64,000 bases of DNA, from contig CANQWN010000005.1 in the NCBI GenBank assembly GCA_947627575.1, positions 1 to 64,000 on the forward strand, in the 5' to 3' direction. The notes under the pieces are model-generated. The model was not told the DNA's origin. It did no database searches and was given only the letters and a program-made list of their open reading frames with translations. This document shows, piece by piece, positions 1-64,000 of the stretch. The stretch comes from an uncultured Clostridia bacterium (lineage in GTDB: Bacteria > Bacillota > Clostridia > Christensenellales > Borkfalkiaceae). Positions within the stretch are counted from its first letter, which is position 1. Every line of letters starts with the position of its first letter. The translations under genes were made by a program, and so were the position numbers.

Positions 1-125
1 AAGAAGTACAGTTTACGAATCCAAAAACAAGATTAGCTACATTTTTATCGAGCGTAAACAAAAGCCCTTTCTCTGTACCCTTTCCTTTTCCTATGCAGTT
101 GTCAGTTTCCTTCCGAAACTTGTAT

Positions 126-201
126 TCCGCTTTAGCTCAGTCGGTAGAGCATGCGGCTGTTAACCGCAGTGTCGTTGGTTCGAGTCCAACAAGCGGAGCC
201 A
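126..201 (+). tRNA. tRNA-Asn (GTT), CCA encoded
   Basis: Cloverleaf: TCCGCTT/AAGCGGA acceptor, anticodon loop CTGTTAA, T-loop GGTTCGAGTCC, terminal GCCA. Confidence 0.95.
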
Positions 202-202
202 T

Positions 203-318
<116 letters not shown>

Positions 319-327
319 TTTCAAAAA

Positions 328-362
328 ATATGCAGTCACATAAGTGGCTGCATATTTTTTTT
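328..362 (+). terminator. Rho-independent terminator after 5S
   Basis: ATGCAGTCAC-ataa-GTGGCTGCAT followed by T8. Confidence 0.8.
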
Positions 363-854
363 GTAATGAGTTAGTAACCTATCCTCCCATATGGGAGGAC
401 GAGCGCGGATTTCTCAAAACAGCACAGTGCGCTGTTTTGCCGCGCGAGATGAGTGAGCGCATAAGCAAGGCGCGAACGGCGCCCGAGGCGGTTGTTTCCC
501 TTGCAACCGCCGAGAAAGGTAGTTGCCGGATTTCAAAAAATAAAACAGTCCACTCAATGTGGGCTGTTTTATTTTTGAATATTGCAGGCAGACGGGCTTA
601 ACTTCTGTGGCAAGCCGCAAAGTGCATTTTGCACGAAGCGGCTTTACACCTTTTGTTAAGCCGTTTATATTTAATATATTGTAATTTTCAACTCAAATTA
701 AAAGCTGTTGCAATTTATTTGCAACAGCTTTTTTTATAGTGTGTTTAAAAATGCAAGTAAAAGTTGTTTTTGTTTGGGCGTAAGATTGGCAACGCGCAAT
801 AACAATTTGTCATTCAAAATTTGCGAAAAAGCAATTTCAAATTCGCCGTTGCCA

Positions 855-1067
855 TCAACGAAAGGGTTGCTCTTTAATCATAAGCAATTCATATATTGTC
901 ACTTCATACAGTTCGCAAAGTTTTTCAAGTTTTTCGTATTCGGGGCGGGATATATCGTTTTCCCAGTCGCTTACGCTTGATTGCCGTATACCAAATTGGT
1001 CGGCGACATATTTTTGGGTTAGCCCTTGCAGCTTCCTCAATTTTTTGAAATTTTCCCCATATGTCAT
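855..1067 (-). CDS. XRE-family HTH regulator (C-protein-like)
   Basis: LRKLQGLTQKYVADQFGIRQSSVSDWENDISRP helix-turn-helix; divergent from methylase genes. Confidence 0.85.
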   Translation of the reverse strand: MTYGENFKKLRKLQGLTQKYVADQFGIRQSSVSDWENDISRPEYEKLEKLCELYEVTIYELLMIKEQPFR

Positions 1068-1080
1068 AACCCAATTTTAA

Positions 1081-1128
1081 CAAATATGTGTTTTGCACAT
1101 TGACAAATATGTGCATTGCACATATAAT
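1081..1128. promoter_or_regulatory. sigma70 promoter overlapped by tandem 20-bp operator-like repeats
   Basis: TTGACA (1100-1105), 17 bp, TATAAT (1123-1128); repeats CAAATATGTGTTTTGCACAT (1081) and CAAATATGTGCATTGCACAT (1104). Confidence 0.8.
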
Positions 1129-1148
1129 TATGTAAAGAGGTAGCCACA

Positions 1149-1868
1149 ATGGAAAGCGTAAAAAGTCAAACCAAATCGAAAGAGCGGGTGCGCGACCACG
1201 GCGAAGTTTTCACCGCCGAGCGCGAGGTAAAGGCAATGTGCGACCTCGTAAAAGAGGAGTGCGAGCGGATAGACAGCCGCTTTTTGGAGCCCGCCTGCGG
1301 CGACGGCAATTTCCTTGCCGAAATTTTAAAGCGCAAGCTCGGCGCAGTCGCTTTAAAATACAAGTCAAGCCCCGCCGACTACGAAAAAAACGCCGTACTT
1401 GCCGCAACAAGCATATACGGCGTGGATATTTTGCAGGACAACGTTGTCGCTTGCCGCGCCCGAATGTTCGAGATTTGGGATAAACATTATACCGCCCATT
1501 GCAAAAGCTATTGCAACGACCAAACGCGCGAAGCGGTAAAATTTATTTTACAAAAAAACATAGTCTGCGGCAATGCGCTAAGCCTCAAATGTGTAGACGA
1601 CAAGGGCGAGGATATTGCCCGACCGATAATCTTTTCCGAGTGGTCTTTCGTGTCCGATTCGCTTATAAAACGTCGCGATTTCCGCTTCGACGTCCTGTTA
1701 AAGGAAAACGCAGACCCCGAAATGTACGGCTTTCAACTGTCGCTTTTCGGCGACACCGCAGACGGCTCGGAGTATTGGATGATAGACCCCGTAACCAAAG
1801 AGCCTATCCCCAAACCCGTAAAGGAATTTCCGCCCGTGTATTTCAGGAGAGTGCAACAATATGACTGA
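1149..1868 (+). CDS. N6-DNA methylase family protein (SAM-binding motif; no obvious NPPY)
   Basis: FLEPACGDGNFL motif I; overlaps the next methylase gene by 8 bp. Confidence 0.75.
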   Translation: MESVKSQTKSKERVRDHGEVFTAEREVKAMCDLVKEECERIDSRFLEPACGDGNFLAEILKRKLGAVALKYKSSPADYEKNAVLAATSIYGVDILQDNVVACRARMFEIWDKHYTAHCKSYCNDQTREAVKFILQKNIVCGNALSLKCVDDKGEDIARPIIFSEWSFVSDSLIKRRDFRFDVLLKENADPEMYGFQLSLFGDTADGSEYWMIDPVTKEPIPKPVKEFPPVYFRRVQQYD

Positions 1869-3405
1869 CAGCCTGTTTGAAAAGGTGTATAACCCCGATA
1901 TCTTAAATTGCATCGCCAACCTCTCCAACGACGAAGTGTTCACGCCGCCAAAAATAGTCAACGAAATGCTTGATATGTTGCCCGCGAAGCTGTTTGAGGA
2001 CCCGAATACAAAGTTTTTGGACCCCGCCTGCAAAACGGGAGTGTTTTTGCGGGAGATCGCCAAGCGGCTTATAAAGGGACTGCAAAATAAAATCCCCGAC
2101 CTTAACGAGCGGCTTAATCATATTTTTAAAAATCAACTCTACGGCATAGCCATAACCGAGCTGACAAGCCTGTTATCCCGCCGAAGCCTGTATTGCAGCA
2201 AATACCCCAACGGAAGCTATTCTGTGTGCAAATTCGGCACGGCGGAGGGCAATATCCGCTTCAAGCGCATAAGGCACAAGTGGAGCGGCGGCAAGTGCGC
2301 GTTTTGCGGCGCAAATAAAGAGCAGTACGAGCGCGGCGACGAGCTGGAAACGCACGCATACGAATGGATACACACCGTTCACCCGGAGGAGATTTTTAAT
2401 ATGAAATTCGACGTAATAATCAGCAACCCGCCGTATCAACTTTCCGACGGCGGCGGCACAGGAGATAGTGCAAAACCTATTTATCAACTCTTTATTCAAC
2501 AATCAAAAAAACTATTGCCTAGATATATTATAATGATTGTCCCTTCAAGGTGGATGAAAGGAGGTAAGGGGTTACAGACATTTAGAGAAGAGATGATTGC
2601 TGATACGCGAATAAAATATATTCATGATTTTGAGGATGCAAATGAATGCTTTGCAGGACTACATATTGACGGAGGCGTTAATTATTTTTTATGGGATAAA
2701 GATTATAACGGTAAAGTCGAGTATATTTATAAGCCAAAAGATAGTGAAGCATTTTTAACTCATAGATTTTTATATAATGGGGTTTCTGATACAGTAATCA
2801 GGGATTATAGGCAAATGTCTATTATTGAAAAAGCCTCTAATGGAGTTCGTTTTAGTAGTATTGTGTCTACAAGGAATCCGTATGGCTTTTCTGCTGATTT
2901 ATTTAATGAACCTATGCGTTATTCTTATGCAAATTTGTCGGAAGAGTATTTCACTGATTCCTATAAAATTTACGGTGTTCGAGGCATAAAAGGTGGCGCA
3001 CGTAGAGTTATAGGATATGTTAATTTTGATAGAAAAGCCGATAAAGATAACAATTTATGTTTGTATAAATTATTTTTCTCAAAAGCGTATATGACAACCT
3101 CAACTGTGCCGCCAGAAGTAATTGTTGCCAAACCCAATGAAATATGCACAGAAACATTTTTGCAGATAGGCGGCTTTAAAGGGGAAATGCAAGCGGTAAA
3201 TTGCTTGTCTTATATTAAAACGAAATTTTTTAGAGCTTTGCTGTTTTATAACAGACATTCGTTAAATATATCGAAAGAATCTTTTAATTTGATACCCATG
3301 CAAGACTTTTCCAAACCGTGGACGGACGAGGAGTTATATAAAAAATATAATTTAACCGAGGAAGAAAAAAATTTTATTGAAAATATGATACGTCCTATGG
3401 AGTAA
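1861..3405 (+). CDS. Eco57I-type N6-adenine DNA methyltransferase
   Basis: FLDPACKTGVFL motif I, ISNPPYQ motif IV. Confidence 0.85.
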   Translation: MTDSLFEKVYNPDILNCIANLSNDEVFTPPKIVNEMLDMLPAKLFEDPNTKFLDPACKTGVFLREIAKRLIKGLQNKIPDLNERLNHIFKNQLYGIAITELTSLLSRRSLYCSKYPNGSYSVCKFGTAEGNIRFKRIRHKWSGGKCAFCGANKEQYERGDELETHAYEWIHTVHPEEIFNMKFDVIISNPPYQLSDGGGTGDSAKPIYQLFIQQSKKLLPRYIIMIVPSRWMKGGKGLQTFREEMIADTRIKYIHDFEDANECFAGLHIDGGVNYFLWDKDYNGKVEYIYKPKDSEAFLTHRFLYNGVSDTVIRDYRQMSIIEKASNGVRFSSIVSTRNPYGFSADLFNEPMRYSYANLSEEYFTDSYKIYGVRGIKGGARRVIGYVNFDRKADKDNNLCLYKLFFSKAYMTTSTVPPEVIVAKPNEICTETFLQIGGFKGEMQAVNCLSYIKTKFFRALLFYNRHSLNISKESFNLIPMQDFSKPWTDEELYKKYNLTEEEKNFIENMIRPME

Positions 3406-3437
3406 ATTGAAAAATAATTATAAAAAGGAGGGGAATA

Positions 3438-3611
3438 ATGAATTTAATTGATGAATTGATTATGGGTGAAGCAAAAAAGCTAACGATGCAAAATGTTGTA
3501 GATATGTTTTGTCCTAAAAATTCGTATATGAATATATGGCTAACTCAATGTGTTAATTTTTTTGCTACCTGCGACAAAATAAAAACTTTTACTGATTACA
3601 TAAGGTATTGA
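3438..3611 (+). CDS. 57-aa hypothetical protein
   Basis: ATG after AAAGGAGGGG Shine-Dalgarno; MNLIDELIMGEAKKLTMQNVVDMFCPKNSYMNIWLTQCVNFFATCDKIKTFTDYIRY; not in the supplied track. Confidence 0.45.
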   Translation: MNLIDELIMGEAKKLTMQNVVDMFCPKNSYMNIWLTQCVNFFATCDKIKTFTDYIRY

Positions 3612-3661
3612 TATGCCAAATTCATTTTTCACATGATTTAAGATTTAATGTTTTTATAACA

Positions 3662-3695
3662 AAAAAAGGGAGACAGACGCATCTGCCTCCCAAAG
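3662..3695 (-). terminator. Rho-independent terminator (minus-strand T-run)
   Basis: GGGAGGCAGATGCGTCTGTCTCCC then T7 on the minus strand, downstream of the Abi gene. Confidence 0.6.
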
Positions 3696-3845
3696 TGTAG
3701 TCTGATTTTTAAAATCTAAACGTCCACCTCAATTCAATAATATTATATGCTATTTTGATAAAAAAATCAAGCAACTTATTAAATTTATTTGAGATTTGTC
3801 AAGTTTTTTTAGCATTTTTTAGTAATTTTTATTTATTTAATGCCA

Positions 3846-4874
3846 TTATATTGATGCTTTCGCATATTTGATTTTAAAGGAAATATCTCCTTGTACAATT
3901 TTTTTGTAAATTGTTGCGGGAACTGCCTTGCTGAAATTCAAAAAAATTGTTTCAAATTCGGAAATTTGCTTTTTGAGCTCTGCTTTAGAGATTCCTAACG
4001 CTTTCAGCAGATAAATAATTAATAAAAAATAATCAATTATCTGCTGAAAATCTACTTGCGTATTCCGTCCAAAATAGGGATTAGGGGCGGGTAAATTGTA
4101 AATCTGCATTAAATATGTGTTAAGTAACTTGGGTATGCCATAAGACCTTCTGGATTGGTCGTTAAATCTGACATCAAATATAGGGCTGTTATGAGCTATT
4201 GCATTTCGCAAATCTTTCATGGCATATATCATATAGCCGAGAATTGCGCCGTTTGTATTCATGCCTTTTGGGATCTTAAGACTTTCGCAAATCTCTAGCT
4301 TTATTTTTCGGTTTAAACAATCGTAAAATTTGCCGAATTCGCCCAGTGTCAAAAATTCAAAAATGCCCCACAGGGGAACCATTTTGTTATTGTTATAAAA
4401 ATGTTGCACAATCGGTGACGATACATTTTGGGAAATATCTGAATAAATCTGCTTGCGTAAATCAAGCTTATCTTTTAAAGCTTTTTTATATCCGTCTGTT
4501 CCTACAGTGTGGTCTAAATGCGCATTTAAGGTTTGCACAAATATGGTACTGAAATCACAATTATCGGAATTATCCAAGGTTGCTTGCAAAACTCTATTTT
4601 TTAAGGCGGTTTCAATAAACATAATATGAGGATAAAACCAACCTTTTAACTTCATATCAAAGTCATAAACTGCTTTTAATTGGTCAAATTCATTATACGG
4701 AATAGGCATACTTGAATATTTACAAAAACGGTATCCCTTATACCCATGGTAGTAGCCTATATTTTGCAGGTCGCGCTTGTTTTTAGAGCCGCTTATTTTA
4801 ATACCCTTATTGCGAAGATGTTTCATTAAAGCGTTTGTTGATTTTGACTTTGAGCTTGATGAAGAACTTTTCAT
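3846..4874 (-). CDS. Abi_2 (AbiD/F-like) abortive infection protein, HEPN-type
   Basis: N-terminal LRNKGI..; C-terminal LRNAIAHNSPIF (R-x4-H HEPN motif); length and layout typical of Abi_2. Confidence 0.8.
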   Translation of the reverse strand: MKSSSSSSKSKSTNALMKHLRNKGIKISGSKNKRDLQNIGYYHGYKGYRFCKYSSMPIPYNEFDQLKAVYDFDMKLKGWFYPHIMFIETALKNRVLQATLDNSDNCDFSTIFVQTLNAHLDHTVGTDGYKKALKDKLDLRKQIYSDISQNVSSPIVQHFYNNNKMVPLWGIFEFLTLGEFGKFYDCLNRKIKLEICESLKIPKGMNTNGAILGYMIYAMKDLRNAIAHNSPIFDVRFNDQSRRSYGIPKLLNTYLMQIYNLPAPNPYFGRNTQVDFQQIIDYFLLIIYLLKALGISKAELKKQISEFETIFLNFSKAVPATIYKKIVQGDISFKIKYAKASI

Positions 4875-4907
4875 TTGCTTACCTCTAAATAGATATTATC
4901 ACAGATT

Positions 4908-7547
4908 TTGGTTTTTGACAAACAAATTAAAGGAGTATGTATAATGCCAACTCAATTTTTTACCCCGCGGCCAAAAGTTACGCCCACAATATACGTCTAT
5001 TCCTTGCCGGAAGTATCCTCGCATAAGGGCTACATAAAAATAGGCTACACAAACCGCACTGCCGAACAGCGGATAAAAGAACAGACGCATACAAGCGGTT
5101 TAAAAGTGCAGATACTCTTGCAGGAATCGGCAATGAAGCCCGACGGCACGGTCGTTACCGATAAGGCGGTGCACGCCCTTTTGCGGCGCAAGGGCTTTAA
5201 ACAGCTGAACGAGGGCGAGGACAAAAACGAGTGGTTCAACTGCACGGTAAGCGACGTTATAATCGCCATAAACGAACTTCGCGACGGCATAGTTACCGAG
5301 GAAAACCGCACCCAGACCTTTAAAATGCGGCAGGAGCAGGCGGAAGCGGTTAAAAGAACGGAGGAGTATTTCAGGGCGATAAAAGCGGAGTCACCCGAAA
5401 AAACACCCAAGTTTTTGTGGAATGCCAAAATGCGTTTCGGCAAGACTTTTGCCGCCTATAACCTTGCAAAAGATATGGGGTTTAAGCGCGTTCTGGTGCT
5501 TACTTTCAAGCCCGCGGTGGAGTCGGCATGGCGGGAAGATTTGACCACACACGTCTATTTTGAGGGTTGGCAGTTTGTTTCCAACAAGGATGCGCACGAC
5601 AGAAAACTCAACATAGACGAGCAATTCGCGGCGGCGGACAAGTCCCGACCGATAGTCGTGTTCGGTTCTTTTCAGGACCTGCTCGGCACAAACGAAAGCG
5701 GCGGCATTAAGGCAAAAAACGAGTTTATTCACTCTACAAACTGGGACTTGGTAATATTTGACGAGTACCATTTCGGTGCGTGGCGGGAAAACGCAAAAAA
5801 GTTGTTTGAAAACTTCGACGAGGAAGCCGAAAGCGACTTCGATATGGAAAAATACAAGCTCGACGAGGCGGACAACGCCTGGAACGAGAGCTTTTTGCCC
5901 ATAACGACGAGTTATTATCTGTTTTTATCGGGTACGCCTTTCCGCGCGCTGAACAGCGGGGAATTTATAGAAGAGCAGATTTTCAATTGGACGTACTCCG
6001 ACGAGCAGAACAGAAAGGCGACGTGGCAGGGCGAAAACAACCCCTATGCCGCACTGCCGAAGATGGTTATGCTTACTTACCGCATACCCGAAAGTATACG
6101 CCGTATTGCCCAACAGGGCGAGTTTGACGAGTTTGATTTGAATGTGTTTTTCTCGGCAAAGGGCAAGGGGGAAGAAGCAAAGTTTGTCTATGAAAGCGAA
6201 GTTCAGAAGTGGCTTGATTTGATACGCGGTTCATATTTACCCGCGAGTATGGACGATTTAAAGCTCGGGCAGGACAAACGCCCGCCTATGCCCTATTCGG
6301 ACGCGCGGCTGTTGGAATCGCTTACGCACACCCTGTGGTTTTTGCCCAACGTGGCAAGTTGCTACGCAATGGCAAATCTTTTAAAACAAAAGCAAAATTC
6401 ATTTTATCACGACTATAAAATAATCGTTTGCGCAGGCACGGGCGCTGGGATTGGGCTGGACGCTTTACGCCCCGTAAAAACGGCTATGGACAACCCGTTG
6501 CAGTCCAAAACCATAACGCTATCCTGCGGCAAACTCACCACGGGTGTTACCATAAGACCGTGGACGGGCATTTTTATGCTGCGCAATTTGAAGTCGCCCG
6601 AAACGTACTTTCAGGCGGCGTTCCGCGTTCAATCGCCGTGGGAGATTGTGGACGACGACGGAAAGCGGCGCATAATGAAAGAGGAGTGCTACGTCTTTGA
6701 TTTCGCGCTCGACAGGGCGCTTCGGCAAATTGCCGATTATTCCTGCCGCCTGAATGTGGAGGACGTCAGCCCCGAAAAGAAGGTCGGGGAATTTTTGAGC
6801 TTTTTACCCGTTTTGGCTTACGACGGAAGCACGATGAAACAAGTGAACGCGCAGGACGTCCTCGATATTGCGATGGCGGGTACCAGCGCAACTTTGCTTG
6901 CAAGGCGGTGGGAATCCGCTTTGCTTGTAAACGTAGATAACGAAACGCTAAAACGGCTGTTAAACAACACACAGGCGATGGAAGCGCTTGAAAAGATTGA
7001 GGGCTTCCGCTCCCTCAATTCCGATATTGAAACGATAATTAACAAGTCGGACGCGGTAAAAAAGGCGAAAAAAGAGGGGGATAAACTCACCCCCACGCAG
7101 AAGAAAGAGCTTTCCGACGAGGAAAAGGAATATAAATCGCGCCGCAAAAAGATACAGGAAAAGCTGATAAAATTTGCAACGCGCATACCCGTGTTTATGT
7201 ACCTCACCGACTACCGCGAGCAGACGCTTAAAGACGTTATCACACAGTTGGAGCCGGGGCTTTTCAAAAAGGTTACGGGGCTGGACGTCAAGGATTTTGA
7301 CCTCTTGTGTACGCTGGGCGTGTTCAATTCAAGCCTTATTTCGCAGGCGATTTTCAATTTCAGAAGGTATGAGGACGGCTCGCTTTCATACACGGGCATC
7401 GATATGCACAAGGATGAGGACGTCGGCGGCTGGGACACCGTTTTAAAGCGCGAGGAGTACGAAAAGCTGTTTTTCAACCAACAGTCAACTATGGAACTTG
7501 CCGATTTTTCGGCAGTTATCAAATCGGCGGAAAAGTTGCCCAATTAA
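4908..7547 (+). CDS. Restriction-type helicase with N-terminal GIY-YIG-like nuclease domain
   Basis: IYVYSLPEVSSHKGYIKIGYTNRTAEQRIKEQ (T5orf172/GIY-YIG-like); AKMRFGKTFAAY Walker A; IFDEYHFGAW DEAH-like; FLSGTPFR motif III. Confidence 0.8.
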   Translation: MVFDKQIKGVCIMPTQFFTPRPKVTPTIYVYSLPEVSSHKGYIKIGYTNRTAEQRIKEQTHTSGLKVQILLQESAMKPDGTVVTDKAVHALLRRKGFKQLNEGEDKNEWFNCTVSDVIIAINELRDGIVTEENRTQTFKMRQEQAEAVKRTEEYFRAIKAESPEKTPKFLWNAKMRFGKTFAAYNLAKDMGFKRVLVLTFKPAVESAWREDLTTHVYFEGWQFVSNKDAHDRKLNIDEQFAAADKSRPIVVFGSFQDLLGTNESGGIKAKNEFIHSTNWDLVIFDEYHFGAWRENAKKLFENFDEEAESDFDMEKYKLDEADNAWNESFLPITTSYYLFLSGTPFRALNSGEFIEEQIFNWTYSDEQNRKATWQGENNPYAALPKMVMLTYRIPESIRRIAQQGEFDEFDLNVFFSAKGKGEEAKFVYESEVQKWLDLIRGSYLPASMDDLKLGQDKRPPMPYSDARLLESLTHTLWFLPNVASCYAMANLLKQKQNSFYHDYKIIVCAGTGAGIGLDALRPVKTAMDNPLQSKTITLSCGKLTTGVTIRPWTGIFMLRNLKSPETYFQAAFRVQSPWEIVDDDGKRRIMKEECYVFDFALDRALRQIADYSCRLNVEDVSPEKKVGEFLSFLPVLAYDGSTMKQVNAQDVLDIAMAGTSATLLARRWESALLVNVDNETLKRLLNNTQAMEALEKIEGFRSLNSDIETIINKSDAVKKAKKEGDKLTPTQKKELSDEEKEYKSRRKKIQEKLIKFATRIPVFMYLTDYREQTLKDVITQLEPGLFKKVTGLDVKDFDLLCTLGVFNSSLISQAIFNFRRYEDGSLSYTGIDMHKDEDVGGWDTVLKREEYEKLFFNQQSTMELADFSAVIKSAEKLPN

Positions 7548-7554
7548 AAAAACG

Positions 7555-7592
7555 TGTGAAGCCGCGACGTAAGTCGCGGCTTCCACTTTTTT
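7555..7592 (+). terminator. Rho-independent terminator
   Basis: GTGAAGCCGCGAC-gtaa-GTCGCGGCTTCCAC then T6. Confidence 0.8.
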
Positions 7593-7640
7593 AAAAGATA
7601 AGCAATTTTAAATTAATCGCTATATATTAAAGAAAAACGG

Positions 7641-8834
7641 CTATGCTGAATTTTTCTGTTTTAAGTAAATATTTGTAAATACAATATAAACAGTGCACCA
7701 AATCAGCGAAAGGATAAGCAAGCCTGCAAAATAGGGTAAGACGTTGCAAGACCAACCTAAACCTATTTGCGGGATATTTAAAAGTATAACAGATAAGATA
7801 CATATGAAATAAAGAACGGTGCATACATAAGGTTTAACCGCTTTTTTATTTTTTCTCTTTTTTACGGCTTTTACTTTTGTTTCTTGCGCTTTGTTTGTGG
7901 GATTTAATATCGCATCAGGTATCGAAAGTATGTGGGACGAGCATATATTGAAAGCCGTAACGGGCAAATAAATAATCAGCGAGTTCAGAAGCGTAAATAA
8001 CAGGCTTGAAAAAGAAAAGGAATTTACAATAATTGCGCTGATAACGGAACCTATGTTTGCGGAATATAAAAACGCCCGCGAAAGAGGTATTTGCGTCAAT
8101 ACGCAAGCCGAAAGAACACAAAAACCAAAATTTAAATAATTGAGAATTACCTGTTTTACAAGGCGTTCTTCTTTGATTTTCTTTTTCTTTGATATTGTTG
8201 AAAATACCAAACATAAAACCGCGGTACAAAGCGCAAACAATGTGCCTACATTCATACCTATACCCGCTACATTGCCTACGTAAAAGTAACTTTCGCCTAC
8301 CCCGCCCGAGGTGTTGCATAAATAACCGGTTATCAGGTATATATGTCCGTTGCATATAACCGATCTTAAAAGCAGTTTTATAACTTTGTCGGTTTGTCTT
8401 TTTGCAAGTTTTACAATGCCGTAAATGATAAATATAGTTTGTATCGTAAGTATGATTACGGTCATTCCGAAGGCAAAAACGTCCTGAATGATTCCGTAAA
8501 TTCCAATTGCATTTTCTGCGTCCGCATTGTCGAGGGCTTTGAAAAAATCACTTATACGGTTTAACTCCGTATTCGCAAAAGAAAAGCAATTTACGGTTTT
8601 ACCGTATATTTTATTTCCGCCGAAAATTATTACAGGGCGCGAATAGCAGAATACGGTAAGAAAAAACATCAACAGCATTGCAAAAAATGCCGTTAAAGAG
8701 AATATTACTTCGTATTTGTTAAATTTTCTTTTACCCGGAACGCCGTAAATCGCGCATAGCTGTTCATAAGTGGGGTGATTGTTTTCTTCAACTGCGGCGC
8801 TTTCGGCTTTTTCATCATTGTGTGTTTCAATCAT
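7641..8834 (-). CDS. Polytopic membrane protein, unknown function
   Basis: Multiple hydrophobic segments; overlaps start of next gene. Confidence 0.7.
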   Translation of the reverse strand: MIETHNDEKAESAAVEENNHPTYEQLCAIYGVPGKRKFNKYEVIFSLTAFFAMLLMFFLTVFCYSRPVIIFGGNKIYGKTVNCFSFANTELNRISDFFKALDNADAENAIGIYGIIQDVFAFGMTVIILTIQTIFIIYGIVKLAKRQTDKVIKLLLRSVICNGHIYLITGYLCNTSGGVGESYFYVGNVAGIGMNVGTLFALCTAVLCLVFSTISKKKKIKEERLVKQVILNYLNFGFCVLSACVLTQIPLSRAFLYSANIGSVISAIIVNSFSFSSLLFTLLNSLIIYLPVTAFNICSSHILSIPDAILNPTNKAQETKVKAVKKRKNKKAVKPYVCTVLYFICILSVILLNIPQIGLGWSCNVLPYFAGLLILSLIWCTVYIVFTNIYLKQKNSA

Positions 8835-9922
8835 ACCGGCAATTTAATCTCCGTAGATCCGAAGTCGGTGAATAATGAATGCATTTCTATTGAAAAAAAG
8901 TCTTTGGGATCGTCGCTTAACAGCGCTTGAAGTAGATAGTCGATTTTAGATAACCTGCCGTCGGTAACATAATATCTTATATTTAAGGAAGATATATATG
9001 TATCGATATCCGTCATAGCTTCTTCTGCATTTTCGCCGAGGAGCCCTGCCATACAGTAAACCGCTTCTTTGAATTTTTCAAACGGCATACAAAACCCGTA
9101 GTCCGTTTTTACAAAATAGGAGCTATCGAAATTTGCCGCGTATATAAATTCGCTTAATTCGGATATTGTTGAGAACGAATCGAGATTATATTCTTTACCG
9201 CCTTTAAGCAGTACATACTTAAGATAATAGTCGTCCCCGTATTTCTCTTTTATCTTTTTATTCGCTTCTTCACTGCTATAATAGTTTCCGTCTCCGAACA
9301 GAGGCAATTTTGAATAGTACTCAAAGCCGGAAAGGGTTTCTTCCATATAAAAGTCTACTTTCATAGAAGGAATTGTTTGCTTGAAATATGCCTTTGTATA
9401 ATCGAATTTGAATACTTGCAGGTAAGTTGTTTCTGCGGAATATGCATGGCAGGCATACGTTGTTGTCACCGTGCAATTTTCATAAGCCTTGTTAGAAAGT
9501 ACCGAATCATAGTAGCTTGCGGTAACCGCTTCGCCCGTTTTGGGTAATGGCGCGAAATAGCGAAAACCATCGTTCGCTTTAATTACGTACAAAGCTGTTT
9601 GGTGTTGATTATAGTTTTCGTCGGTATAATTAACCGTGACAAAGTTTGCCGTTTCAACATCTTCGCCCAATTCCAAATCCGCTATTTCACGCGAAGTTAA
9701 TGTTCTGTCGCAACTGTAATTTTTAAGGGTATATTCGGAAGTTGTTCCGTTTAATTGTTCTTTTATAAACGCATTAACTGCAGATTTTTCCGAATCATAA
9801 GTATCTTCCGAAAGATATCCTGCAAACGTTTCGCTGTATTTTGCGCTTTCAGAGCATCCCGGGAATATGATAATAAAACAAAATACTATTATTAAAGTTA
9901 TTATACAAATAAATTTTTTCAT
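8831..9922 (-). CDS. Putative lipoprotein, unknown function
   Basis: MKKFICIITLIIVFCFIIIFPGCSES lipobox; internal ATG preferred to the ORF-track start at 9946. Confidence 0.7.
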   Translation of the reverse strand: MKKFICIITLIIVFCFIIIFPGCSESAKYSETFAGYLSEDTYDSEKSAVNAFIKEQLNGTTSEYTLKNYSCDRTLTSREIADLELGEDVETANFVTVNYTDENYNQHQTALYVIKANDGFRYFAPLPKTGEAVTASYYDSVLSNKAYENCTVTTTYACHAYSAETTYLQVFKFDYTKAYFKQTIPSMKVDFYMEETLSGFEYYSKLPLFGDGNYYSSEEANKKIKEKYGDDYYLKYVLLKGGKEYNLDSFSTISELSEFIYAANFDSSYFVKTDYGFCMPFEKFKEAVYCMAGLLGENAEEAMTDIDTYISSLNIRYYVTDGRLSKIDYLLQALLSDDPKDFFSIEMHSLFTDFGSTEIKLPV

Positions 9923-9926
9923 ATCG

Positions 9927-10361
9927 TCATACAGAGTAAGCGGCAATTATATCGTTTAACTTTTCCACGTTCACTTCTCTTGCTCTTTTGTAGCAGAAAT
10001 AGATTTCTACTAAGTTCCATGCCGTCAAACCCACGGAGGCAGTTATGGATATGATTAAACCCAAAATCGGAACCAATAATAATAGCCCGGATACTACATT
10101 TATTAAAATCGATGCAACTATTTTTATTATTGCAAATTTGTAATCGCCTACATAAAATCTTCCCGCGCAAACTCCGCCGAGAAAAATACTCAATAACAAA
10201 GCCGCAATTTTGTTCTTCAGCGTAACCGTGTTTAAGGGCGCAAACGCTTCGTCACTTGCCGCGGATAATCTATTTTTGAAAGCACAACGTTCCGCGGCTT
10301 CCAAAACTTCCAAATTATCCTTGAATTTTTCCATCAGATAAACTACTCTTTCTTCCTGCAT
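9927..10361 (-). CDS. TM2-domain-like membrane protein
   Basis: LLSIFLGGVCAGRFYVGDYKFAIIKIV; SD GGAGGAAATT-ATG. Confidence 0.65.
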   Translation of the reverse strand: MQEERVVYLMEKFKDNLEVLEAAERCAFKNRLSAASDEAFAPLNTVTLKNKIAALLLSIFLGGVCAGRFYVGDYKFAIIKIVASILINVVSGLLLLVPILGLIISITASVGLTAWNLVEIYFCYKRAREVNVEKLNDIIAAYSV

Positions 10362-10376
10362 AATTTCCTCCTTTTA

Positions 10377-10421
10377 ACAGCATTTTGCTGTAATTACGCA
10401 TATTATACAGCATATTGCTGT
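10377..10421. promoter_or_regulatory. Pair of palindromic operators in divergent intergenic region
   Basis: ACAGCATTTTGCTGT (10377-10391) and ACAGCATATTGCTGT (10407-10421). Confidence 0.75.
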
Positions 10422-10438
10422 AAAATGTCAAGTAGTTT

Positions 10439-10645
10439 ATGAAGATATTTTCGGAAAGATTGAGGGAATTGAGATTGTCTGCGGGGTTATCGCAGCAAGA
10501 GGTATCTGAAAAACTGGGCATACGTCAGCAGTCGTATGCAAGATATGAGAATGGGAAGGGAGAGCCCAATTTGGAAACGCTTACGGAAATTGCAACTATC
10601 TTTGATGTAAGCGCGGATTATCTGTTGGGCCTTTCCCAATTTTAG
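10439..10645 (+). CDS. XRE-family HTH repressor
   Basis: LRELRLSAGLSQQEVSEKLGIRQQSYARYENGKGEPNLETL. Confidence 0.9.
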   Translation: MKIFSERLRELRLSAGLSQQEVSEKLGIRQQSYARYENGKGEPNLETLTEIATIFDVSADYLLGLSQF

Positions 10646-10705
10646 ATGTAAAGGTAAAATTTTAATTAATAAAACCAAAAATAATAATAAAAGGAAGGTA
10701 AAAAT

Positions 10706-11269
10706 ATGAGCGGAAAAAGAAAAAATTTCGGTAAACAAACCTGGCTTTTGCCCCAGCCGGTGCTGATAGTGGGCACGTATGACGCGGACGGCAAGCCCGA
10801 CGCTATGAACGCCGCGTGGGGCGGCGTTTACGATGCGGATACGGTTATGCTTTGTTTGGGTTCGCACAAGACGACGGAAAATATAAAGCGGCAAAAGGCG
10901 TTTACGGTAAGTTTCGGCGATGTTAAGCACCTTGTCGCATCGGACTATGTGGGCATTGTTTCCGCAAACGAACAGCCCGACAAGATGGCTAAAGCGGGTT
11001 TTCACACGGTAAAAAGCGGGTATGTGAACGCGCCTGTAATCGAAGAACTGCCCGTCACGCTTGAATGTAGGTTAGTGAAGTTCAACGAGGACGGAAACGT
11101 TATCGGCGAAATAGTAAACGTAAGCGCGGACGAAAGCGTGCTGGGCGCAGACGGCAAAATAGATAGCGATAAGTTGGAACTTATCACGTTCGACCCCGTT
11201 CATGCGGCATACAGAAAGGTGGGCGAAAAGGTAGGCAATGCCTTTTCGGACGGAAACAAGCTGAAATAA
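10706..11269 (+). CDS. Flavin reductase family protein
   Basis: MNAAWGGVYDADTVMLCLGSHKTTENIKRQKAFTVSF; FMN-binding split-barrel pattern. Confidence 0.85.
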   Translation: MSGKRKNFGKQTWLLPQPVLIVGTYDADGKPDAMNAAWGGVYDADTVMLCLGSHKTTENIKRQKAFTVSFGDVKHLVASDYVGIVSANEQPDKMAKAGFHTVKSGYVNAPVIEELPVTLECRLVKFNEDGNVIGEIVNVSADESVLGADGKIDSDKLELITFDPVHAAYRKVGEKVGNAFSDGNKLK

Positions 11270-11381
11270 TTTTGTTGTCCAAAGCCTAAAATAATATTAT
11301 ACTGCAAAATTTCGGGGTGGGCTTTACATTTTCTCCAAATTATGCTATACTGTAACTATAAGAAATTAAAGGAGAACTTTT

Positions 11382-12182
11382 ATGGGATTTGAACAAAATT
11401 TTTCATTGAAAGGCAAAATCGCCTGGGTAACGGGCGCATCTTACGGCATAGGGTTTGCAATCGCTTCCGCCTATGCGCAGTCAGGCGCGACTATCGTATT
11501 CAACGATATAAATCAGGAATTGGTTGATAAGGGCTTGAAAGCGTATTCCGAAGCCGGCATAAAGGCGCACGGATATGTCTGCGACGTCACCGACGAAGCG
11601 GCGGTAAACGCTTTGGTTGCCAAAATCGAAAAGGAAGTGGGGGTTATCGATATACTTGTAAACAACGCGGGTATAATAAGGCGTATCCCCATGACCGAAA
11701 TGAGCGCGGCGGAGTTCAGAAAAGTTGTGGACGTAGACCTCAACGCGCCGTTTATCGTTTCCAAAGCCGTAATACCTTCCATGATCAAAAAAGGGCACGG
11801 CAAAATTATAAATATCTGCTCGATGATGAGCGAGTTGGGCAGGGAAACCGTTTCGGCATATGCGGCGGCAAAGGGCGGACTTAAAATGCTTACCCGCAAT
11901 ATATGTTCGGAATACGGCAAATATAACATTCAGTGCAACGGCATAGGACCCGGCTATATCGCCACGCCGCAGACGGCGCCTTTGAGAGAACGTCAGCCCG
12001 ACGGTTCGCGCCATCCTTTCGATAGCTTTATAATCGCAAAGACGCCCGCCGAACGCTGGGGACAGACCGAGGACCTTATGGGCCCCGCCGTGTTCCTTGC
12101 TTCCGACGCTTCCAATTTCGTAAACGGACATATACTGTACGTAGACGGCGGCATACTTGCTTATATAGGCAAACAACCGTAA
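11382..12182 (+). CDS. SDR-family oxidoreductase, gluconate 5-dehydrogenase-like
   Basis: TGASYGIG, NNAG, YAAAKGG; C-terminal NGHILYVDGGILAYIGKQP. Confidence 0.85.
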   Translation: MGFEQNFSLKGKIAWVTGASYGIGFAIASAYAQSGATIVFNDINQELVDKGLKAYSEAGIKAHGYVCDVTDEAAVNALVAKIEKEVGVIDILVNNAGIIRRIPMTEMSAAEFRKVVDVDLNAPFIVSKAVIPSMIKKGHGKIINICSMMSELGRETVSAYAAAKGGLKMLTRNICSEYGKYNIQCNGIGPGYIATPQTAPLRERQPDGSRHPFDSFIIAKTPAERWGQTEDLMGPAVFLASDASNFVNGHILYVDGGILAYIGKQP

Positions 12183-12213
12183 CCCATAGGGCTTTACGGC
12201 GTAAATGAAAAAA

Positions 12214-12256
12214 TACCCCCGCAAGCGGAATTTTCCGCGTGCGGGGGATTTTATTT
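12214..12256 (+). terminator. Rho-independent terminator
   Basis: CCCCCGCAagCGGAAttttCCGCGTGCGGGGG then T-rich tail. Confidence 0.75.
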
Positions 12257-12292
12257 TAATCAAGAACGGCGCGCCGTGTTTTGTAACGCCGA

Positions 12293-13462
12293 TTAATTAT
12301 GCTTTTCGGCTGACTCGCGCTCGTGCAAAAGGGCAATATATTCGCCCATATCCACGGGCAAAGTTATTTTGTTGCCCTGCCATGCGGATAGGTACGCCGC
12401 GTTTATCAGAGACAGCGTATCCGCGCCGTCAAAGCCGTCCGCAATGGGCTTCTCGCCGTACATAACGGCGTTTGCAAAGTTTTCAAGCATTGTGATATAG
12501 GCGTTTTCGGGCGGGGCGAAAGTAAATTCTTCCGTGCTGTATTTCAGCCCTTCCGAGGAATTTACCTGCGCCGCCGCGGCATATTCGCGCACGTCGCAAT
12601 CTGTTTTCGTTACGGTAAGGCGGTATCCGTCCAGCAGTATTTTCCCGCGCGTACCCACAATTTCCAGCCTTTCGGTGGGGCAGCCTTCGCCGGTGGATAT
12701 TATAAACGTCCCCGTCGTCTTGCCGGGATAATCCATCAACAGCGTCGCCTCGTCGTCAACGGCAAAATCGTTGTATTTTCCGAACGGTATATCGGCATAT
12801 ACGGATAGGGGCATGCCGAACAAAAACCGCCACATATCCAACAGGTGATATCCCTGATTTATAAGCGCGCCGCCGCCCTCGCCCGTCCAACTGCTTCGCC
12901 AATTTGCCGAACGGTGATAAAATTTCGTCCTGAAAAACCCGCTGTTTTCAAGGTTTATGCGCTTTATCTGCCCGATTTCCCCGCCGCTTAAAAGCTGTTT
13001 TATCTTTATGTAGTGCGGATATGTGCGCTGATGGCACATCATTGCGTAAACTTTTCCGCTTGCGCGCGCGGCGCAATCTATCGCCTGCGCGTCGGATACG
13101 GTAACGCCCGCGGGCTTGTCGCACATTATGTGCTTTCCCTCTTCAAATGCGCGTACGGCTATCGCCGGATGAGACTTGTGCGGCGTTACAACCAGCACCG
13201 CGTCAAACAGTTGGGTATGTCCGTAAAGTTCGGCTTCGTTGCGGCATATTACCGCCCCTTTCAGGTTCTCCGCCGCCCACCGCGCACTGCTTTCACCGCG
13301 GCAACATACCGCCGCAAGGCTTAATCCCTTAACCTGTCCGCCGCTTATCATAAGCGCGTATTTTTTGCCCATTGTGCCTACGCCTATTATCGCACATCTG
13401 ACTTTTTCCATATTCGCCCCCGCATTTTTTATTATTGTAACATTTTGCCGCGCATTTTGCAA
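12293..13462 (-). CDS. Gfo/Idh/MocA family oxidoreductase
   Basis: CAIIGVGTMGKKYA Rossmann; CDKPAGVTVSDAQ (EKP-like motif). Confidence 0.9.
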   Translation of the reverse strand: MQNARQNVTIIKNAGANMEKVRCAIIGVGTMGKKYALMISGGQVKGLSLAAVCCRGESSARWAAENLKGAVICRNEAELYGHTQLFDAVLVVTPHKSHPAIAVRAFEEGKHIMCDKPAGVTVSDAQAIDCAARASGKVYAMMCHQRTYPHYIKIKQLLSGGEIGQIKRINLENSGFFRTKFYHRSANWRSSWTGEGGGALINQGYHLLDMWRFLFGMPLSVYADIPFGKYNDFAVDDEATLLMDYPGKTTGTFIISTGEGCPTERLEIVGTRGKILLDGYRLTVTKTDCDVREYAAAAQVNSSEGLKYSTEEFTFAPPENAYITMLENFANAVMYGEKPIADGFDGADTLSLINAAYLSAWQGNKITLPVDMGEYIALLHERESAEKHN

Positions 13463-13607
13463 CCCGCGTTAGGGCTTTGTTTTAAATCGCTTCGAAATTG
13501 CCTCTCGCATTATCCCCCGGACGGGGCAGAGGGATAAAACTGCTTTAAAGTATTGCAAAATTTTGGCACGTATGCTAAAATAAATTATCATAATATTCGG
13601 GTGAATT

Positions 13608-13820
13608 ATGAATTTTGGCAGACACGTAAGGCGGATAAGAAAACAATTGCGCTTAAACCAGACGGAGTTCGGCAAATTGCTGGGCGTGAATATCAGCACG
13701 GTATGCCGTTGGGAAAGGGGCAAAACCGAGCCCAGCTATAAAGATTTTTGCGCTTTTGTGGATTTTTGCAAGGAACGCGATATGGATATTCACGACTTGC
13801 GCTTCGAAAGGTTATATTAA
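13608..13820 (+). CDS. XRE-family HTH protein
   Basis: RRIRKQLRLNQTEFGKLLGVNISTVCRWERGKTEPS. Confidence 0.85.
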   Translation: MNFGRHVRRIRKQLRLNQTEFGKLLGVNISTVCRWERGKTEPSYKDFCAFVDFCKERDMDIHDLRFERLY

Positions 13821-14080
13821 CGTCGCGCGGGTTTTTCGCTGACCTGTTGCAAAAGCTAAATAAAAATTCGGCGTTGCCTCCGAAATTTTTTGCGGGGGAA
13901 CCGAATTTTGTTGCAAATAAATCATAACGGATACGCGGCATAAATTACGGAAAGCGTTCGCCCCGTTTTGTGTGCGGGCGTTGGTTTGCACGTAAAAAAT
14001 TTTGTCAATCAAAAAAATTTTTTAAGATATGACTGTTTGTGTCATATTTGGTATGGTATATTGTCCGCAGGAGGCTGTAA

Positions 14081-14173
14081 ATGGGCATTTTCGATTGGAT
14101 TTTCGGCACAGACGATTCCGAAGAAAGTCAACTTGAAGATATGATACTTATGGACATGGACGAGGAAGAGTGA
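14081..14173 (+). CDS. 30-aa acidic small protein
   Basis: MGIFDWIFGTDDSEESQLEDMILMDMDEEE; SD AGGAGG upstream; not in the supplied ORF track. Confidence 0.5.
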   Translation: MGIFDWIFGTDDSEESQLEDMILMDMDEEE

Positions 14174-14259
14174 ATAAATCTCTTTAATGAATTCAAAATT
14201 CTTTTAATTAAAAAAGCAAAATGTTATAATAGAAATACGATAATTGAAGGAGAATAAAA

Positions 14260-15924
14260 ATGAGCAATTTAGAAACTATTCGGAAAGATTTAATAGATGC
14301 CATCAATCAGCGGGTAGATGAAAAAATCCTTGAACGAAGCAATGCCGACTTATTGATCAAACTTATCAATCAAGCCGAATCGATTACGGAAGCAATTTCC
14401 ATTGCCGAATTGGGGACTACATATAAGCGCACGGGATTTCATTTTGATGTGCGTCTCGAGAAATTAGGCAATACAATTAAATATTTTAAGAAGAATGATC
14501 GACTCAGTTTCTCCGACGGGAGCAAGGATATTCCGAATAAATTGATAATCGGGGATAATTATGATGCTTTGCTCAATCTTTTAGTAGAATACAAGGGAAA
14601 AATTGATGTAATCTATATCGATCCGCCCTATGGTAAAGATAGCATGGGCGAATTTGCCGAAACAAATTATGATAATGCCTTAACGAGAGATAATTTATTA
14701 TCAATGCTGTACCCTCGGCTTGTACTAGCAAGGCAATTATTATCCGAAACGGGTGTCATTTTCTGTAGCATTGATGACCGCAATCAAGCATATATAAAAT
14801 GTCTGTTTGATGAAATTTTCGGAGAAAACGGCTTTCTTTTTTGCGCCGCTAGAATTACAAAAAAAGGTGGCAAATCCACACAAACCATTGCTAAAAATAA
14901 TGATTACCTATTAGCTTATACCCTGTCTAGCGAAATAATATTTAGTCAAGAAGAAAAAACAGTAGACAAATATAAATACGAGGACGAATTTGTTTCAACT
15001 CGTGGGAAATATGCACTTTCTCAAACTTTGGATTATAATTCTTTGCAATATAGCAAGACAATGGATTATGAGATTGAAATCGACGGGAGAAAATTCTATC
15101 CGGGCGGTAGCAAGAAAGCGCAGGAACAAAGATGGGCAGGAAACCATGGGAAAACCGATTGGGTGTGGCGATGGTCTAAGAGCGCGGTCGACTGGGGGAT
15201 AAAGGAAAAAATGTTTGTGGTAAAAAACGATAGAATTTATACAAAATCATATCTTTATTGCCGCAAAATGAACGGGAAAAACGAGCTGGAACGGATAGAT
15301 CCTACAAAGGCATATACTTCACTTTCTTTTATAGAAAATCCATATTCAAATGATAATGGGAAAAAAGAGTTGGATAATATATTTTACAATGGTAGCGTAC
15401 TATTTAAAAATCCCAAACCAAGTACACTTATTTCAACGTTAATCAAAATGGTATGTAGAAGAGAAGATGCTATTATCTTAGACTTTTTTGCCGGATCTGG
15501 CACAACGGGACAAGCGGTTGCGGAGTTGAACAATGATGACTTGGGTAAACGTAGATTCATCCTTTGTCAAGCGAACGAAATAACGGATACTACCCCCAAC
15601 GGCATAGCTTATGACGTAACTGTAAAACGGCTTAAACGTACAATGACAGGTAAGTGCTATGATGGAACTTCTGATTTTAAATGGCTTGATAAGCACACGC
15701 CTCTTGGCGGTAGCCTCGACGTATATGAAATCGGTGAAGTTGCCAACTTTGAAAGGAACGATGGTAAGACGGCATTTGACGTGATTGACGAAACGCTTTA
15801 CGGGAAAGCCAAATTCACCACGCTTCAAGAAAAAATCGAATGGGTTTGCGAGAATTTTGGCAATACACAAATGACACTTGAAAGCGATGCGGAATGGGCA
15901 AAGCGTTTGGAGGAGAATAAATAA
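14260..15924 (+). CDS. mod: Type III restriction-modification methyltransferase (Mod)
   Basis: VIYIDPPYGKDS preceding LDFFAGSGTTGQAV (beta-class motif order). Confidence 0.92.
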   Translation: MSNLETIRKDLIDAINQRVDEKILERSNADLLIKLINQAESITEAISIAELGTTYKRTGFHFDVRLEKLGNTIKYFKKNDRLSFSDGSKDIPNKLIIGDNYDALLNLLVEYKGKIDVIYIDPPYGKDSMGEFAETNYDNALTRDNLLSMLYPRLVLARQLLSETGVIFCSIDDRNQAYIKCLFDEIFGENGFLFCAARITKKGGKSTQTIAKNNDYLLAYTLSSEIIFSQEEKTVDKYKYEDEFVSTRGKYALSQTLDYNSLQYSKTMDYEIEIDGRKFYPGGSKKAQEQRWAGNHGKTDWVWRWSKSAVDWGIKEKMFVVKNDRIYTKSYLYCRKMNGKNELERIDPTKAYTSLSFIENPYSNDNGKKELDNIFYNGSVLFKNPKPSTLISTLIKMVCRREDAIILDFFAGSGTTGQAVAELNNDDLGKRRFILCQANEITDTTPNGIAYDVTVKRLKRTMTGKCYDGTSDFKWLDKHTPLGGSLDVYEIGEVANFERNDGKTAFDVIDETLYGKAKFTTLQEKIEWVCENFGNTQMTLESDAEWAKRLEENK

Positions 15925-18050
15925 TGCTTGCGGAAGCAATCGAACTACAAAATACAGCCGTGACCCAACTTTATGAAAAATTGAATGGTAAAGATGAAAT
16001 TACATTTAGAGCACCAACGGGAAGCGGGAAAACACATATGATGGCAGATTTGATGAATCGTGTTTTGGGAAAAAATAAAGACGTAGTTTTTCTCGTATCT
16101 TCTCTTTCCAAAAGCGATTTAGCCCGCCAAAATTTTAATAAGTTTTGTCAATATTCTGCAGAGGGTGAGTTCTCGCAATTAAAGCCATATCTTATTTCAA
16201 GTGAAATTGCAGGAGAGGAACGGCTATTCATCCCTATGGGCTTAAATGTTTATCTTCTTCCCCGTGATTTATATAAGCAAGGCGGAAGACTTATGCAAGG
16301 CGCCATGGAAAGCTTTCTGCAAAACATAACTTTCGCCGAAGCCTTTGGCGGTTGCGGTAAAAAAATCTATTTAATCAAGGATGAGTGCCACGTTGCCACA
16401 AATAACCTCGATAATCTTTCTAAAACATATTTTTCAAAAATCATCAATTTTTCCGCTACGCCGCAATTAAAGCGTGGACAAAATCCCGACGTGGAAATAT
16501 CCGATGACGAAGCGGTGCAGGCGAAGCTAATCAAGCATATCGAACTCGGCGACGATTCTGCCACAGTTGCCGATGCGATTGAAAAATATGAGAGTATCAA
16601 GGAAAGTTATCGCAACCTTTTAGGTGTAAATCCTTGTTTGATAATTCAAATTTCAAATAAGGATAAAGCCGACTTCGAATGGAACAATATTATTTTGCCC
16701 GAATTGAATAAAGCCGAACATCAGGATTTAAAATGGATGCTGATTGTTGACGACCCGAAAAAATGCGAGACAAACGACGTGTTTAAAGCGAAAAAAATCC
16801 CCGTTGCGAGATGGAAAGATTATGCAAAAGATAATGCAGCCGCAATAGATATTATTATTTTTAAGATGGTTATTTCAGAGGGATGGGATATTCCCCGTGC
16901 CTGTATGCTCTATCAAATAAGGGATACAAAAAGTAAACAGCTTGACGAACAGGTTATGGGTAGAGTAAGAAGAAATCCTCGTTTGCTTGATTTTGAGACT
17001 CTTTCAAAAGAAGCCCAACAGCTTGCTATGACCGCGTGGATATGGGGTATTATGCCCGAAAGTGGGAAGAAAGTTTTTCGGGTTAAACTCTGGGATGAGC
17101 CTACAGACATTACTAACGTTCTAAAATTAAGGACAACGCGGTTAAAACGATTAGATAAAAAAGATGATTTTTATATTGCAAAATATTTATCGAGCCAGCC
17201 GAAAGTTTCTTGTTATGGGAGTATTTTTGAACTGTATCGCAAGTTGAAAAAAGCGGACTTTGCAATCAAGGAAATGTGTTATTCCTATTCCAACAATATA
17301 AGCAAATGGTTTGAATTTACAGAACATTTGGAAGGAATTTCAGCTGAAAGCAACAAATTTATTTGTGATTACTCGCAAAGCATGGAAATAGTAAAAGACG
17401 AAATTGGTAAAGACCATGTTGTGTCTTTCCCCGTTGAATCTCAATATGTCGATAATGGGAATTACTTAAATATCTCCGATTGGGTATGGCGCAGAGTTGA
17501 TGGACAAAACAAATTTGCTTTTGACAGTGATGCTGAAAGAACTTGGGCAAATATTATTAAAGATTTAGTTTCGGACGATATTGACGGACAAAAAATTGGG
17601 AAAAGAATACAAGTGGGCAAAAGAAACCCCAAAGCAGGAAATATTACATTGTTTGGGGAAGAACCTGAAAAAGTAGAAACTGCAAATAAGTATTTGTGGG
17701 GTAAAAATTATCCGTATAATTCAACAATCAAGTATGAGTATTGTCTTGGTGCAGTACATTCCTCATATCCCGATTTTATTATGCAAGATCGTTTCAATCG
17801 CATCCATCTTTTTGAAGTTAAAAGCCTTAATCCTTCCAAAGCTATGCCCGCAGTATTCGACAGTTTGGAATATAAATTAAAACTTGAGGAGTTGAAAAGA
17901 TGTTATAAGCAAGCATCTTTACTTACGGGGTATATCTTCTATTTACCTATTTTCAGAGACGACGTGTGGCGCATTATGCGGCTTCAAAACGGAAATGAAG
18001 ATGCTCTGACAGAAGAACAGTTTAAAAACTTTATTAGGATAAGACCATAA
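15924..18050 (+). CDS. res: Type III restriction endonuclease subunit (Res)
   Basis: FRAPTGSGKTHMM Walker A; KDECHV; C-terminal YPDFIMQDRFNRIHLFEVKS PD-(D/E)xK-like; start overlaps mod stop. Confidence 0.9.
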   Translation: MLAEAIELQNTAVTQLYEKLNGKDEITFRAPTGSGKTHMMADLMNRVLGKNKDVVFLVSSLSKSDLARQNFNKFCQYSAEGEFSQLKPYLISSEIAGEERLFIPMGLNVYLLPRDLYKQGGRLMQGAMESFLQNITFAEAFGGCGKKIYLIKDECHVATNNLDNLSKTYFSKIINFSATPQLKRGQNPDVEISDDEAVQAKLIKHIELGDDSATVADAIEKYESIKESYRNLLGVNPCLIIQISNKDKADFEWNNIILPELNKAEHQDLKWMLIVDDPKKCETNDVFKAKKIPVARWKDYAKDNAAAIDIIIFKMVISEGWDIPRACMLYQIRDTKSKQLDEQVMGRVRRNPRLLDFETLSKEAQQLAMTAWIWGIMPESGKKVFRVKLWDEPTDITNVLKLRTTRLKRLDKKDDFYIAKYLSSQPKVSCYGSIFELYRKLKKADFAIKEMCYSYSNNISKWFEFTEHLEGISAESNKFICDYSQSMEIVKDEIGKDHVVSFPVESQYVDNGNYLNISDWVWRRVDGQNKFAFDSDAERTWANIIKDLVSDDIDGQKIGKRIQVGKRNPKAGNITLFGEEPEKVETANKYLWGKNYPYNSTIKYEYCLGAVHSSYPDFIMQDRFNRIHLFEVKSLNPSKAMPAVFDSLEYKLKLEELKRCYKQASLLTGYIFYLPIFRDDVWRIMRLQNGNEDALTEEQFKNFIRIRP

Positions 18051-18073
18051 AGGGAGTCGAATATAGATTAAAA

Positions 18074-18865
18074 ATGATAAGTGAAGTATTGGCAAAGGAA
18101 ATTAATATACCCCTAAACGATTATTATATCTGCTACTTTGATATTTTGGGATGTAAAAATTTTTTTGAAAAACCAGAAGGGCACGAACAATTTTTATGTA
18201 ATATGCTATTAATAATAAGTAGCATAGATTCTATCATTCGCAGGGCGAACAAAAACATTCAAGTGCAATACCGTACTTATTCAGATAACTTTCTTTTGTA
18301 TTTTGAGAAGAAAAATGCTGATGAGTATGAATCCTTGAAGTTTCTTTTTTCGATAATGCGTAAAATACAGTTGAAGTTGCTTATAGATCATAAAATAATA
18401 GTGCGTGGCGGAATTACTGTTGGGGAATTTTATGCAAACGATGAAATTGTATTTGGACAAGGCTTAATCAGAGCGGTTGATTTGGAAGACAAAATTGCTA
18501 AAACTCCAAGAATAGTAATTGATAACAATTGCTTCCAAGAATCAATTTCTAAATTTGTAGAAAATCGTTGCTTACTGCAAGACTCTGATGGATTATATTT
18601 TGTAAATTACTTTAATTCGAAGGATGCATTGGTACTCGCAAGAGGTTGCTGTGTTAGTTTGATAAATTCAAATTGCAGATACCAAAACAATATAAAGGAT
18701 GAGGCAAAAATTGCACAGAAAGAAAGGATAATAACAAAATATTTGTGGTTATTAATCAAGTTCAATGAAGCGTGTAAAGACATTAATGAGGAGATTCTAC
18801 AGATTAATTATCAAACTAAGTTAAACGAAAAGATATTAAAGTATGAAATTTATTGTAAAAGATAG
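18074..18865 (+). CDS. Putative class III nucleotidyl cyclase-like protein
   Basis: YYICYFDILGCKNFF, TYSDNFLLYF, VRGGITVGEFYANDEIVFGQGLIRAVDLEDKIAKTPRIVI resemble the order of conserved cyclase segments; 23 bp after res. Confidence 0.5.
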   Translation: MISEVLAKEINIPLNDYYICYFDILGCKNFFEKPEGHEQFLCNMLLIISSIDSIIRRANKNIQVQYRTYSDNFLLYFEKKNADEYESLKFLFSIMRKIQLKLLIDHKIIVRGGITVGEFYANDEIVFGQGLIRAVDLEDKIAKTPRIVIDNNCFQESISKFVENRCLLQDSDGLYFVNYFNSKDALVLARGCCVSLINSNCRYQNNIKDEAKIAQKERIITKYLWLLIKFNEACKDINEEILQINYQTKLNEKILKYEIYCKR

Positions 18866-19079
18866 ATGACCATATCGTTTTAAGATAAAACTCATGAGGC
18901 AACCTTTGACAATTCAGAAATCAAAAAAATTTGCGATAAATTTTGGGTAAATTGTTGAGAAATTAAAAAACTCGCCGGGCGGGGGCAACAATTATCAACA
19001 ATTATCAACAATTATATACAACCATGCAAATGTATATAAATGTAAACTTCTTTAAAATTTTGCAAATGCCCGACAACGC

Positions 19080-19108
19080 TTGACTTTGTGACGGGGTTGT
19101 TATATAAT
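19080..19108 (+). promoter_or_regulatory. sigma70 promoter of thi operon
   Basis: TTGACT, 17 bp, TATAAT. Confidence 0.8.
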
Positions 19109-19138
19109 GACATTGAAATCCGCGGAAGGCGCGGATAA

Positions 19139-19230
19139 AGACGCGGGGAGCTTGCTGCGCAGGCTGAGAGGAAGGATAGACCTTCGACCCGTTTACCTGA
19201 TTTGGATAATGCCAACGAAGGGACGTGCGA
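19139..19230 (+). ncRNA. TPP riboswitch (THI element)
   Basis: GGGGAGC...GGCTGAGAGGA...GACCC...ACCTGATTTGGATAATGCCAACGAAGGGA. Confidence 0.95.
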
Positions 19231-19240
19231 CATAGATTTT

Positions 19241-19273
19241 AAAGCGTAAGTCCTTGTGGCTTACGCTTTTTTA
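19241..19273 (+). terminator. Riboswitch-associated terminator
   Basis: AAGCGTAAG-tccttgtgg-CTTACGCTT then T6. Confidence 0.85.
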
Positions 19274-19286
19274 TTCGAGGTAAAAT

Positions 19287-19481
19287 ATGGTTAAAATAAA
19301 CGGAACAGAGGCTGATGTTGCCGGGATAACCGTACACGATTATCTTGTTTCGGCAAATTACAACCTTCAGAGGGTTGCCGTTGAAATAAACGGCGACATA
19401 GTGCCCAAAAGCGACTATTCCGCGCGGGCGTTCGGCGACGGCGACAGCGTGGAAATAGTGGGGTTTGTAGGGGGCGGCTGA
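19287..19481 (+). CDS. thiS: Sulfur carrier protein ThiS
   Basis: 64 aa, C-terminal GFVGGG. Confidence 0.92.
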   Translation: MVKINGTEADVAGITVHDYLVSANYNLQRVAVEINGDIVPKSDYSARAFGDGDSVEIVGFVGGG

Positions 19482-20278
19482 TGCGAGCGGATCAGATTGA
19501 GAGATACGCCCGCAACATTGCGCTTGCCGAATTGGGCGAGAGCGGGCAGGAAAAACTGCTTTCGGCGCGCGTGCTGGTGATAGGCGCGGGCGCGTTGGGC
19601 GGCGCGTCGCTTGCCTATCTTTCCGCGGCGGGCGCGGGCGTTATAGGCGTAGCCGATTTCGACAAAGTTGAACTTTCCAACCTGCAAAGGCAGATTATCC
19701 ACGGCGTGGACGTGTTGGGCGAATACAAAACCGTATCCGCGGCGTCGTTCATACGCAGGCTGAACCCCGGCGTGGAAGTGCATATCCACACCGAAAAGGT
19801 TACGGCGGATAATATCCTGCCGCTTATAGCGGACTATGATTTTGTCCTCGACTGTACGGACAGGTTCGGCGTAAAACTTCTCATAAACGACGCCTGCGTA
19901 ATTGCGGGCAAGCCCTTTTCGCATGCGGGGGTATTGCGCTTCGGCGGGCAGGCGATGACCTATGTGCCCGGGCGCGGCGCGTGTCTGCGCTGTCTGTTGG
20001 GCGGCGTGCCTGCGGACGGCGACGGAAAAACCGCCGTTTCGGCGGGCGTGTTGGGCGCGGTGGCGGGTATGCTGGGCACCGTGCAGGCGACGGAAGCGGT
20101 GAAATACATAACGGGCGCGGGTAAACTTCTTACGGGAAGAATTTTAAGTATAAACGCGCTTGATTGGAAGGTGTGCGTGACGGATATACCCTCGCCCGAC
20201 CCCGATTGCGCGGTATGCGGCGCACATCCCACCATAACTTCATTGAAAGAGAACGAGGGGGAATATTTTCCCCGCTGA
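19481..20278 (+). CDS. thiF: ThiF/MoeB-type adenylyltransferase
   Basis: VLVIGAGALGGASLAYLSAAG; LSNLQRQIIH; CRTDRF-like LDCTDRF. Confidence 0.92.
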   Translation: MRADQIERYARNIALAELGESGQEKLLSARVLVIGAGALGGASLAYLSAAGAGVIGVADFDKVELSNLQRQIIHGVDVLGEYKTVSAASFIRRLNPGVEVHIHTEKVTADNILPLIADYDFVLDCTDRFGVKLLINDACVIAGKPFSHAGVLRFGGQAMTYVPGRGACLRCLLGGVPADGDGKTAVSAGVLGAVAGMLGTVQATEAVKYITGAGKLLTGRILSINALDWKVCVTDIPSPDPDCAVCGAHPTITSLKENEGEYFPR

Positions 20279-20332
20279 ACTTTGCCGCATAGCGGCAATT
20301 AAATAAAAACGCCGTTTCGGCGGAGGTGACAT

Positions 20333-21109
20333 ATGCAGGACAAACAGGACAATTTGGAACTCGGCGGGCGCACTTTTCACTCGCGGTTTATACTCGGCTC
20401 GGGGAAATATTCGCTTAAACTTATCCGGGCGGCAGTGGAATATGCGGGCGCGGAAATAGTTACTTTGGCGGTGCGCCGTGCAAACACCAAAGAGACCGAA
20501 AACATTTTGGATTATATGCCGAAGGGCGTAACCCTTTTGCCCAACACAAGCGGGGCGAGGAACGCGGAAGAGGCGGTGAGGATAGCCCGTCTTGCGCGCG
20601 AGTTGGGTTGCGGAAATTTTGTAAAGATAGAGATAATGCGGGACTTTAAATATCTTCTGCCGGACAACGCCGAAACGATAAAAGCCACGCGGATATTAGC
20701 CGACGAAGGCTTTGTCGTGTTGCCCTATATGTATCCCGATCTTAACGTTGCGCGCGACCTTGCCGATGCGGGCGCCGCCGCGGTTATGCCGCTTGCCGCC
20801 CCTATAGGTTCAAACAAGGGGCTTGCCACGCGTGAATTTGTGCAGATACTTATAGACGAAATAGATTTGCCCGTTATAGTGGACGCGGGCATAGGCAGAC
20901 CGTCGCAGGCGTGCGAAGCCATGGAAATGGGCGCCGCCGCGATTATGGCAAACACCGCGCTTGCCACGGCGGGCGATTTGCCGCTTATGGCTTCGGCGTT
21001 TAAACTTGCCATAGAGGCGGGCAGAAAGGCTTATCTTGCCGGATTGGGCAGGGTGCTTGCCCGCGGCGGCTCGTCGTCCGATCCGCTTACGGGATTTTTG
21101 CGGGATTGA
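20333..21109 (+). CDS. thiG: Thiazole synthase
   Basis: [41 protein letters not shown]; position in operon. Confidence 0.95.
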
Positions 21110-21112
21110 GTT

Positions 21113-22363
21113 ATGGAAAATAAATTTATAGTGGAAAACAAGGGGCTTTCGCCCGCCGCGTTGCGGCGCAAAACCCAACTTGAAACAGACCCCTCCTGCC
21201 GCACGGACTGTATGAAGTACGAAAGCGGTATGGAAGTTATAAATTCAGACATAAAGGACAGGGTTCTGGCGCAGGTCGCAGGGTACGACTACGGCAAATA
21301 CACCGCCGCGGACGTAAAGGCGGCTTTGGGCAGAAGCCGTTGCACGGCGGAAGATTTGAAAGCGTTGCTTTCGCCCGCCGCAGAACCTTTTCTCGAACAG
21401 ATGGCGGAACGCGCCCGCATAGAAACGGGCAGGCATTTCGGCAATACGGTATACCTTTTTACGCCCCTGTACATAGCCAACTATTGCGAAAACTATTGCG
21501 TATACTGCGGCTTCAACTGCTATAACGACATCGCGCGTATGCGCCTTGACGAAAGCCGTATCGAGCGGGAAATGCAGGTTATTGCCCAAAGCGGAATGGA
21601 AGAAATACTTATTCTCACGGGCGAAAGCCGCGAAAAGAGCGACATAAAATATATAGGCGCCGCGTGCAAGCTGGCAAGAAAATATTTCAGGCTTGTCGGG
21701 CTGGAAATTTATCCCGTCAACACCGACGAATACCGTTACCTGCACGAATGCGGCGCGGACTATGTTACGGTATTTCAGGAAACTTACGATATAAATAAAT
21801 ACGGCGAGCTTCATCTCGCCGGGCACAAGCGGGTATGGCCGTACCGCTTCGACGCGCAGGAACGCGCCCTTAAAGCGGGTATGCGCGGGGTTGCGTTTTC
21901 GGCTTTGCTGGGGCTTTCCGATTTCAGAAAGGACGCGCTTGCCACGGCGTTGCACGCCTATTACATACAGCGCAAATATCCGCATGCGGAGCTTTCGCTT
22001 TCCTGCCCGCGCCTGCGCCCCATCATCAACAACGATAAGATAAACCCGCAGGACGTGGGCGAAAAACAGCTTTGCCAGATAATCTGCGCCTACCGCATCT
22101 TTATGCCGTACATAGGCATAACCGTATCTTCCCGCGAAAGCGCAAAGTTCCGCAACGGCATAGTAAAGATAGCCGCCACAAAAATTTCCGCCGGGGTTTC
22201 CACGGGGATAGGCGACCACGAAAAGAAATATAAAGGCGGACAGCAGGGCGAATCGGGCGACGAACAGTTTGAGATTGCCGACGGAAGAAGCCTTGAAAAA
22301 ACTTACGAGGAGATAGAAGAGGAAGGGCTTCAACCCGTTCTCAACGACTATCTGTATGTCTGA
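21113..22363 (+). CDS. thiH: 2-iminoacetate synthase ThiH (radical SAM)
   Basis: YIANYCENYCVYCGF CxxxCxxC motif; ILTGESREKSDIKYI. Confidence 0.95.
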   Translation: MENKFIVENKGLSPAALRRKTQLETDPSCRTDCMKYESGMEVINSDIKDRVLAQVAGYDYGKYTAADVKAALGRSRCTAEDLKALLSPAAEPFLEQMAERARIETGRHFGNTVYLFTPLYIANYCENYCVYCGFNCYNDIARMRLDESRIEREMQVIAQSGMEEILILTGESREKSDIKYIGAACKLARKYFRLVGLEIYPVNTDEYRYLHECGADYVTVFQETYDINKYGELHLAGHKRVWPYRFDAQERALKAGMRGVAFSALLGLSDFRKDALATALHAYYIQRKYPHAELSLSCPRLRPIINNDKINPQDVGEKQLCQIICAYRIFMPYIGITVSSRESAKFRNGIVKIAATKISAGVSTGIGDHEKKYKGGQQGESGDEQFEIADGRSLEKTYEEIEEEGLQPVLNDYLYV

Positions 22364-22943
22364 AATAATCTGCGTGACGGACAGGAAACTGTGCGGGGAA
22401 GATTTTCTTTTGCGCCTGCGCCGCATAGCCGAAGCGCAACCCAAAGGCATAATACTGCGCGAAAAGGATTTGCCCGACGGGGAATATTTCGCGCTTGCCG
22501 CAAAAGCGAAGGATATATGCGATAAGCGCGGCGTGCCGATGGCTGTACACGGGCGGATTTCCGTCGCCCGTACGTTGGGCGTAAAGTGGGTGCATTTTCC
22601 CCTCGCCGCGGCTGTAGCCTGCGGCGCGCGCGGGCTTGAAGGCTTTTACGCGGGCGCTTCCTGCCATTCCTCCGCGGACGTGGAAAACGCCCGCAAAGCG
22701 GGCTGTAAATATGCCGTTGTCGGGCACATATTCCCCACTCTTTGCAAAAAAGATCTGCCCTGCCGCGGGCTTGAGGCGATAAGGCGGACGGCGGATATAT
22801 TGCCCGTCTATGCCATAGGCGGCATAACCGCGGAAAATTATGCTTCCGTGCGCGCGGCGGGGGCTGCGGGGGCGTGCGTGATGAGCGGCGCGATGACCTG
22901 CCCCGATCCCGAAAAATACTTCCGCGCCTTCGGTGACATATGA
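22356..22943 (+). CDS. ThiE/TenI-like protein (possible thiazole tautomerase)
   Basis: ICVTDRKL; YAIGGITAENYASVRAAGAAGACVMSG; divergent from the adjacent ThiE. Confidence 0.75.
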   Translation: MSEIICVTDRKLCGEDFLLRLRRIAEAQPKGIILREKDLPDGEYFALAAKAKDICDKRGVPMAVHGRISVARTLGVKWVHFPLAAAVACGARGLEGFYAGASCHSSADVENARKAGCKYAVVGHIFPTLCKKDLPCRGLEAIRRTADILPVYAIGGITAENYASVRAAGAAGACVMSGAMTCPDPEKYFRAFGDI

Positions 22944-23596
22944 AATTCGGCGCGGAAAAATTGCTGTTGTACGCGGTGACGGACGGCGAAAAAGATTTAA
23001 GCGAACTTGAAAAAAAAGTAGAGCTTTGCCTGCGCGGCGGGGCGACGGCGGTGCAACTGCGCGAAAAGGGCATACCGTACGCCGAATACGTGCGCAGGGC
23101 GCGGGCTTTGAAAGAGATATGTTCGGCTTACGGCGCGCCGCTTATAGTCAACGACGATATAGGCGTGGCTTTGGAAGCGGGCGCGGACGGCGTGCATCTC
23201 GGCGCGGACGACTGCGGCGTTTTTGAAGCGAGAAAGATTGCCGACGGGAATAAGCGAGGATTTATAATAGGCGCAACCGCAAAGACCCCCGAACAGGCTG
23301 CGGCGGCGCAAGCCGCGGGCGCGGACTATTTGGGCGTGGGCGCGGTTTTCCCCTCCCCCACAAAGGCGGGCGCGGTGCGCATAACCGTGCGTCAGCTTGC
23401 CGAAATATGCGAAAGCGTAAGTATACCCGCGGTGGCGATAGGCGGTATAACCGCCGAAAACGCGCGCACCCTGTACGGAAGCCGCGCGGCGGGCGTCGCC
23501 GTAGTTTCCGCGATATTTTCAGGGGGCGACGTTTTGGAAAATACCCGCAAAATGTACGCCGCCGCAAGATATGCGGCGTACGGAGAAGAGATATGA
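22940..23596 (+). CDS. thiE: Thiamine-phosphate synthase
   Basis: LYAVTDGEKD, GATAVQLREKG, GVHLGADD, AIGGITAEN. Confidence 0.92.
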   Translation: MKFGAEKLLLYAVTDGEKDLSELEKKVELCLRGGATAVQLREKGIPYAEYVRRARALKEICSAYGAPLIVNDDIGVALEAGADGVHLGADDCGVFEARKIADGNKRGFIIGATAKTPEQAAAAQAAGADYLGVGAVFPSPTKAGAVRITVRQLAEICESVSIPAVAIGGITAENARTLYGSRAAGVAVVSAIFSGGDVLENTRKMYAAARYAAYGEEI

Positions 23597-24402
23597 AAAC
23601 TGTTCTTACCGTCGCCGGAAGCGACAGCATAGGCGGCGCGGGCGTGCAAGCCGACATAAAGACGGTTACTATGCACGGCGCGTACGCCGCAAGCGCGATA
23701 ACCGCCGTTACCGCACAAAACACTTTGGGCGTATACGAAGTATATTGCCTGCCCGAAGAGATTGTGGCGGCGCAGATAAAAGCCGTGATGGAAGATATTT
23801 TTCCGGACGCGGTTAAGATAGGTATGACGGGCAACGGCGGCATTGTACGCGTTATAGCACAAACCCTTAAACATTACGGCGCGAAAAATATAGTCGTGGA
23901 CCCCGTCGCGTTTTCCACGTCGGGAAGCGCGCTTACCGACGGTGAGGGCGCGGAACTTACAAAGCGGTTGCTGTTCCCGCTTGCAAGCGTGATAACCCCG
24001 AACATTCCCGAAAGCGAGGCGCTTGCGCAAATGCAAATACGCGGCGAAGCAGATATGAAAACCGCGGCGGAAAAGCTGTACCGCGCGTACGGGCGACCCT
24101 TTCTCATAAAGGGCGGACACGGCGCGGGCGCGGACGACGTGCTGTGCGCGGACGGCAAAATTTACGTTTTCCGCGGGGAAAGGCTGGATAACCCCAACAC
24201 GCACGGCACTGGTTGCACCCTGTCCGCCGCCATTGCCGCAAACCTTGCCTGCGGGTACGGGCTTTGCGAGGCGGTGGAACGCGCAAAGCGGTACGTCGCC
24301 GGCGCGATAGGCGCAAAACTTTGTTTGGGCAGGGGAAGGGGACCCCTTAAACACAATTTCGGTTTAAAAAGTCCTTTCGCCGCAGAGGCGGAAGATAAAT
24401 AA
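23593..24402 (+). CDS. thiD: Hydroxymethylpyrimidine kinase/phosphomethylpyrimidine kinase
   Basis: VLTVAGSDSIGGAGVQADIKT; NTHGTGCTLSAAIAA; ATG overlaps thiE stop (track start 23407 too long). Confidence 0.93.
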   Translation: MKTVLTVAGSDSIGGAGVQADIKTVTMHGAYAASAITAVTAQNTLGVYEVYCLPEEIVAAQIKAVMEDIFPDAVKIGMTGNGGIVRVIAQTLKHYGAKNIVVDPVAFSTSGSALTDGEGAELTKRLLFPLASVITPNIPESEALAQMQIRGEADMKTAAEKLYRAYGRPFLIKGGHGAGADDVLCADGKIYVFRGERLDNPNTHGTGCTLSAAIAANLACGYGLCEAVERAKRYVAGAIGAKLCLGRGRGPLKHNFGLKSPFAAEAEDK

Positions 24403-24428
24403 AAAAATAAATTCAGAAGGTATCCGTT

Positions 24429-25742
24429 ATGAGAAATTACAAGACCCAGATGGAAGCTGCTAAAAAGGGGATAATAACCCCCGAAATGAAAGTTGTAGCC
24501 GCAAAGGAGGGGGTAGACGAAGAAAAACTGCGTCTGCTTACGGCGAAGGGTGAGGTTGCCATACCCTGCAACGTCAACCATAAATCGCTTTCCCCCGAAG
24601 GTATAGGCGGAGGCTTGCGCACCAAAATAAACGTAAACCTCGGCATTTCCGGCGACTGCAAAAATTACGACGTGGAAATGCAAAAAGTAGACCTTGCGTT
24701 GAAATACGGCGCGGAAGCGATTATGGATTTAAGCAACTACGGCAAGACCAACGTGTTCCGCAGAGAGCTGATAAAAAAATCCACCGCTATGATAGGCACC
24801 GTGCCCATGTACGACGCGATAGGTTATCTCGATAAGGATTTGCTTGACATAACCGCCGAAGATTTCATCCGCGTAGTCCGCGCGCATGCCGAAGAGGGCG
24901 TGGATTTTATGACAATACACGCGGGCATAAACCGCCGCGCGGTAGAGGCGTTCATGCGCGACAAGCGCAAGATGAACATAGTTTCGAGGGGCGGTTCCCT
25001 GCTGTTCGCGTGGATGCAGATGACGGGCAACGAAAACCCCTTCTACGAACACTATGACGAAGTTTTGGACGTGCTTGCGGAATACGACGTAACCATAAGC
25101 CTCGGCGACGCGCTCCGTCCCGGCTGTATAGACGACAGTTCGGACGCGGGACAGATTGCCGAACTTATTGAATTGGGCGCGCTTACCGAAAGGGCGTGGG
25201 CGAAAAACGTGCAGGTTATGGTTGAGGGACCCGGGCATATGGCTATGAACGAGATTGAGGCGAATATGCGCATGCAGAAGAGGATTTGCCACAACGCGCC
25301 CTTCTATGTTTTGGGACCTCTCGTTACGGACATCGCGCCCGGATACGACCATATCACTTCTGCGATAGGCGGGGCGATAGCCGCGGCAAGCGGGGCGGAT
25401 TTCCTGTGCTACGTCACCCCTGCCGAACATTTGCGCCTGCCCGACCTCGACGACGTGCGCGAGGGGATAATAGCCAGCCGCATAGCCGCGCACGCCGCGG
25501 ATATAGCAAAAGGCGTCCCCGGCGCGAGGGAACGCGACAACAGAATGGCGGAAGCGAGGCACAAGCTGGATTGGGAAGCGCAGTACGCGGAAGCGTTGGA
25601 TCCCGAAAAAGCGAGAAGATATTACGAAAGCACCCCGCCTTCGGAAAGGCACACCTGTTCCATGTGCGGCAAGATGTGCGCCGTGCGCACCACCAATATG
25701 ATACTTGAGGGCAAGGAAGTTAAATTCTGCACCGAAAAATAA
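24429..25742 (+). CDS. thiC: Phosphomethylpyrimidine synthase
   Basis: [35 protein letters not shown]-terminal [11 protein letters not shown]. Confidence 0.96.
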
Positions 25743-25790
25743 ACGAGCTTATACCGGTAAATGAAAAAAGCGGAAATATATTCCGCTTTT

Positions 25791-26660
25791 TTATTTTGCC
25801 GTTTCAAGGCACAGCCCGTAAATTTTGCGTTGCGCCGCGGTGAAAATTTTATTTTTGCCGCATATTATCACCGAAGTACGGCGGAAATCTGCGTCGGTTA
25901 TCTCTATCGTCCTCAACTTCCCTTCGTTAACGTACGGCAACACCAACTTTTCCGGCAAAACCGCGGCGCCGCAGTTTTGGATTGCGGCGGCTATTATTGC
26001 CTGATTGCTTGCCGACTGCATAACGGGCGTTGCGGCAAGCCCCCTCGCCGCCAATGCGGAATCAAGCAGATCGCGTGAAGCGCTGCCCTTTTCCCGCAGT
26101 AACAGCGGCAACTCCGCAAGCAGTTTCAAATCCGCGCTTGACGGCGCGGAAAAGTTTGCGCCGCACACCGCAAGCAACCTGTCGCACGCAAAGGGCTTTG
26201 CCTCCGCTTCGGCGGAAACGGCGCCCTCAACTATCGCAAAGTCAAGTTCGCCGTCAAGCACCTTGCTTTCTATGGCGGAAGTTTTATCGATATATATCCT
26301 CGGCGCAATTTCGGGATAGCGTTCCTTTATGCGCGTAAGCAGGATGGGTATATAAGTTTTGCCCAAAGTAAGAGAAGCGCCTATGCGCACCGTCGGGTCA
26401 AACTTCGCGCTGTATGCAAGTTTTTCAAAGTTTTCAAAACTTTCCACCGCCTCGCGCGCTTTCGGCAACAGCTTTTTGCCCTGTTCCGTCAGTATAAGCC
26501 GCCGCTTTGCCCTTACAAAAAGTTTCACCCCGTAATAACTTTCCGTTTCCGCCACCGTCTGGCTTACCGATGGTTGCGCCACGTGCAATTCTTCCGCCGC
26601 GCGGGTTATCCCGCCGTATTCGCACACGGCGATAAACGTCTTTAAATGCCGTATAGTCAT
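25791..26660 (-). CDS. LysR-family transcriptional regulator
   Basis: N-terminal MTIRHLKTFIAVCEYGGITRAAEELHVAQPSVSQTV wHTH. Confidence 0.92.
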   Translation of the reverse strand: MTIRHLKTFIAVCEYGGITRAAEELHVAQPSVSQTVAETESYYGVKLFVRAKRRLILTEQGKKLLPKAREAVESFENFEKLAYSAKFDPTVRIGASLTLGKTYIPILLTRIKERYPEIAPRIYIDKTSAIESKVLDGELDFAIVEGAVSAEAEAKPFACDRLLAVCGANFSAPSSADLKLLAELPLLLREKGSASRDLLDSALAARGLAATPVMQSASNQAIIAAAIQNCGAAVLPEKLVLPYVNEGKLRTIEITDADFRRTSVIICGKNKIFTAAQRKIYGLCLETAK

Positions 26661-26747
26661 AATATGTTTTTACCTATGCTTTTTATAAAATTATACTATT
26701 TTACTTATCAAATGTCAAGGTATATAATGTTTGCGTAAGGCGGATAT

Positions 26748-27335
26748 ATGGACAAATTTAAGGATATATTAAAACTTTTTCTCATTTCATTGAAGATAGG
26801 GCTTTTCACGTTCGGCGGCGGCTACGGCATGCTGGCGCTTATAGAGCACGAATTTACCGAAAAGAGGAATTATCTTTCCGCGGAGGAATTTGCCGATATG
26901 GTTGCCATAGCGGAATCCACCCCGGGACCGATAGCGATAAACGCCGCAACCTATACGGGCTATAAGCGCGCGGGCTTTTTCGGGGCGTTGGCGGCTACGT
27001 TGGGGGTATGCATACCGTCGTTTATTATAATCTTCGTCATATCCCTGTTTTTCAACGCGTTTTTATCGTACAAGATAGTGCAATACGCCTTTCGCGGCGT
27101 GCAGGCGTGCGTGATATTTCTTATACTGTACACGGGCGTAAAAACTTTTATAAAGCTGAAAAAGACGCCGTTCGGGATAGCGGTCATGTGCGTCACGTTC
27201 GCGTGTATGACGCTGTTGGGACTGTTCGCCGTCGATTTTTCTTCGGTGTTCTACATTCTGATAAGCGGCGCGGCGGGGCTTTTCGTATATCTCGCCGGGC
27301 TGGTTGCGGCAAGGATAAAGAGGGGGAAGAAATGA
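26748..27335 (+). CDS. Chromate transporter, half 1
   Basis: TFGGGYGMLALIEHEF; ESTPGPIAINAATYTGYK. Confidence 0.9.
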   Translation: MDKFKDILKLFLISLKIGLFTFGGGYGMLALIEHEFTEKRNYLSAEEFADMVAIAESTPGPIAINAATYTGYKRAGFFGALAATLGVCIPSFIIIFVISLFFNAFLSYKIVQYAFRGVQACVIFLILYTGVKTFIKLKKTPFGIAVMCVTFACMTLLGLFAVDFSSVFYILISGAAGLFVYLAGLVAARIKRGKK

Positions 27336-27904
27336 TTTACGCAAAGCTGTTTCTCGTTTTCCTCAAAATAGGCGCCGTTTCGTTCGGCGGCGGCTACGGT
27401 ATGATATCCCTCATCCGCGAATCCGTGCTGGAATACGGCTGGCTGACGGAAGAAAAGTTTCTCGATTTCATTGCCGTTTCGGAATCCACCCCGGGACCGC
27501 TTGCGGTAAATATGGCAACTTTCATAGGCGCGTCGCAGGCGGGGATAGGGGGCGCGCTTGTCGCCACTTTGGGCGTGGTTCTGCCGTCGTTTGCCGTATT
27601 GCTTGTCGTCTCCGCGGTTTTGGGCAACATACTTAAATATGCGGGCGTAAAAGCCGTGTTGGGCGGCATAAGACCGGCGGTTACCGCAATGATACTTTCC
27701 ACAGCCGTCCTGATGGCGGCGCCGCTGTTCTTCGGCGCGGACAGCGTATACGGCGAGTTTTCCTTCAAATGGAAAAATGTTGCCGTGTTCGCCGCGGTGG
27801 CGGCGCTTTGGCTGTTTTTCAAAATAGTTTTAAGGCGCAACATTCCGCCCGTGTTGCTGATAATCTTTTCCGCGGCGGCGGGCATTGCGGTTTATTCGTT
27901 GTGA
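27332..27904 (+). CDS. Chromate transporter, half 2
   Basis: SFGGGYGMISLIRE; ESTPGPLAVNMATFIG; ATG at 27332 overlaps half 1 stop (track start 27008 too long). Confidence 0.9.
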   Translation: MIYAKLFLVFLKIGAVSFGGGYGMISLIRESVLEYGWLTEEKFLDFIAVSESTPGPLAVNMATFIGASQAGIGGALVATLGVVLPSFAVLLVVSAVLGNILKYAGVKAVLGGIRPAVTAMILSTAVLMAAPLFFGADSVYGEFSFKWKNVAVFAAVAALWLFFKIVLRRNIPPVLLIIFSAAAGIAVYSL

Positions 27905-27951
27905 AAGTATCGTTTGACGGGTGCGGCGATATGTAGTATAATTATGCGGAT

Positions 27952-29343
27952 ATGTTTCTGCATTACGGTATTGCTGTTATAGGCGGGCTTGCCGCCGCGC
28001 TTTTTCTGCTTGCGTTTTACGTCTTTCGCAAAAATATGTACGCGGCGGCGGAAAAGGGGCTTTCGGTTGCGCTTGCCCTCCTTTCCGCATTCGTCTATTT
28101 CTGCGATTACGACGCGCTTTCGCGGCTGTTCGCAGGCGAAAGCCTTTCAGGCGCGTTCTGCGGCGTTTCCGCGGGATTTATCTGTCTGTGGCTTACCGCC
28201 GCGGGCGGAATATTTTTGTTGCTGTATCCGTTCTTTGCGGAAAAAACCGTTTGGGCGCAACCCCTGATAGCGTTGCCCCTCGCGGCATATGCGCTGGACG
28301 CCGCCTTTCTAAACGATTTTATCGCCGCGTTCTGCGGGCACGGCGCGGGCGAATGGTGCTACCGTTCAATCCTCATTGCGGCGCAAACGGGGCTTGGGTT
28401 TGGCTATTCGCTGTTCGCGCTTGTCACCCGCGCGGGGCGTTTGCGGGGGACGTTCTGCGTCCGCACGCTTTTTGCGGCGGTGGGGATGCTTGTCTGCTGT
28501 CTGCCGCACTATACTTTTCAACTTATCTTTGATCCGCGCAGGTATACGGCGTTCGTAAAGCCGTTCGGCGCGTTGCACCTCGTATATGTGCTTCCCGCCG
28601 CGGTTATTGCGGCGGCGCTTTGGGCGGGACTGCGCAAAAGAGATGAGGCGGAAAAGCGCGCGGTACTGCTTTATTACGCGCTTGCGGGGCTGTACGGCTA
28701 CGTACTTGTGCAAAAGATGCCGCTTTTCCGTGCGGAAAGCATTTCCGTCCTGCCGTTGCATCTGTGCAACCTGATGATGTATCTTTCGCCGCTGTGCGTC
28801 GCTTTCAACCTGAAAAAGCTGTATTCTTTCGTATATTATTTCGGCATATTAGGCGCGCTTGTTGCGCTGTGCACGCCCATATTCGCGCAGGAACCCTACA
28901 CGGGCACGGTGTTCTATTACACCACCGTGCACTATTTCCGCCATCATTACGCCGCGCTGTGCGTGCCCGTTGCGGCGGTTGCAACGGGGCTGTTCCCGCG
29001 CCCGCGGTTAAAGGATTTCCCCGTCGCGGCGATAATTTTCACGGCGTATTTCGCCGTCGTTTTGGTATGCGACGTTGTGCTTGTAAATTTCGACGCCAAG
29101 GTGGATTTTTTCTTCCTGAACTATTCTTTCGTGGCGGAAAAGTTGGGCGCGTTAGGCGCGTTTTTAAGGAAGTTTGTTTTCACCCTCAAAGGCGGCGGGC
29201 TTAATTTTGTTTTCTATCCGCTGTATCAGGCGGCGTGCTATGTCGCCGCGCTTGCGTTCGGGTTGGCTTCGGGCGCGGTTTACTCGCTTTTGGCAAAACT
29301 CCGCCGCGCGGTAAAACGGCGTTCGGCGCAACATAGCGGCTGA
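27952..29343 (+). CDS. Polytopic membrane protein, YwaF/TMEM164-like
   Basis: Many TM helices; ISVLPLHLCNLMMYLSPL motif. Confidence 0.6.
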   Translation: MFLHYGIAVIGGLAAALFLLAFYVFRKNMYAAAEKGLSVALALLSAFVYFCDYDALSRLFAGESLSGAFCGVSAGFICLWLTAAGGIFLLLYPFFAEKTVWAQPLIALPLAAYALDAAFLNDFIAAFCGHGAGEWCYRSILIAAQTGLGFGYSLFALVTRAGRLRGTFCVRTLFAAVGMLVCCLPHYTFQLIFDPRRYTAFVKPFGALHLVYVLPAAVIAAALWAGLRKRDEAEKRAVLLYYALAGLYGYVLVQKMPLFRAESISVLPLHLCNLMMYLSPLCVAFNLKKLYSFVYYFGILGALVALCTPIFAQEPYTGTVFYYTTVHYFRHHYAALCVPVAAVATGLFPRPRLKDFPVAAIIFTAYFAVVLVCDVVLVNFDAKVDFFFLNYSFVAEKLGALGAFLRKFVFTLKGGGLNFVFYPLYQAACYVAALAFGLASGAVYSLLAKLRRAVKRRSAQHSG

Positions 29344-29487
29344 AGGGCGCGACGGGCGGAGGCAAGCCGTAGGTTTACGGGAATTGTATGCGCGCGGACG
29401 TAAAATTTTAAAATGGGTATTGCATTTTTTTGCCGTCTGTGGTATAATTATCAAGCCTAAAATAAATGTATTTCGGAGGAAAATTAA

Positions 29488-30108
29488 ATGACTCAAGAAC
29501 AGTTGATTGAAAAAATCAAGCAAACAAAGATAGTTCCCGTCGTAGTGCTGAACAGCATAGAGGAAACTTTGCCCAAAATGCAGGCGTTGGTGGAAGGCGG
29601 TTTGCCCTGCGCGGAAATAACTTTCCGCACGGCTTGCGCGGCGGAAGCCATTGCGCTTACCGTTAAAAAGTATCCCGATATGCTTGTCGGCGCGGGCACG
29701 GTAATAAACAGGGAGCAGTGCGAAAAGGCGATTGCCGCGGGCAGCAAATTTATCGTATCCCCCGGCTTTTCCGAAGAGGTTGCGGATTGCTGCAAGGAAC
29801 ACGGAATGCTTTATCTGCCCGGCATAGTTACCCCCACGGAAGCTATGGCGGCAATTGCAAAGGGGCTTACCACGCTTAAATTTTTCCCCGCTTCCAACTA
29901 TGGCGGACTTAAAACGATAAAGGCGATTTGCGCGGCGTTCCCTTACCTGCACATAATGCCCACGGGCGGCATAAACGAATCGAACATTCTCGAATATCTC
30001 GCATACGACAAGATTATAGCTTGCGGAGGCAGCTGGATGATGAGCGGCACCCCCGAAGAGATAAAGGCGAAAACGGCGGCTGCCGTAGAGCTTGTCAAAA
30101 ACGCATAA
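29488..30108 (+). CDS. eda: KDPG/KHG aldolase
   Basis: GLPCAEITFRT; VGAGTVINREQCEKAIAAGSKFIVSPGF; LKFFPASNYGG; MPTGGI. Confidence 0.92.
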   Translation: MTQEQLIEKIKQTKIVPVVVLNSIEETLPKMQALVEGGLPCAEITFRTACAAEAIALTVKKYPDMLVGAGTVINREQCEKAIAAGSKFIVSPGFSEEVADCCKEHGMLYLPGIVTPTEAMAAIAKGLTTLKFFPASNYGGLKTIKAICAAFPYLHIMPTGGINESNILEYLAYDKIIACGGSWMMSGTPEEIKAKTAAAVELVKNA

Positions 30109-30183
30109 AATATAAAAAAATCCCCCTGCCCCGCAGGGGGGGGCGGCACGCCCGTGCGCACGGGCGCAAAATAAAATTTACGG

Positions 30184-30210
30184 CGCGGCGTACAGCCGCG
30201 CTTTTTTATT
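30184..30210 (+). terminator. Rho-independent terminator
   Basis: GCGCGGCgtacaGCCGCGC then T6. Confidence 0.7.
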
Positions 30211-30294
30211 GCCCAAAATGTCCGCCGCATATTGACTTTGATGGCGAAATATGCTAAAATTAAGCGTGCAAACAGTTTAACGAGGGTTTTTTAC

Positions 30295-32334
30295 ATGATA
30301 AACAGGCGCGCTATATTTGCCGACGAAACAACTGACTTCAAAACGCCTTACGAACCTGTATCGGGAGACAGGGTTACGCTTACTTTACGCACGCTGTCTA
30401 ACGACGTGCTGCGCGCATATGTCGTAATCAACGGGATAAAGAGGGTTATGACAAAAGTTGTTAGCGGCGACAATTTCGATTTTTACAGGATGTCGTTTAC
30501 CTGCACCGAAAAGCCCGTAAGCTATCACTTCGTGCTTTACGACGAGGACGACAAGGTGATATACAACCGGCTGGGCTGCCTTGAAAACGCGCAACCCGAA
30601 TACGATTTTTCGTTTACGCCCGGCTTTAAAGTTCCCGATTGGGCGAAGGGCGCGGTTTTTTATCAGATATTTACTGACCGTTTCTGCAACGGCGAACCCG
30701 CCAACGACGTGTGCGACGGGGAATATTATTACACGGGCGGGCACGCCAAACACATAGAGGAGTGGGGCAAGTATCCCGACGAGCTTGACGTACGCTGTTT
30801 TTACGGCGGCGACTTGCAGGGCGTAATGCAAAAGCTGGATTATTTGCAGGAACTCGGCGTGGAAGCTATCTACTTCAATCCGCTGTTCGTCTCTCCTTCC
30901 AACCACAAGTACGACACGCAGGATTACGACCATATCGACCCGCACCTTGCGGTTATAGAGGAAGACTGCGACCACAGGATGTTGCATTGGGAGCAGAACA
31001 ACGGGTATGCCGCGCGATATATAAAGCGCGTAACTTCAAAGATAAATCTCGAAAAAAGCAACGAATATTTCGCCTCTCTCGTCAAGGAAATCCACAGGCG
31101 CGGTATGCGCGTGGTGATAGACGGCGTGTTCAATCATTGCGGCTCTTTCAACAAATGGATGGACAGGGAGGGAATATATCTCGGCAAAAAGGGCTATGAA
31201 TACGGCGCGTACCAATCAGTTTCCAGCCCTTACCGCAATTATTTCAAATTCGATAAACCCAACGAGGCGAAAAGCGATTACGAGGGGTGGTGGGATTTTC
31301 CCACTTTGCCGAAGCTGAATTACGAACACAGCGCCGAGCTGGAAGATTATATTCTTTCCACGGGCGCAAAATGGGTTTCGGAACCTTTCTGCGTGGACGG
31401 TTGGCGCCTCGACGTGGCGGCGGATTTGGGGCACAGCCCGCGATACAATCATTTGTTCTGGCGCAATTTCCGCGAAAAGGTGCGCGCCGCCAACCCCGAA
31501 GCGTTTATCTTCGCGGAACATTACGGCAACCCCGAAAGCTGGTTCAACGGCAAGGAATGGGATTCCGTGATGAATTACGACGCGTTTATGGAACCCGTCT
31601 CCTATTTTCTGACGGGTATGGAAAAGCACAGCGAAGCGTTTGACGCGGCAAAACTTTGGGACGGGAAGCAGTTTTTCGCGGCTATGGCTAAAAATATGGC
31701 TAAATTCCAAAGACCCGCTTTGGATTCCGCTTTAAACCAGCTTTCCAATCACGACCATTCGCGCTTCCTTACAAGAACAAACGGCACGGTGGGCACTTTA
31801 AAGACTATGGGACCGCACGCCGCGGCGTACGGAACAGACCGCCGCACGATGGGGCTTGCGGTGCTTATACAGATGACGTGGCCCGGCTCTCCCGGAATAT
31901 ACTACGGCGACGAGGCGGGGCAAGTTGGCTGGACCGACCCGGACAGCCGCCGCACCTATCCTTGGGGACATGAGGACCAGAGGATGATTGATTTCCACAA
32001 GGCGCTTACGCAGTTGAGGAAATCCGTCCATTGCATAAGGATGGGCAGTATAAAGGCTTTGGACGGCGGCGAGGGCTATATATGTTACGGCAGGTTCGAT
32101 AAAGAGGACTGCATTGCGGTGGTGATAAATTGCACCGACGAGGAAAAATCGCTTGCCGTCCCCGTCTGGGAAATGCAGGTGCCCACGGGCGTAACCATGT
32201 ACCGCGCGTTGCAGTGCGGCGGCTACGATTTCGTAATGGACGACAAACCCTGCGCAGTAAAACACGGCAGATTGTTTTTAACTCTGCCGGCAAAAAGCGG
32301 TTGCGTCTACCGCTATAATTACAATCAGGAATAG
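30295..32334 (+). CDS. Alpha-amylase family glycosidase (neopullulanase-like)
   Basis: GH13 motifs VVIDGVFNHC, GWRLDVAAD, IFAEHYG, SNHDHSRF; ATG at 30295. Confidence 0.9.
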   Translation: MINRRAIFADETTDFKTPYEPVSGDRVTLTLRTLSNDVLRAYVVINGIKRVMTKVVSGDNFDFYRMSFTCTEKPVSYHFVLYDEDDKVIYNRLGCLENAQPEYDFSFTPGFKVPDWAKGAVFYQIFTDRFCNGEPANDVCDGEYYYTGGHAKHIEEWGKYPDELDVRCFYGGDLQGVMQKLDYLQELGVEAIYFNPLFVSPSNHKYDTQDYDHIDPHLAVIEEDCDHRMLHWEQNNGYAARYIKRVTSKINLEKSNEYFASLVKEIHRRGMRVVIDGVFNHCGSFNKWMDREGIYLGKKGYEYGAYQSVSSPYRNYFKFDKPNEAKSDYEGWWDFPTLPKLNYEHSAELEDYILSTGAKWVSEPFCVDGWRLDVAADLGHSPRYNHLFWRNFREKVRAANPEAFIFAEHYGNPESWFNGKEWDSVMNYDAFMEPVSYFLTGMEKHSEAFDAAKLWDGKQFFAAMAKNMAKFQRPALDSALNQLSNHDHSRFLTRTNGTVGTLKTMGPHAAAYGTDRRTMGLAVLIQMTWPGSPGIYYGDEAGQVGWTDPDSRRTYPWGHEDQRMIDFHKALTQLRKSVHCIRMGSIKALDGGEGYICYGRFDKEDCIAVVINCTDEEKSLAVPVWEMQVPTGVTMYRALQCGGYDFVMDDKPCAVKHGRLFLTLPAKSGCVYRYNYNQE

Positions 32335-32373
32335 TGCGTTTAACGCTATCAATATGTTTAAGGGGATATAGAG

Positions 32374-34377
32374 ATGATTGACAGGTTTTTCGGCGATTTG
32401 GACAGGTATCTGTTCCATAACGGCACACATTACCGGCTTTATGAAAAGATGGGCGCGCATTTGCGCGAGGAAAACGGCGTTTGGGGCGTGCATTTCGTGC
32501 TGTGGGCGCCCAACGCCCGCGCGGTATGCGTCGTTTCGGACGGCAACGGCTGGACGCCGTGGCGCGACATTATGGAAAAGGTGGACGACGCCATATGGGA
32601 ACTTTTCGTGCCCGGCATGTGCGAGGGGGTAAAGTATAAATATCTCATTGTGCGCGCCGACGGAAGCGAAGTGGAAAAAATAGACCCGTACGCGTTCCGT
32701 TCGGAACTGCGCCCCAACAACGCGTCCATAGTTGCCGACCTCGACAGGTACGCGTGGGGCGATGAGGAATGGCGCAAAGCCCGCCACGACGAAAACTTCC
32801 TCGAAAAGCCAATGGCTATCTACGAGGTGCATCTCGGTAGCTGGAAGAAAGACCTTGAAAAATGGTGGGACGAGGACAAGTACCTCGATTACCGCCGTCT
32901 CGCGCACGAATTGTGCGAATATGTTCAATATATGGGCTATACCCACGTAGAAGTTATGGGTATATGCGAATATCCCTTCGACCCCTCGTGGGGGTATCAG
33001 GTTACGGGTTATTTTTCGCCCACGTCCCGCTACGGCACGCCCGACGATTTTATGTATTTCGTAGACTATATGCATAAAAACGGCATAGGCGTCATTTTAG
33101 ACTGGGTTCCCGCGCACTTCCCCAAAGACGATTTCGGGCTTGCCAACTTCGACGGCACGCCGCTTTACGAATATGCGGATCCCCTCCGCGCGGAATATCC
33201 CGAATGGGGCACCAAAGCGTTTGATTTGGGCAAGAAGGAAGTTTCCAACTTCCTGATAGCTTCGGCGTTTTTCTGGGTGAACAGATACCATATCGACGCG
33301 TTGAGGGTGGACGCGGTTGCGGCAATGCTGTATAACAGTTTCGGGCGCGACCAATGGCGCCCCAACGCCGGCGGCGGGAACGAAAACGACGAAAGTTTTG
33401 AATTTTTCCGCCATCTCAACAGCGTACTCCGCCAGCGTACGGACGCGTTTTTAATTGCGGAAGATTCTTCGCAAATACAGGGCATAACCGCGCCCGCTAA
33501 AAACGGCGGGCTGGGCTTCGGACTTAAATGGAATATGGGTTGGATGAACGATACCCTTACCTATATGAAGAAAGACCCCATCTATCGACCCTATCACCAC
33601 TGGCTGATGACGCATACTTTCGATTATATCTTCAACGAAAATTACGTGCTTGTGCTTTCCCACGACGAAGTTGTGTACGGCAAGGGCAGTATGTATAACA
33701 AATTCCCCGGCAACAAGATGGATAAGTTGGGCAGTTTGAAAGTGTGCTACACTATGATGTTCGGGCATCCGGGCAAAAAACTGCTGTTTATGGGGCAGGA
33801 TTTCGGGCAGGAAAACGAGTGGAACTTCCGCACCAGCCTCGATTGGCACCTCTGCGACGACGAGGGGCACCGCGACGTTATGAACTGCTACCGCGCTTTG
33901 TTGCACCTGTATAAAACCCGCCCCGTTTTGCATAACGACTGCGGCGGACCCAAAACTTTCGAGTGGATAAACAGCGGGGATTACAGCAGAAATATCTTCA
34001 CGTTTATAAGGCGCAACCCGTGGAACTATAACAACGCGCTTATTTTCGTATGTAACTTCGCACCCGTGGACAGGTGGGATATGGGCGTGGGCGCGCCCGT
34101 TCCCGGCACATATAACAGGATTTTCACCACCTATCCGGACGGCACGCCTCTGCAGATACAAACCTGCGAAGAGCTGTGCGACGGCAGACCTTATAAACTT
34201 AAATTCGACCTTCGCCCCTTCGAGGCGGCTATATTCGAGGTGCCTTATATCGAAAGCACCCCGGAAGAGCTGGCAGAGGAAAAGAAAGTGCGTTCGGACA
34301 TAAAACGCAGGCACAGGGCGGCTAAAAACGATAACTCGCATATACCGCAGGTTCCTCCCAAAACGGAAGAAAAATAA
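32374..34377 (+). CDS. glgB: 1,4-alpha-glucan branching enzyme
   Basis: MGYTHVEVMGICEYPFDPSWGYQVTGYF; DALRVDAVAAMLY; LIAEDSS; LSHDEVVYGKGSM. Confidence 0.95.
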   Translation: MIDRFFGDLDRYLFHNGTHYRLYEKMGAHLREENGVWGVHFVLWAPNARAVCVVSDGNGWTPWRDIMEKVDDAIWELFVPGMCEGVKYKYLIVRADGSEVEKIDPYAFRSELRPNNASIVADLDRYAWGDEEWRKARHDENFLEKPMAIYEVHLGSWKKDLEKWWDEDKYLDYRRLAHELCEYVQYMGYTHVEVMGICEYPFDPSWGYQVTGYFSPTSRYGTPDDFMYFVDYMHKNGIGVILDWVPAHFPKDDFGLANFDGTPLYEYADPLRAEYPEWGTKAFDLGKKEVSNFLIASAFFWVNRYHIDALRVDAVAAMLYNSFGRDQWRPNAGGGNENDESFEFFRHLNSVLRQRTDAFLIAEDSSQIQGITAPAKNGGLGFGLKWNMGWMNDTLTYMKKDPIYRPYHHWLMTHTFDYIFNENYVLVLSHDEVVYGKGSMYNKFPGNKMDKLGSLKVCYTMMFGHPGKKLLFMGQDFGQENEWNFRTSLDWHLCDDEGHRDVMNCYRALLHLYKTRPVLHNDCGGPKTFEWINSGDYSRNIFTFIRRNPWNYNNALIFVCNFAPVDRWDMGVGAPVPGTYNRIFTTYPDGTPLQIQTCEELCDGRPYKLKFDLRPFEAAIFEVPYIESTPEELAEEKKVRSDIKRRHRAAKNDNSHIPQVPPKTEEK

Positions 34378-34382
34378 TTCAG

Positions 34383-34414
34383 GCGGGCGCGGCGTAAAGC
34401 CGCGCCCGTATTTT
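34383..34414 (+). terminator. Rho-independent terminator
   Basis: GGGCGCGGCgtaaaGCCGCGCCC then T-run. Confidence 0.75.
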
Positions 34415-34580
34415 AACGCGCAAAATTTTATTCGCCGCCGCGCCGTCCCGTCCCGCTTTCTTTGCGGTTGCAATTAAAAAAATTTGCTTTGCAAGCGTAA
34501 TCGTTTGACAACCCGAAATATATTTTATATAATATTTAGGCTGTTTGAAAAAACGGTTGATTGATTTTGCTTAATTTTAT

Positions 34581-34657
34581 GCGCCATTAGCTCAACTGGA
34601 TAGAGCGTTGGTCTACGGAACCAAAGGCTAGGGATTCGAATTCCTTATGGCGCACCA
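34581..34657 (+). tRNA. tRNA-Arg (ACG), CCA encoded
   Basis: GCGCCAT/ATGGCGC acceptor, anticodon loop CTACGGA, T-loop GATTCGAATTC, ACCA. Confidence 0.95.
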
Positions 34658-34658
34658 A

Positions 34659-34696
34659 GACCAACCTAATTCGAACCGAGTTGGGTTGGTCTTTTT
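34659..34696 (+). terminator. Terminator-like hairpin directly after tRNA-Arg
   Basis: GACCAACCTAATTCG...CGAGTTGGGTTGGTC then T5. Confidence 0.75.
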
Positions 34697-34796
34697 CTAT
34701 ATTTGAGAGGTGAGCGGGTAGGTTAGAAAGTTTAACCTATTGAAACTTAAATTCGTCTCGCCTATAAAGAATAAACAGAAAATATAAATTTAACTT

Positions 34797-35765
34797 TTAA
34801 AAAGGTATTTCACCGTCATCGTCAAAATTTGATATATTACTTTCTTCCCATACTATCATTGATTTTAATTCTTCTCTATTTCTTATATCTAATAAAATAC
34901 CATTTTCATCAAATAAATTTTCAGACAGTTTTAATATTTGCTTTTTTATAAGAGTGGTTTTCGTATAAACCCTTACCTTATCAGGTGCTTCTTGACTTAT
35001 TTCAAATCCCAATAACTCCATAAATTCATCAATTGTACCTATATCATTCAAATATAAGAATGATTTGGTTAATCCCAAATAATTTCTTATTATTTGCAAA
35101 GGAAATTTGTTCACTAATACAGAGCAGTTAAATTTTTCTCTGAACTGTTCCTGTTCCCGAATAAAATCCGAAAATACAGTTTTTATATTATCCGTAGTTT
35201 CTTGTAAATCATTTATGGTTGTCGAACTTGTAATCTTGGCTTCATTTTCTAACAAGCGTTGAAACATACCCGCAAATTGGAGCTTAATGTTTTCAATAAT
35301 ATCGCTTGTGTTTTCAAAAGGTATTATAGGATTTTTTATTTTCGCTTGTCTCAATTCTGCGATAAATTCGTGGATTTTTATATTGTCCGCAAACGCGGGC
35401 ATAAACTCCCCGTTATCTTTATTTTTTAAATAAGTCGTATTTTCCAAATAAACGTCTTTCATTATGAAAATAAAGATTTTCTTTCTGTCCCTCATTGCGG
35501 CATTAAGTTCATTCATCGTTATGGAATTATTATTATCAGCAGAAGAAGAACCGAAATGATTGCCTATTATGCAAATCAAAATATCACAATTTTGTATTTC
35601 GTTATAACAATCTTTTTCTAACGTTTCGTTCTGTGTATAAGTAACGCCCGCCCTCTCGTGCATAACAGGGTCGTATCCCAAACTCTTGATAAAATCAGCG
35701 ATAGCACTTCTTTCCTGTCTTAAATCATAGTATGTGGAACTAATAAATATCTTCGGTACTGCCAT
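34797..35765 (-). CDS. DUF4062 (TIR-like fold) protein
   Basis: MAVPKIFISSTYYDLRQERSAIADFIKSLGYDPVMHE...CDILICIIGNHFGSS. Confidence 0.8.
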   Translation of the reverse strand: MAVPKIFISSTYYDLRQERSAIADFIKSLGYDPVMHERAGVTYTQNETLEKDCYNEIQNCDILICIIGNHFGSSSADNNNSITMNELNAAMRDRKKIFIFIMKDVYLENTTYLKNKDNGEFMPAFADNIKIHEFIAELRQAKIKNPIIPFENTSDIIENIKLQFAGMFQRLLENEAKITSSTTINDLQETTDNIKTVFSDFIREQEQFREKFNCSVLVNKFPLQIIRNYLGLTKSFLYLNDIGTIDEFMELLGFEISQEAPDKVRVYTKTTLIKKQILKLSENLFDENGILLDIRNREELKSMIVWEESNISNFDDDGEIPF

Positions 35766-35780
35766 ATTTTTTCTCCTTAT

Positions 35781-37007
35781 TTATGCAATATATTCCAATT
35801 CGATTTTTATTTTTATGCCGTTGTAATCGCCCTGCTCAATTTCAAGGAAAGTTTCTTCATTAAATCCGATATATAAAACCCGCAAGAAGTCAGAGAAAGA
35901 GTAAATCTTTTCTACTGAATTTTCAAGGTTGTCTTTTATGCTATCTGTTTTTACAATTAAACAGTCGTGCTGATAATCTCTATCGACAATTTGCGTATTG
36001 CCGTTAGGGTGTGCGTGATTAAAATGCTGATTTGGCGTTAATGCAATTAAATTTTCCAAATAAAATGAAATCTCCGGGAATTCACTTGCAGAAAAGATAT
36101 GGTGAATATGTGTAGCTTTTTCTGTGTCCCCGCCCATTTCACTTAATCCGCCACGGTAAATATCGTTATACTTTCTTAATCTGCGTTTTGCCTTTTGAGA
36201 TTGATAAGAGAAGTAGGCTTCGTTTATTACGATATGTTGGGATGCAAGGAAATCTTTTCGGGCAATATCTTTCGGCTTGTCGGCATAAATATCTCTGAAA
36301 TTATCCCTGTTATACATAAGCATATCATAAGTGATTGCATATTTTGAGATGTGTCCGCGTTCAGTGCCGCGTTTTCTTAAAGCAAAAGCCAAAACATTTA
36401 TAATTTTTGTAAAGATACGTCCACATTCGGTTTTTCCGCTACTGCCGCGGCTACCAATTTCCGTATAAGTAACAGTATAATTGTAAAAAGTATCTTTCAA
36501 CTTGTTATAGCCGTCTTTATTCTGCGCTCGGAAGAACTCATCAAACGAACTTGTCAAATCTGAGTCGGCAATTACTTTCTTTATGTATAAGGTCAGAAAT
36601 TGCAGAGCATTTCGTTCCCTTACAGCAATAAATTCCAAAATTTCACGGTTAATCAGTTTATATACATTGTTACGCCCTGCCTTATCTTCATTAAGTAAAC
36701 CCGCATAGGCAAATAATTTAATCGGTTGCCCGAAAAATTTATCATATTCATTAGAAGCGGAAGAGCTGTCAACTTCAACTTTACTGAATATGTCGTGAAC
36801 GTTTTGAATAGCATAATCGGAAAACCAAATATCCTTGGATGTAAATTCGACGTCGTCGCCGCACTCATCTAAATAATTGATAATACAGTCGGCAACTATA
36901 CAAATAACATCAGGCGTACATTTTTGGTCTATCCAACGAGCATTGTTATGTATTCGGATGTCGTAATTTTTGTTATTTAAAAATTCGATTATTTCGTTAT
37001 CTGTCAT
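35781..37007 (-). CDS. HNH endonuclease (probable restriction enzyme)
   Basis: ATHIHHIFSASEFPEISFYLENLIALTPNQHFNHAHPNG. Confidence 0.75.
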   Translation of the reverse strand: MTDNEIIEFLNNKNYDIRIHNNARWIDQKCTPDVICIVADCIINYLDECGDDVEFTSKDIWFSDYAIQNVHDIFSKVEVDSSSASNEYDKFFGQPIKLFAYAGLLNEDKAGRNNVYKLINREILEFIAVRERNALQFLTLYIKKVIADSDLTSSFDEFFRAQNKDGYNKLKDTFYNYTVTYTEIGSRGSSGKTECGRIFTKIINVLAFALRKRGTERGHISKYAITYDMLMYNRDNFRDIYADKPKDIARKDFLASQHIVINEAYFSYQSQKAKRRLRKYNDIYRGGLSEMGGDTEKATHIHHIFSASEFPEISFYLENLIALTPNQHFNHAHPNGNTQIVDRDYQHDCLIVKTDSIKDNLENSVEKIYSFSDFLRVLYIGFNEETFLEIEQGDYNGIKIKIELEYIA

Positions 37008-38331
37008 ACGTTTTTCTCCTTAATCCAAAAAAGAACACTGAATTATTATCAATATTTAATGAGCGTGTTCCATAATTTCTTGCTATACGATAATATAAAG
37101 TAAATTCATAAGTTGAAAATAACGCTAAATCTTTTTCAGTTATTATATAGCTATTATCTTTTAAAGTAAGTAAAGCAACCGAGCCGTTTGCTATTGTATT
37201 CGGAGGTAAAAAACAAGCTCTCGGAGCGTAAGACAAATTAGGGACAAGCACAACATTTTTATTGTTCAGATATTTTGCCACCAATAAATTGTCAATGTCG
37301 TTTATATAACTATCGTAACCGACTATATTTTTTATATGATTTGAGCCGATATTCCTTGATTTCAGTACCCGATATTTACCGCTTTCAAAAAGCATAGGAT
37401 TGACTATTTGTCTATCTCTGAACGCTTCAAACACGCCTAATTGTAAGGTGTCCGCAAACTCATCGAAAAATTTATTCCTGTATAAAAGCCAAGTGGGATA
37501 TTTGTTATCCGTAAAATAAGATTGTTCTTGAACTATATCAATTTTTTGAGATACTGAAACTATGTGCGTATTTGTCGGCGGTGTTGTAGAAGTGTATAGA
37601 AGATTTACGGTTTCTATCTTTACACCCTTAAACCCGTTTTCCCCAAAATCAAGGATAGAAGAAATATGCGTTGAATTTATTATCTGCCGAATTTCCTCAT
37701 ATTCGGGAGCATTTAAAACGCTTTTGGGAACTATTAAAGAAACCCATTCACCGTCTTTAATTGCTTTTTCCAAAAACCATACAAACAGGTTAGAACTTTT
37801 CGTAATTTTACTGTTTTTGCGGTATTTTTTGTTTAAAGCATAGTCTTTGACTTTTGCATAAGGTGGATTCCCTATAACGAGGTCAAATTTTTTGCCCGAT
37901 ACAGGGAATTGCAGGTAATCATCTTTCAGATAAATTATATGGACGTTCGGATATTTTTCCCGATAATACGTTTCGAATATCAATTCCGCAATTTGTAATT
38001 CTGCTTCATCTATATCCACCAGATACATTTCAAGTATTTTTTTATTTTTATACCGTTCGGCTATAAACGGGATAAAATTTCCCGCGCCTGCGGAAGGTTC
38101 CAAAATACTGATATGCTCCGAATTTTCAAAATTCGGAAGTTCGGACATTATATACTTACAAATGGCGGTATCGGTATAGTAAGCAGCGGTAGTATCGCGG
38201 TTTGGGTTTAAATATTCAGCCGCTTGATATACAAACTCGACAGGTAAATTTTTACCGTGCTTTTTTATATTTTCAGACAAATCACTCAAAGATTTTAAAT
38301 TGTATTTGTCCAGAAAGTCATAAAATGTCAT
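36997..38331 (-). CDS. N6-adenine DNA methyltransferase (Eco57I/TaqI-like)
   Basis: ILEPSAGAGNFIPF motif I; VIGNPPYAKVKDY motif IV. Confidence 0.9.
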   Translation of the reverse strand: MTFYDFLDKYNLKSLSDLSENIKKHGKNLPVEFVYQAAEYLNPNRDTTAAYYTDTAICKYIMSELPNFENSEHISILEPSAGAGNFIPFIAERYKNKKILEMYLVDIDEAELQIAELIFETYYREKYPNVHIIYLKDDYLQFPVSGKKFDLVIGNPPYAKVKDYALNKKYRKNSKITKSSNLFVWFLEKAIKDGEWVSLIVPKSVLNAPEYEEIRQIINSTHISSILDFGENGFKGVKIETVNLLYTSTTPPTNTHIVSVSQKIDIVQEQSYFTDNKYPTWLLYRNKFFDEFADTLQLGVFEAFRDRQIVNPMLFESGKYRVLKSRNIGSNHIKNIVGYDSYINDIDNLLVAKYLNNKNVVLVPNLSYAPRACFLPPNTIANGSVALLTLKDNSYIITEKDLALFSTYEFTLYYRIARNYGTRSLNIDNNSVFFFGLRRKTYDR

Positions 38332-39488
38332 TTCAATTCTTCTTTTCTTATGTTTTCCGCAATTTGCCTAAATATTTCTGTGGGAACAGCCTCGCCAATT
38401 GATTGACGGATATTTATATCATTTTGAGATATGTACTTTTTCTTTTCCGATAACGGCAAAGCATTTAATTCTTCCAGAGAGTGATTAGTCCACTTGAACG
38501 AAGCGGGTATTGACATCATACGCATAAGCTCTCGGATACTGAAAACCCTATCATCAACAGGGTGAACTGTATTTTGGCTTGCCAAAATATCATTTCTTGT
38601 ATGTACGCAAGGCGGGACTTTATCCCAATATTGCCGAGTATATTTATCTGCATTACCGTTTTTCGTGTAAACTTTTTCACCGTTTCTGTAAAAATGCGGC
38701 AATCTGCTTTCATCAGTATTATCGAAAGCACCTTGTCCTTCTTTTAAATTTTCTATCCAACGCCGCATTTCTGGATTGTAACTTCTGAAACTGTGAAATA
38801 TATCTGTGGGGCAAATTTCACCCATTTCTTTTAAACTCGGTAAATCTCCGATAATTTGGCGCAAAGTAGGCTCGTCTCTATATGCGGGATAAAGGGTTTG
38901 AGGTAAAGTATCTATATCTTTTCTTACACCAATAACCAAGGTTCTTGTACGGCTCGAATTTGCACCGTAATTTTTAAAATTCAATACTTGAAAATCAATA
39001 TTATAATTTTCGGATAAATTATCGTTTATTGCCGCTTTAATCTTTTTATTTGTGCCATCAATATCGGTGCAAATAGTATTTAAAAAAGACTTTACATTTT
39101 CCAAGACAAAATATCTGGGCAAAATTTTTTTAATTAAAGATAGCGAAGCAACAACTAACGAGTTCCGTTTGCTTTCATCTTTCTTTTTATGATTTGCAAC
39201 AGACATACCTTGACAAGGCGGCGTGGCAACTACTACGGTCAAGTCTTGTAAGTGTTCTTTGGCTTGCCAAAGTTCAAGTTGTTCCATTATGCTTTTTTGT
39301 GTTTTTTCCAGAAGAATATCGCCCAAAATATAGCCGCTATCATATTTGCATTTATGATTAGCCTTTTGGACTTCTAATCTTTTAGGCAATAATTCGTTTG
39401 TTGCAACACATTCGAAATTTTCCATTTTAAAGCCGTAACAACCAACACCGGCACTACTGAATAAAGATATGTAAGTCAATGTTTTCAT
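38328..39488 (-). CDS. C5-cytosine DNA methyltransferase
   Basis: SLFSSAGVGCYGF motif I; VATPPCQGMSVANHKK motif IV; ENVKSFL motif VI. Confidence 0.93.
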   Translation of the reverse strand: MKTLTYISLFSSAGVGCYGFKMENFECVATNELLPKRLEVQKANHKCKYDSGYILGDILLEKTQKSIMEQLELWQAKEHLQDLTVVVATPPCQGMSVANHKKKDESKRNSLVVASLSLIKKILPRYFVLENVKSFLNTICTDIDGTNKKIKAAINDNLSENYNIDFQVLNFKNYGANSSRTRTLVIGVRKDIDTLPQTLYPAYRDEPTLRQIIGDLPSLKEMGEICPTDIFHSFRSYNPEMRRWIENLKEGQGAFDNTDESRLPHFYRNGEKVYTKNGNADKYTRQYWDKVPPCVHTRNDILASQNTVHPVDDRVFSIRELMRMMSIPASFKWTNHSLEELNALPLSEKKKYISQNDINIRQSIGEAVPTEIFRQIAENIRKEELK

Positions 39489-39700
39489 ACGTTACTCTCC
39501 GCAGGAATTATATCCATAACATCAGCTATATTACATTCAAGAGCCGCACAAATTTTAATTATTACATCCATACTGACAGGCTGATTTTTGCCAAGTTTAG
39601 CTAATGTAGCCGTACCGATATCGGCTTTTAAGCGGAGATCGGTTTTTGTCATTTTTTTATCAATCAATAATTTCCAAAGTTTATTATAATTAACAGCCAT
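39485..39700 (-). CDS. XRE-family HTH regulator
   Basis: LWKLLIDKKMTKTDLRLKADIGTATLAKLGKNQPVSMDVIIKICAALECNIADVMDI. Confidence 0.9.
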   Translation of the reverse strand: MAVNYNKLWKLLIDKKMTKTDLRLKADIGTATLAKLGKNQPVSMDVIIKICAALECNIADVMDIIPAESNV

Positions 39701-39828
39701 AAAAGAGGAACTCCGATTTCAATTAAAAACATTTTATCATATTCACAAAATTTAAGCAAGAATTTTATTCAACTTATGAAATAAAATATTTTAGTTTATG
39801 AAGTTATCTAATTTTAAAATGGCATTTA

Positions 39829-39884
39829 GGCGTGAGCTTGTCTTGACAAGCGCGCGGCTAACGCCGCGCGGACAAGCTCACGCC
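39829..39884. repeat. Nested hairpin 1 with TAAC tip
   Basis: GGCGTGAGCTTGTC / GACAAGCTCACGCC (14 bp perfect) enclosing CGCGCGGC-TAAC-GCCGCGCG (8 bp perfect). Confidence 0.85.
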
Positions 39885-39908
39885 CAAAAGAAATCGGTTA
39901 AAAAAAAT

Positions 39909-39992
39909 AATTTGAACGCCGTGCGGGAAGGGCGTTCGCCGCTAACCCGCTTGGCGAATCGCCCTTCCTCATGCGCGGCGGCTCGTTCAAAT
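39909..39992. repeat. Large imperfect hairpin 2
   Basis: ATTTGAACG/CGTTCAAAT outer arms; GGAAGGGCG/CGCCCTTCC middle; TTCGCC-gctaacccgctt-GGCGAA tip. Confidence 0.8.
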
Positions 39993-40408
39993 ATTTAATT
40001 TTTTATCCCGTTTATAACCTTTTCTTTCGTTGACGGTGGCGGCTTTTCCGTTTTCGTCAGTACCTGCAAAAATTCCCCTTATACTGTCATAATTTTTAAC
40101 TTTCCGTGTTATAAAATGTTCCTACATTATGTAGCACGAAAAAAATTTTAAAAAATATGTAAACAGTTGTTTAATATTATCCATTCTGCGTTATATAATA
40201 CTTGCACGCACCAAAAAAGTGCGGGTACAATTTAATATAAGAACTGCGTCAATAGGAAAATCTATTGTGCAGCTAAAACAGCATAACAGTGTATAGAATT
40301 AGTGCGAAGTAGCGCAAAGCGAAAAGCCGGCTCACCCCCAACCTAAAGAAAAGGTGCAAAGTTGCGTTTTAATAAGAGATAGGGCGTTATTACGCTCTCT
40401 TATTCAAC

Positions 40409-40472
40409 GGGCGATGTACAAAGTTTTATGAGATTAAGTTCTCGTAAGATTTTGTACACCGCCCTTTTTTCG
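40409..40472 (+). terminator. Long leader hairpin with T-run upstream of rep (possible attenuator)
   Basis: GGGCGaTGTACAAAgTtTTAtGAG-attaagtt-CTCgTAAgATTTTGTACAcCGCCC then T6. Confidence 0.65.
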
Positions 40473-40503
40473 TGCAAATTTTTCAGATTTGGAGGGAAAA
40501 AAT

Positions 40504-40647
40504 TTGCAGGAAAACAAGACAAAACGCATTGAGGTCAGAGCTATCGGGAAGCCGAATATCGGGGCTTTATCCGAGAGCGAACGAAAGGTATTCTATACCG
40601 CTCTTTTAAAGCGGATTACAAAGCTTGCCGCGAAAGGGGGTAAATGA
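40504..40647 (+). CDS. 47-aa small protein preceding rep
   Basis: TTG start after GGAGG; LQENKTKRIEVRAIGKPNIGALSESERKVFYTALLKRITKLAAKGGK; stop overlaps rep start. Confidence 0.5.
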   Translation: MQENKTKRIEVRAIGKPNIGALSESERKVFYTALLKRITKLAAKGGK

Positions 40648-41534
40648 ATATGAATTTAATCGGAGCAAAGGTTTACTATGACGGCTCGCACTGGATAGCC
40701 ATACCGCATACGGAACGCCCGTATAAGCGGAAACGCAGGAAACGGAAAACAGACAAAGACGAAACGGTTGAACAGTTTGAAAGGGCGTTCAATAATACAC
40801 CAAAAGATAAAAAGACGAAGAAAAAAGAAAGATTGGTAAAAGAGTTTACGCCGCTATTCAAAGACCAACCCGAGGCGGTTGAATTTGTAGAAAAGCAATT
40901 TGAAAGACTAAACCGCAACCGCATAGAACGCTATAAGCGTATGAAACGCAAAGCCTATCTGCAACAGTGGAGTTATTTTTGTACTTTCACTTACGATAGC
41001 GCAAAACACACCGAAGAAACTTTCAGAAAAAGGCTTATGAATTGCCTATACCATTTAGCAAGCCGAAATGGCTGGAAATATATCGGGGCTTGGGAGCGCG
41101 GAGATAAAACTGAACGCTTACACTTCCACGCGCTTATATACATACCGCCCAACGGCATGGTTGGCAAGTTTGAGGAACACAACGACTTTAATTTCAAAAC
41201 GCACAACAGACAGATTACCAACCAAAACACGTTTTTTAACGAGAAGTTCGGACGGAGTGATTTCAACGCAATATCGCACCAATCCGAGGTTGAGGACAGC
41301 GTGTACTATATGCTCAAATATATAACCAAAAACGACGAGCGCATAGTTTATTCAAGAGGTCTTAAAAGCTACATTATAGCGGACATTCTGGACGAGGATA
41401 TTGTTTGGCCATACGGCAACGAAGAACACGAATATAAATTTGTGTTGGCAGACAATTTCACCTGTATAACCTACGGCGAGATTTTGGGAAAGGTCAGCCC
41501 CGAAATTATAGCGCAAATGCCCAAATGCAACTAA
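40644..41534 (+). CDS. Rolling-circle replication initiator-like HUH endonuclease
   Basis: ERLHFHALIYIP (HUH-type HxH), downstream YYMLKYITK Tyr motif, basic N-terminus. Confidence 0.7.
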   Translation: MNMNLIGAKVYYDGSHWIAIPHTERPYKRKRRKRKTDKDETVEQFERAFNNTPKDKKTKKKERLVKEFTPLFKDQPEAVEFVEKQFERLNRNRIERYKRMKRKAYLQQWSYFCTFTYDSAKHTEETFRKRLMNCLYHLASRNGWKYIGAWERGDKTERLHFHALIYIPPNGMVGKFEEHNDFNFKTHNRQITNQNTFFNEKFGRSDFNAISHQSEVEDSVYYMLKYITKNDERIVYSRGLKSYIIADILDEDIVWPYGNEEHEYKFVLADNFTCITYGEILGKVSPEIIAQMPKCN

Positions 41535-41562
41535 TCTTTTTGTCTTTCGTCCGGCGGAGCGT

Positions 41563-41667
41563 AAACGGAAACGCACGCCGTTGCAAGGGTAAATGCACGG
41601 CTAACGCCGCCCTTGCATCGGCGCAGAACGCACGAAATGTAAAAAGCGGAATAATGCGTTTCCGTTT
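41563..41667. repeat. Nested hairpin 3 with TAAC tip
   Basis: AAACGGAAACGCA / TGCGTTTCCGTTT (13 bp perfect), CGCCGTTGCAAGGG / CCCTTGCATCGGCG (13/14), CGGC-TAAC-GCCG tip. Confidence 0.85.
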
Positions 41668-41724
41668 GTCCGCACCTTGCCGAAAGGCAAAATAAAAAAT
41701 CTATTTCAAAAGGAGTAAAAAACA

Positions 41725-43248
41725 ATGAAAACAGCAGTGATATATGCCCGTTATTCGAGCGACAGCCAAAGCGAGCAGAGTATCGAGGGACAACTTCGCG
41801 TTTGCGAGGAATACGCACAACGCAATAATATCCTCATACTCAACACTTACATAGACAGAGCAATGACGGGAACTAACGACAACCGCCCGGATTTCCAGCG
41901 TATGATTAAAGACAGTAGCCGTAAAGAATGGAATTACGTTTTAGTCTACAAGTTAGACCGTTTCAGTCGTAACAAGTATGAAACGGCTATCCATAAGAAA
42001 ACTTTGCGCGACAACGGAGTTAAGCTACTCTCCGCAATGGAAAATATCCCCGACACTCCCGAAGGAATTATCCTTGAAAGTTTGCTCGAAGGTATGAACC
42101 AATACTATTCGGCAGAACTTGCGCAGAAAGTAAGCCGAGGTATGCGGGAAACGCGCAGAAAAGGTTTATATCAAGGCGGCGGGGTATTGTACGGCTATAA
42201 AATCGAGGGCAGAAAAATTGTCATAGACGAAAACGCCGCAGAGGTCGTAAGATATTTATATACCGAATACGCCAAAGGCGAATATGTGCGAAACATAATT
42301 GCAACCTTGACGGAGCGCGGGATTTACTATAAAGGCAAGCCGTTTGTAAGAAACAGCGTTTACAACATTCTGCGCAACGAAAAGTATTCGGGAGTATATA
42401 AGCACGGCGAAGAAGTAGTTGACAATATGTATCCTCGGATTATAGACGGCGAACTCTTTGAGCAGGTGCGCAAAAAGGTAAACGCCAACAAATACGGTAA
42501 ATCAAGCGTTAAAGCAGATTTTTTATTGAGAGGAAAGTTATACTGCGGATATTGCGGTCAGCCTATGCACGGCGAAAGCGGCACTACGCGAAATGGTACT
42601 CGTATTTATTACTATAAATGCAACGGACGGAAAAAGCGCATAAACGACTGCAAAAAGGAAATGGTGCGCAAGGAAGTCATAGAGGATATAGTTATCAACG
42701 CCACCGTGGAAAAGCTGTGCAGTCCCGAAAATATAGACCGCATAGTAAAAGAGCTTTTACAAATACAGGCGCAACGTATAAAGGAAAATTCCATTTTAAG
42801 CGTTCTTATAAAACAGCAGCGGCAGACCGAAACGGCGTTGAACAATCTTGTAAGCGCGGTAGAGCGCGGGATAATATCCAACTCCACCAACAAACGGCTG
42901 CACGAGCTTGAACGGCAACAGGAGCAGTTGGAACGGCAAATACTGATAGAGCGAAGTAAACAAGCCGTACAACTGAAAGAGAGCGACATACGGGAGTTTT
43001 ACGGACAGGCTTTGAAGTCAGAGCCGAAGATGCTTATATCGAGCTTTATAAGAAAAATAAAACTGTTCGACGATAAAATAGAAGTCTATTTTAATAGTCC
43101 GATAAGAACAAGTCCCGACGGGGAAACGTCAGATGACGACAACCCGTCGGGCTTTTTATTTTACTCCGAAACCATTGATATGGTAACGTTCAAATGGGCA
43201 AGAACGCAAGCATATACCATTAAGGCATTACTTGAACTATTTATATAG
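41725..43248 (+). CDS. Large serine recombinase (resolvase + recombinase + zinc ribbon domains)
   Basis: AVIYARYSSDSQSEQSIEGQLRVCEEYA; KLDRFSRNKYE; LRGKLYCGYCGQPMHGESGT zinc ribbon. Confidence 0.95.
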   Translation: MKTAVIYARYSSDSQSEQSIEGQLRVCEEYAQRNNILILNTYIDRAMTGTNDNRPDFQRMIKDSSRKEWNYVLVYKLDRFSRNKYETAIHKKTLRDNGVKLLSAMENIPDTPEGIILESLLEGMNQYYSAELAQKVSRGMRETRRKGLYQGGGVLYGYKIEGRKIVIDENAAEVVRYLYTEYAKGEYVRNIIATLTERGIYYKGKPFVRNSVYNILRNEKYSGVYKHGEEVVDNMYPRIIDGELFEQVRKKVNANKYGKSSVKADFLLRGKLYCGYCGQPMHGESGTTRNGTRIYYYKCNGRKKRINDCKKEMVRKEVIEDIVINATVEKLCSPENIDRIVKELLQIQAQRIKENSILSVLIKQQRQTETALNNLVSAVERGIISNSTNKRLHELERQQEQLERQILIERSKQAVQLKESDIREFYGQALKSEPKMLISSFIRKIKLFDDKIEVYFNSPIRTSPDGETSDDDNPSGFLFYSETIDMVTFKWARTQAYTIKALLELFI

Positions 43249-43486
43249 GCGGCTACTTATTCCACGTTCCGCTTGATTTGAGCCTCTATGGGGTGCGTTG
43301 GCAAGGCAAAGAGCCAAGCCACAACCGCCCCAAGGGGCTTTTGTTTTGCCGTTGGCAATAAACAGCCTAACACACCCCTTTCTCATATCAAGCGGCTTTC
43401 GCGGCATAAACCGCCGCCTTATAAAAGAAAATAACCTAACCCGATACTTCAAAAGTATTCGAATTAGGTTAAAAGTGGTGCACCAA

Positions 43487-43523
43487 CAATCCTCCAACCC
43501 CCGAAACGGGGGTTGGAGGATTG
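43487..43523. terminator. 17-bp perfect hairpin next to right att candidate
   Basis: CAATCCTCCAACCCCCG-aaa-CGGGGGTTGGAGGATTG. Confidence 0.65.
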
Positions 43524-43697
43524 TTTATATGCCGTAAGGGTAGGAAGAAGGCGTATGATTCGCGCGAGCCGCTTTGCGGCGACGCTTTGGATAGTGCAAC
43601 TATCCAAAATTCCTCTGTAAGTAAACCGAAACGGGGGTTGGAGGATTGTTTATATGCCGTAAGGGTAGGAAGAAGGCGTATGATTCGCGCGAGCCGC
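43501..43697. repeat. 72-bp exact direct repeat (43501-43572 and 43626-43697)
   Basis: CCGAAACGGGGGTTGGAGGATTGTTTATATGCCGTAAGGGTAGGAAGAAGGCGTATGATTCGCGCGAGCCGC in both copies. Confidence 0.95.
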
Positions 43698-43780
43698 ATT
43701 ATTTTATTGCTACATTGACAATTTTTTACAAATATGCTAAACTGTTTACAACGCATTAAATTTTACGGAAGATTATGTAA

Positions 43781-46735
43781 ATGTTTAATTTGCTTCTTGA
43801 CGAAAACTTATTTTCCGAGGTTTGGATAAATGTAATTGCGGGGATTATTTCGTCTGCATTGCTTGCTATTCTGCCTTTTGTGATAGGTTTGGTAAAAACA
43901 AAAAGTAAAAATAAATTTTACAAAGCGCTTTTTAATGTTACAAGTCCAAGCGAAACAGAAAAAATTTATATCAAACATTACGTAAAACACGCTTTTGAAA
44001 AGGTATATTTTCCTATTCTCGGAGGGGAGAAAAACGTAAATTACAAATCGCTGGTTAAAGAGATCAAAAGCGAGAAACTGAAAACGACAATCATATTAGG
44101 CAGCTCCGGCATAGGTAAATCTACGCTTATGTGCAAGCTGGCTTATTTGTTCCGTTCAAAGCCCAATGAAAATGACGGCAAGCGGCAATCGGCGATAAAC
44201 TACGGCATTTTATTTTATAAGTTGGGGCGAGGCTCTTCCATAGACGCGGTTTTAGCCGATATCGGACGTAAATTATCGTCCGACAGAACATATATTTTGT
44301 TCCTCGACGGGTTGGACGAAGTCCCCGATTTGCAAAATGAAAGCGGCGAGGCCGTTTTAAACAAGCTGTTAATAAAACTTTTTAGTTCCGAATATTCCTC
44401 CGGCTTGAACAAAATTTTTATTTCGTTGCGACCCGAAATTTTAAGCAAAGGCTATTCATACGCCTTTAATATCCAACCTCAATATATATCCGATAGCACG
44501 GCGATTTATAAGATTTGCAATTTTAACGAAAAACAAATTTTAACAATGTATCGGCGTGAAAGATATTCCTATAAAAACGGCGTCCGTATGAAAGCCGATT
44601 TGTTTATCCGCAGGCAAAACTATAAAAAGTTAAGGCAGGTAGTTAAAGAAAACCCTCAAAGCATCTTCACTTATCCTTTGATTTTAACGTGGGCGAACGA
44701 AATACTTTGCGATTACAATATAGAAAAATTAAAGTATATATCGTGGTATGACGCTTTGGGGAAAGTTATAGAAAAGGAATCTGACCGCGAATATGACATT
44801 GAATTAAGCAAAAAGGGTAAAATTATCGGCGTTTCCGCTGATGAGAGGGATAAATATAAGGGAGATTTTAAAAAGTTTTTGTTAAATATAGCGTTGCGTA
44901 TGGCGCAGACGAACAGTCAACGCGTAGCCCAAAGCGTTGTAAGCGAAGTGGTGTCGCAATTAAATTTGAACGGTGAACCAACCGTATTTTTAGCCCGCCG
45001 TCTGCTTCGTTATATAGAACGATCCGAAACGGAAAACGGTGAAAAGAGTGAACCGTATTACGAATTTATACATAATACCGTTTATTGGAGGGCTTTGGCG
45101 GAGGCTATGCTCAACCCACATATTCCGCAAACCGTGCGGGCGGCAATAATAACCGGATTTAACAAAGATACGCCCGTCTTGCAATATTGCCGTCAAGGGC
45201 TTTATAGCGTATACGGTGAAAAAATTTTCCCGTATGGGAATCAAGATAAATATTTCGCCGCAGTTGAAAATAAGGTTATCGAATGTAACGTGTTGCAAAA
45301 CGTCATCCCTTGCGAAATAGTTTTATCCTGTTTTTACGGTATAGACCAAGTTGTTTTCAACATATCTTCGGATAGCGCCGTCAAGTTCGGCTTTGCCCAA
45401 ATCAAAGAATTTGTAGAAAACAGAAAAGTTGATTTTTCCAACAGCCCGATTTCCGATTTAACTATATTGCAAAGTTTTTCGGATAGTTCTTTCAACGCGC
45501 TTGATTGTTCCAATTCCGATGTGGTAACCGTGAAAATCCCCGATTATGTAACGGAAATAAAATTTCTTAAATGTGCCTCGCTTAAAAATGTTGAGATAGG
45601 AAGCGGCGTGCAATCGATTGGCGAATTTGCGTTTGGCGGTTGTACTTCGCTTGAAAATATCACCATTCCCGACAGCGTAAAAGATATAGGCAAGGGTGCT
45701 TTTCTTAAATGCACCTCGCTTAAAAGCGTAAAGATAGGAAGCGGTTTGCAATCGTTAGGTGAACACGTTTTCGATCAGTGCATCTCGCTTGAAGGCATCA
45801 CCATACCGTCTAACGTAAAAGATATAGGCGAATGTGCTTTTCTGCACTGTACCTCGCTTAAAAATGTGGAGATAGGCAACGGCGTGATATCGATAGGCGA
45901 ACAGGCGTTCGGAGGTTGCATCTCGCTTGAAGGCATCACCATACCCGATAACGTAAAAGAGTTAGGCAAGGGTGCGTTTGCCGGTTGTGCCTCGCTTAAA
46001 AATGTTGAGATAGGAAGCGGCGTGCAATCGATTGGCGAATTTGCGTTTGGCGGTTGTACTTCGCTTGAAAATATCACCATTCCCGACAGCGTAAAAGATA
46101 TAGGCAAGGGTGCTTTTATTAAATGCGCCTCGCTTAAAAATGTAAAGATAGGCAACGGTGTGGAATTGATAGACGGTGGTGCGTTCTCTTATTGCACTGC
46201 GCTTGAAAGCGTAAGCATACCGGATAATGTAAAAGGAATAGGTGAGGTTGCGTTCTATGGTTGCACCTCGCTTAAAAGCGTAAAGATAGGAAGCGGTTTG
46301 CAATCGATTGGCGAATCGGCGTTCTATGATTGTACTTCGCTTAAAAACGTGAAGATAGGAAGCGGCGTGCAATCCATTGGCGCACAGGCGTTTCAATTTT
46401 GTGCCTCGCTTGAAAGCGTCACCATACCCGATAACGTAAAAGATATAGGGAAACTTACGTTCTATTATTGCACCTCGCTGAAAAACTTAAAGATAGGCAA
46501 CGATGTGGAATTGATAGGCGAACGGGTGTTTGATTATTGCACTTCGCTTGAAAGTATCACTATACCCGAAAGCGTAAAAAAGATAGGCAAGGGCGCGTTT
46601 GCAAATTCAGGAATAGCCGCAATAACTTTCGGCGGCACGGTTTCGGATTGGGAAAAGGTTGAAAAAGCCGAAACTTTTTACCTTTCGGAAGTTAAAGAAG
46701 TTGTTTGCAAAGACGGAAGCGTGGAAGTAAAGTAA
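43781..46735 (+). CDS. Membrane-anchored NACHT/STAND NTPase with C-terminal BspA-type LRRs
   Basis: N-terminal TM VIAGIISSALLAILPFVIGLV; GSSGIGKST Walker A; YILFLDGLDEVPD NACHT Walker B; ~15 LRR_5 units. Confidence 0.85.
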   Translation: MFNLLLDENLFSEVWINVIAGIISSALLAILPFVIGLVKTKSKNKFYKALFNVTSPSETEKIYIKHYVKHAFEKVYFPILGGEKNVNYKSLVKEIKSEKLKTTIILGSSGIGKSTLMCKLAYLFRSKPNENDGKRQSAINYGILFYKLGRGSSIDAVLADIGRKLSSDRTYILFLDGLDEVPDLQNESGEAVLNKLLIKLFSSEYSSGLNKIFISLRPEILSKGYSYAFNIQPQYISDSTAIYKICNFNEKQILTMYRRERYSYKNGVRMKADLFIRRQNYKKLRQVVKENPQSIFTYPLILTWANEILCDYNIEKLKYISWYDALGKVIEKESDREYDIELSKKGKIIGVSADERDKYKGDFKKFLLNIALRMAQTNSQRVAQSVVSEVVSQLNLNGEPTVFLARRLLRYIERSETENGEKSEPYYEFIHNTVYWRALAEAMLNPHIPQTVRAAIITGFNKDTPVLQYCRQGLYSVYGEKIFPYGNQDKYFAAVENKVIECNVLQNVIPCEIVLSCFYGIDQVVFNISSDSAVKFGFAQIKEFVENRKVDFSNSPISDLTILQSFSDSSFNALDCSNSDVVTVKIPDYVTEIKFLKCASLKNVEIGSGVQSIGEFAFGGCTSLENITIPDSVKDIGKGAFLKCTSLKSVKIGSGLQSLGEHVFDQCISLEGITIPSNVKDIGECAFLHCTSLKNVEIGNGVISIGEQAFGGCISLEGITIPDNVKELGKGAFAGCASLKNVEIGSGVQSIGEFAFGGCTSLENITIPDSVKDIGKGAFIKCASLKNVKIGNGVELIDGGAFSYCTALESVSIPDNVKGIGEVAFYGCTSLKSVKIGSGLQSIGESAFYDCTSLKNVKIGSGVQSIGAQAFQFCASLESVTIPDNVKDIGKLTFYYCTSLKNLKIGNDVELIGERVFDYCTSLESITIPESVKKIGKGAFANSGIAAITFGGTVSDWEKVEKAETFYLSEVKEVVCKDGSVEVK

Positions 46736-46867
46736 AAAATTTTGTGTTTTTTTGGTGGCGAAGGAAACAAATTGCCGAAAAAATCGGTATATATAGTGAA
46801 AGATTTGCGGTTTATGTAAAAGCGGCGGGCGGAACAGCCGAACACAAAAGAAAAACGGCGGAAGAAG

Positions 46868-47746
46868 ATGAAAAAATTTTTTGAATTATTGAAGTACGGC
46901 ATAAACAGATACGTATTGAAAAATTTGTACACCGTGCTTAACTTTTTGTTTGCGATAGCCTCGGTTGTGTTCATTTTCGTGCCGTTGCAAAGCGGCGGCA
47001 AGGATTACAGGTGGATTGCACTGATATGCCTTTTGGCGGTTGCGCTGATTGCGTTTGTGGCAAACGCCGCGATATTGAAGTACAAAAGCAAAATAGACAT
47101 AAAGATAAACGGTACGGACGTGCGCATAGTTTTCGGCGATATATTCGATAATTCCCAATTCGTCCCCAAAGGCGGCGCAAAGGTTTACAGGGTTATAGGC
47201 GTAAACGACTTTTTCGATACCCACGTAGGCGACGGCGTAATAGACGAAAACAGCCTGCACGGCAAGTTTCTTAAACGCTTCAACATTTCCTGCGAAGATT
47301 TGCAAGCCCGCATAGCCGCGGACGCCGCGCTTAAAAACGAAATTTGTTGCACCACAGAGGAAAGGCAGTACGGCAACAACATAAAGTACAATTTGGGCAG
47401 TATCTTCAAGGACGAAAAAACAGATTGCATACTTGTCGCCATTTCCCGTTTCAACAAAAACAACAACGCCGAACTTACCAATTCCGAACTTATGCAATGC
47501 TACCTTAAAATGTGGGAGGAGATAAAAAGGGTTAAGGAAAGCCGAGGCATAGTTATCCCCCTGCTGGGCGCAAGCGGCAACATAAAAACCGACGTAAATC
47601 TTTCCGTGCAGGAAATTTTGGAAACGCTGTTACATTCGGTTAAATTAAGCAACTTGCGTATCGGCTCACCCGCCAGACTTACGGTAGTTTTAAACAAACA
47701 ATTAAAGCAAAGTTTTGATTTGCAAAGGATAAAATACATTTTTTGA
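46868..47746 (+). CDS. Two-TM macro-domain protein, type II Thoeris ThsA-like effector
   Basis: Two N-terminal TM helices; VRIVFGDIFD...VIGVNDFFDTHVGDGVIDENSLHGKF...GIVIPLLGASGNIKT. Confidence 0.75.
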   Translation: MKKFFELLKYGINRYVLKNLYTVLNFLFAIASVVFIFVPLQSGGKDYRWIALICLLAVALIAFVANAAILKYKSKIDIKINGTDVRIVFGDIFDNSQFVPKGGAKVYRVIGVNDFFDTHVGDGVIDENSLHGKFLKRFNISCEDLQARIAADAALKNEICCTTEERQYGNNIKYNLGSIFKDEKTDCILVAISRFNKNNNAELTNSELMQCYLKMWEEIKRVKESRGIVIPLLGASGNIKTDVNLSVQEILETLLHSVKLSNLRIGSPARLTVVLNKQLKQSFDLQRIKYIF

Positions 47747-47754
47747 GGTGAACC

Positions 47755-48381
47755 ATGGGGCACAGATGTTTTATAAGTTTTAAAAAAGAGGACGTGTATT
47801 ACAGAGATAAAATTCAGGAAAAGTTGGGCGAAGAAAACATCAATAGCAAATCGCTGGACAAGTGGATAGATTCCGAAGATATCGATTACGTTATGCAGGA
47901 AATCCGCAAAAATTATATGTCCAACACCGCCGTAACCATTTTTCTGATAGGCGAACATTCCTCCGAAAACGAGGGAAATGACGAAGAAGGCCGTGATAAA
48001 AACGCGTTTATAAAGCGCGAGCTTCAAGCCACGCTTTACGACGGCAAAGGCTTCCGCCGAAGCGGACTTTTGGGCGTAGTTTTGCCCTCTATGGAAAGTA
48101 AAATTTACGGCGGCAAATATTACTGTAATAAGTGCGAAGAAAATCATAATTACGTGTATGTGAACGACAGAACCGTAGTACGCGAATTTCATAAAAACTA
48201 CTATCTTAAACCCATAGATTACGGTTGTAAAAACGTTTACGCCGAGGACGGCAGATTTTGCGTACTTGTGCGGTACAGCGAATTTATGAGCGGTGACAAC
48301 GCCGAAAAGTACATAGACATGGCGTATGATAAAACGCAACAGGATATATCCAAATACGTGCATTGGCATAATTTAAGATAA
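47755..48381 (+). CDS. TIR-domain protein, Thoeris ThsB-like
   Basis: HRCFISFKKEDVYYRDKIQEKL; TAVTIFLIGEHSSE; FIKRELQATLYDG; 8 bp after the macro gene. Confidence 0.8.
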   Translation: MGHRCFISFKKEDVYYRDKIQEKLGEENINSKSLDKWIDSEDIDYVMQEIRKNYMSNTAVTIFLIGEHSSENEGNDEEGRDKNAFIKRELQATLYDGKGFRRSGLLGVVLPSMESKIYGGKYYCNKCEENHNYVYVNDRTVVREFHKNYYLKPIDYGCKNVYAEDGRFCVLVRYSEFMSGDNAEKYIDMAYDKTQQDISKYVHWHNLR

Positions 48382-48399
48382 TACGGTTTTAAATCGGTT

Positions 48400-48440
48400 G
48401 CCGCCGCGCGGGCAAATTGCCCGCGCGGCGGCATTTTTTT
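48400..48440 (+). terminator. Strong Rho-independent terminator
   Basis: GCCGCCGCGCGGGC-aaatt-GCCCGCGCGGCGGC then T-run. Confidence 0.9.
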
Positions 48441-48659
48441 TGTGTTTTTTTATAACGGGGAAGTAGGGTTGCGGTTTTGTTTTTTTTGCGGCGGGAAGCG
48501 GGGCATTTTTTTGTGTTTAGGGGAAGGTTTTTTTGCGGCGGGGGGGTGCGGTGGCAAAAGCCCCGTCAAGGGTTCACTTAAAGCGAGCGTAAGTAACAGC
48601 GCAACGCACGCAAAATTGTTATATAATAAAAAATTATGTAAAAAAATTACACAAAACCC

Positions 48660-48689
48660 TTGACGGGGGGGGGGCGTTTACTGTATAAT
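48660..48689 (+). promoter_or_regulatory. Putative phase-variable promoter (G10 in spacer)
   Basis: TTGACG (48660-48665), 18-bp spacer starting with poly-G, TATAAT (48684-48689). Confidence 0.7.
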
Positions 48690-48764
48690 AATATCGGTAT
48701 CGCGTAAACTACACTCGATACACATAAAAAAATAAATCTGCGCGTAGGCAGATAAGGAGGATTA

Positions 48765-51700
48765 ATGAAAAACAAACTGTTAAAAGGTCTGTTGATTGCC
48801 GGATTGGGCGTTATATCCGCTACGGCAACCGTAGGCGCGGTTGCCTGCAAAAAGGATAAAAACAACGACGACCAGCACAACACTCAAGAACAGACCTGGA
48901 AAGTAACGTTTGACAGCAAGGGCGGTTCCGCCGTAAGCCAGGCAAGCGTTAAAGACGGCGAAAAGGTTGCAAAACCCGCCACCGACCCCACCCGCGAGGG
49001 CTATCAATTCGGCGGATGGTACAGCGACGCCGATTGCACACAGGTGTTCGACTTTAACAACACCACGATCACCAAAAACACCACTTTGTACGCCAAATGG
49101 GTACCCGACGGCGAAGACATGGAATACGTTGTAACTTACGACCTCAACGGCCACGGCGGCACAACCGCGCCCCCGCCCGTTACGGTAACCGAAGGCGGCA
49201 AATTAACCGCGCCCACCCCTCCCACGGACGCCGAATACAACTTTGTAGGTTGGTATAAGGACGCCGCGGGCACGGACGCGTTCGATTTCGATAACGACAC
49301 GATAACCGAGGCAATCACGCTGTACGCCAAATGGGAACCCAAACAAACAGGCGGTGGCGGCGGTCAAGGCGGAGATGTAACCACGGGCTACACGCTTACG
49401 ATAGATTACGACGACGTTTTGCCCAACGGCACGTTGCAGTCCGACGCGGACGGCAACCTTACAAAACCCGCCGATCCCACCGATCCCACCTCTACCTATC
49501 ACTTCGAGGGCTGGTATGCCGACGCCGATTTCTTGTCGGAATTTAATTGGAATACGCCCATAACCGGCGCAACCACCGTATACGCAAAATGGTCGGAGGA
49601 CGCCGTAACCGCATTCGATTACGCGGCAGGGTATGCCACGGGATTCTATAACGGCGGTAATGGCAAAACAACCGAAGATCTCACCATAGGCAAATTCACC
49701 GTAGGTACGGGCGTCTATTTTGAAAATGACGCAATCAACACGCAGGGCGCGCGCCAGATTCACTTCACCTTGGTAGGCAGCACAAACACCGTCAGCTTTG
49801 AAGCCAACCGCGCAAGCGGCAGCGGTGAAACCACGCCTACATTGCATAAGGAAGACGGAACGCCCGTAACTACGGGGCTTTCCTCGATAGCGAAATCCGC
49901 AACCGACGGAAATTGGGGCAACACCTGGGCGACGGCAGGCGCGGGTAAAGACGGACAATATAAGTACAAAGCGGAAGGTCTGCCCGCGGGCGATTATTAT
50001 ATAGCGGTAGATACGGGCGCGCGTATATACAGTTTGCAGGTATCCGAACGCGTTGTAAAATCCGACGTGGAAGGCATAAGAGTTGCCACGGGCGGCACGA
50101 GGGACTACCTTGAAGGCACCGCCGCGCTTGTAGACGATATAAATGTACAGCTTGTATACGGCAGCGGCAGAACCGTTCCCGTTACCAGCGGCTACACGAT
50201 AACCACTTCCGACTACAACCCCGCAACCACGGGCAAGCAGTCCATAAAAGTATCCTATCTTTTCAAAGGCACTACTTACGATACCACGTACGACATATAC
50301 GTTTACGACGTAACCGAACTTGTTGTTTACGACTATTCGTTGGATAGTTCCCGCAAGACGCAGAACGTGCAGACGCTGTTCGACGTGGGCGACGATTTCA
50401 ATTCCGAAAATATCGGCGTAAAGGTAAAGGCGACGGTAACCAAGGACGAAACGCCCGTCACCAAGGAATTTGTGCTTACTTCCGCACAGTATACCGTTAA
50501 CTGCGATGCCGCGGAACTTGTTGCGGGCACGAAAACGGTAACCGTTTCCGGTAATTACAGCGGCTACAGCGACAAGTCAGACACTTACACCATCACCGTG
50601 GTTGATCTTACGCAGGTAACCGACAAGGCGAACATCACGGTAGACGCAAACGGCACGGCAGGAGTAGAGGCAGGCAAACTTACCGTAACGCGCATAGCCG
50701 ACGCGCTTAAAGCGTTCGAGCTGTTGGAAACCCCCGCCGCCACCGACAAGACGATTGAAATAACGCAAGGCGAATATAACGAGAAGTTGTGGATAGATAT
50801 CCCCAACCTCAAGTTGAAGGGCGTGCAGGACCACGCGGAACAGGTTGTTATCTGGTACGACGCGCTTAACGGCGTGATAGACCCCAGCGGCACAACCTTA
50901 CATTCCACCGACGGCAGTGCAAGCGTAACCATAGCAGAGGGCGCAGAGGGCTTCTCGGCAGAATATGTAACCTTCAAAAACTACTACAACACCAACGCAT
51001 TGTATCAGGAATCTTTGACGATAACCAAAGATTCGCAGGCGGTTGCGTGCCGCGTAGTTGCGGATAAGGTTGTATTTACGCATTGCCGCTTCACTTCCTA
51101 TCACGATACTTTGATGGACGAAGAGGGCAGGCACGTTTACAACGATTGCTATATCGAAGGCAGAACGGACTATATCTTCGGTTATAACTCCACCGCATAC
51201 TTTAAAAACTGCACTATCCATTCGATAGGCGCCGACGACGAAAAGAACGGCGGCTACGTAGTTGCAACAAAGGGCACCACAAGCGGCAACAGCATAAAGT
51301 ACGGCTATATCTTCGACGCATGTACTTTCGAAGGCGACGAACACGTAGTTGCAGGCACCGTTTCGATAGCGCGCGGTTGGGATACCGGTATGACGATTGT
51401 CGTTATGAACTCTACCATAAGCGATAAGTTCTCGCTTGAAGAATACGGCAATACAACGTCACCCAAGAACGACCGTTACGGCAAGATGAACGCAGACCCC
51501 GTAGCCGCACAGCTGTTTGAATATAACAACACCGGCGACGGCGCGTTGACAAACGAATATCTCACCGAACATTACGCAACGGTAAGCGATGAATCCGTAA
51601 CGTGGGAAGGCCTTTCCAACAACGTAACTATACCCAACCTTGCAACCATACTTTCGCAAACCAATGCAGAGGCGTTCCGGCAGATGACCACCATCTTCGG

Positions 51701-52469
51701 CACTACCAACGGCGGGCTTACGTACAGCGAAGTTTGGAGCGGCGTTCTTGAAAAAATTACGTTGACCATAAAGAGCGCAGAGGACGAAACCAAGACGGCA
51801 ACCTATGTTGGCTTTAAGGACAGCGGCGTAAGCCTTGCAGACCTTAAAGAAGCCATAAAGGGCGTTGAAGTTCCCGCAGGCAAGAGGTTCAAGCAGTTCA
51901 CCACCGATAAGCAGGGCGAACACCCCATTGATTTCAGCTCGTTCGTGCTTACGTCGGCTATCGATATCTGGATACAGTGGGAAGAAGCCGCGGCGGAAAG
52001 CGCAGAACTCAAAGCGGATAGCTATGATGTTAACTTCTCGTTAAGGGATGCGGCAAAAGATGATAAATATGTGGAAGTTAAAAGTGCAGGCAACACCGTA
52101 CTGTTCGTTCTTGACGAAATAGGTGTTGGCGACGTAAAAGTTGCGGCTCACTCGGCTACACATACCGATTATTCCTTCACTAATGTATTCTTGCCCGGCG
52201 GTAATGGCAGAACCTATACGATTACGGCTAAACAGAATATAAAACTCAAAGTTTATTTCGTAGTAACCGACGGCAGTTGGTCTAACAAGAAAGATAAACT
52301 TACTTGGACGATAGATAGTGGATCTATGGTAACGGGCACGCAAACCTGCAACGGCGACCAAGTTGCGCTTGAAACTATCAGTCTCAACGCCGACCAACAG
52401 GTAGTATTAGGTTCTACCAGCAACCGTCTCTGCATCTACGCACTTGTAGCGGAAACGGTAGTAGATTAA
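48765..52469 (+). CDS. Lipoprotein with InlB-like (Flg_new) repeats and pectinesterase domain
   Basis: Lipobox VGAVACKK; three xxGYxFxGWYxD..T.LYAKW units; EYVTFKNYYN, DSQAVACRV, TSYHDTLMDEEGRHVYNDCYIEGRTDYIFG. Confidence 0.85.
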   Translation: MKNKLLKGLLIAGLGVISATATVGAVACKKDKNNDDQHNTQEQTWKVTFDSKGGSAVSQASVKDGEKVAKPATDPTREGYQFGGWYSDADCTQVFDFNNTTITKNTTLYAKWVPDGEDMEYVVTYDLNGHGGTTAPPPVTVTEGGKLTAPTPPTDAEYNFVGWYKDAAGTDAFDFDNDTITEAITLYAKWEPKQTGGGGGQGGDVTTGYTLTIDYDDVLPNGTLQSDADGNLTKPADPTDPTSTYHFEGWYADADFLSEFNWNTPITGATTVYAKWSEDAVTAFDYAAGYATGFYNGGNGKTTEDLTIGKFTVGTGVYFENDAINTQGARQIHFTLVGSTNTVSFEANRASGSGETTPTLHKEDGTPVTTGLSSIAKSATDGNWGNTWATAGAGKDGQYKYKAEGLPAGDYYIAVDTGARIYSLQVSERVVKSDVEGIRVATGGTRDYLEGTAALVDDINVQLVYGSGRTVPVTSGYTITTSDYNPATTGKQSIKVSYLFKGTTYDTTYDIYVYDVTELVVYDYSLDSSRKTQNVQTLFDVGDDFNSENIGVKVKATVTKDETPVTKEFVLTSAQYTVNCDAAELVAGTKTVTVSGNYSGYSDKSDTYTITVVDLTQVTDKANITVDANGTAGVEAGKLTVTRIADALKAFELLETPAATDKTIEITQGEYNEKLWIDIPNLKLKGVQDHAEQVVIWYDALNGVIDPSGTTLHSTDGSASVTIAEGAEGFSAEYVTFKNYYNTNALYQESLTITKDSQAVACRVVADKVVFTHCRFTSYHDTLMDEEGRHVYNDCYIEGRTDYIFGYNSTAYFKNCTIHSIGADDEKNGGYVVATKGTTSGNSIKYGYIFDACTFEGDEHVVAGTVSIARGWDTGMTIVVMNSTISDKFSLEEYGNTTSPKNDRYGKMNADPVAAQLFEYNNTGDGALTNEYLTEHYATVSDESVTWEGLSNNVTIPNLATILSQTNAEAFRQMTTIFGTTNGGLTYSEVWSGVLEKITLTIKSAEDETKTATYVGFKDSGVSLADLKEAIKGVEVPAGKRFKQFTTDKQGEHPIDFSSFVLTSAIDIWIQWEEAAAESAELKADSYDVNFSLRDAAKDDKYVEVKSAGNTVLFVLDEIGVGDVKVAAHSATHTDYSFTNVFLPGGNGRTYTITAKQNIKLKVYFVVTDGSWSNKKDKLTWTIDSGSMVTGTQTCNGDQVALETISLNADQQVVLGSTSNRLCIYALVAETVVD

Positions 52470-52638
52470 AACAAAAAAACTATAATACAACAAGCCTACG
52501 CAAACTTTGCGCCCCCTCGCACGAGGGGGCGCAATTTTTATTTTTACGCCGCAATTAGTAAAAGTATGTAATTTGGGGTTTTGTATTGATTTTGCAAAAA
52601 TCATATGTTATAATGTTGCCATACAAAGGGAAACCGCT

Positions 52639-55600
52639 ATGAAGATTTTTAAAAGATTATTATTACCGTTGTTACTTGTTTTTGCGGCAGTGGGCGCGGC
52701 GCTTGCGCTTTCCGCCTGCGGCGATAAAGGGCACGAACATTCCTACGGGGAATGGATCGAACGCGTTGCCGCAACCTGCACTTCGGAGGGCGAAGAAGTA
52801 AGCGTCTGCGAAGAATGTGGGGAAGAGATAAGCCGCGTTATACCCAAAAAGCCGCATACCGAAGTTACCGTGGCGGGCAAACAGCCCACCTGTACGGAAG
52901 AGGGGCTTACCGAAGGCAAAAAATGTTCTGTTTGCCAAACGTTTACCGTGGCGCAACAGCCCATACCCGCCGCAGGGCACAGCTGGGGCGAGCCCGTAGC
53001 CGAACAGGAGGCAACCTGCACCGCAGAGGGCTACGGCACGCACGATTGCGGCGTGTGCGGCGCGCATGAAAACTGCGTTATACCCAAAAAGCCGCATACC
53101 GAAGTTACCGTGGCGGGCAGACAGCCCACCTGCACCGAAGAGGGGCTTACCGAAGGCAAAAAATGTTCTGTTTGCCAAACGTTTACCGTACAGCAACAAT
53201 CCATACCCGCAAAGGGGCACGATTATACGGGCGTAAATTGGGTTAAAAAGACGGATATTACGCACGGGGCGGACGGAGTGCCCGCGCAGAACGGAACACA
53301 TTCGCGGCTGTGTAAAGTATGCGGAAACGAGGACGTGCAACTTTGCAGTTACACCACGCGCACCTACGCCGAAACGTGCGAAGAGGGGGGATATCATATC
53401 CACCACTGCACGCAATGCAGTAACAATATCCGCCACGAAGATTTGCCCGCAAAGGGGCACGATATGCCCGAAGAGTGGACGTTTGACGGCGGGTATTACA
53501 CGGCGGAATGGAAGATAGTTTACAGGCATAAAAAGGTATGCCGCAACGGTTGCGGCGAAACGCAGTATGAAGATTGCACGCCCGTTGCGGGGGACACCGT
53601 AGAGGCAACCTGCACCATGGCGGGCTATACGCAATATTCGTGCAGTGATTGCGGGCACGAATACACGGACGACGCCGTAAGCGCAAAGGGGCACGATTTT
53701 TCCGGCACGCCCACGCCCTACGGCACCGCGGGCACGTGGCGGCACAGGTACACCTGCCTTACCTGCGGCGTGGCTTACCGCGACGAACGCTGTTCTCTGC
53801 TTACCGAAACTATTCAGCAACAGGATTGCGAACACGATATGAAAAACCAGACGAGGTGCACGCTTTGCGATTACCGCGCGCCCGCGTACATAGTGGGCGG
53901 AAAGCAGAAGTTGGGGCACGACCTGTCCGCTTGGGAATATATCGGCGGCGATCAGCACAAGCAGTATTGCCGCCGCCCCGAATGCAGTTATCTCGTTACG
54001 GAGGATTGCGAGCTTGACTCAACCGAAAAATTGCCCACCTGCACCGCGGCGGGAAGCATTTCCTACGCCTGCAAAAAGTGCTTGAACACGTCCGAAGAGG
54101 ACGGCGGCGAGGCGTTGGGGCACAGCTATCTCGATACGTGGGTAACGCTTACCGCGGGGGAAAACGGCGTGGGAGCAACCCACCATAAAATTTGCCAGAA
54201 CTGCGGGGCGGAGGATAAGCAACCCTGCTCGTTTACCTGCACTTTCTCATCCGAACCCAACTGCACCCTTTCGGGCGTTGAACAGTACGAATGTAACGAA
54301 TGTAACAACAGTTACGAAGTGATTATCCCCGCCTTGGGGCACGATTGGAAAAAGGTTTACGAGGACGACAGGGAAGTTATCGAATATACCATAACCGAAG
54401 AAAATCATAAGCGCGTCTGCACCCGTGCGGGATGCGAACTTGAGGAAACCGCGCCCCATTCCTTTGCCCTTTCAAACATATGCGAATGCGGCAAGGACGG
54501 GCTTAAATACGTGGATATGGGCGCGGACTGCGCGGTATTTACGGGCAGGCACCTTACGCAGGCAAAGCAGATAATAATACCCGAATATCACGATGGCAAA
54601 AAGGTTATCGCTATAAACGCGGGGCGCCCCGAAGGCACGGGCAACCTCACCGCGTTCTACGGTATGCAAAACATAACAAGCGTAACTATACCCGCAAGCG
54701 TTGTTACGATAGGCAAATCCGCGTTTGACAGTTGCTTCAATTTAAGCGAAGTTACGTTAAGCGGGGACAGCGGGCTTACAACAATAGAGGAAAGCGCGTT
54801 TTCCTATTGCTATGCGCTTGAAAGGGTAAACTTGCCGTCGTCCATAAAGGTTATAGGGGAAAAGGCGTTCTATAACTGCCGCGCGCTTGTGGATATAAAT
54901 ATCCCGTTCAGCGAACAGCCTTCCGCAGACAACATTATAGATATAGGCGGGCAGGCGTTCTTCAACACGGGCTTCTATAACGATAGCTCGCATTGGACGG
55001 ACAACGCGCTGTATATAAGCAATCACCTCATAAAGGTGAACCCCGCGCGCTTCTCGCAGGACGGGGAAAGCGCGTTCACGGTTAAGCCCGGCACGGTTAC
55101 CATAGGCGCAAACGCGTTTGAAGGGTGCGAATATCTTGTCTCTTTGGAACTTCCCTCAACGTTGAAGGAAGTGGGCGTAGACGCGTTTTTAAACTGCGTA
55201 AGCCTCCACGAAGTTACCTTTGACGGGAAGTTTGAAGATTGGCTTTCGATGCAGTTTGAAAACGATTACGCAAGCCCTATGGCTTATGCAAACGTGTTGC
55301 ACATTCAGGGCGCGGAAGGGCACGTGGTTATACCCGAAAACGTAACTTCCATACCCGCGGGCACGTTTAAGGGCAGTGCGATAACGGGCGTTACCATACC
55401 CGAAAGCGTGATTTCCATCGGCGAGGAAGCGTTTGAAAACTGCAAAAACCTTAACACCATAACGCTTACGGGCGTATGCAAGATAGCCTACGTCGGCAAG
55501 GATATTTTAAAGGGCACGCCGTACTTCGATAACCCCGAAAATTGGGAGAATGGGCTGTTGTATCTGGGCACCTGCTTCATAGCGGCAAACACCCGCACGT

Positions 55601-55968
55601 GGGAACAGCTTAATCTGCCCGCCGAACACGAATTGAATCAGCCGGGGAACGAGCAACGCCTCGCCGCCGCAAAGGAAAATTTCATTATTCCCGAAACGGT
55701 GGTAATGAAGGAGGGCACGCTTACCGTCGCCGTAGAGGCGTTCAAGGGCAACACAACGGTGCGTTCGGTTACCATAGCCGCAAGCGCGGTCTATATCGGC
55801 GAGGACGCATTTACGGGTAGCGGCGTACAGGAAATAAAGTTTGCGGACGCAAACAATTGGTTTGCGTGGAGCAAAAGTTTGGGCATAGGCAGGGCGCCTA
55901 CGCTTTCAAGCGGGAATTGCAGAAGTGCGTTCGATACCTATTCCGGCTATTGGCGCAAGATGAAGTAA
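52639..55968 (+). CDS. Lipoprotein with Cys-rich repeats and BspA-type LRRs
   Basis: MKIFKRLLLPLLLVFAAVGAALALSACGDK lipobox; repeated GHxxxxW..xxATCTxxG...CxxCG units; LRR_5 repeats (ATG at 52639 preferred to 52507). Confidence 0.85.
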   Translation: MKIFKRLLLPLLLVFAAVGAALALSACGDKGHEHSYGEWIERVAATCTSEGEEVSVCEECGEEISRVIPKKPHTEVTVAGKQPTCTEEGLTEGKKCSVCQTFTVAQQPIPAAGHSWGEPVAEQEATCTAEGYGTHDCGVCGAHENCVIPKKPHTEVTVAGRQPTCTEEGLTEGKKCSVCQTFTVQQQSIPAKGHDYTGVNWVKKTDITHGADGVPAQNGTHSRLCKVCGNEDVQLCSYTTRTYAETCEEGGYHIHHCTQCSNNIRHEDLPAKGHDMPEEWTFDGGYYTAEWKIVYRHKKVCRNGCGETQYEDCTPVAGDTVEATCTMAGYTQYSCSDCGHEYTDDAVSAKGHDFSGTPTPYGTAGTWRHRYTCLTCGVAYRDERCSLLTETIQQQDCEHDMKNQTRCTLCDYRAPAYIVGGKQKLGHDLSAWEYIGGDQHKQYCRRPECSYLVTEDCELDSTEKLPTCTAAGSISYACKKCLNTSEEDGGEALGHSYLDTWVTLTAGENGVGATHHKICQNCGAEDKQPCSFTCTFSSEPNCTLSGVEQYECNECNNSYEVIIPALGHDWKKVYEDDREVIEYTITEENHKRVCTRAGCELEETAPHSFALSNICECGKDGLKYVDMGADCAVFTGRHLTQAKQIIIPEYHDGKKVIAINAGRPEGTGNLTAFYGMQNITSVTIPASVVTIGKSAFDSCFNLSEVTLSGDSGLTTIEESAFSYCYALERVNLPSSIKVIGEKAFYNCRALVDINIPFSEQPSADNIIDIGGQAFFNTGFYNDSSHWTDNALYISNHLIKVNPARFSQDGESAFTVKPGTVTIGANAFEGCEYLVSLELPSTLKEVGVDAFLNCVSLHEVTFDGKFEDWLSMQFENDYASPMAYANVLHIQGAEGHVVIPENVTSIPAGTFKGSAITGVTIPESVISIGEEAFENCKNLNTITLTGVCKIAYVGKDILKGTPYFDNPENWENGLLYLGTCFIAANTRTWEQLNLPAEHELNQPGNEQRLAAAKENFIIPETVVMKEGTLTVAVEAFKGNTTVRSVTIAASAVYIGEDAFTGSGVQEIKFADANNWFAWSKSLGIGRAPTLSSGNCRSAFDTYSGYWRKMK
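52835..53191. repeat. ~117-bp near-identical intragenic direct repeat (52835-52951, 53075-53191)
   Basis: GCGTTATACCCAAAAAGCCGCATACCGAAGTTACCGTGGCGGGCA... in both, 240 bp offset. Confidence 0.9.
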
Positions 55969-55984
55969 CGCAATAAAAAATAAC

Positions 55985-56016
55985 GGGGGCGCGGCTTTAA
56001 GCCGCGCCCCTTTTTT
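55985..56016 (+). terminator. Rho-independent terminator
   Basis: GGGGCGCGGCtttaaGCCGCGCCCC then T6. Confidence 0.8.
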
Positions 56017-56038
56017 GATAAACTTTAAATATATATCG

Positions 56039-56884
56039 CTATTTCCACAGTTTTACGGGGTCGAAGCCGAACACCTGCACAACTTCCATATAAGGGCTGT
56101 TCGCAAGGTCGCGCGGGGTTACCACGGGTCCGCCGTTGCAGTCAAGGTCTATTCCGAATTGTTTGTACGCATACCACACAAGGTGCGCGCATTGCGTGCG
56201 CTTGCAGTTGTTTTTGTCGGTAAGCACGCCGCAAGTTACGTCGTATATCTTGCCCGTCAGGTTGTCCGCGGCAAATTGCGCAACTTCGCGCTTTACTTCC
56301 GCGTCCGCCTTCGGCGAAAGTATCATAAAGGTTATTCTGTCCGAAAAGTCCTTTATGCCGCCTATCGCGCTTTTTTCGCCCACCGCGCTGGCTTGCAAAA
56401 CTTCCTCGCCCGCGCCGTCCGTCACAAGCCCCGCGTGCCCCATCCGCCAACCGGAAAGGTGGGTGGAATCGGTTACTATTATATCGCCGTCCTCAAGGTA
56501 CGCCGTGGGGATATAGCTTTCTATATAGTCGCTGCAAATAAAGGGCGCGTAAAAATCGTGGTATACCTCGTGTTCGGCAAGGTACGCCGTTTGCAGTGAA
56601 AGTATCCTGCTTTTGCCCGCCGCGCCGCGCGCTAACATTCTGTCCACGCCCGCTTTCGCAAGCCCCGTCTGCGCGTACAGCAGGGCGTAATCTTCGTCCG
56701 TAAGGCTGTTTTTTGCAAGTATTGCCGTCAAATCGGCTTTCGGGCAGTCGGGCAAATACGGCTTGTCCTTGTCCGCCTTTACAAAAAAGCCCTGCATAAC
56801 GCCTACAAAAACCGCCAGCGCGGCAAGCACGCAGGCAATGGCGATAAGCGCGGTTTTAAGTTTTTTGCCTACTTTTTTCTTCAT
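56039..56884 (-). CDS. YiiX/NlpC-P60-like amidase/peptidase
   Basis: LEDGDIIVTDSTHLSGWRMGHAGLVTD; RTQCAHLVWYAYKQFGIDLD; N-terminal TM anchor. Confidence 0.7.
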   Translation of the reverse strand: MKKKVGKKLKTALIAIACVLAALAVFVGVMQGFFVKADKDKPYLPDCPKADLTAILAKNSLTDEDYALLYAQTGLAKAGVDRMLARGAAGKSRILSLQTAYLAEHEVYHDFYAPFICSDYIESYIPTAYLEDGDIIVTDSTHLSGWRMGHAGLVTDGAGEEVLQASAVGEKSAIGGIKDFSDRITFMILSPKADAEVKREVAQFAADNLTGKIYDVTCGVLTDKNNCKRTQCAHLVWYAYKQFGIDLDCNGGPVVTPRDLANSPYMEVVQVFGFDPVKLWK

Positions 56885-58143
56885 TCTTCGTTTTCCGTCA
56901 GCCGCTTCAAAGCCAACCTGTAAATTTCAAAACAACGTTCTATCTTGTCGAAAGTTATATATTCGTCGGGCTTGTGTATGGTATCTTCCTCGCCGTCCTC
57001 TTCGGGGCCGAAAGCCGCGCCGCATTTAAGGGCGCGCGCATACGTCCCGCCGCCTATGGCTATGGGCTTTACGTCCTTGCCCGTAACTTCGTTGTAAACT
57101 TCGCACAGCGTGCGTATAAGGCGGCAATTTTTGTCGTTGTAAAGGGGCGCCTGATAGTGCGCCACGCGGCAGGGCACGCCCTTTGCGGCTATGCGTTCAA
57201 GCACGGCTTGCTTTGTGTATGTTGCGGGGAAGCGTATGTCGCATACGACGTACACGCCGTCGCCGTCCTGCCTTATAACGTCGGGCGAAAAGGTAAGCGC
57301 GCCCGTCTCGTCGCGCATATCGCCCAGCCCAAAGCCGTCCTCAAACAGCAACCTATGCATTTCGTCCAGCCCCAAATAGCAGAGTATGGGCGAAATGGCG
57401 TTTACGCCGTTCTGCGGTTGCGAACCGTGCGCCGATTTGCCCCGCGCGTAAATTTTCCCTTCGCGGCTTTCAACGCCGTATTTTTTCAGCTTTTCGTCGT
57501 CCGCGGGCGCGCACACCTCGCAGTAATCGCACACCATATTGGCGCGTTCGCCGCCTGCAAGCCCGCAAAAACCGCCGCGGGCGGGGAATTTAAGTTCTAC
57601 CTGCAAAATCCCCTTTTCGGCATATATCACGGGGAAATTTGCGTCCGGCGAAAAGCCCGTTTCGGGCATAACCGCGTGGGCATTGTAGTAATCCACGCAC
57701 TGCCAGCCGTTTTCCTCGTTGCAACCCACAATAAGTTTTATGCGCTTTGCGGGCTTGAACCCCTCGTCTTTAAGCGCCTTCATCGCATACAGCGCGATAA
57801 CGGCGGGACCCTTGTCGTCCATCGTCCCGCGGCCCCATATCCGCCGCGCGGCATAGTCTACTTCGCCGCCGAAGGGCGCGTGCGTCCAGCCGCTTCCCGC
57901 GGGCACAACGTCAAGGTGGGCAAGCACGGCAAAATCTTTGCCGTCGCCCCAGCTTACTTCGCCCGCGTAATTATCGTAATTTTTCACTGCAAAGCCCGCG
58001 TCTTGCGCGATTTTAAGGAAGTGCGCAAGGCACTCCGCCGCGCCTTTGCCGAAGGGCGCGCCGTCCTCCGCGGGGCGTTGGCTGCTGTCAAATTTTACCG
58101 AACGGGAGATTGCGGAGATTATTTCTTCGATTATTTTACGCAT
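56881..58143 (-). CDS. M20 family dipeptidase (PepV/Sapep-like)
   Basis: VLAHLDVVPAGSGW; GRGTMDDKGPAVIALYAMKAL; GCNEENGWQC; IGGGTYARAL. Confidence 0.9.
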   Translation of the reverse strand: MRKIIEEIISAISRSVKFDSSQRPAEDGAPFGKGAAECLAHFLKIAQDAGFAVKNYDNYAGEVSWGDGKDFAVLAHLDVVPAGSGWTHAPFGGEVDYAARRIWGRGTMDDKGPAVIALYAMKALKDEGFKPAKRIKLIVGCNEENGWQCVDYYNAHAVMPETGFSPDANFPVIYAEKGILQVELKFPARGGFCGLAGGERANMVCDYCEVCAPADDEKLKKYGVESREGKIYARGKSAHGSQPQNGVNAISPILCYLGLDEMHRLLFEDGFGLGDMRDETGALTFSPDVIRQDGDGVYVVCDIRFPATYTKQAVLERIAAKGVPCRVAHYQAPLYNDKNCRLIRTLCEVYNEVTGKDVKPIAIGGGTYARALKCGAAFGPEEDGEEDTIHKPDEYITFDKIERCFEIYRLALKRLTENEE

Positions 58144-58244
58144 AAAGTTACCTTATATAAAAATATCCTTAAAAAATATTATACACTTTTTTATTTTTAT
58201 GGTAAAATGAATTATACTGGAAAAAGCCGAAAGAGGTAAAAATT

Positions 58245-58958
58245 TTGCATAACGGACACCGAAAACGCCTGTATGCGAAGTATAAGCGGGGCGAAGCAGT
58301 TTACGATCACGAAATTTTGGAGATGGTTTTATTCAACGCGTACCCGCGGCATAACACAAATCCCGTAGCGCACGCCCTGTTGGAAAGATTTTGGTCTTTC
58401 AAAGAAATTATAACCGCGGACGTAAGCGAACTTACCGAAATAGAGGGCGTGGGAGAGCAGGTTGCGCTGTATCTTAACCTGTTGGGCAAATATTTTTACA
58501 GCAAATCGGCGGATAACGCGCCTATGCTGTTCAACTTTGCGGGGTTGGAACAGTTTATAAAAACCCGCTTTTGCGGCAAGGATAAGGAATATCTCGAAAT
58601 ATATTTCGTGGACGCAAAGGGCAAACTGCGCAGGCTTTACAGTTATTTTTCCAACTCGGCAGACCACGTTGCCGTGGACGAAAGGAACATAGCCGCGCGC
58701 ATTGCCAAATTAAAGCCCTACGGCGTTATCGCGGCGCATAATCACCTGATAGGCGGCAACTCGCCCTCGGAATGCGACGACGATTTTTCCGTTCACCTTC
58801 TTAATATCTGCGCCAGCTTCGGCGCAAAATTTTTGGATCACTGCATATATTCGGACGAGGGCGTTTACAGTTATTTTATGAGCGAAAGACTGCGCGAGGT
58901 GCGCGCAACGCTTGCCGCCGACAGGGAATTGCAACAGAAATGGACGAATTTAAAGTAA
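58245..58958 (+). CDS. radC: RadC family JAB-domain protein
   Basis: HRKRLYAKYKRG.. N-terminal HhH region; VIAAHNHLIGGNSPSECDDDF JAMM-like motif; TTG start. Confidence 0.8.
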   Translation: MHNGHRKRLYAKYKRGEAVYDHEILEMVLFNAYPRHNTNPVAHALLERFWSFKEIITADVSELTEIEGVGEQVALYLNLLGKYFYSKSADNAPMLFNFAGLEQFIKTRFCGKDKEYLEIYFVDAKGKLRRLYSYFSNSADHVAVDERNIAARIAKLKPYGVIAAHNHLIGGNSPSECDDDFSVHLLNICASFGAKFLDHCIYSDEGVYSYFMSERLREVRATLAADRELQQKWTNLK

Positions 58959-60181
58959 ATTTTGCCGACAGCCAATTTATAAGATATTTCAAGGCGATTT
59001 TAATTGCCGCGCTTGTGGTTGTGGAAATACTTATATGCGTGCAGTACGCAAGCGTATATCAGGTGAACCGCAACGTGGCAAGGTTGGTCGCCGTCGTTTC
59101 GCTGTGCGTTGCGCTTGCCTTGCTTGAAAGCATAAATTCCTTTGCGGCTTATAAAAAGTTTTCACTGCAAATGGTGTTTTACAGCTTTGAAACGGTGCTT
59201 CTGTTCGCCATATGCCTGCTTACGGGCAATTCCTACCTGTCTATGCTGTATGTGGTGATACTTACGCAGTTTTACGTGTCCGTTGCCGATTTAAAATCCA
59301 ACGCCACGCTGTTCGGCGTAAGCTGTTGCACTTATATAGGCGCGTTCGTCGTCGGTTGGGTGATAATCAACGAGGGCAGTTCCGTATATGACAGCATTGC
59401 CGAAATTTTGGGCGGGTGCGTGTTCGGCGTGTTCATTTTGGGGCTGGATTTTGCGGTAATCAACTTTATAATCAACTTTTACCGCACAAACCTCCGCCTG
59501 CACAAGGCGCTGGAAGAGGCGAACGAAAGCAAAAACCGCTTGCAGGAAGTTTACGAACAGCTTTCGCACGCGGCGGTGTTTGAGGAACGCAACCGCATAG
59601 CCAAGGACATACACGACAACGCGGGACATTCCATAACTACCGTAATAATGCAGACGGAAGCGGCAAAACTGCTTATCGATACAAACCCGCAGGAAGCCAA
59701 AAACAGCATAATTTCAGCCAACATACAGGCAAAAAACGCGCTGGAACAGATGCGCGAAAGCGTGCATCTGCTGGCGGGCAGGGCGCAATCAAAAACCCTG
59801 AAAGAGGAAATAGAGGAAATAATCGCGCAGACTATAGACGGAACATCGCTTAAAATACGCTGCGACATAGACGATATTGCCGTGCCCGAAGAACAGTTCA
59901 GGTTCTTTTGCAACACCGTAAAGGAAGGACTTGCAAACGGCATACGCCACGGAAGCGCCACGGCGTTTTACATCGAACTGAAAAGTAACTTCAATGAGAT
60001 AATGCTGCTTATTTCGGATAACGGCAACGGCGTGAACGGGGAAGTGCAGGAAGGCTTCGGCTTGCGCGGCGTGCACGAAAAGGCGGAAAAGCTGGGCGGA
60101 AAATGTAATTTTTCAAGCGAACGGGGGGAAGGGTTCGAGATAGAAGTTATCCTGCCCGTGAAAGGAGGAGACGAAAAATGA
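58940..60181 (+). CDS. NarL-family sensor histidine kinase
   Basis: ERNRIAKDIHDNAGHSITTVIMQTEAAK; ISDNGNGVNGEVQEGFGLRGV. Confidence 0.9.
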   Translation: MDEFKVNFADSQFIRYFKAILIAALVVVEILICVQYASVYQVNRNVARLVAVVSLCVALALLESINSFAAYKKFSLQMVFYSFETVLLFAICLLTGNSYLSMLYVVILTQFYVSVADLKSNATLFGVSCCTYIGAFVVGWVIINEGSSVYDSIAEILGGCVFGVFILGLDFAVINFIINFYRTNLRLHKALEEANESKNRLQEVYEQLSHAAVFEERNRIAKDIHDNAGHSITTVIMQTEAAKLLIDTNPQEAKNSIISANIQAKNALEQMRESVHLLAGRAQSKTLKEEIEEIIAQTIDGTSLKIRCDIDDIAVPEEQFRFFCNTVKEGLANGIRHGSATAFYIELKSNFNEIMLLISDNGNGVNGEVQEGFGLRGVHEKAEKLGGKCNFSSERGEGFEIEVILPVKGGDEK

Positions 60182-60816
60182 TAAAGGTACTTTTGGTTGA
60201 CGACCAGACCATTCTCGCCGAGGGTATAAAAAGCGTGCTTGAAACGTGCGAAGATTTGAAGGTTGTGGGCATAGCGGCGGACGGCGCGGAAGCCGTTACG
60301 CTTTCCGAAAAGTTGAAGCCCGACGTGGTGCTTATGGATATACGTATGCCCAATATGAACGGCGTGGTTGCCACAAAGCGCATAAAGGAAATCGACGACG
60401 GGATAAAGATAATCATCCTCACCACCTTCGACGACAGCGATTATATTTTAAGCGCGATAAACAACGGCGCAAGCGGCTATCTTTTGAAGGACATAGGCTC
60501 TACCGCGCTTATAGACGCAATTAAAAACGCCTACGCGGGCGATACTATTCTGCCTTCCAAAATAGCAAAAAAAATAACCGACGCGGCGGTTATGGTTTCT
60601 TCCGACAAGGAGATAAAACTTAAAAAAACATTCGGGCTTTCGGACAGGGAAGTAGAAATAGCGCTTATGCTGTGCGACGGGTTTACCAACAGGCAGATAG
60701 CTTCCGCCCTTAAACTTTCGGACGGCACGGCGCGCAATTACATAAGTTCCATCTATCTTAAATTGGGCGTGGACGGGCGTTCCGCCGCGGTGCTTAAAAT
60801 AAAACAGCACACTTAA
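60178..60816 (+). CDS. NarL/LuxR-family response regulator
   Basis: KVLLVDDQTILAEGI; VVLMDIRMPNMNGV; C-terminal LuxR HTH LSDREVEIALMLCDGFTNRQIASAL. Confidence 0.93.
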   Translation: MIKVLLVDDQTILAEGIKSVLETCEDLKVVGIAADGAEAVTLSEKLKPDVVLMDIRMPNMNGVVATKRIKEIDDGIKIIILTTFDDSDYILSAINNGASGYLLKDIGSTALIDAIKNAYAGDTILPSKIAKKITDAAVMVSSDKEIKLKKTFGLSDREVEIALMLCDGFTNRQIASALKLSDGTARNYISSIYLKLGVDGRSAAVLKIKQHT

Positions 60817-60885
60817 GCCCCTTTGCATTGTAATTAAAAAAACGGTTCGGAATTTTCCGGACCGTTTTTATATTGTTTTTGTTTT

Positions 60886-61689
60886 TTATTTCCCGCACAG
60901 CACGCTTTCAAAGTTTACGCCGTAAAAGTGCCCGTCGTCCGTGCGGCGTATGCAGTCGGCAACGAATTTCCCCGCCGCCTCGCACGCCTTTTCATAGCTT
61001 GCGCCGTTTATATAGTCCGCGGTGAATACCGAGGCGAATATATCGCCCGTGCCGTGGTATCTGACGGGCAGTTTTTTCGCAAACACGTATTTAAAGCCGC
61101 TTCCGTCGTATATTGCTTCGCCTATCTTTCCACCGTGTTCAACGCCCGTCATTATAACGTTCGCGCCCGTATCTTCGCGCAGTTTTTTTATAATGTCCTC
61201 TATATACCCCAAATCGTATTCCTCGCGGTAATTTTCGCCCGTAAGGTAGCACGCCTCCGTCAGATTGGGCAGTATAACGTCCGCCTCTTTAAGCAAATCT
61301 TTCATCGCCGCAACGTATTCTGCGTCGAACCCGCCGTACAGCTTGCCGTTGTCGCCGAAAGCGGGGTCTATTATTACCATAGCATTGGGGGTTGCGAATT
61401 TTTTAAAACACTGCTTCGCCACGGGCATAAGCGAAGTTTTGCCGAGATAACCCAAATAAAACCCGTCGAAGTTTATTCCGTTTTCCTCCCACTTTGCAAA
61501 TATGTCGTCCATTTCGGGCGCGAGGTCGCGATATGTCCAGCTTTTGAACATAGTGTGGTTGGAAAGCACTGCTGTGGGAAGCACGCAGGTTTCCACCCCG
61601 CGCGCCGAAAGTATGGGCAAAGCCACGGTAAGCGAACATTGCCCCACGCAGGAAAGATCCTGCATAGTAAGTATTCTTTTAGATAACAT
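60886..61689 (-). CDS. pdxY: Pyridoxine/pyridoxamine kinase
   Basis: ILTMQDLSCVGQCSLTVALPILSARGVETCVLPTAVLSNHT; YHGTGDIFASVFTA; start at 61689 with good SD. Confidence 0.85.
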   Translation of the reverse strand: MLSKRILTMQDLSCVGQCSLTVALPILSARGVETCVLPTAVLSNHTMFKSWTYRDLAPEMDDIFAKWEENGINFDGFYLGYLGKTSLMPVAKQCFKKFATPNAMVIIDPAFGDNGKLYGGFDAEYVAAMKDLLKEADVILPNLTEACYLTGENYREEYDLGYIEDIIKKLREDTGANVIMTGVEHGGKIGEAIYDGSGFKYVFAKKLPVRYHGTGDIFASVFTADYINGASYEKACEAAGKFVADCIRRTDDGHFYGVNFESVLCGK

Positions 61690-61793
61690 ACGGTTCCTCC
61701 GTTTTTTGATTACAACAGCTATTATAGTCCGTTTTGATATTAAATCAATACCCAATTTAATATATTTGAACAATACCAAAAATTGCCGCGCAC

Positions 61794-61826
61794 AAAAAAA
61801 TCCCCTCCGCAGGGGAGGGGAAAAAG
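61794..61826 (-). terminator. Rho-independent terminator (minus strand)
   Basis: CCCCTCCCCTGCGGAGGGGA then T7 on the minus strand. Confidence 0.65.
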
Positions 61827-61836
61827 TTGTGTTATG

Positions 61837-64000
61837 TCAGCGCGTTTTTACCGAAACGCTTGCCCCGTTTACAGGCGTTTGCGACGTTATCGAAATCGTT
61901 ACGTCGCTTGCCGTAAAGGTTATGTTTGCATAATAGCGGCGGGGGTTATCTTCGTCGCGTTGCAAAGTGTAACTGTGTCCGCCGACGGTTACGGTTATCG
62001 TGTACTCGTTCTGTTGTATCGCGCTACCCGCCAAAACTTCCACAACGGCGTTTCCGCTGCCGCCGGCATAGTTCAGCGTCAGGGGCTCGGAACTGAGGTT
62101 TACGGTTATGGCGTCTCCGTCCTTTTCAAGCTGTAACACTTCCTTAAACCGTATGGTAACGGTTATCGTCTGCGGCGTTCCGTAGCTGTAAACGAACATG
62201 AGGGGGAAGTCTTCCACAACGTTAATAGTGTATTGCTTTTGCGTTCCGTTTTCGCTGTCGGGGTCCAAAGGCAGATACAATCCCGAATCGTCGCCGTTCA
62301 CCACGGTAAGATCGGCAATCACCTCCGCGTCGCCCTCTACGGTGAGGGTATATACGCCGTTAGAGGCGGGGATGAAGTAGTACACCTGATTGTTGATGTC
62401 GTTTGAAACTTCTATCTGCTTTGGCTCGTTAAGCCGTATTTCGTATTCGCCCAAAACGCGCTGTTTGGCGATGTTTACCGTTATGGTAAGCTCGCTTACA
62501 AGCAAGGTGCTGGTAATTGTAACGGTCACCGTTTCGCCTGCGCCTATTTCCAGCGTGCCGGAAAGTTCGCCGCGGGTTATAACGTTTGCGCCGTTGCAGG
62601 TTATCGAAACTCTGCCTGCCGCGTTTTCGGAAAGGGTGAATTCGTACGTGCCGCCGTCCGTAGCCGTGACGAGATAGTTGAGGTTATTTGCGCCCTCCGC
62701 AAGCTGTACGGTGTTTGCCTCGCCTATGGCAAGGGTGGGCACGTAAGCCGAAAGATTGATCTTTACGGTTATCATATCGGCGGCGGTGGTTTTAAATGTA
62801 ACCGTAGCCGTGCTCGCGCTTACGGTAACGTCGTTTTTGTATCCGTTTGTAGCGGAAAGGGTGTAAACGTTTGCGCCCACCGTGGCTGTTATTTCGGAAT
62901 CAAAGCCTGCGGGAGGGGTAATTTCAATCACATATCTGCCTTCGGGCGCGGAGAGAGGCACTTCTATGCCGTCCGCGCTGTTGCCCGTGCCGGGTATGAA
63001 GTAGGTGACGTGTTCCGCGCTTACGGCAAGCGCTGCGGGGGTATAAGCCGCAACGATAACCGTGTTTTCCGCAAGCGCCAACTGTTGCTGTGCGGTGGCT
63101 TCTTCCGTATCTTCGCGGGTGAATTTGAAGTAGATTTTATCCGTCGTAAGCGCTTCGTACGCGCCCGAAGTTTCGCCCGCGGGGATTATAACTTTGCCGT
63201 CCGCGTCGCCGGGATATTCCGTATAAACCGCGACGGAAACGAGGGATGTCACCGCGTTTTCGGGCAAATCTACCCTGTATATTCCCGTTTCGGTAGGAGT
63301 AAAGGCGTAAACCCTCGCTATTTCGCCGCAACCCTCGTAGAATGCGGGGAACAGCATAGGCTGTTCGTTTGCGATACCTACTTCGGGTACAGCCGTCAAA
63401 GCGGGTTCGGCTATGTCGGAAATCTTTTCCAACGTTACGGTATAGTCAACTTCTATGCCCGTACTGCGCCCGCCGAGATGCAACGTTTCCGCGCCGTCCG
63501 GTATAATTACCGTGGCGGTGGTGTAGCTTACGCCCATCTTAATGCTTCCGTTGTCGCTTTGGTCTTCTTCCGAGGTGGCTGCCGTGTAGTAGCCCGCGGA
63601 AAGATAGTATTGGGTTATGAAGGGGTTGGATAATCCCCTTGTCCTGTTGAATTCGTCGTCCTTATAGGTGAACTTTACGTTATACGTGCCCGCTTCCACA
63701 TTGTTGAGCGCAAGGTCTATGTCCACTGCGTAGTTTACGGGGCGGATTTCCAACTCTGCGGCGCTTCCCGTGCCGAGAATGGGCATATCCACGTACTGAA
63801 TGTTTACAAGGTATTCGCCCTCGCTGAATTGAAGAGTGAACGGCGCGGATACGTCTTCCTGATTGAATTCGCCCACCGAACCGTTTACCGTGGCGGAATT
63901 TTTGCCGTAGATAGTTATGCGGTAGAAGCCGGAAGTTTTTTCGCCGGGATTGAATTCCGCATACGCGCCCGCCGCCGTGGCGTTCACCTGATATACGCCC
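61837..64000 (-). CDS. Large repetitive probable surface/secreted protein, partial (5' end outside window)
   Basis: Frame stays open past the GTG at 63987 to the window edge (..GVYQVNATAAGAYAEF); repeated beta-sandwich-like YxFxLxxxxAGxYxVxI segments. Confidence 0.75.
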   Translation of the reverse strand, partial: GVYQVNATAAGAYAEFNPGEKTSGFYRITIYGKNSATVNGSVGEFNQEDVSAPFTLQFSEGEYLVNIQYVDMPILGTGSAAELEIRPVNYAVDIDLALNNVEAGTYNVKFTYKDDEFNRTRGLSNPFITQYYLSAGYYTAATSEEDQSDNGSIKMGVSYTTATVIIPDGAETLHLGGRSTGIEVDYTVTLEKISDIAEPALTAVPEVGIANEQPMLFPAFYEGCGEIARVYAFTPTETGIYRVDLPENAVTSLVSVAVYTEYPGDADGKVIIPAGETSGAYEALTTDKIYFKFTREDTEEATAQQQLALAENTVIVAAYTPAALAVSAEHVTYFIPGTGNSADGIEVPLSAPEGRYVIEITPPAGFDSEITATVGANVYTLSATNGYKNDVTVSASTATVTFKTTAADMITVKINLSAYVPTLAIGEANTVQLAEGANNLNYLVTATDGGTYEFTLSENAAGRVSITCNGANVITRGELSGTLEIGAGETVTVTITSTLLVSELTITVNIAKQRVLGEYEIRLNEPKQIEVSNDINNQVYYFIPASNGVYTLTVEGDAEVIADLTVVNGDDSGLYLPLDPDSENGTQKQYTINVVEDFPLMFVYSYGTPQTITVTIRFKEVLQLEKDGDAITVNLSSEPLTLNYAGGSGNAVVEVLAGSAIQQNEYTITVTVGGHSYTLQRDEDNPRRYYANITFTASDVTISITSQTPVNGASVSVKTR

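What the first reader, a model, noticed from the sequence alone, without database searches (positions are those of the whole stretch)
34648..43486. Compact ~8.8-kb integrative element in tRNA-Arg with R-M cargo, HUH Rep and serine recombinase
TGGCGCACCAA at the tRNA 3' end and TGGTGCACCAA at 43476-43486 bracket the segment, and both copies lie a few bases downstream of ATTCGAATT. The tRNA is followed immediately by a terminator hairpin, and another hairpin (43487-43523) begins right after the distal repeat, as expected if the native tRNA terminator was displaced. I see no conjugation genes, so this looks like a minimal replicating/integrating island carried by an R-M system.
Basis: partly seen in the sequence, partly recalled or inferred. 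Interest (0 to 1): 0.7.

Follow-up and report, generated by a model that had tools for sequence, protein, structure and literature searches.

The report
tRNA-targeting serine-integrase element, either orientation
An 8.8-kb mobile DNA carrying a restriction system sits at the end of a tRNA gene, put there by a serine integrase that appears to use the sequence shared by nearly all tRNA genes as its docking site and, in this subgroup, to insert in either direction; serine integrases were described as not known to target tRNA genes.

Summary
An 8,828-bp element (34653-43480) lies between the 3' end of tRNA-Arg(acg) and a distal copy of that end, followed by the displaced native terminator. It carries a type II R-M system, a HUH Rep and a large serine recombinase (LSR), and no conjugation genes. 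No empty-site genome was found, so boundaries rest on comparison. Related elements (874 genomes searched) sit at 3' ends of Arg, Lys, Glu, Gln, Ala, Tyr, Thr, Met, Leu, Val and Ser tRNA genes and apparently tmRNA. The T-loop TTCGAA (13-18 bp from the crossover) matches the element's half-sites (18-23 bp): the 5-bp attB/attP shift known for serine integrases. Usually the LSR end abuts the tRNA. The window is reversed, and reversal occurs almost only where the crossover dinucleotide is palindromic (GC): 9 of 20, against 1 of 46 otherwise. Two elements with DNA-identical LSR genes sit in opposite orientations. Palindromic-class elements carry a CCA end and a terminator at both ends; the others at one end only. 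Best reading: T-loop-directed, orientation-blind integration. Recombination itself is untested. New variant of a known kind.

The parts
34581..34657 (+). tRNA-Arg(acg), the target gene; its T-loop half-site is TTCGAA at 34635-34640
   Evidence: ARAGORN, Rfam RF00005
34648..34657 (+). tRNA-side crossover core TGGCG^CACCA; inferred crossover between 34652 and 34653
   Evidence: comparison of R, L and tRNA half-sites
34653..34698 (+). L half-site: element-supplied CACCA end, TTCGAA half-site and intrinsic terminator (dG -23.4, T-run)
34797..35765 (-). cargo: DUF4062 / TIR-like protein, 322 aa
   Evidence: PF13271 E 5.8e-23
35781..37007 (-). cargo: type II restriction enzyme, 408 aa
   Evidence: PADLOC REase_II E 3e-131; 55% relative beside the same methyltransferases in L179
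36997..38331 (-). cargo: N6-adenine DNA methyltransferase, 444 aa
   Evidence: PF07669, PF02384; MTase_II
38328..39488 (-). cargo: C5-cytosine DNA methyltransferase, 386 aa
   Evidence: PF00145; MTase_II
39485..39700 (-). cargo: Cro/C1-type HTH regulator, 71 aa
   Evidence: PF13443
39825..39888 (.). inverted repeat at the start of the conserved Rep-LSR backbone; similarity to relatives begins here, cargo differs beyond it
40644..41534 (+). HUH Rep, 296 aa, invariant HFH motif (H160, H162) and YxxK (Y222, K225)
   Evidence: PF23343 E 3e-11; alignment A1
41725..43248 (+). large serine recombinase, 507 aa (the integrase)
   Evidence: PF00239, PF07508, PF13408; phrog_95 integrase
43247..43418 (+). 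conserved covarying hairpin (TTATTCCAC ... CGCGGCATAA), candidate replication origin
   Evidence: co-occurrence with Rep
43440..43480 (-). R half-site and element-borne terminator (read leftwards from the core; dG -17.6); TTCGAA half-site at 43458-43463
43476..43485 (.). distal core TGGTG^CACCA, palindromic; inferred crossover between 43480 and 43481
43485..43525 (+). displaced native tRNA-Arg terminator, 19-bp perfect hairpin
   Evidence: I8; host tRNAs of relatives without the element have a hairpin at the same place

Best explanation
This is an integrative element of a family of HUH-Rep plus large-serine-recombinase elements of uncultured Clostridia. Its integrase uses the 3' end of tRNA genes as attB. 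Proposed steps: (1) the excised circle has a symmetric attP, two half-sites with TTCGAA at 18-23 bp from the centre; (2) the integrase's zinc-ribbon domain reads the T-loop TTCGAA of a tRNA gene as the attB half-site, 5 bp nearer the centre; (3) strand exchange occurs five bases from the tRNA 3' end, so the element replaces the last five bases (base 5, discriminator, CCA) and supplies a new terminator; (4) where the central dinucleotide is palindromic (GC, as at tRNA-Arg and tRNA-Lys) polarity is not fixed and either end of the element can land against the tRNA, as here; (5) elements of this class therefore carry a CCA end and a terminator at both ends. Rep and the conserved hairpin presumably replicate the circle. 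The slot between the L end and Rep carries exchangeable defence genes, here an R-M system. Steps 1, 3, 4 and 5 rest on sequence comparison; protein-DNA contacts (step 2), excision, the recombination reaction and replication are inferred.
For: LSR clade abuts 3' ends of many different tRNA genes. Half-site motif at fixed spacing in 57 R halves and in L halves; the same motif, 5 bp nearer the centre, in the tRNA T-loop, the shift reported for A118-type integrases (PMC3783163). R^L (attP) junctions seen directly in L246, L249, L250, probably L182. Reversed orientation: 9 of 20 with GC dinucleotide against 1 of 46 otherwise, Fisher 3.7e-5. L057 and L091: identical LSR genes (1,500 nt), opposite orientations. 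L half starts CACCA and has a terminator in 8 of 8 GC-class elements, in 0 of 11 others. Engineered symmetric dinucleotides make A118 and Bxb1 integrases orientation-blind (PMC3556126; PMC3642061). In the window the tRNA rebuilt from its 5' part plus the distal CACCA is exact.
Against: No recombination, excision or circular form observed. No empty-site genome for this locus. Counts are not independent: a tree-paired sign test had only 2-3 informative pairs (median p 0.5). One reversed non-palindromic case (L163, GT); it fits a polarity explanation but its tRNA is off the contig. Several LSR loci could not be assigned an R end or a target (e.g. L053, L097, L169, L172, L187, L189, L194). TTCGAA is conserved in all tRNA genes anyway, so T-loop recognition is inferred from the match and the spacing, not shown.
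Confidence: 0.78

Rival explanations
1. Integration is always LSR-end-first; reversed copies such as the window arise later by inversion of the integrated element (attL x attR with a directionality factor, or homologous recombination between the two terminator half-sites).
For: The L and R half-sites are inverted repeats of each other (28 nt, 79%), and a palindromic core would allow attL x attR inversion too.
Against: Homologous recombination inside the half-sites would leave bases 6-10 beside the tRNA; instead the whole L half including ATCAC travels with the L end in L156 (reversed) and L157 (usual). Serine integrases need a directionality factor for attL x attR, and none was identified here. 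Recombinase-mediated inversion at the core cannot be excluded by sequence.
Confidence: 0.15
2. Two separate units: a Rep-LSR element (39.8-43.48 kb) inserted beside a pre-existing R-M cluster that is native to the tRNA-Arg locus.
For: Similarity to relatives starts sharply near 39820.
Against: A half-site with core and terminator sits at the tRNA and none was seen at 39.8 kb; in relatives with both ends mapped the cargo lies inside the element between the L half and Rep; the same R-M trio lies inside another element, L179.
Confidence: 0.05
3. A tyrosine-integrase genomic island or other recombinase placed it, and the LSR is a passenger.
For: tRNA 3' ends are the classic tyrosine-integrase target (PMC4383910).
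Against: No tyrosine integrase was recognised among the element's genes; minimal relatives contain essentially Rep and LSR, and orientation follows the serine-integrase dinucleotide rule.
Confidence: 0.02

Closest known systems
Phage serine integrases A118/LI and Bxb1 (PMC3783163, PMC3556126, PMC3642061)
   Same: LSR domain architecture; short att sites with symmetric half-sites; zinc-domain motif 5 bp nearer the centre in attB than attP; orientation set by the central dinucleotide alone
   Different: Their native dinucleotides are asymmetric and their targets are protein genes; here the target is the tRNA 3' end and the dinucleotide can be naturally palindromic
Dehalococcoides ssrA genomic islands with the CcrB-like integrase DsiB (PMC3146451)
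   Same: Serine recombinase at the 3' part of an RNA gene (tmRNA), with modular cargo
   Different: Insertion inferred in the T-loop with a 20-bp repeat, a six-gene module with a second small serine recombinase (DsiA), one target gene; here the crossover is five bases from the CCA end, one LSR, many tRNA genes, two orientations
Integrative and mobilizable elements with serine recombinases (review PMC5704250)
   Same: Small integrative elements of Firmicutes with one LSR and very short direct repeats
   Different: Those reviewed insert within dispensable genes and use relaxases and conjugative helpers; here tRNA ends are kept functional and the HUH protein is a Rep-type (PF23343), with no transfer gene recognised
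tRNA-targeted genomic islands (Islander, PMC4383910)
   Same: Element restores the tRNA gene end and displaces a fragment or native terminator
   Different: Catalysed by tyrosine integrases; [quoted passage not shown]

Membership tests
Large serine recombinase (serine integrase) | Resolvase catalytic, Recombinase and zinc-ribbon domains in about 450-650 aa | tested here: met
   PF00239, PF07508, PF13408 above cut-off, 507 aa
Large serine recombinase (serine integrase) | Zinc-domain motif shifted 5 bp between attP and attB half-sites | tested here: met
   Motif at 16-24 in element halves, 11-19 in tRNA halves against PMC3783163
Large serine recombinase (serine integrase) | Orientation determined by the central dinucleotide | tested here: met
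   Reversed orientation 9/20 with GC, 1/46 otherwise; comparative only, uncorrected for relatedness
Large serine recombinase (serine integrase) | Catalyses attP x attB recombination | not testable with these tools
   needs an assay
HUH replication initiator (Rep) | H-hydrophobic-H motif and downstream catalytic Tyr | tested here: met
   PF23343 E 3e-11; H160-F161-H162, Y222 and K225 invariant in 12 sequences
HUH replication initiator (Rep) | Nicks an origin and replicates the element | not testable with these tools
   covarying hairpin co-occurs with Rep but nicking is not shown
Integrative and mobilizable element | Relaxase and oriT for mobilization | tested here: inconclusive
   No relaxase family hit among the element's proteins; whether the HUH Rep can act as a relaxase, and any oriT, were not tested
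Tyrosine-integrase tRNA island | Tyrosine recombinase gene on the element | tested here: not met
   None among Pfam-scanned element proteins
Dehalococcoides ssrA island (DsiB) | Six-gene module with DsiA small serine recombinase, crossover in the T-loop | tested here: not met
   One LSR only; crossover inferred five bases from the 3' end
Type II restriction-modification system (cargo) | Restriction enzyme with adjacent DNA methyltransferase(s) | tested here: met
   REase_II plus two MTase_II; the same trio in L179

The most novel reading that the evidence does not exclude
A natural class of serine integrases uses the near-universal tRNA T-loop as its attB half-site, giving access to most tRNA genes; one subclass, with a palindromic crossover dinucleotide, integrates blind to orientation and has evolved two tRNA-repairing, transcription-terminating ends to tolerate it.
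Probability: 0.7. Interest if true: 0.75.

Novelty: new variant of a known kind. Interest (0 to 1): 0.68.

Why it matters
[quoted passage not shown] If right, these elements widen the target range of serine integrases, show that natural attachment sites can be palindromic (an engineered situation in the papers read here), and give a natural test of the central-dinucleotide rule across dozens of insertions. They also show how a mobile element keeps an essential tRNA functional whichever way round it lands. Practically, an integrase whose target is the tRNA T-loop/CCA region is a candidate multi-site integration tool.

Tried and rejected
Direct repeat alone as proof: rejected as weak. Empty-site sister genome: not found; flanks of other elements gave no clean occupied/empty pair. 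Crossover inside CCA rather than five bases in: the window's T/C difference, tRNA acceptor pairing and the 5-bp half-site shift favour the G^C centre. Separate R-M and Rep-LSR elements: no half-site seen at 39.8 kb. Free forms: none in plasmids, one 41% hit in a phage record, no circular viral contig. L104's neighbouring tRNA-Leu was not accepted as its partner because no half-site follows it. Rfam: nothing above threshold but the tRNA. The strict tree-based pairing test was uninformative.

Full report
What was checked. tRNA-Arg(acg) is at 34581-34657. The two 11-mers are there, one mismatch apart. One-mismatch copies also occur nearby, so the repeat alone proves little. From the tRNA outward the segment holds a DUF4062/TIR-like gene, a restriction enzyme, an m6A and an m5C methyltransferase and an HTH gene (minus strand), then a HUH Rep and a 507-aa large serine recombinase, LSR (plus strand).

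Relatives. The LSR was searched in 93 genomes of the genus, 396 of the order and three families of the order (874 genomes charged over all searches). Regions around roughly 90 LSRs were read. In most members of the close clade the LSR 3' side faces the 3' end of a tRNA gene: Arg (acg, ccg, cct), Lys, Glu, Gln, Tyr, Ala, Thr, Met, Leu, Val, Ser; in L178 (G359) the target looks like tmRNA by eye. The named relatives are metagenome-assembled uncultured Clostridia.

Attachment sites. Counting from the inferred crossover, the R half-site is roughly CNCCA-N5-AACCTAA(A/T)TCGAAC in 57 elements. L half-sites, located by the same spacing, often next to a hairpin on the host side, carry the same motif at the same distance. 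The tRNA half has GATTCGAAC at 11-19 where the element halves have AA(A/T)TCGAAC at 16-24. This is the 5-bp shift (16-24 to 11-19) reported for the zinc domain of A118-type integrases (PMC3783163). In L246, L249 and L250, and probably L182, R and L halves are joined directly, i.e. an attP inside what looks like a tandem array. In the window the centres are 34652/34653 and 43480/43481, giving 8,828 bp. The tRNA 5' part joined to the distal CACCA restores the tRNA exactly.

Orientation. In most relatives the R (LSR) end abuts the tRNA. In the window it is the L end. Reversed elements: window, L041, L091, L104, L110, L156, L160, L174 and later L237, all with dinucleotide GC; and L163 with GT. Usual orientation: 11 with GC, 45 with other dinucleotides. 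Fisher p = 3.7e-5, not corrected for relatedness. The tree needs seven orientation changes; the tree-paired test had too few informative pairs. L163's closest kin (L164, L165) show the same GT in the usual orientation at tRNA-Arg(cct), which reads AC in its own direction, so the opposite orientation at a GT tRNA is what the polarity rule predicts; its tRNA is off the contig. The strongest pair is L057 and L091: LSR genes identical over 1,500 nt, in opposite orientations at Lys and Arg tRNAs. Genome G420 holds one minimal element of each orientation.

Both ends fit to face a tRNA. The end that lands on the tRNA must supply discriminator, CCA and a terminator. The R halves do (dG -11 to -27). 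L halves do so in all GC-class elements where one was located (window, L057, L090, L091, L156, L157, L158, then L237), and in none of the others (L055 twice, L095, L107, L179, L186, L188 and the four attP junctions lack CCA; the seven mapped L ends lack a strong terminator, L107 keeping a decayed hairpin of -10.3). At L157 the distal copy keeps CGCCA while the tRNA now ends CACCA, so the discriminator was apparently exchanged. Predictions were written down before the second sample and held, though that sample added only one reversed element and one new GC-class L half.

Backbone and cargo. Minimal elements of 3.65-4.3 kb (L156, L157, L158, L090) contain essentially Rep and LSR, some with one small extra ORF. 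Rep keeps HFH and YxxK. A 172-nt hairpin after the LSR (43247-43418) covaries strongly: 96.3% of cells paired, 16 of 30 pairs with compensatory change, 0 of 500 shuffles as high. There are very few G-U cells, which suggests to me a DNA-level structure. It tends to be absent where Rep is absent, with exceptions both ways, so it is a candidate origin (inference). Cargo between the L end and Rep varies: the window's R-M trio recurs in L179 in another family; others carry MmeI-type IIG plus AbiH (L091), AbiU (L055), or PDC-S06 with an m5C methyltransferase (L095).

Known and new. LSR architecture, the dinucleotide rule and the effect of engineered symmetric dinucleotides are known (PMC3783163, PMC3556126, PMC3642061). 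A serine integrase at tmRNA has been proposed (PMC3146451). [quoted passage not shown] a 2022 LSR survey does not mention tRNA (PMC10083194). Only open-access text was searched. I found no description of T-loop-directed or naturally orientation-blind serine integration.

Limits. No experiment; metagenome assemblies; no empty site for this locus; no circular form seen; several loci unassigned; terminator function and replication are inferred.

Noticed in passing
window 34.4-56.1 kb: In G009 (L044) and G008 (L050) tRNA-Arg(acg) follows M20-peptidase and YiiX-like genes; in the window those genes are at 56039-58143 on the minus strand, about 21 kb away, suggesting an inversion or other rearrangement. 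A 13-nt inverted match lies near the two breakpoints.
   Followed up: partly
window 43501-43575 and 43626-43700: A 75-nt segment including half of the native terminator hairpin is duplicated (99%). Similar repeated terminator units follow the distal cores in L041, L160 and L174.
   Followed up: no
L047 (G000 contig C6, 70493-71947 in genome coordinates): A second, 66%-identical LSR in the same genome ends next to a truncated tRNA-Gln-like 3' fragment; L093 and L171 show similar partial tRNAs. The T-arm to CCA part may suffice as attB.
   Followed up: partly
window 43247-43418 and relatives (alignment A2): Covarying hairpin with almost no G-U pairs, not in Rfam, tending to co-occur with the Rep gene.
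   Followed up: partly
window 43781-46735: 984-aa protein with NACHT-like domain and BspA-type leucine-rich repeats directly downstream of the element.
   Followed up: no
window 1149-7547 and 14260-18050: Two further gene clusters that look from their ORFs like methyltransferase/helicase restriction-modification systems (not scanned).
   Followed up: no
L119, L123, L124, L127, L128: More distant LSRs (about 40% identity) also end near tRNA genes (Glu, Lys, Ser), so tRNA targeting may be wider than the clade analysed.
   Followed up: no

Follow-up and report, generated by a model that had tools for sequence, protein, structure and literature searches.

A candidate phase-variable promoter with a poly-G spacer ahead of a surface lipoprotein gene in an uncultured Clostridia bacterium

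RESULTS

A promoter with a G10 spacer tract precedes a lipoprotein gene

The stretch of DNA analyzed here, referred to as the window, comprises 64,000 nucleotides from an uncultured Clostridia bacterium. Within it, a gene for a TIR-domain protein ends at 48381 and is closed by a strong intrinsic terminator, so the lipoprotein gene that follows needs a promoter of its own. A promoter scan of the + strand between the two genes gave only one match, at 48660-48689. The features of the region are as follows.

48399..48441, + strand: intrinsic terminator of the upstream gene (hairpin 48399-48433), perfect 17-nt stem arms followed by T8
48611..48656, + strand: A+T-rich stretch abutting the -35 hexamer on its upstream side, a possible UP element
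48660..48665, + strand: -35 hexamer TTGACG, 5/6 consensus
48665..48674, + strand: G10 tract within the 18-bp spacer between -35 and -10, the proposed slippage site
48684..48689, + strand: -10 hexamer TATAAT, 6/6 consensus
48754..48760, + strand: ribosome binding site AAGGAGG, just ahead of the ATG
48765..52469, + strand: gene for a 1234-aa lipoprotein with three List_Bact_rpt domains and one Pectinesterase domain (ORF call, Pfam)

Read directly from the + strand, 48660-48689 is TTGACGGGGGGGGGGCGTTTACTGTATAAT, which has the layout TTGAC-G10-CGTTTACTG-TATAAT; with the tract length left free, the locus can be written CCCTTGAC-Gn-CGTTTACTG. The last G of the -35 hexamer is also the first G of the tract, and the two hexamers together match the consensus at 11 of 12 positions. 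An earlier note on this DNA had described TTGAC, G10, and TATAAT with an 18-bp spacer; that description is exact, and we count 10 Gs in the tract. In this respect, the promoter matches the homopolymer-spacer (porA) type, taken as one with a mononucleotide tract of at least about 8 between -35 and -10. The end of the -10 hexamer lies 75 nt from the ATG of the 1234-aa ORF. A/T stretches like the one at 48611..48656 also precede other promoters within the genus.

The first residues of the 1234-aa ORF, MKNKLLKGLLIAGLGVISATATVGAVACKK, resemble a lipoprotein signal. The same note had named a large InlB-repeat/pectinesterase lipoprotein as the target; Pfam assigns the protein Listeria-Bacteroides repeats, in three stretches, and one Pectinesterase domain. 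This signal and these repeats, together with the enrichment of such targets among poly-G promoters, mark the gene as a surface or host-exposed target. The pectinesterase domain aligns with pectin methylesterases of known structure (best E value, 3.6e-20). In an alignment to the solved enzymes, residues that we take to be catalytic are kept (the glutamine of QAVA, the aspartate of DTL, the aspartate of D-x-IFG, and the arginine before W), and the presumably catalytic glutamine of YQDTL is replaced by H, so pectinesterase activity is uncertain.

A perfect 14-nt inverted repeat, CCCCGTCAAGGGTT, is found at 48561-48574 and 48655-48668, with its arms 80 nt apart and the right arm over the -35 hexamer. 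We considered an invertible promoter and rejected it. The repeat does not flank the promoter: one arm holds the -35, the -10 falls beyond the repeat, and an inversion would leave the promoter's orientation unchanged. A mobile repeat was likewise discarded: the 326-base region is without a second copy in the genome, where only matches of 18 to 33 nt were found.

G tracts in the window and in the same genome

No other G or C run of the window is as long as the G10 tract; an order-3 Markov model fitted to the window predicts 0.035 G/C runs of at least 10. The tail of run lengths is steeper than the model, with 51 runs of 5, 2 of 6, and one each of 7, 8, and 10. The run of 8 is a G8 at 30136-30143, between + strand ORFs at 29488-30108 and 30232-32334. 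The 1.59-Mb, 11-contig assembly holds 12 G/C runs of at least 9, compared with about 4 expected under the same order-3 model.

Most of these 12 runs lie within or ahead of surface genes, descriptions which, beyond the lipoprotein signals, were made by eye. Five are in or ahead of lipoprotein genes (C5:83230, C1:353480, C1:366241, C3:141846, and C4:12152). Others are found at a large repeat protein (C1:106441), at a membrane protein resembling a polysaccharide chain-length regulator (C1:1408), and at an ATP-grasp-like protein adjoining a sugar-aminotransferase-like gene (C2:66804). At C1:104078 (L003 1501-1510), a G10 sits at the position of a ribosome binding site, 7 nt ahead of the TTG start of a secreted protein, and is possibly a translational switch. 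At C4:12152 (G10; L072 3153-3162) and C3:141846 (G9; L071 2847-2855), the lipoprotein reading frame breaks exactly at the tract; past it, the upstream frame soon meets a stop, and another frame carries on the same repeat protein. Both are likely phase-OFF coding tracts. The genome also has a second poly-G promoter, TTGACAAAAGC-G8-TATAAT at C4:46636-46660 (L142), with a 13-bp spacer; it precedes a glycosyltransferase-like gene, for which an ordinary promoter also lies some 130 bp farther upstream.

Poly-G promoters recur across the order

When 94 genomes from the genus were surveyed for TATAAT preceded by a tract of at least G8, spacer tracts appeared before unrelated lipoproteins of other species (e.g., L078, L088, and L094). 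Across the order, we searched for TTGAC-N(0-9)-G7-N(0-12)-TATAAT, with the identical pattern reversed as a control. The poly-G pattern (at least G7) was present in 64 of 396 genomes, from 28 genera, and the reversed pattern in none of the 396, a recurrence in related genomes beyond chance. Among genomes of the class outside the order, it occurred in 8 of 278, and 7 of the 9 places had only G7. Tract length peaked at 9 among the 150 matches listed, and the spacers of these matches span 11 to 26 bp.

The tract does not follow the gene. Relatives of the gene occur in Candidatus Coproplasma. Thirteen relatives of the lipoprotein (31 to 45% identity) carry no G tract in a promoter spacer in their upstream regions; one of them (L065) does have a G9, but downstream of its -10. 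By this comparison, the putative switch is not conserved at the lipoprotein gene. Species differ in their known phase-variable genes as well, and we do not treat conservation among orthologues as a strict requirement.

Very long pure G runs were seen in two genomes (G015:C55:1-30 and G017:C66:690-738), with one run sitting at the end of its contig. These are probably read artifacts, and they are a warning to homopolymer surveys of metagenome assemblies.

Spacers of poly-G promoters avoid 17 bp

We compared the 143 distinct promoters among the 150 matches listed with 143 ordinary TTGACA/TATAAT promoters from the window's genome and one congener (G073). A 17-bp spacer was found in 104/143 ordinary promoters and in only 10/143 poly-G promoters, figures that a systematic one-base length error in the assemblies could shift; the poly-G set has modes at 16 bp and, smaller, at 19 bp. 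The 17-bp deficit is seen in every well-sampled family. When tract lengths were shuffled among promoters, 17-bp spacers numbered 22 on average, against 10 observed (P = 0.0005), and 16-bp spacers 32, against 47 observed (P = 0.0006). The deficit is therefore not merely a product of common flanks combined with common tract lengths; spacing is coupled to tract length, and the promoters keep away from the optimum. Assemblies may capture the majority state, and this state may usually be off or weak; alternatively, a shifted optimum for G-tract DNA would explain the avoidance of 17 bp. The scarcity of 17-bp spacers is a quantitative and testable clue to the bias of such switches in nature.

Targets and paralogous promoters

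Lipoproteins, secreted proteins, or membrane proteins follow 56/93 poly-G promoters and 7/38 ordinary promoters (p = 1.5e-5), with signal peptides called in both sets by the same simple home-made rule and with the ordinary set drawn largely from the window's genome and the poly-G set from the whole order. About 40% of the scored poly-G promoters thus precede genes not called surface proteins. Paralogous promoters of single genomes could also be compared. In G184, the promoter cores of two paralogous lipoprotein genes, 98% identical across the 60 nt upstream, differ only by G11 versus G12; in G470, a repeated promoter is present with G7 and with G8. Of all the data, these one-G differences come closest to showing slippage. 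In G194, the members of a paralogous lipoprotein family (L149, L207, L208, and L210) each have the same G9 promoter with a 15-bp spacer.

DISCUSSION

A slippage-prone spacer probably modulates the lipoprotein gene

From sequence and comparison, we consider it probable that the G10 spacer is prone to slippage and modulates transcription of the surface lipoprotein gene at 48765-52469. The tract would form part of a sigma-70-type promoter, in which replication slippage would add or remove single Gs and so shift both the distance and the helical phase between -35 and -10; the gene would then be transcribed strongly in some daughter cells and weakly or not at all in others. The earlier note had proposed such a phase-variable promoter, and the proposal is well supported by the recurrence of the layout against a zero control, the spacing away from 17 bp, the surface targets, the one-G difference between paralogues, and the frame-breaking tracts. 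That the tract at 48665-48674 itself varies in living cells we infer from these comparisons. On the 17-bp norm of the genome, loss of one G would improve the promoter, as the earlier note had it, the assembled 18-bp form being the weaker and a 17-bp form the stronger; the switch may also run in the other direction, because a longer tract can be the stronger one in porA. Loss of mismatch repair was rejected as a cause of slippage, as MutS is present in the genome, and slippage would occur at wild-type rates. The presence of MutS counts against the proposal, as do the lack of the tract at relatives of the gene and the roughly 40% of poly-G promoters whose targets were not called surface proteins.

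The main competing view is that the tract tunes promoter strength on an evolutionary time scale only, the order favoring G-rich spacers whose optimum is perhaps 16 bp, so that species differ and populations hardly vary. An optimum shifted in G-tract DNA would also be consistent with the peak at 16 bp and the shortage of 17-bp spacers, and the four close paralogous promoters of G194 are all G9. A spacer range of 11 to 26 bp is too wide for a fixed optimum, however; paralogous promoters elsewhere differ by one G, coding G tracts break reading frames in the same genome, and G runs of 9 to 10 are mutable in other bacteria (PMC3639595). We regard tuning of this kind as unlikely. That a G run fell into the promoter spacer by chance and plays no part in regulation is very unlikely: the genome does hold 12 long G runs, several of them within genes, the order-3 model allows 0.035 such runs per window, and relatives of the gene are without the tract, but the layout is found in 64 genomes with no control matches, and its spacing and targets are nonrandom.

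Least probable of all are two further accounts. In favor of the tract length being a sequencing or assembly artifact of the metagenome are the very long G runs of some genomes of the genus, one at a contig end, which look like read artifacts, and a systematic one-base error could skew the spacer statistics; the tract, however, lies inside a 140-kb contig, away from the ends, between a clear -35 and a clear -10, and errors would not pick the promoter spacers of surface genes or yield a zero control. It is equally hard to credit that the -35 region is controlled by a DNA-binding protein bound to the inverted repeat and that the G tract is incidental. The repeat is perfect over 14 nt and places one of its arms over the -35, but the region is single copy in the genome and its flanks are not common to other poly-G promoters.

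Relation to known systems

The nearest parallel to the G10 promoter is porA of Neisseria meningitidis, in which a poly-G tract likewise lies between the -35 and -10 of a surface-protein gene; it has 9 to 11 Gs there and 10 here. Changes in the length of the porA tract alter transcription. PorA expression follows the order 11G > 10G > 9G, the longest tract being the high state, and the frequency of variants has been estimated at about 2e-5 in meningococci with intact MutS (PMC3639595). PorA is an outer-membrane porin of a Gram-negative organism whose switching was shown experimentally, whereas here a lipoprotein of an uncultured Clostridia bacterium is concerned and switching is deduced from sequence. 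In Mycoplasma hyorhinis, the vlp system has a homopolymer in the promoter region of each lipoprotein gene and switches transcriptionally (Citti and Wise 1995, as described in PMC10502178). The paralogous lipoprotein sets with homopolymer promoters in G194 and G184 are vlp-like in this, and the difference lies in vlp being a poly-A system of one family at one locus, whereas the tracts described here are poly-G and precede unrelated genes across many genomes. Contingency genes with homopolymers in the coding region include the meningococcal lgtG (PMC3639595) and have been surveyed (PMC2831843). The window's genome resembles these in having G9 and G10 tracts inside lipoprotein and other surface genes, of which two lose their frame at the tract; unlike coding tracts, the one at 48665-48674 would affect transcription and leave the reading frame untouched.

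Discussions of phase variation in gut Clostridia center mostly on DNA inversion. The mechanism proposed here is already known; the open literature searched yielded no account of phase variation for this lineage and no description of how widely such promoters are used there. It is conceivable, though we hold this only tentatively, that the whole order uses poly-G spacers as a general bet-hedging device for surface lipoproteins, mostly 1 to 2 bases off the 17-bp optimum; each gene would then normally be off and one slip from on. If slippage promoters do operate across the order, the expression of many surface lipoproteins could not be read from the genome alone. Counts of G in existing metagenome reads would allow the system to be checked at once.

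Upstream neighbors

The TIR gene upstream of the promoter is the last of three consecutive genes at 43781-48381 of the window, which encode a NACHT protein carrying long LRR_5 repeats, a macro-domain protein of the ThsA type (PADLOC ThsA; E value, 8.6e-63), and the TIR protein (Pfam ThsB_TIR). By these domain matches, the trio is a Thoeris-like defense set with an unusual NACHT-LRR partner.
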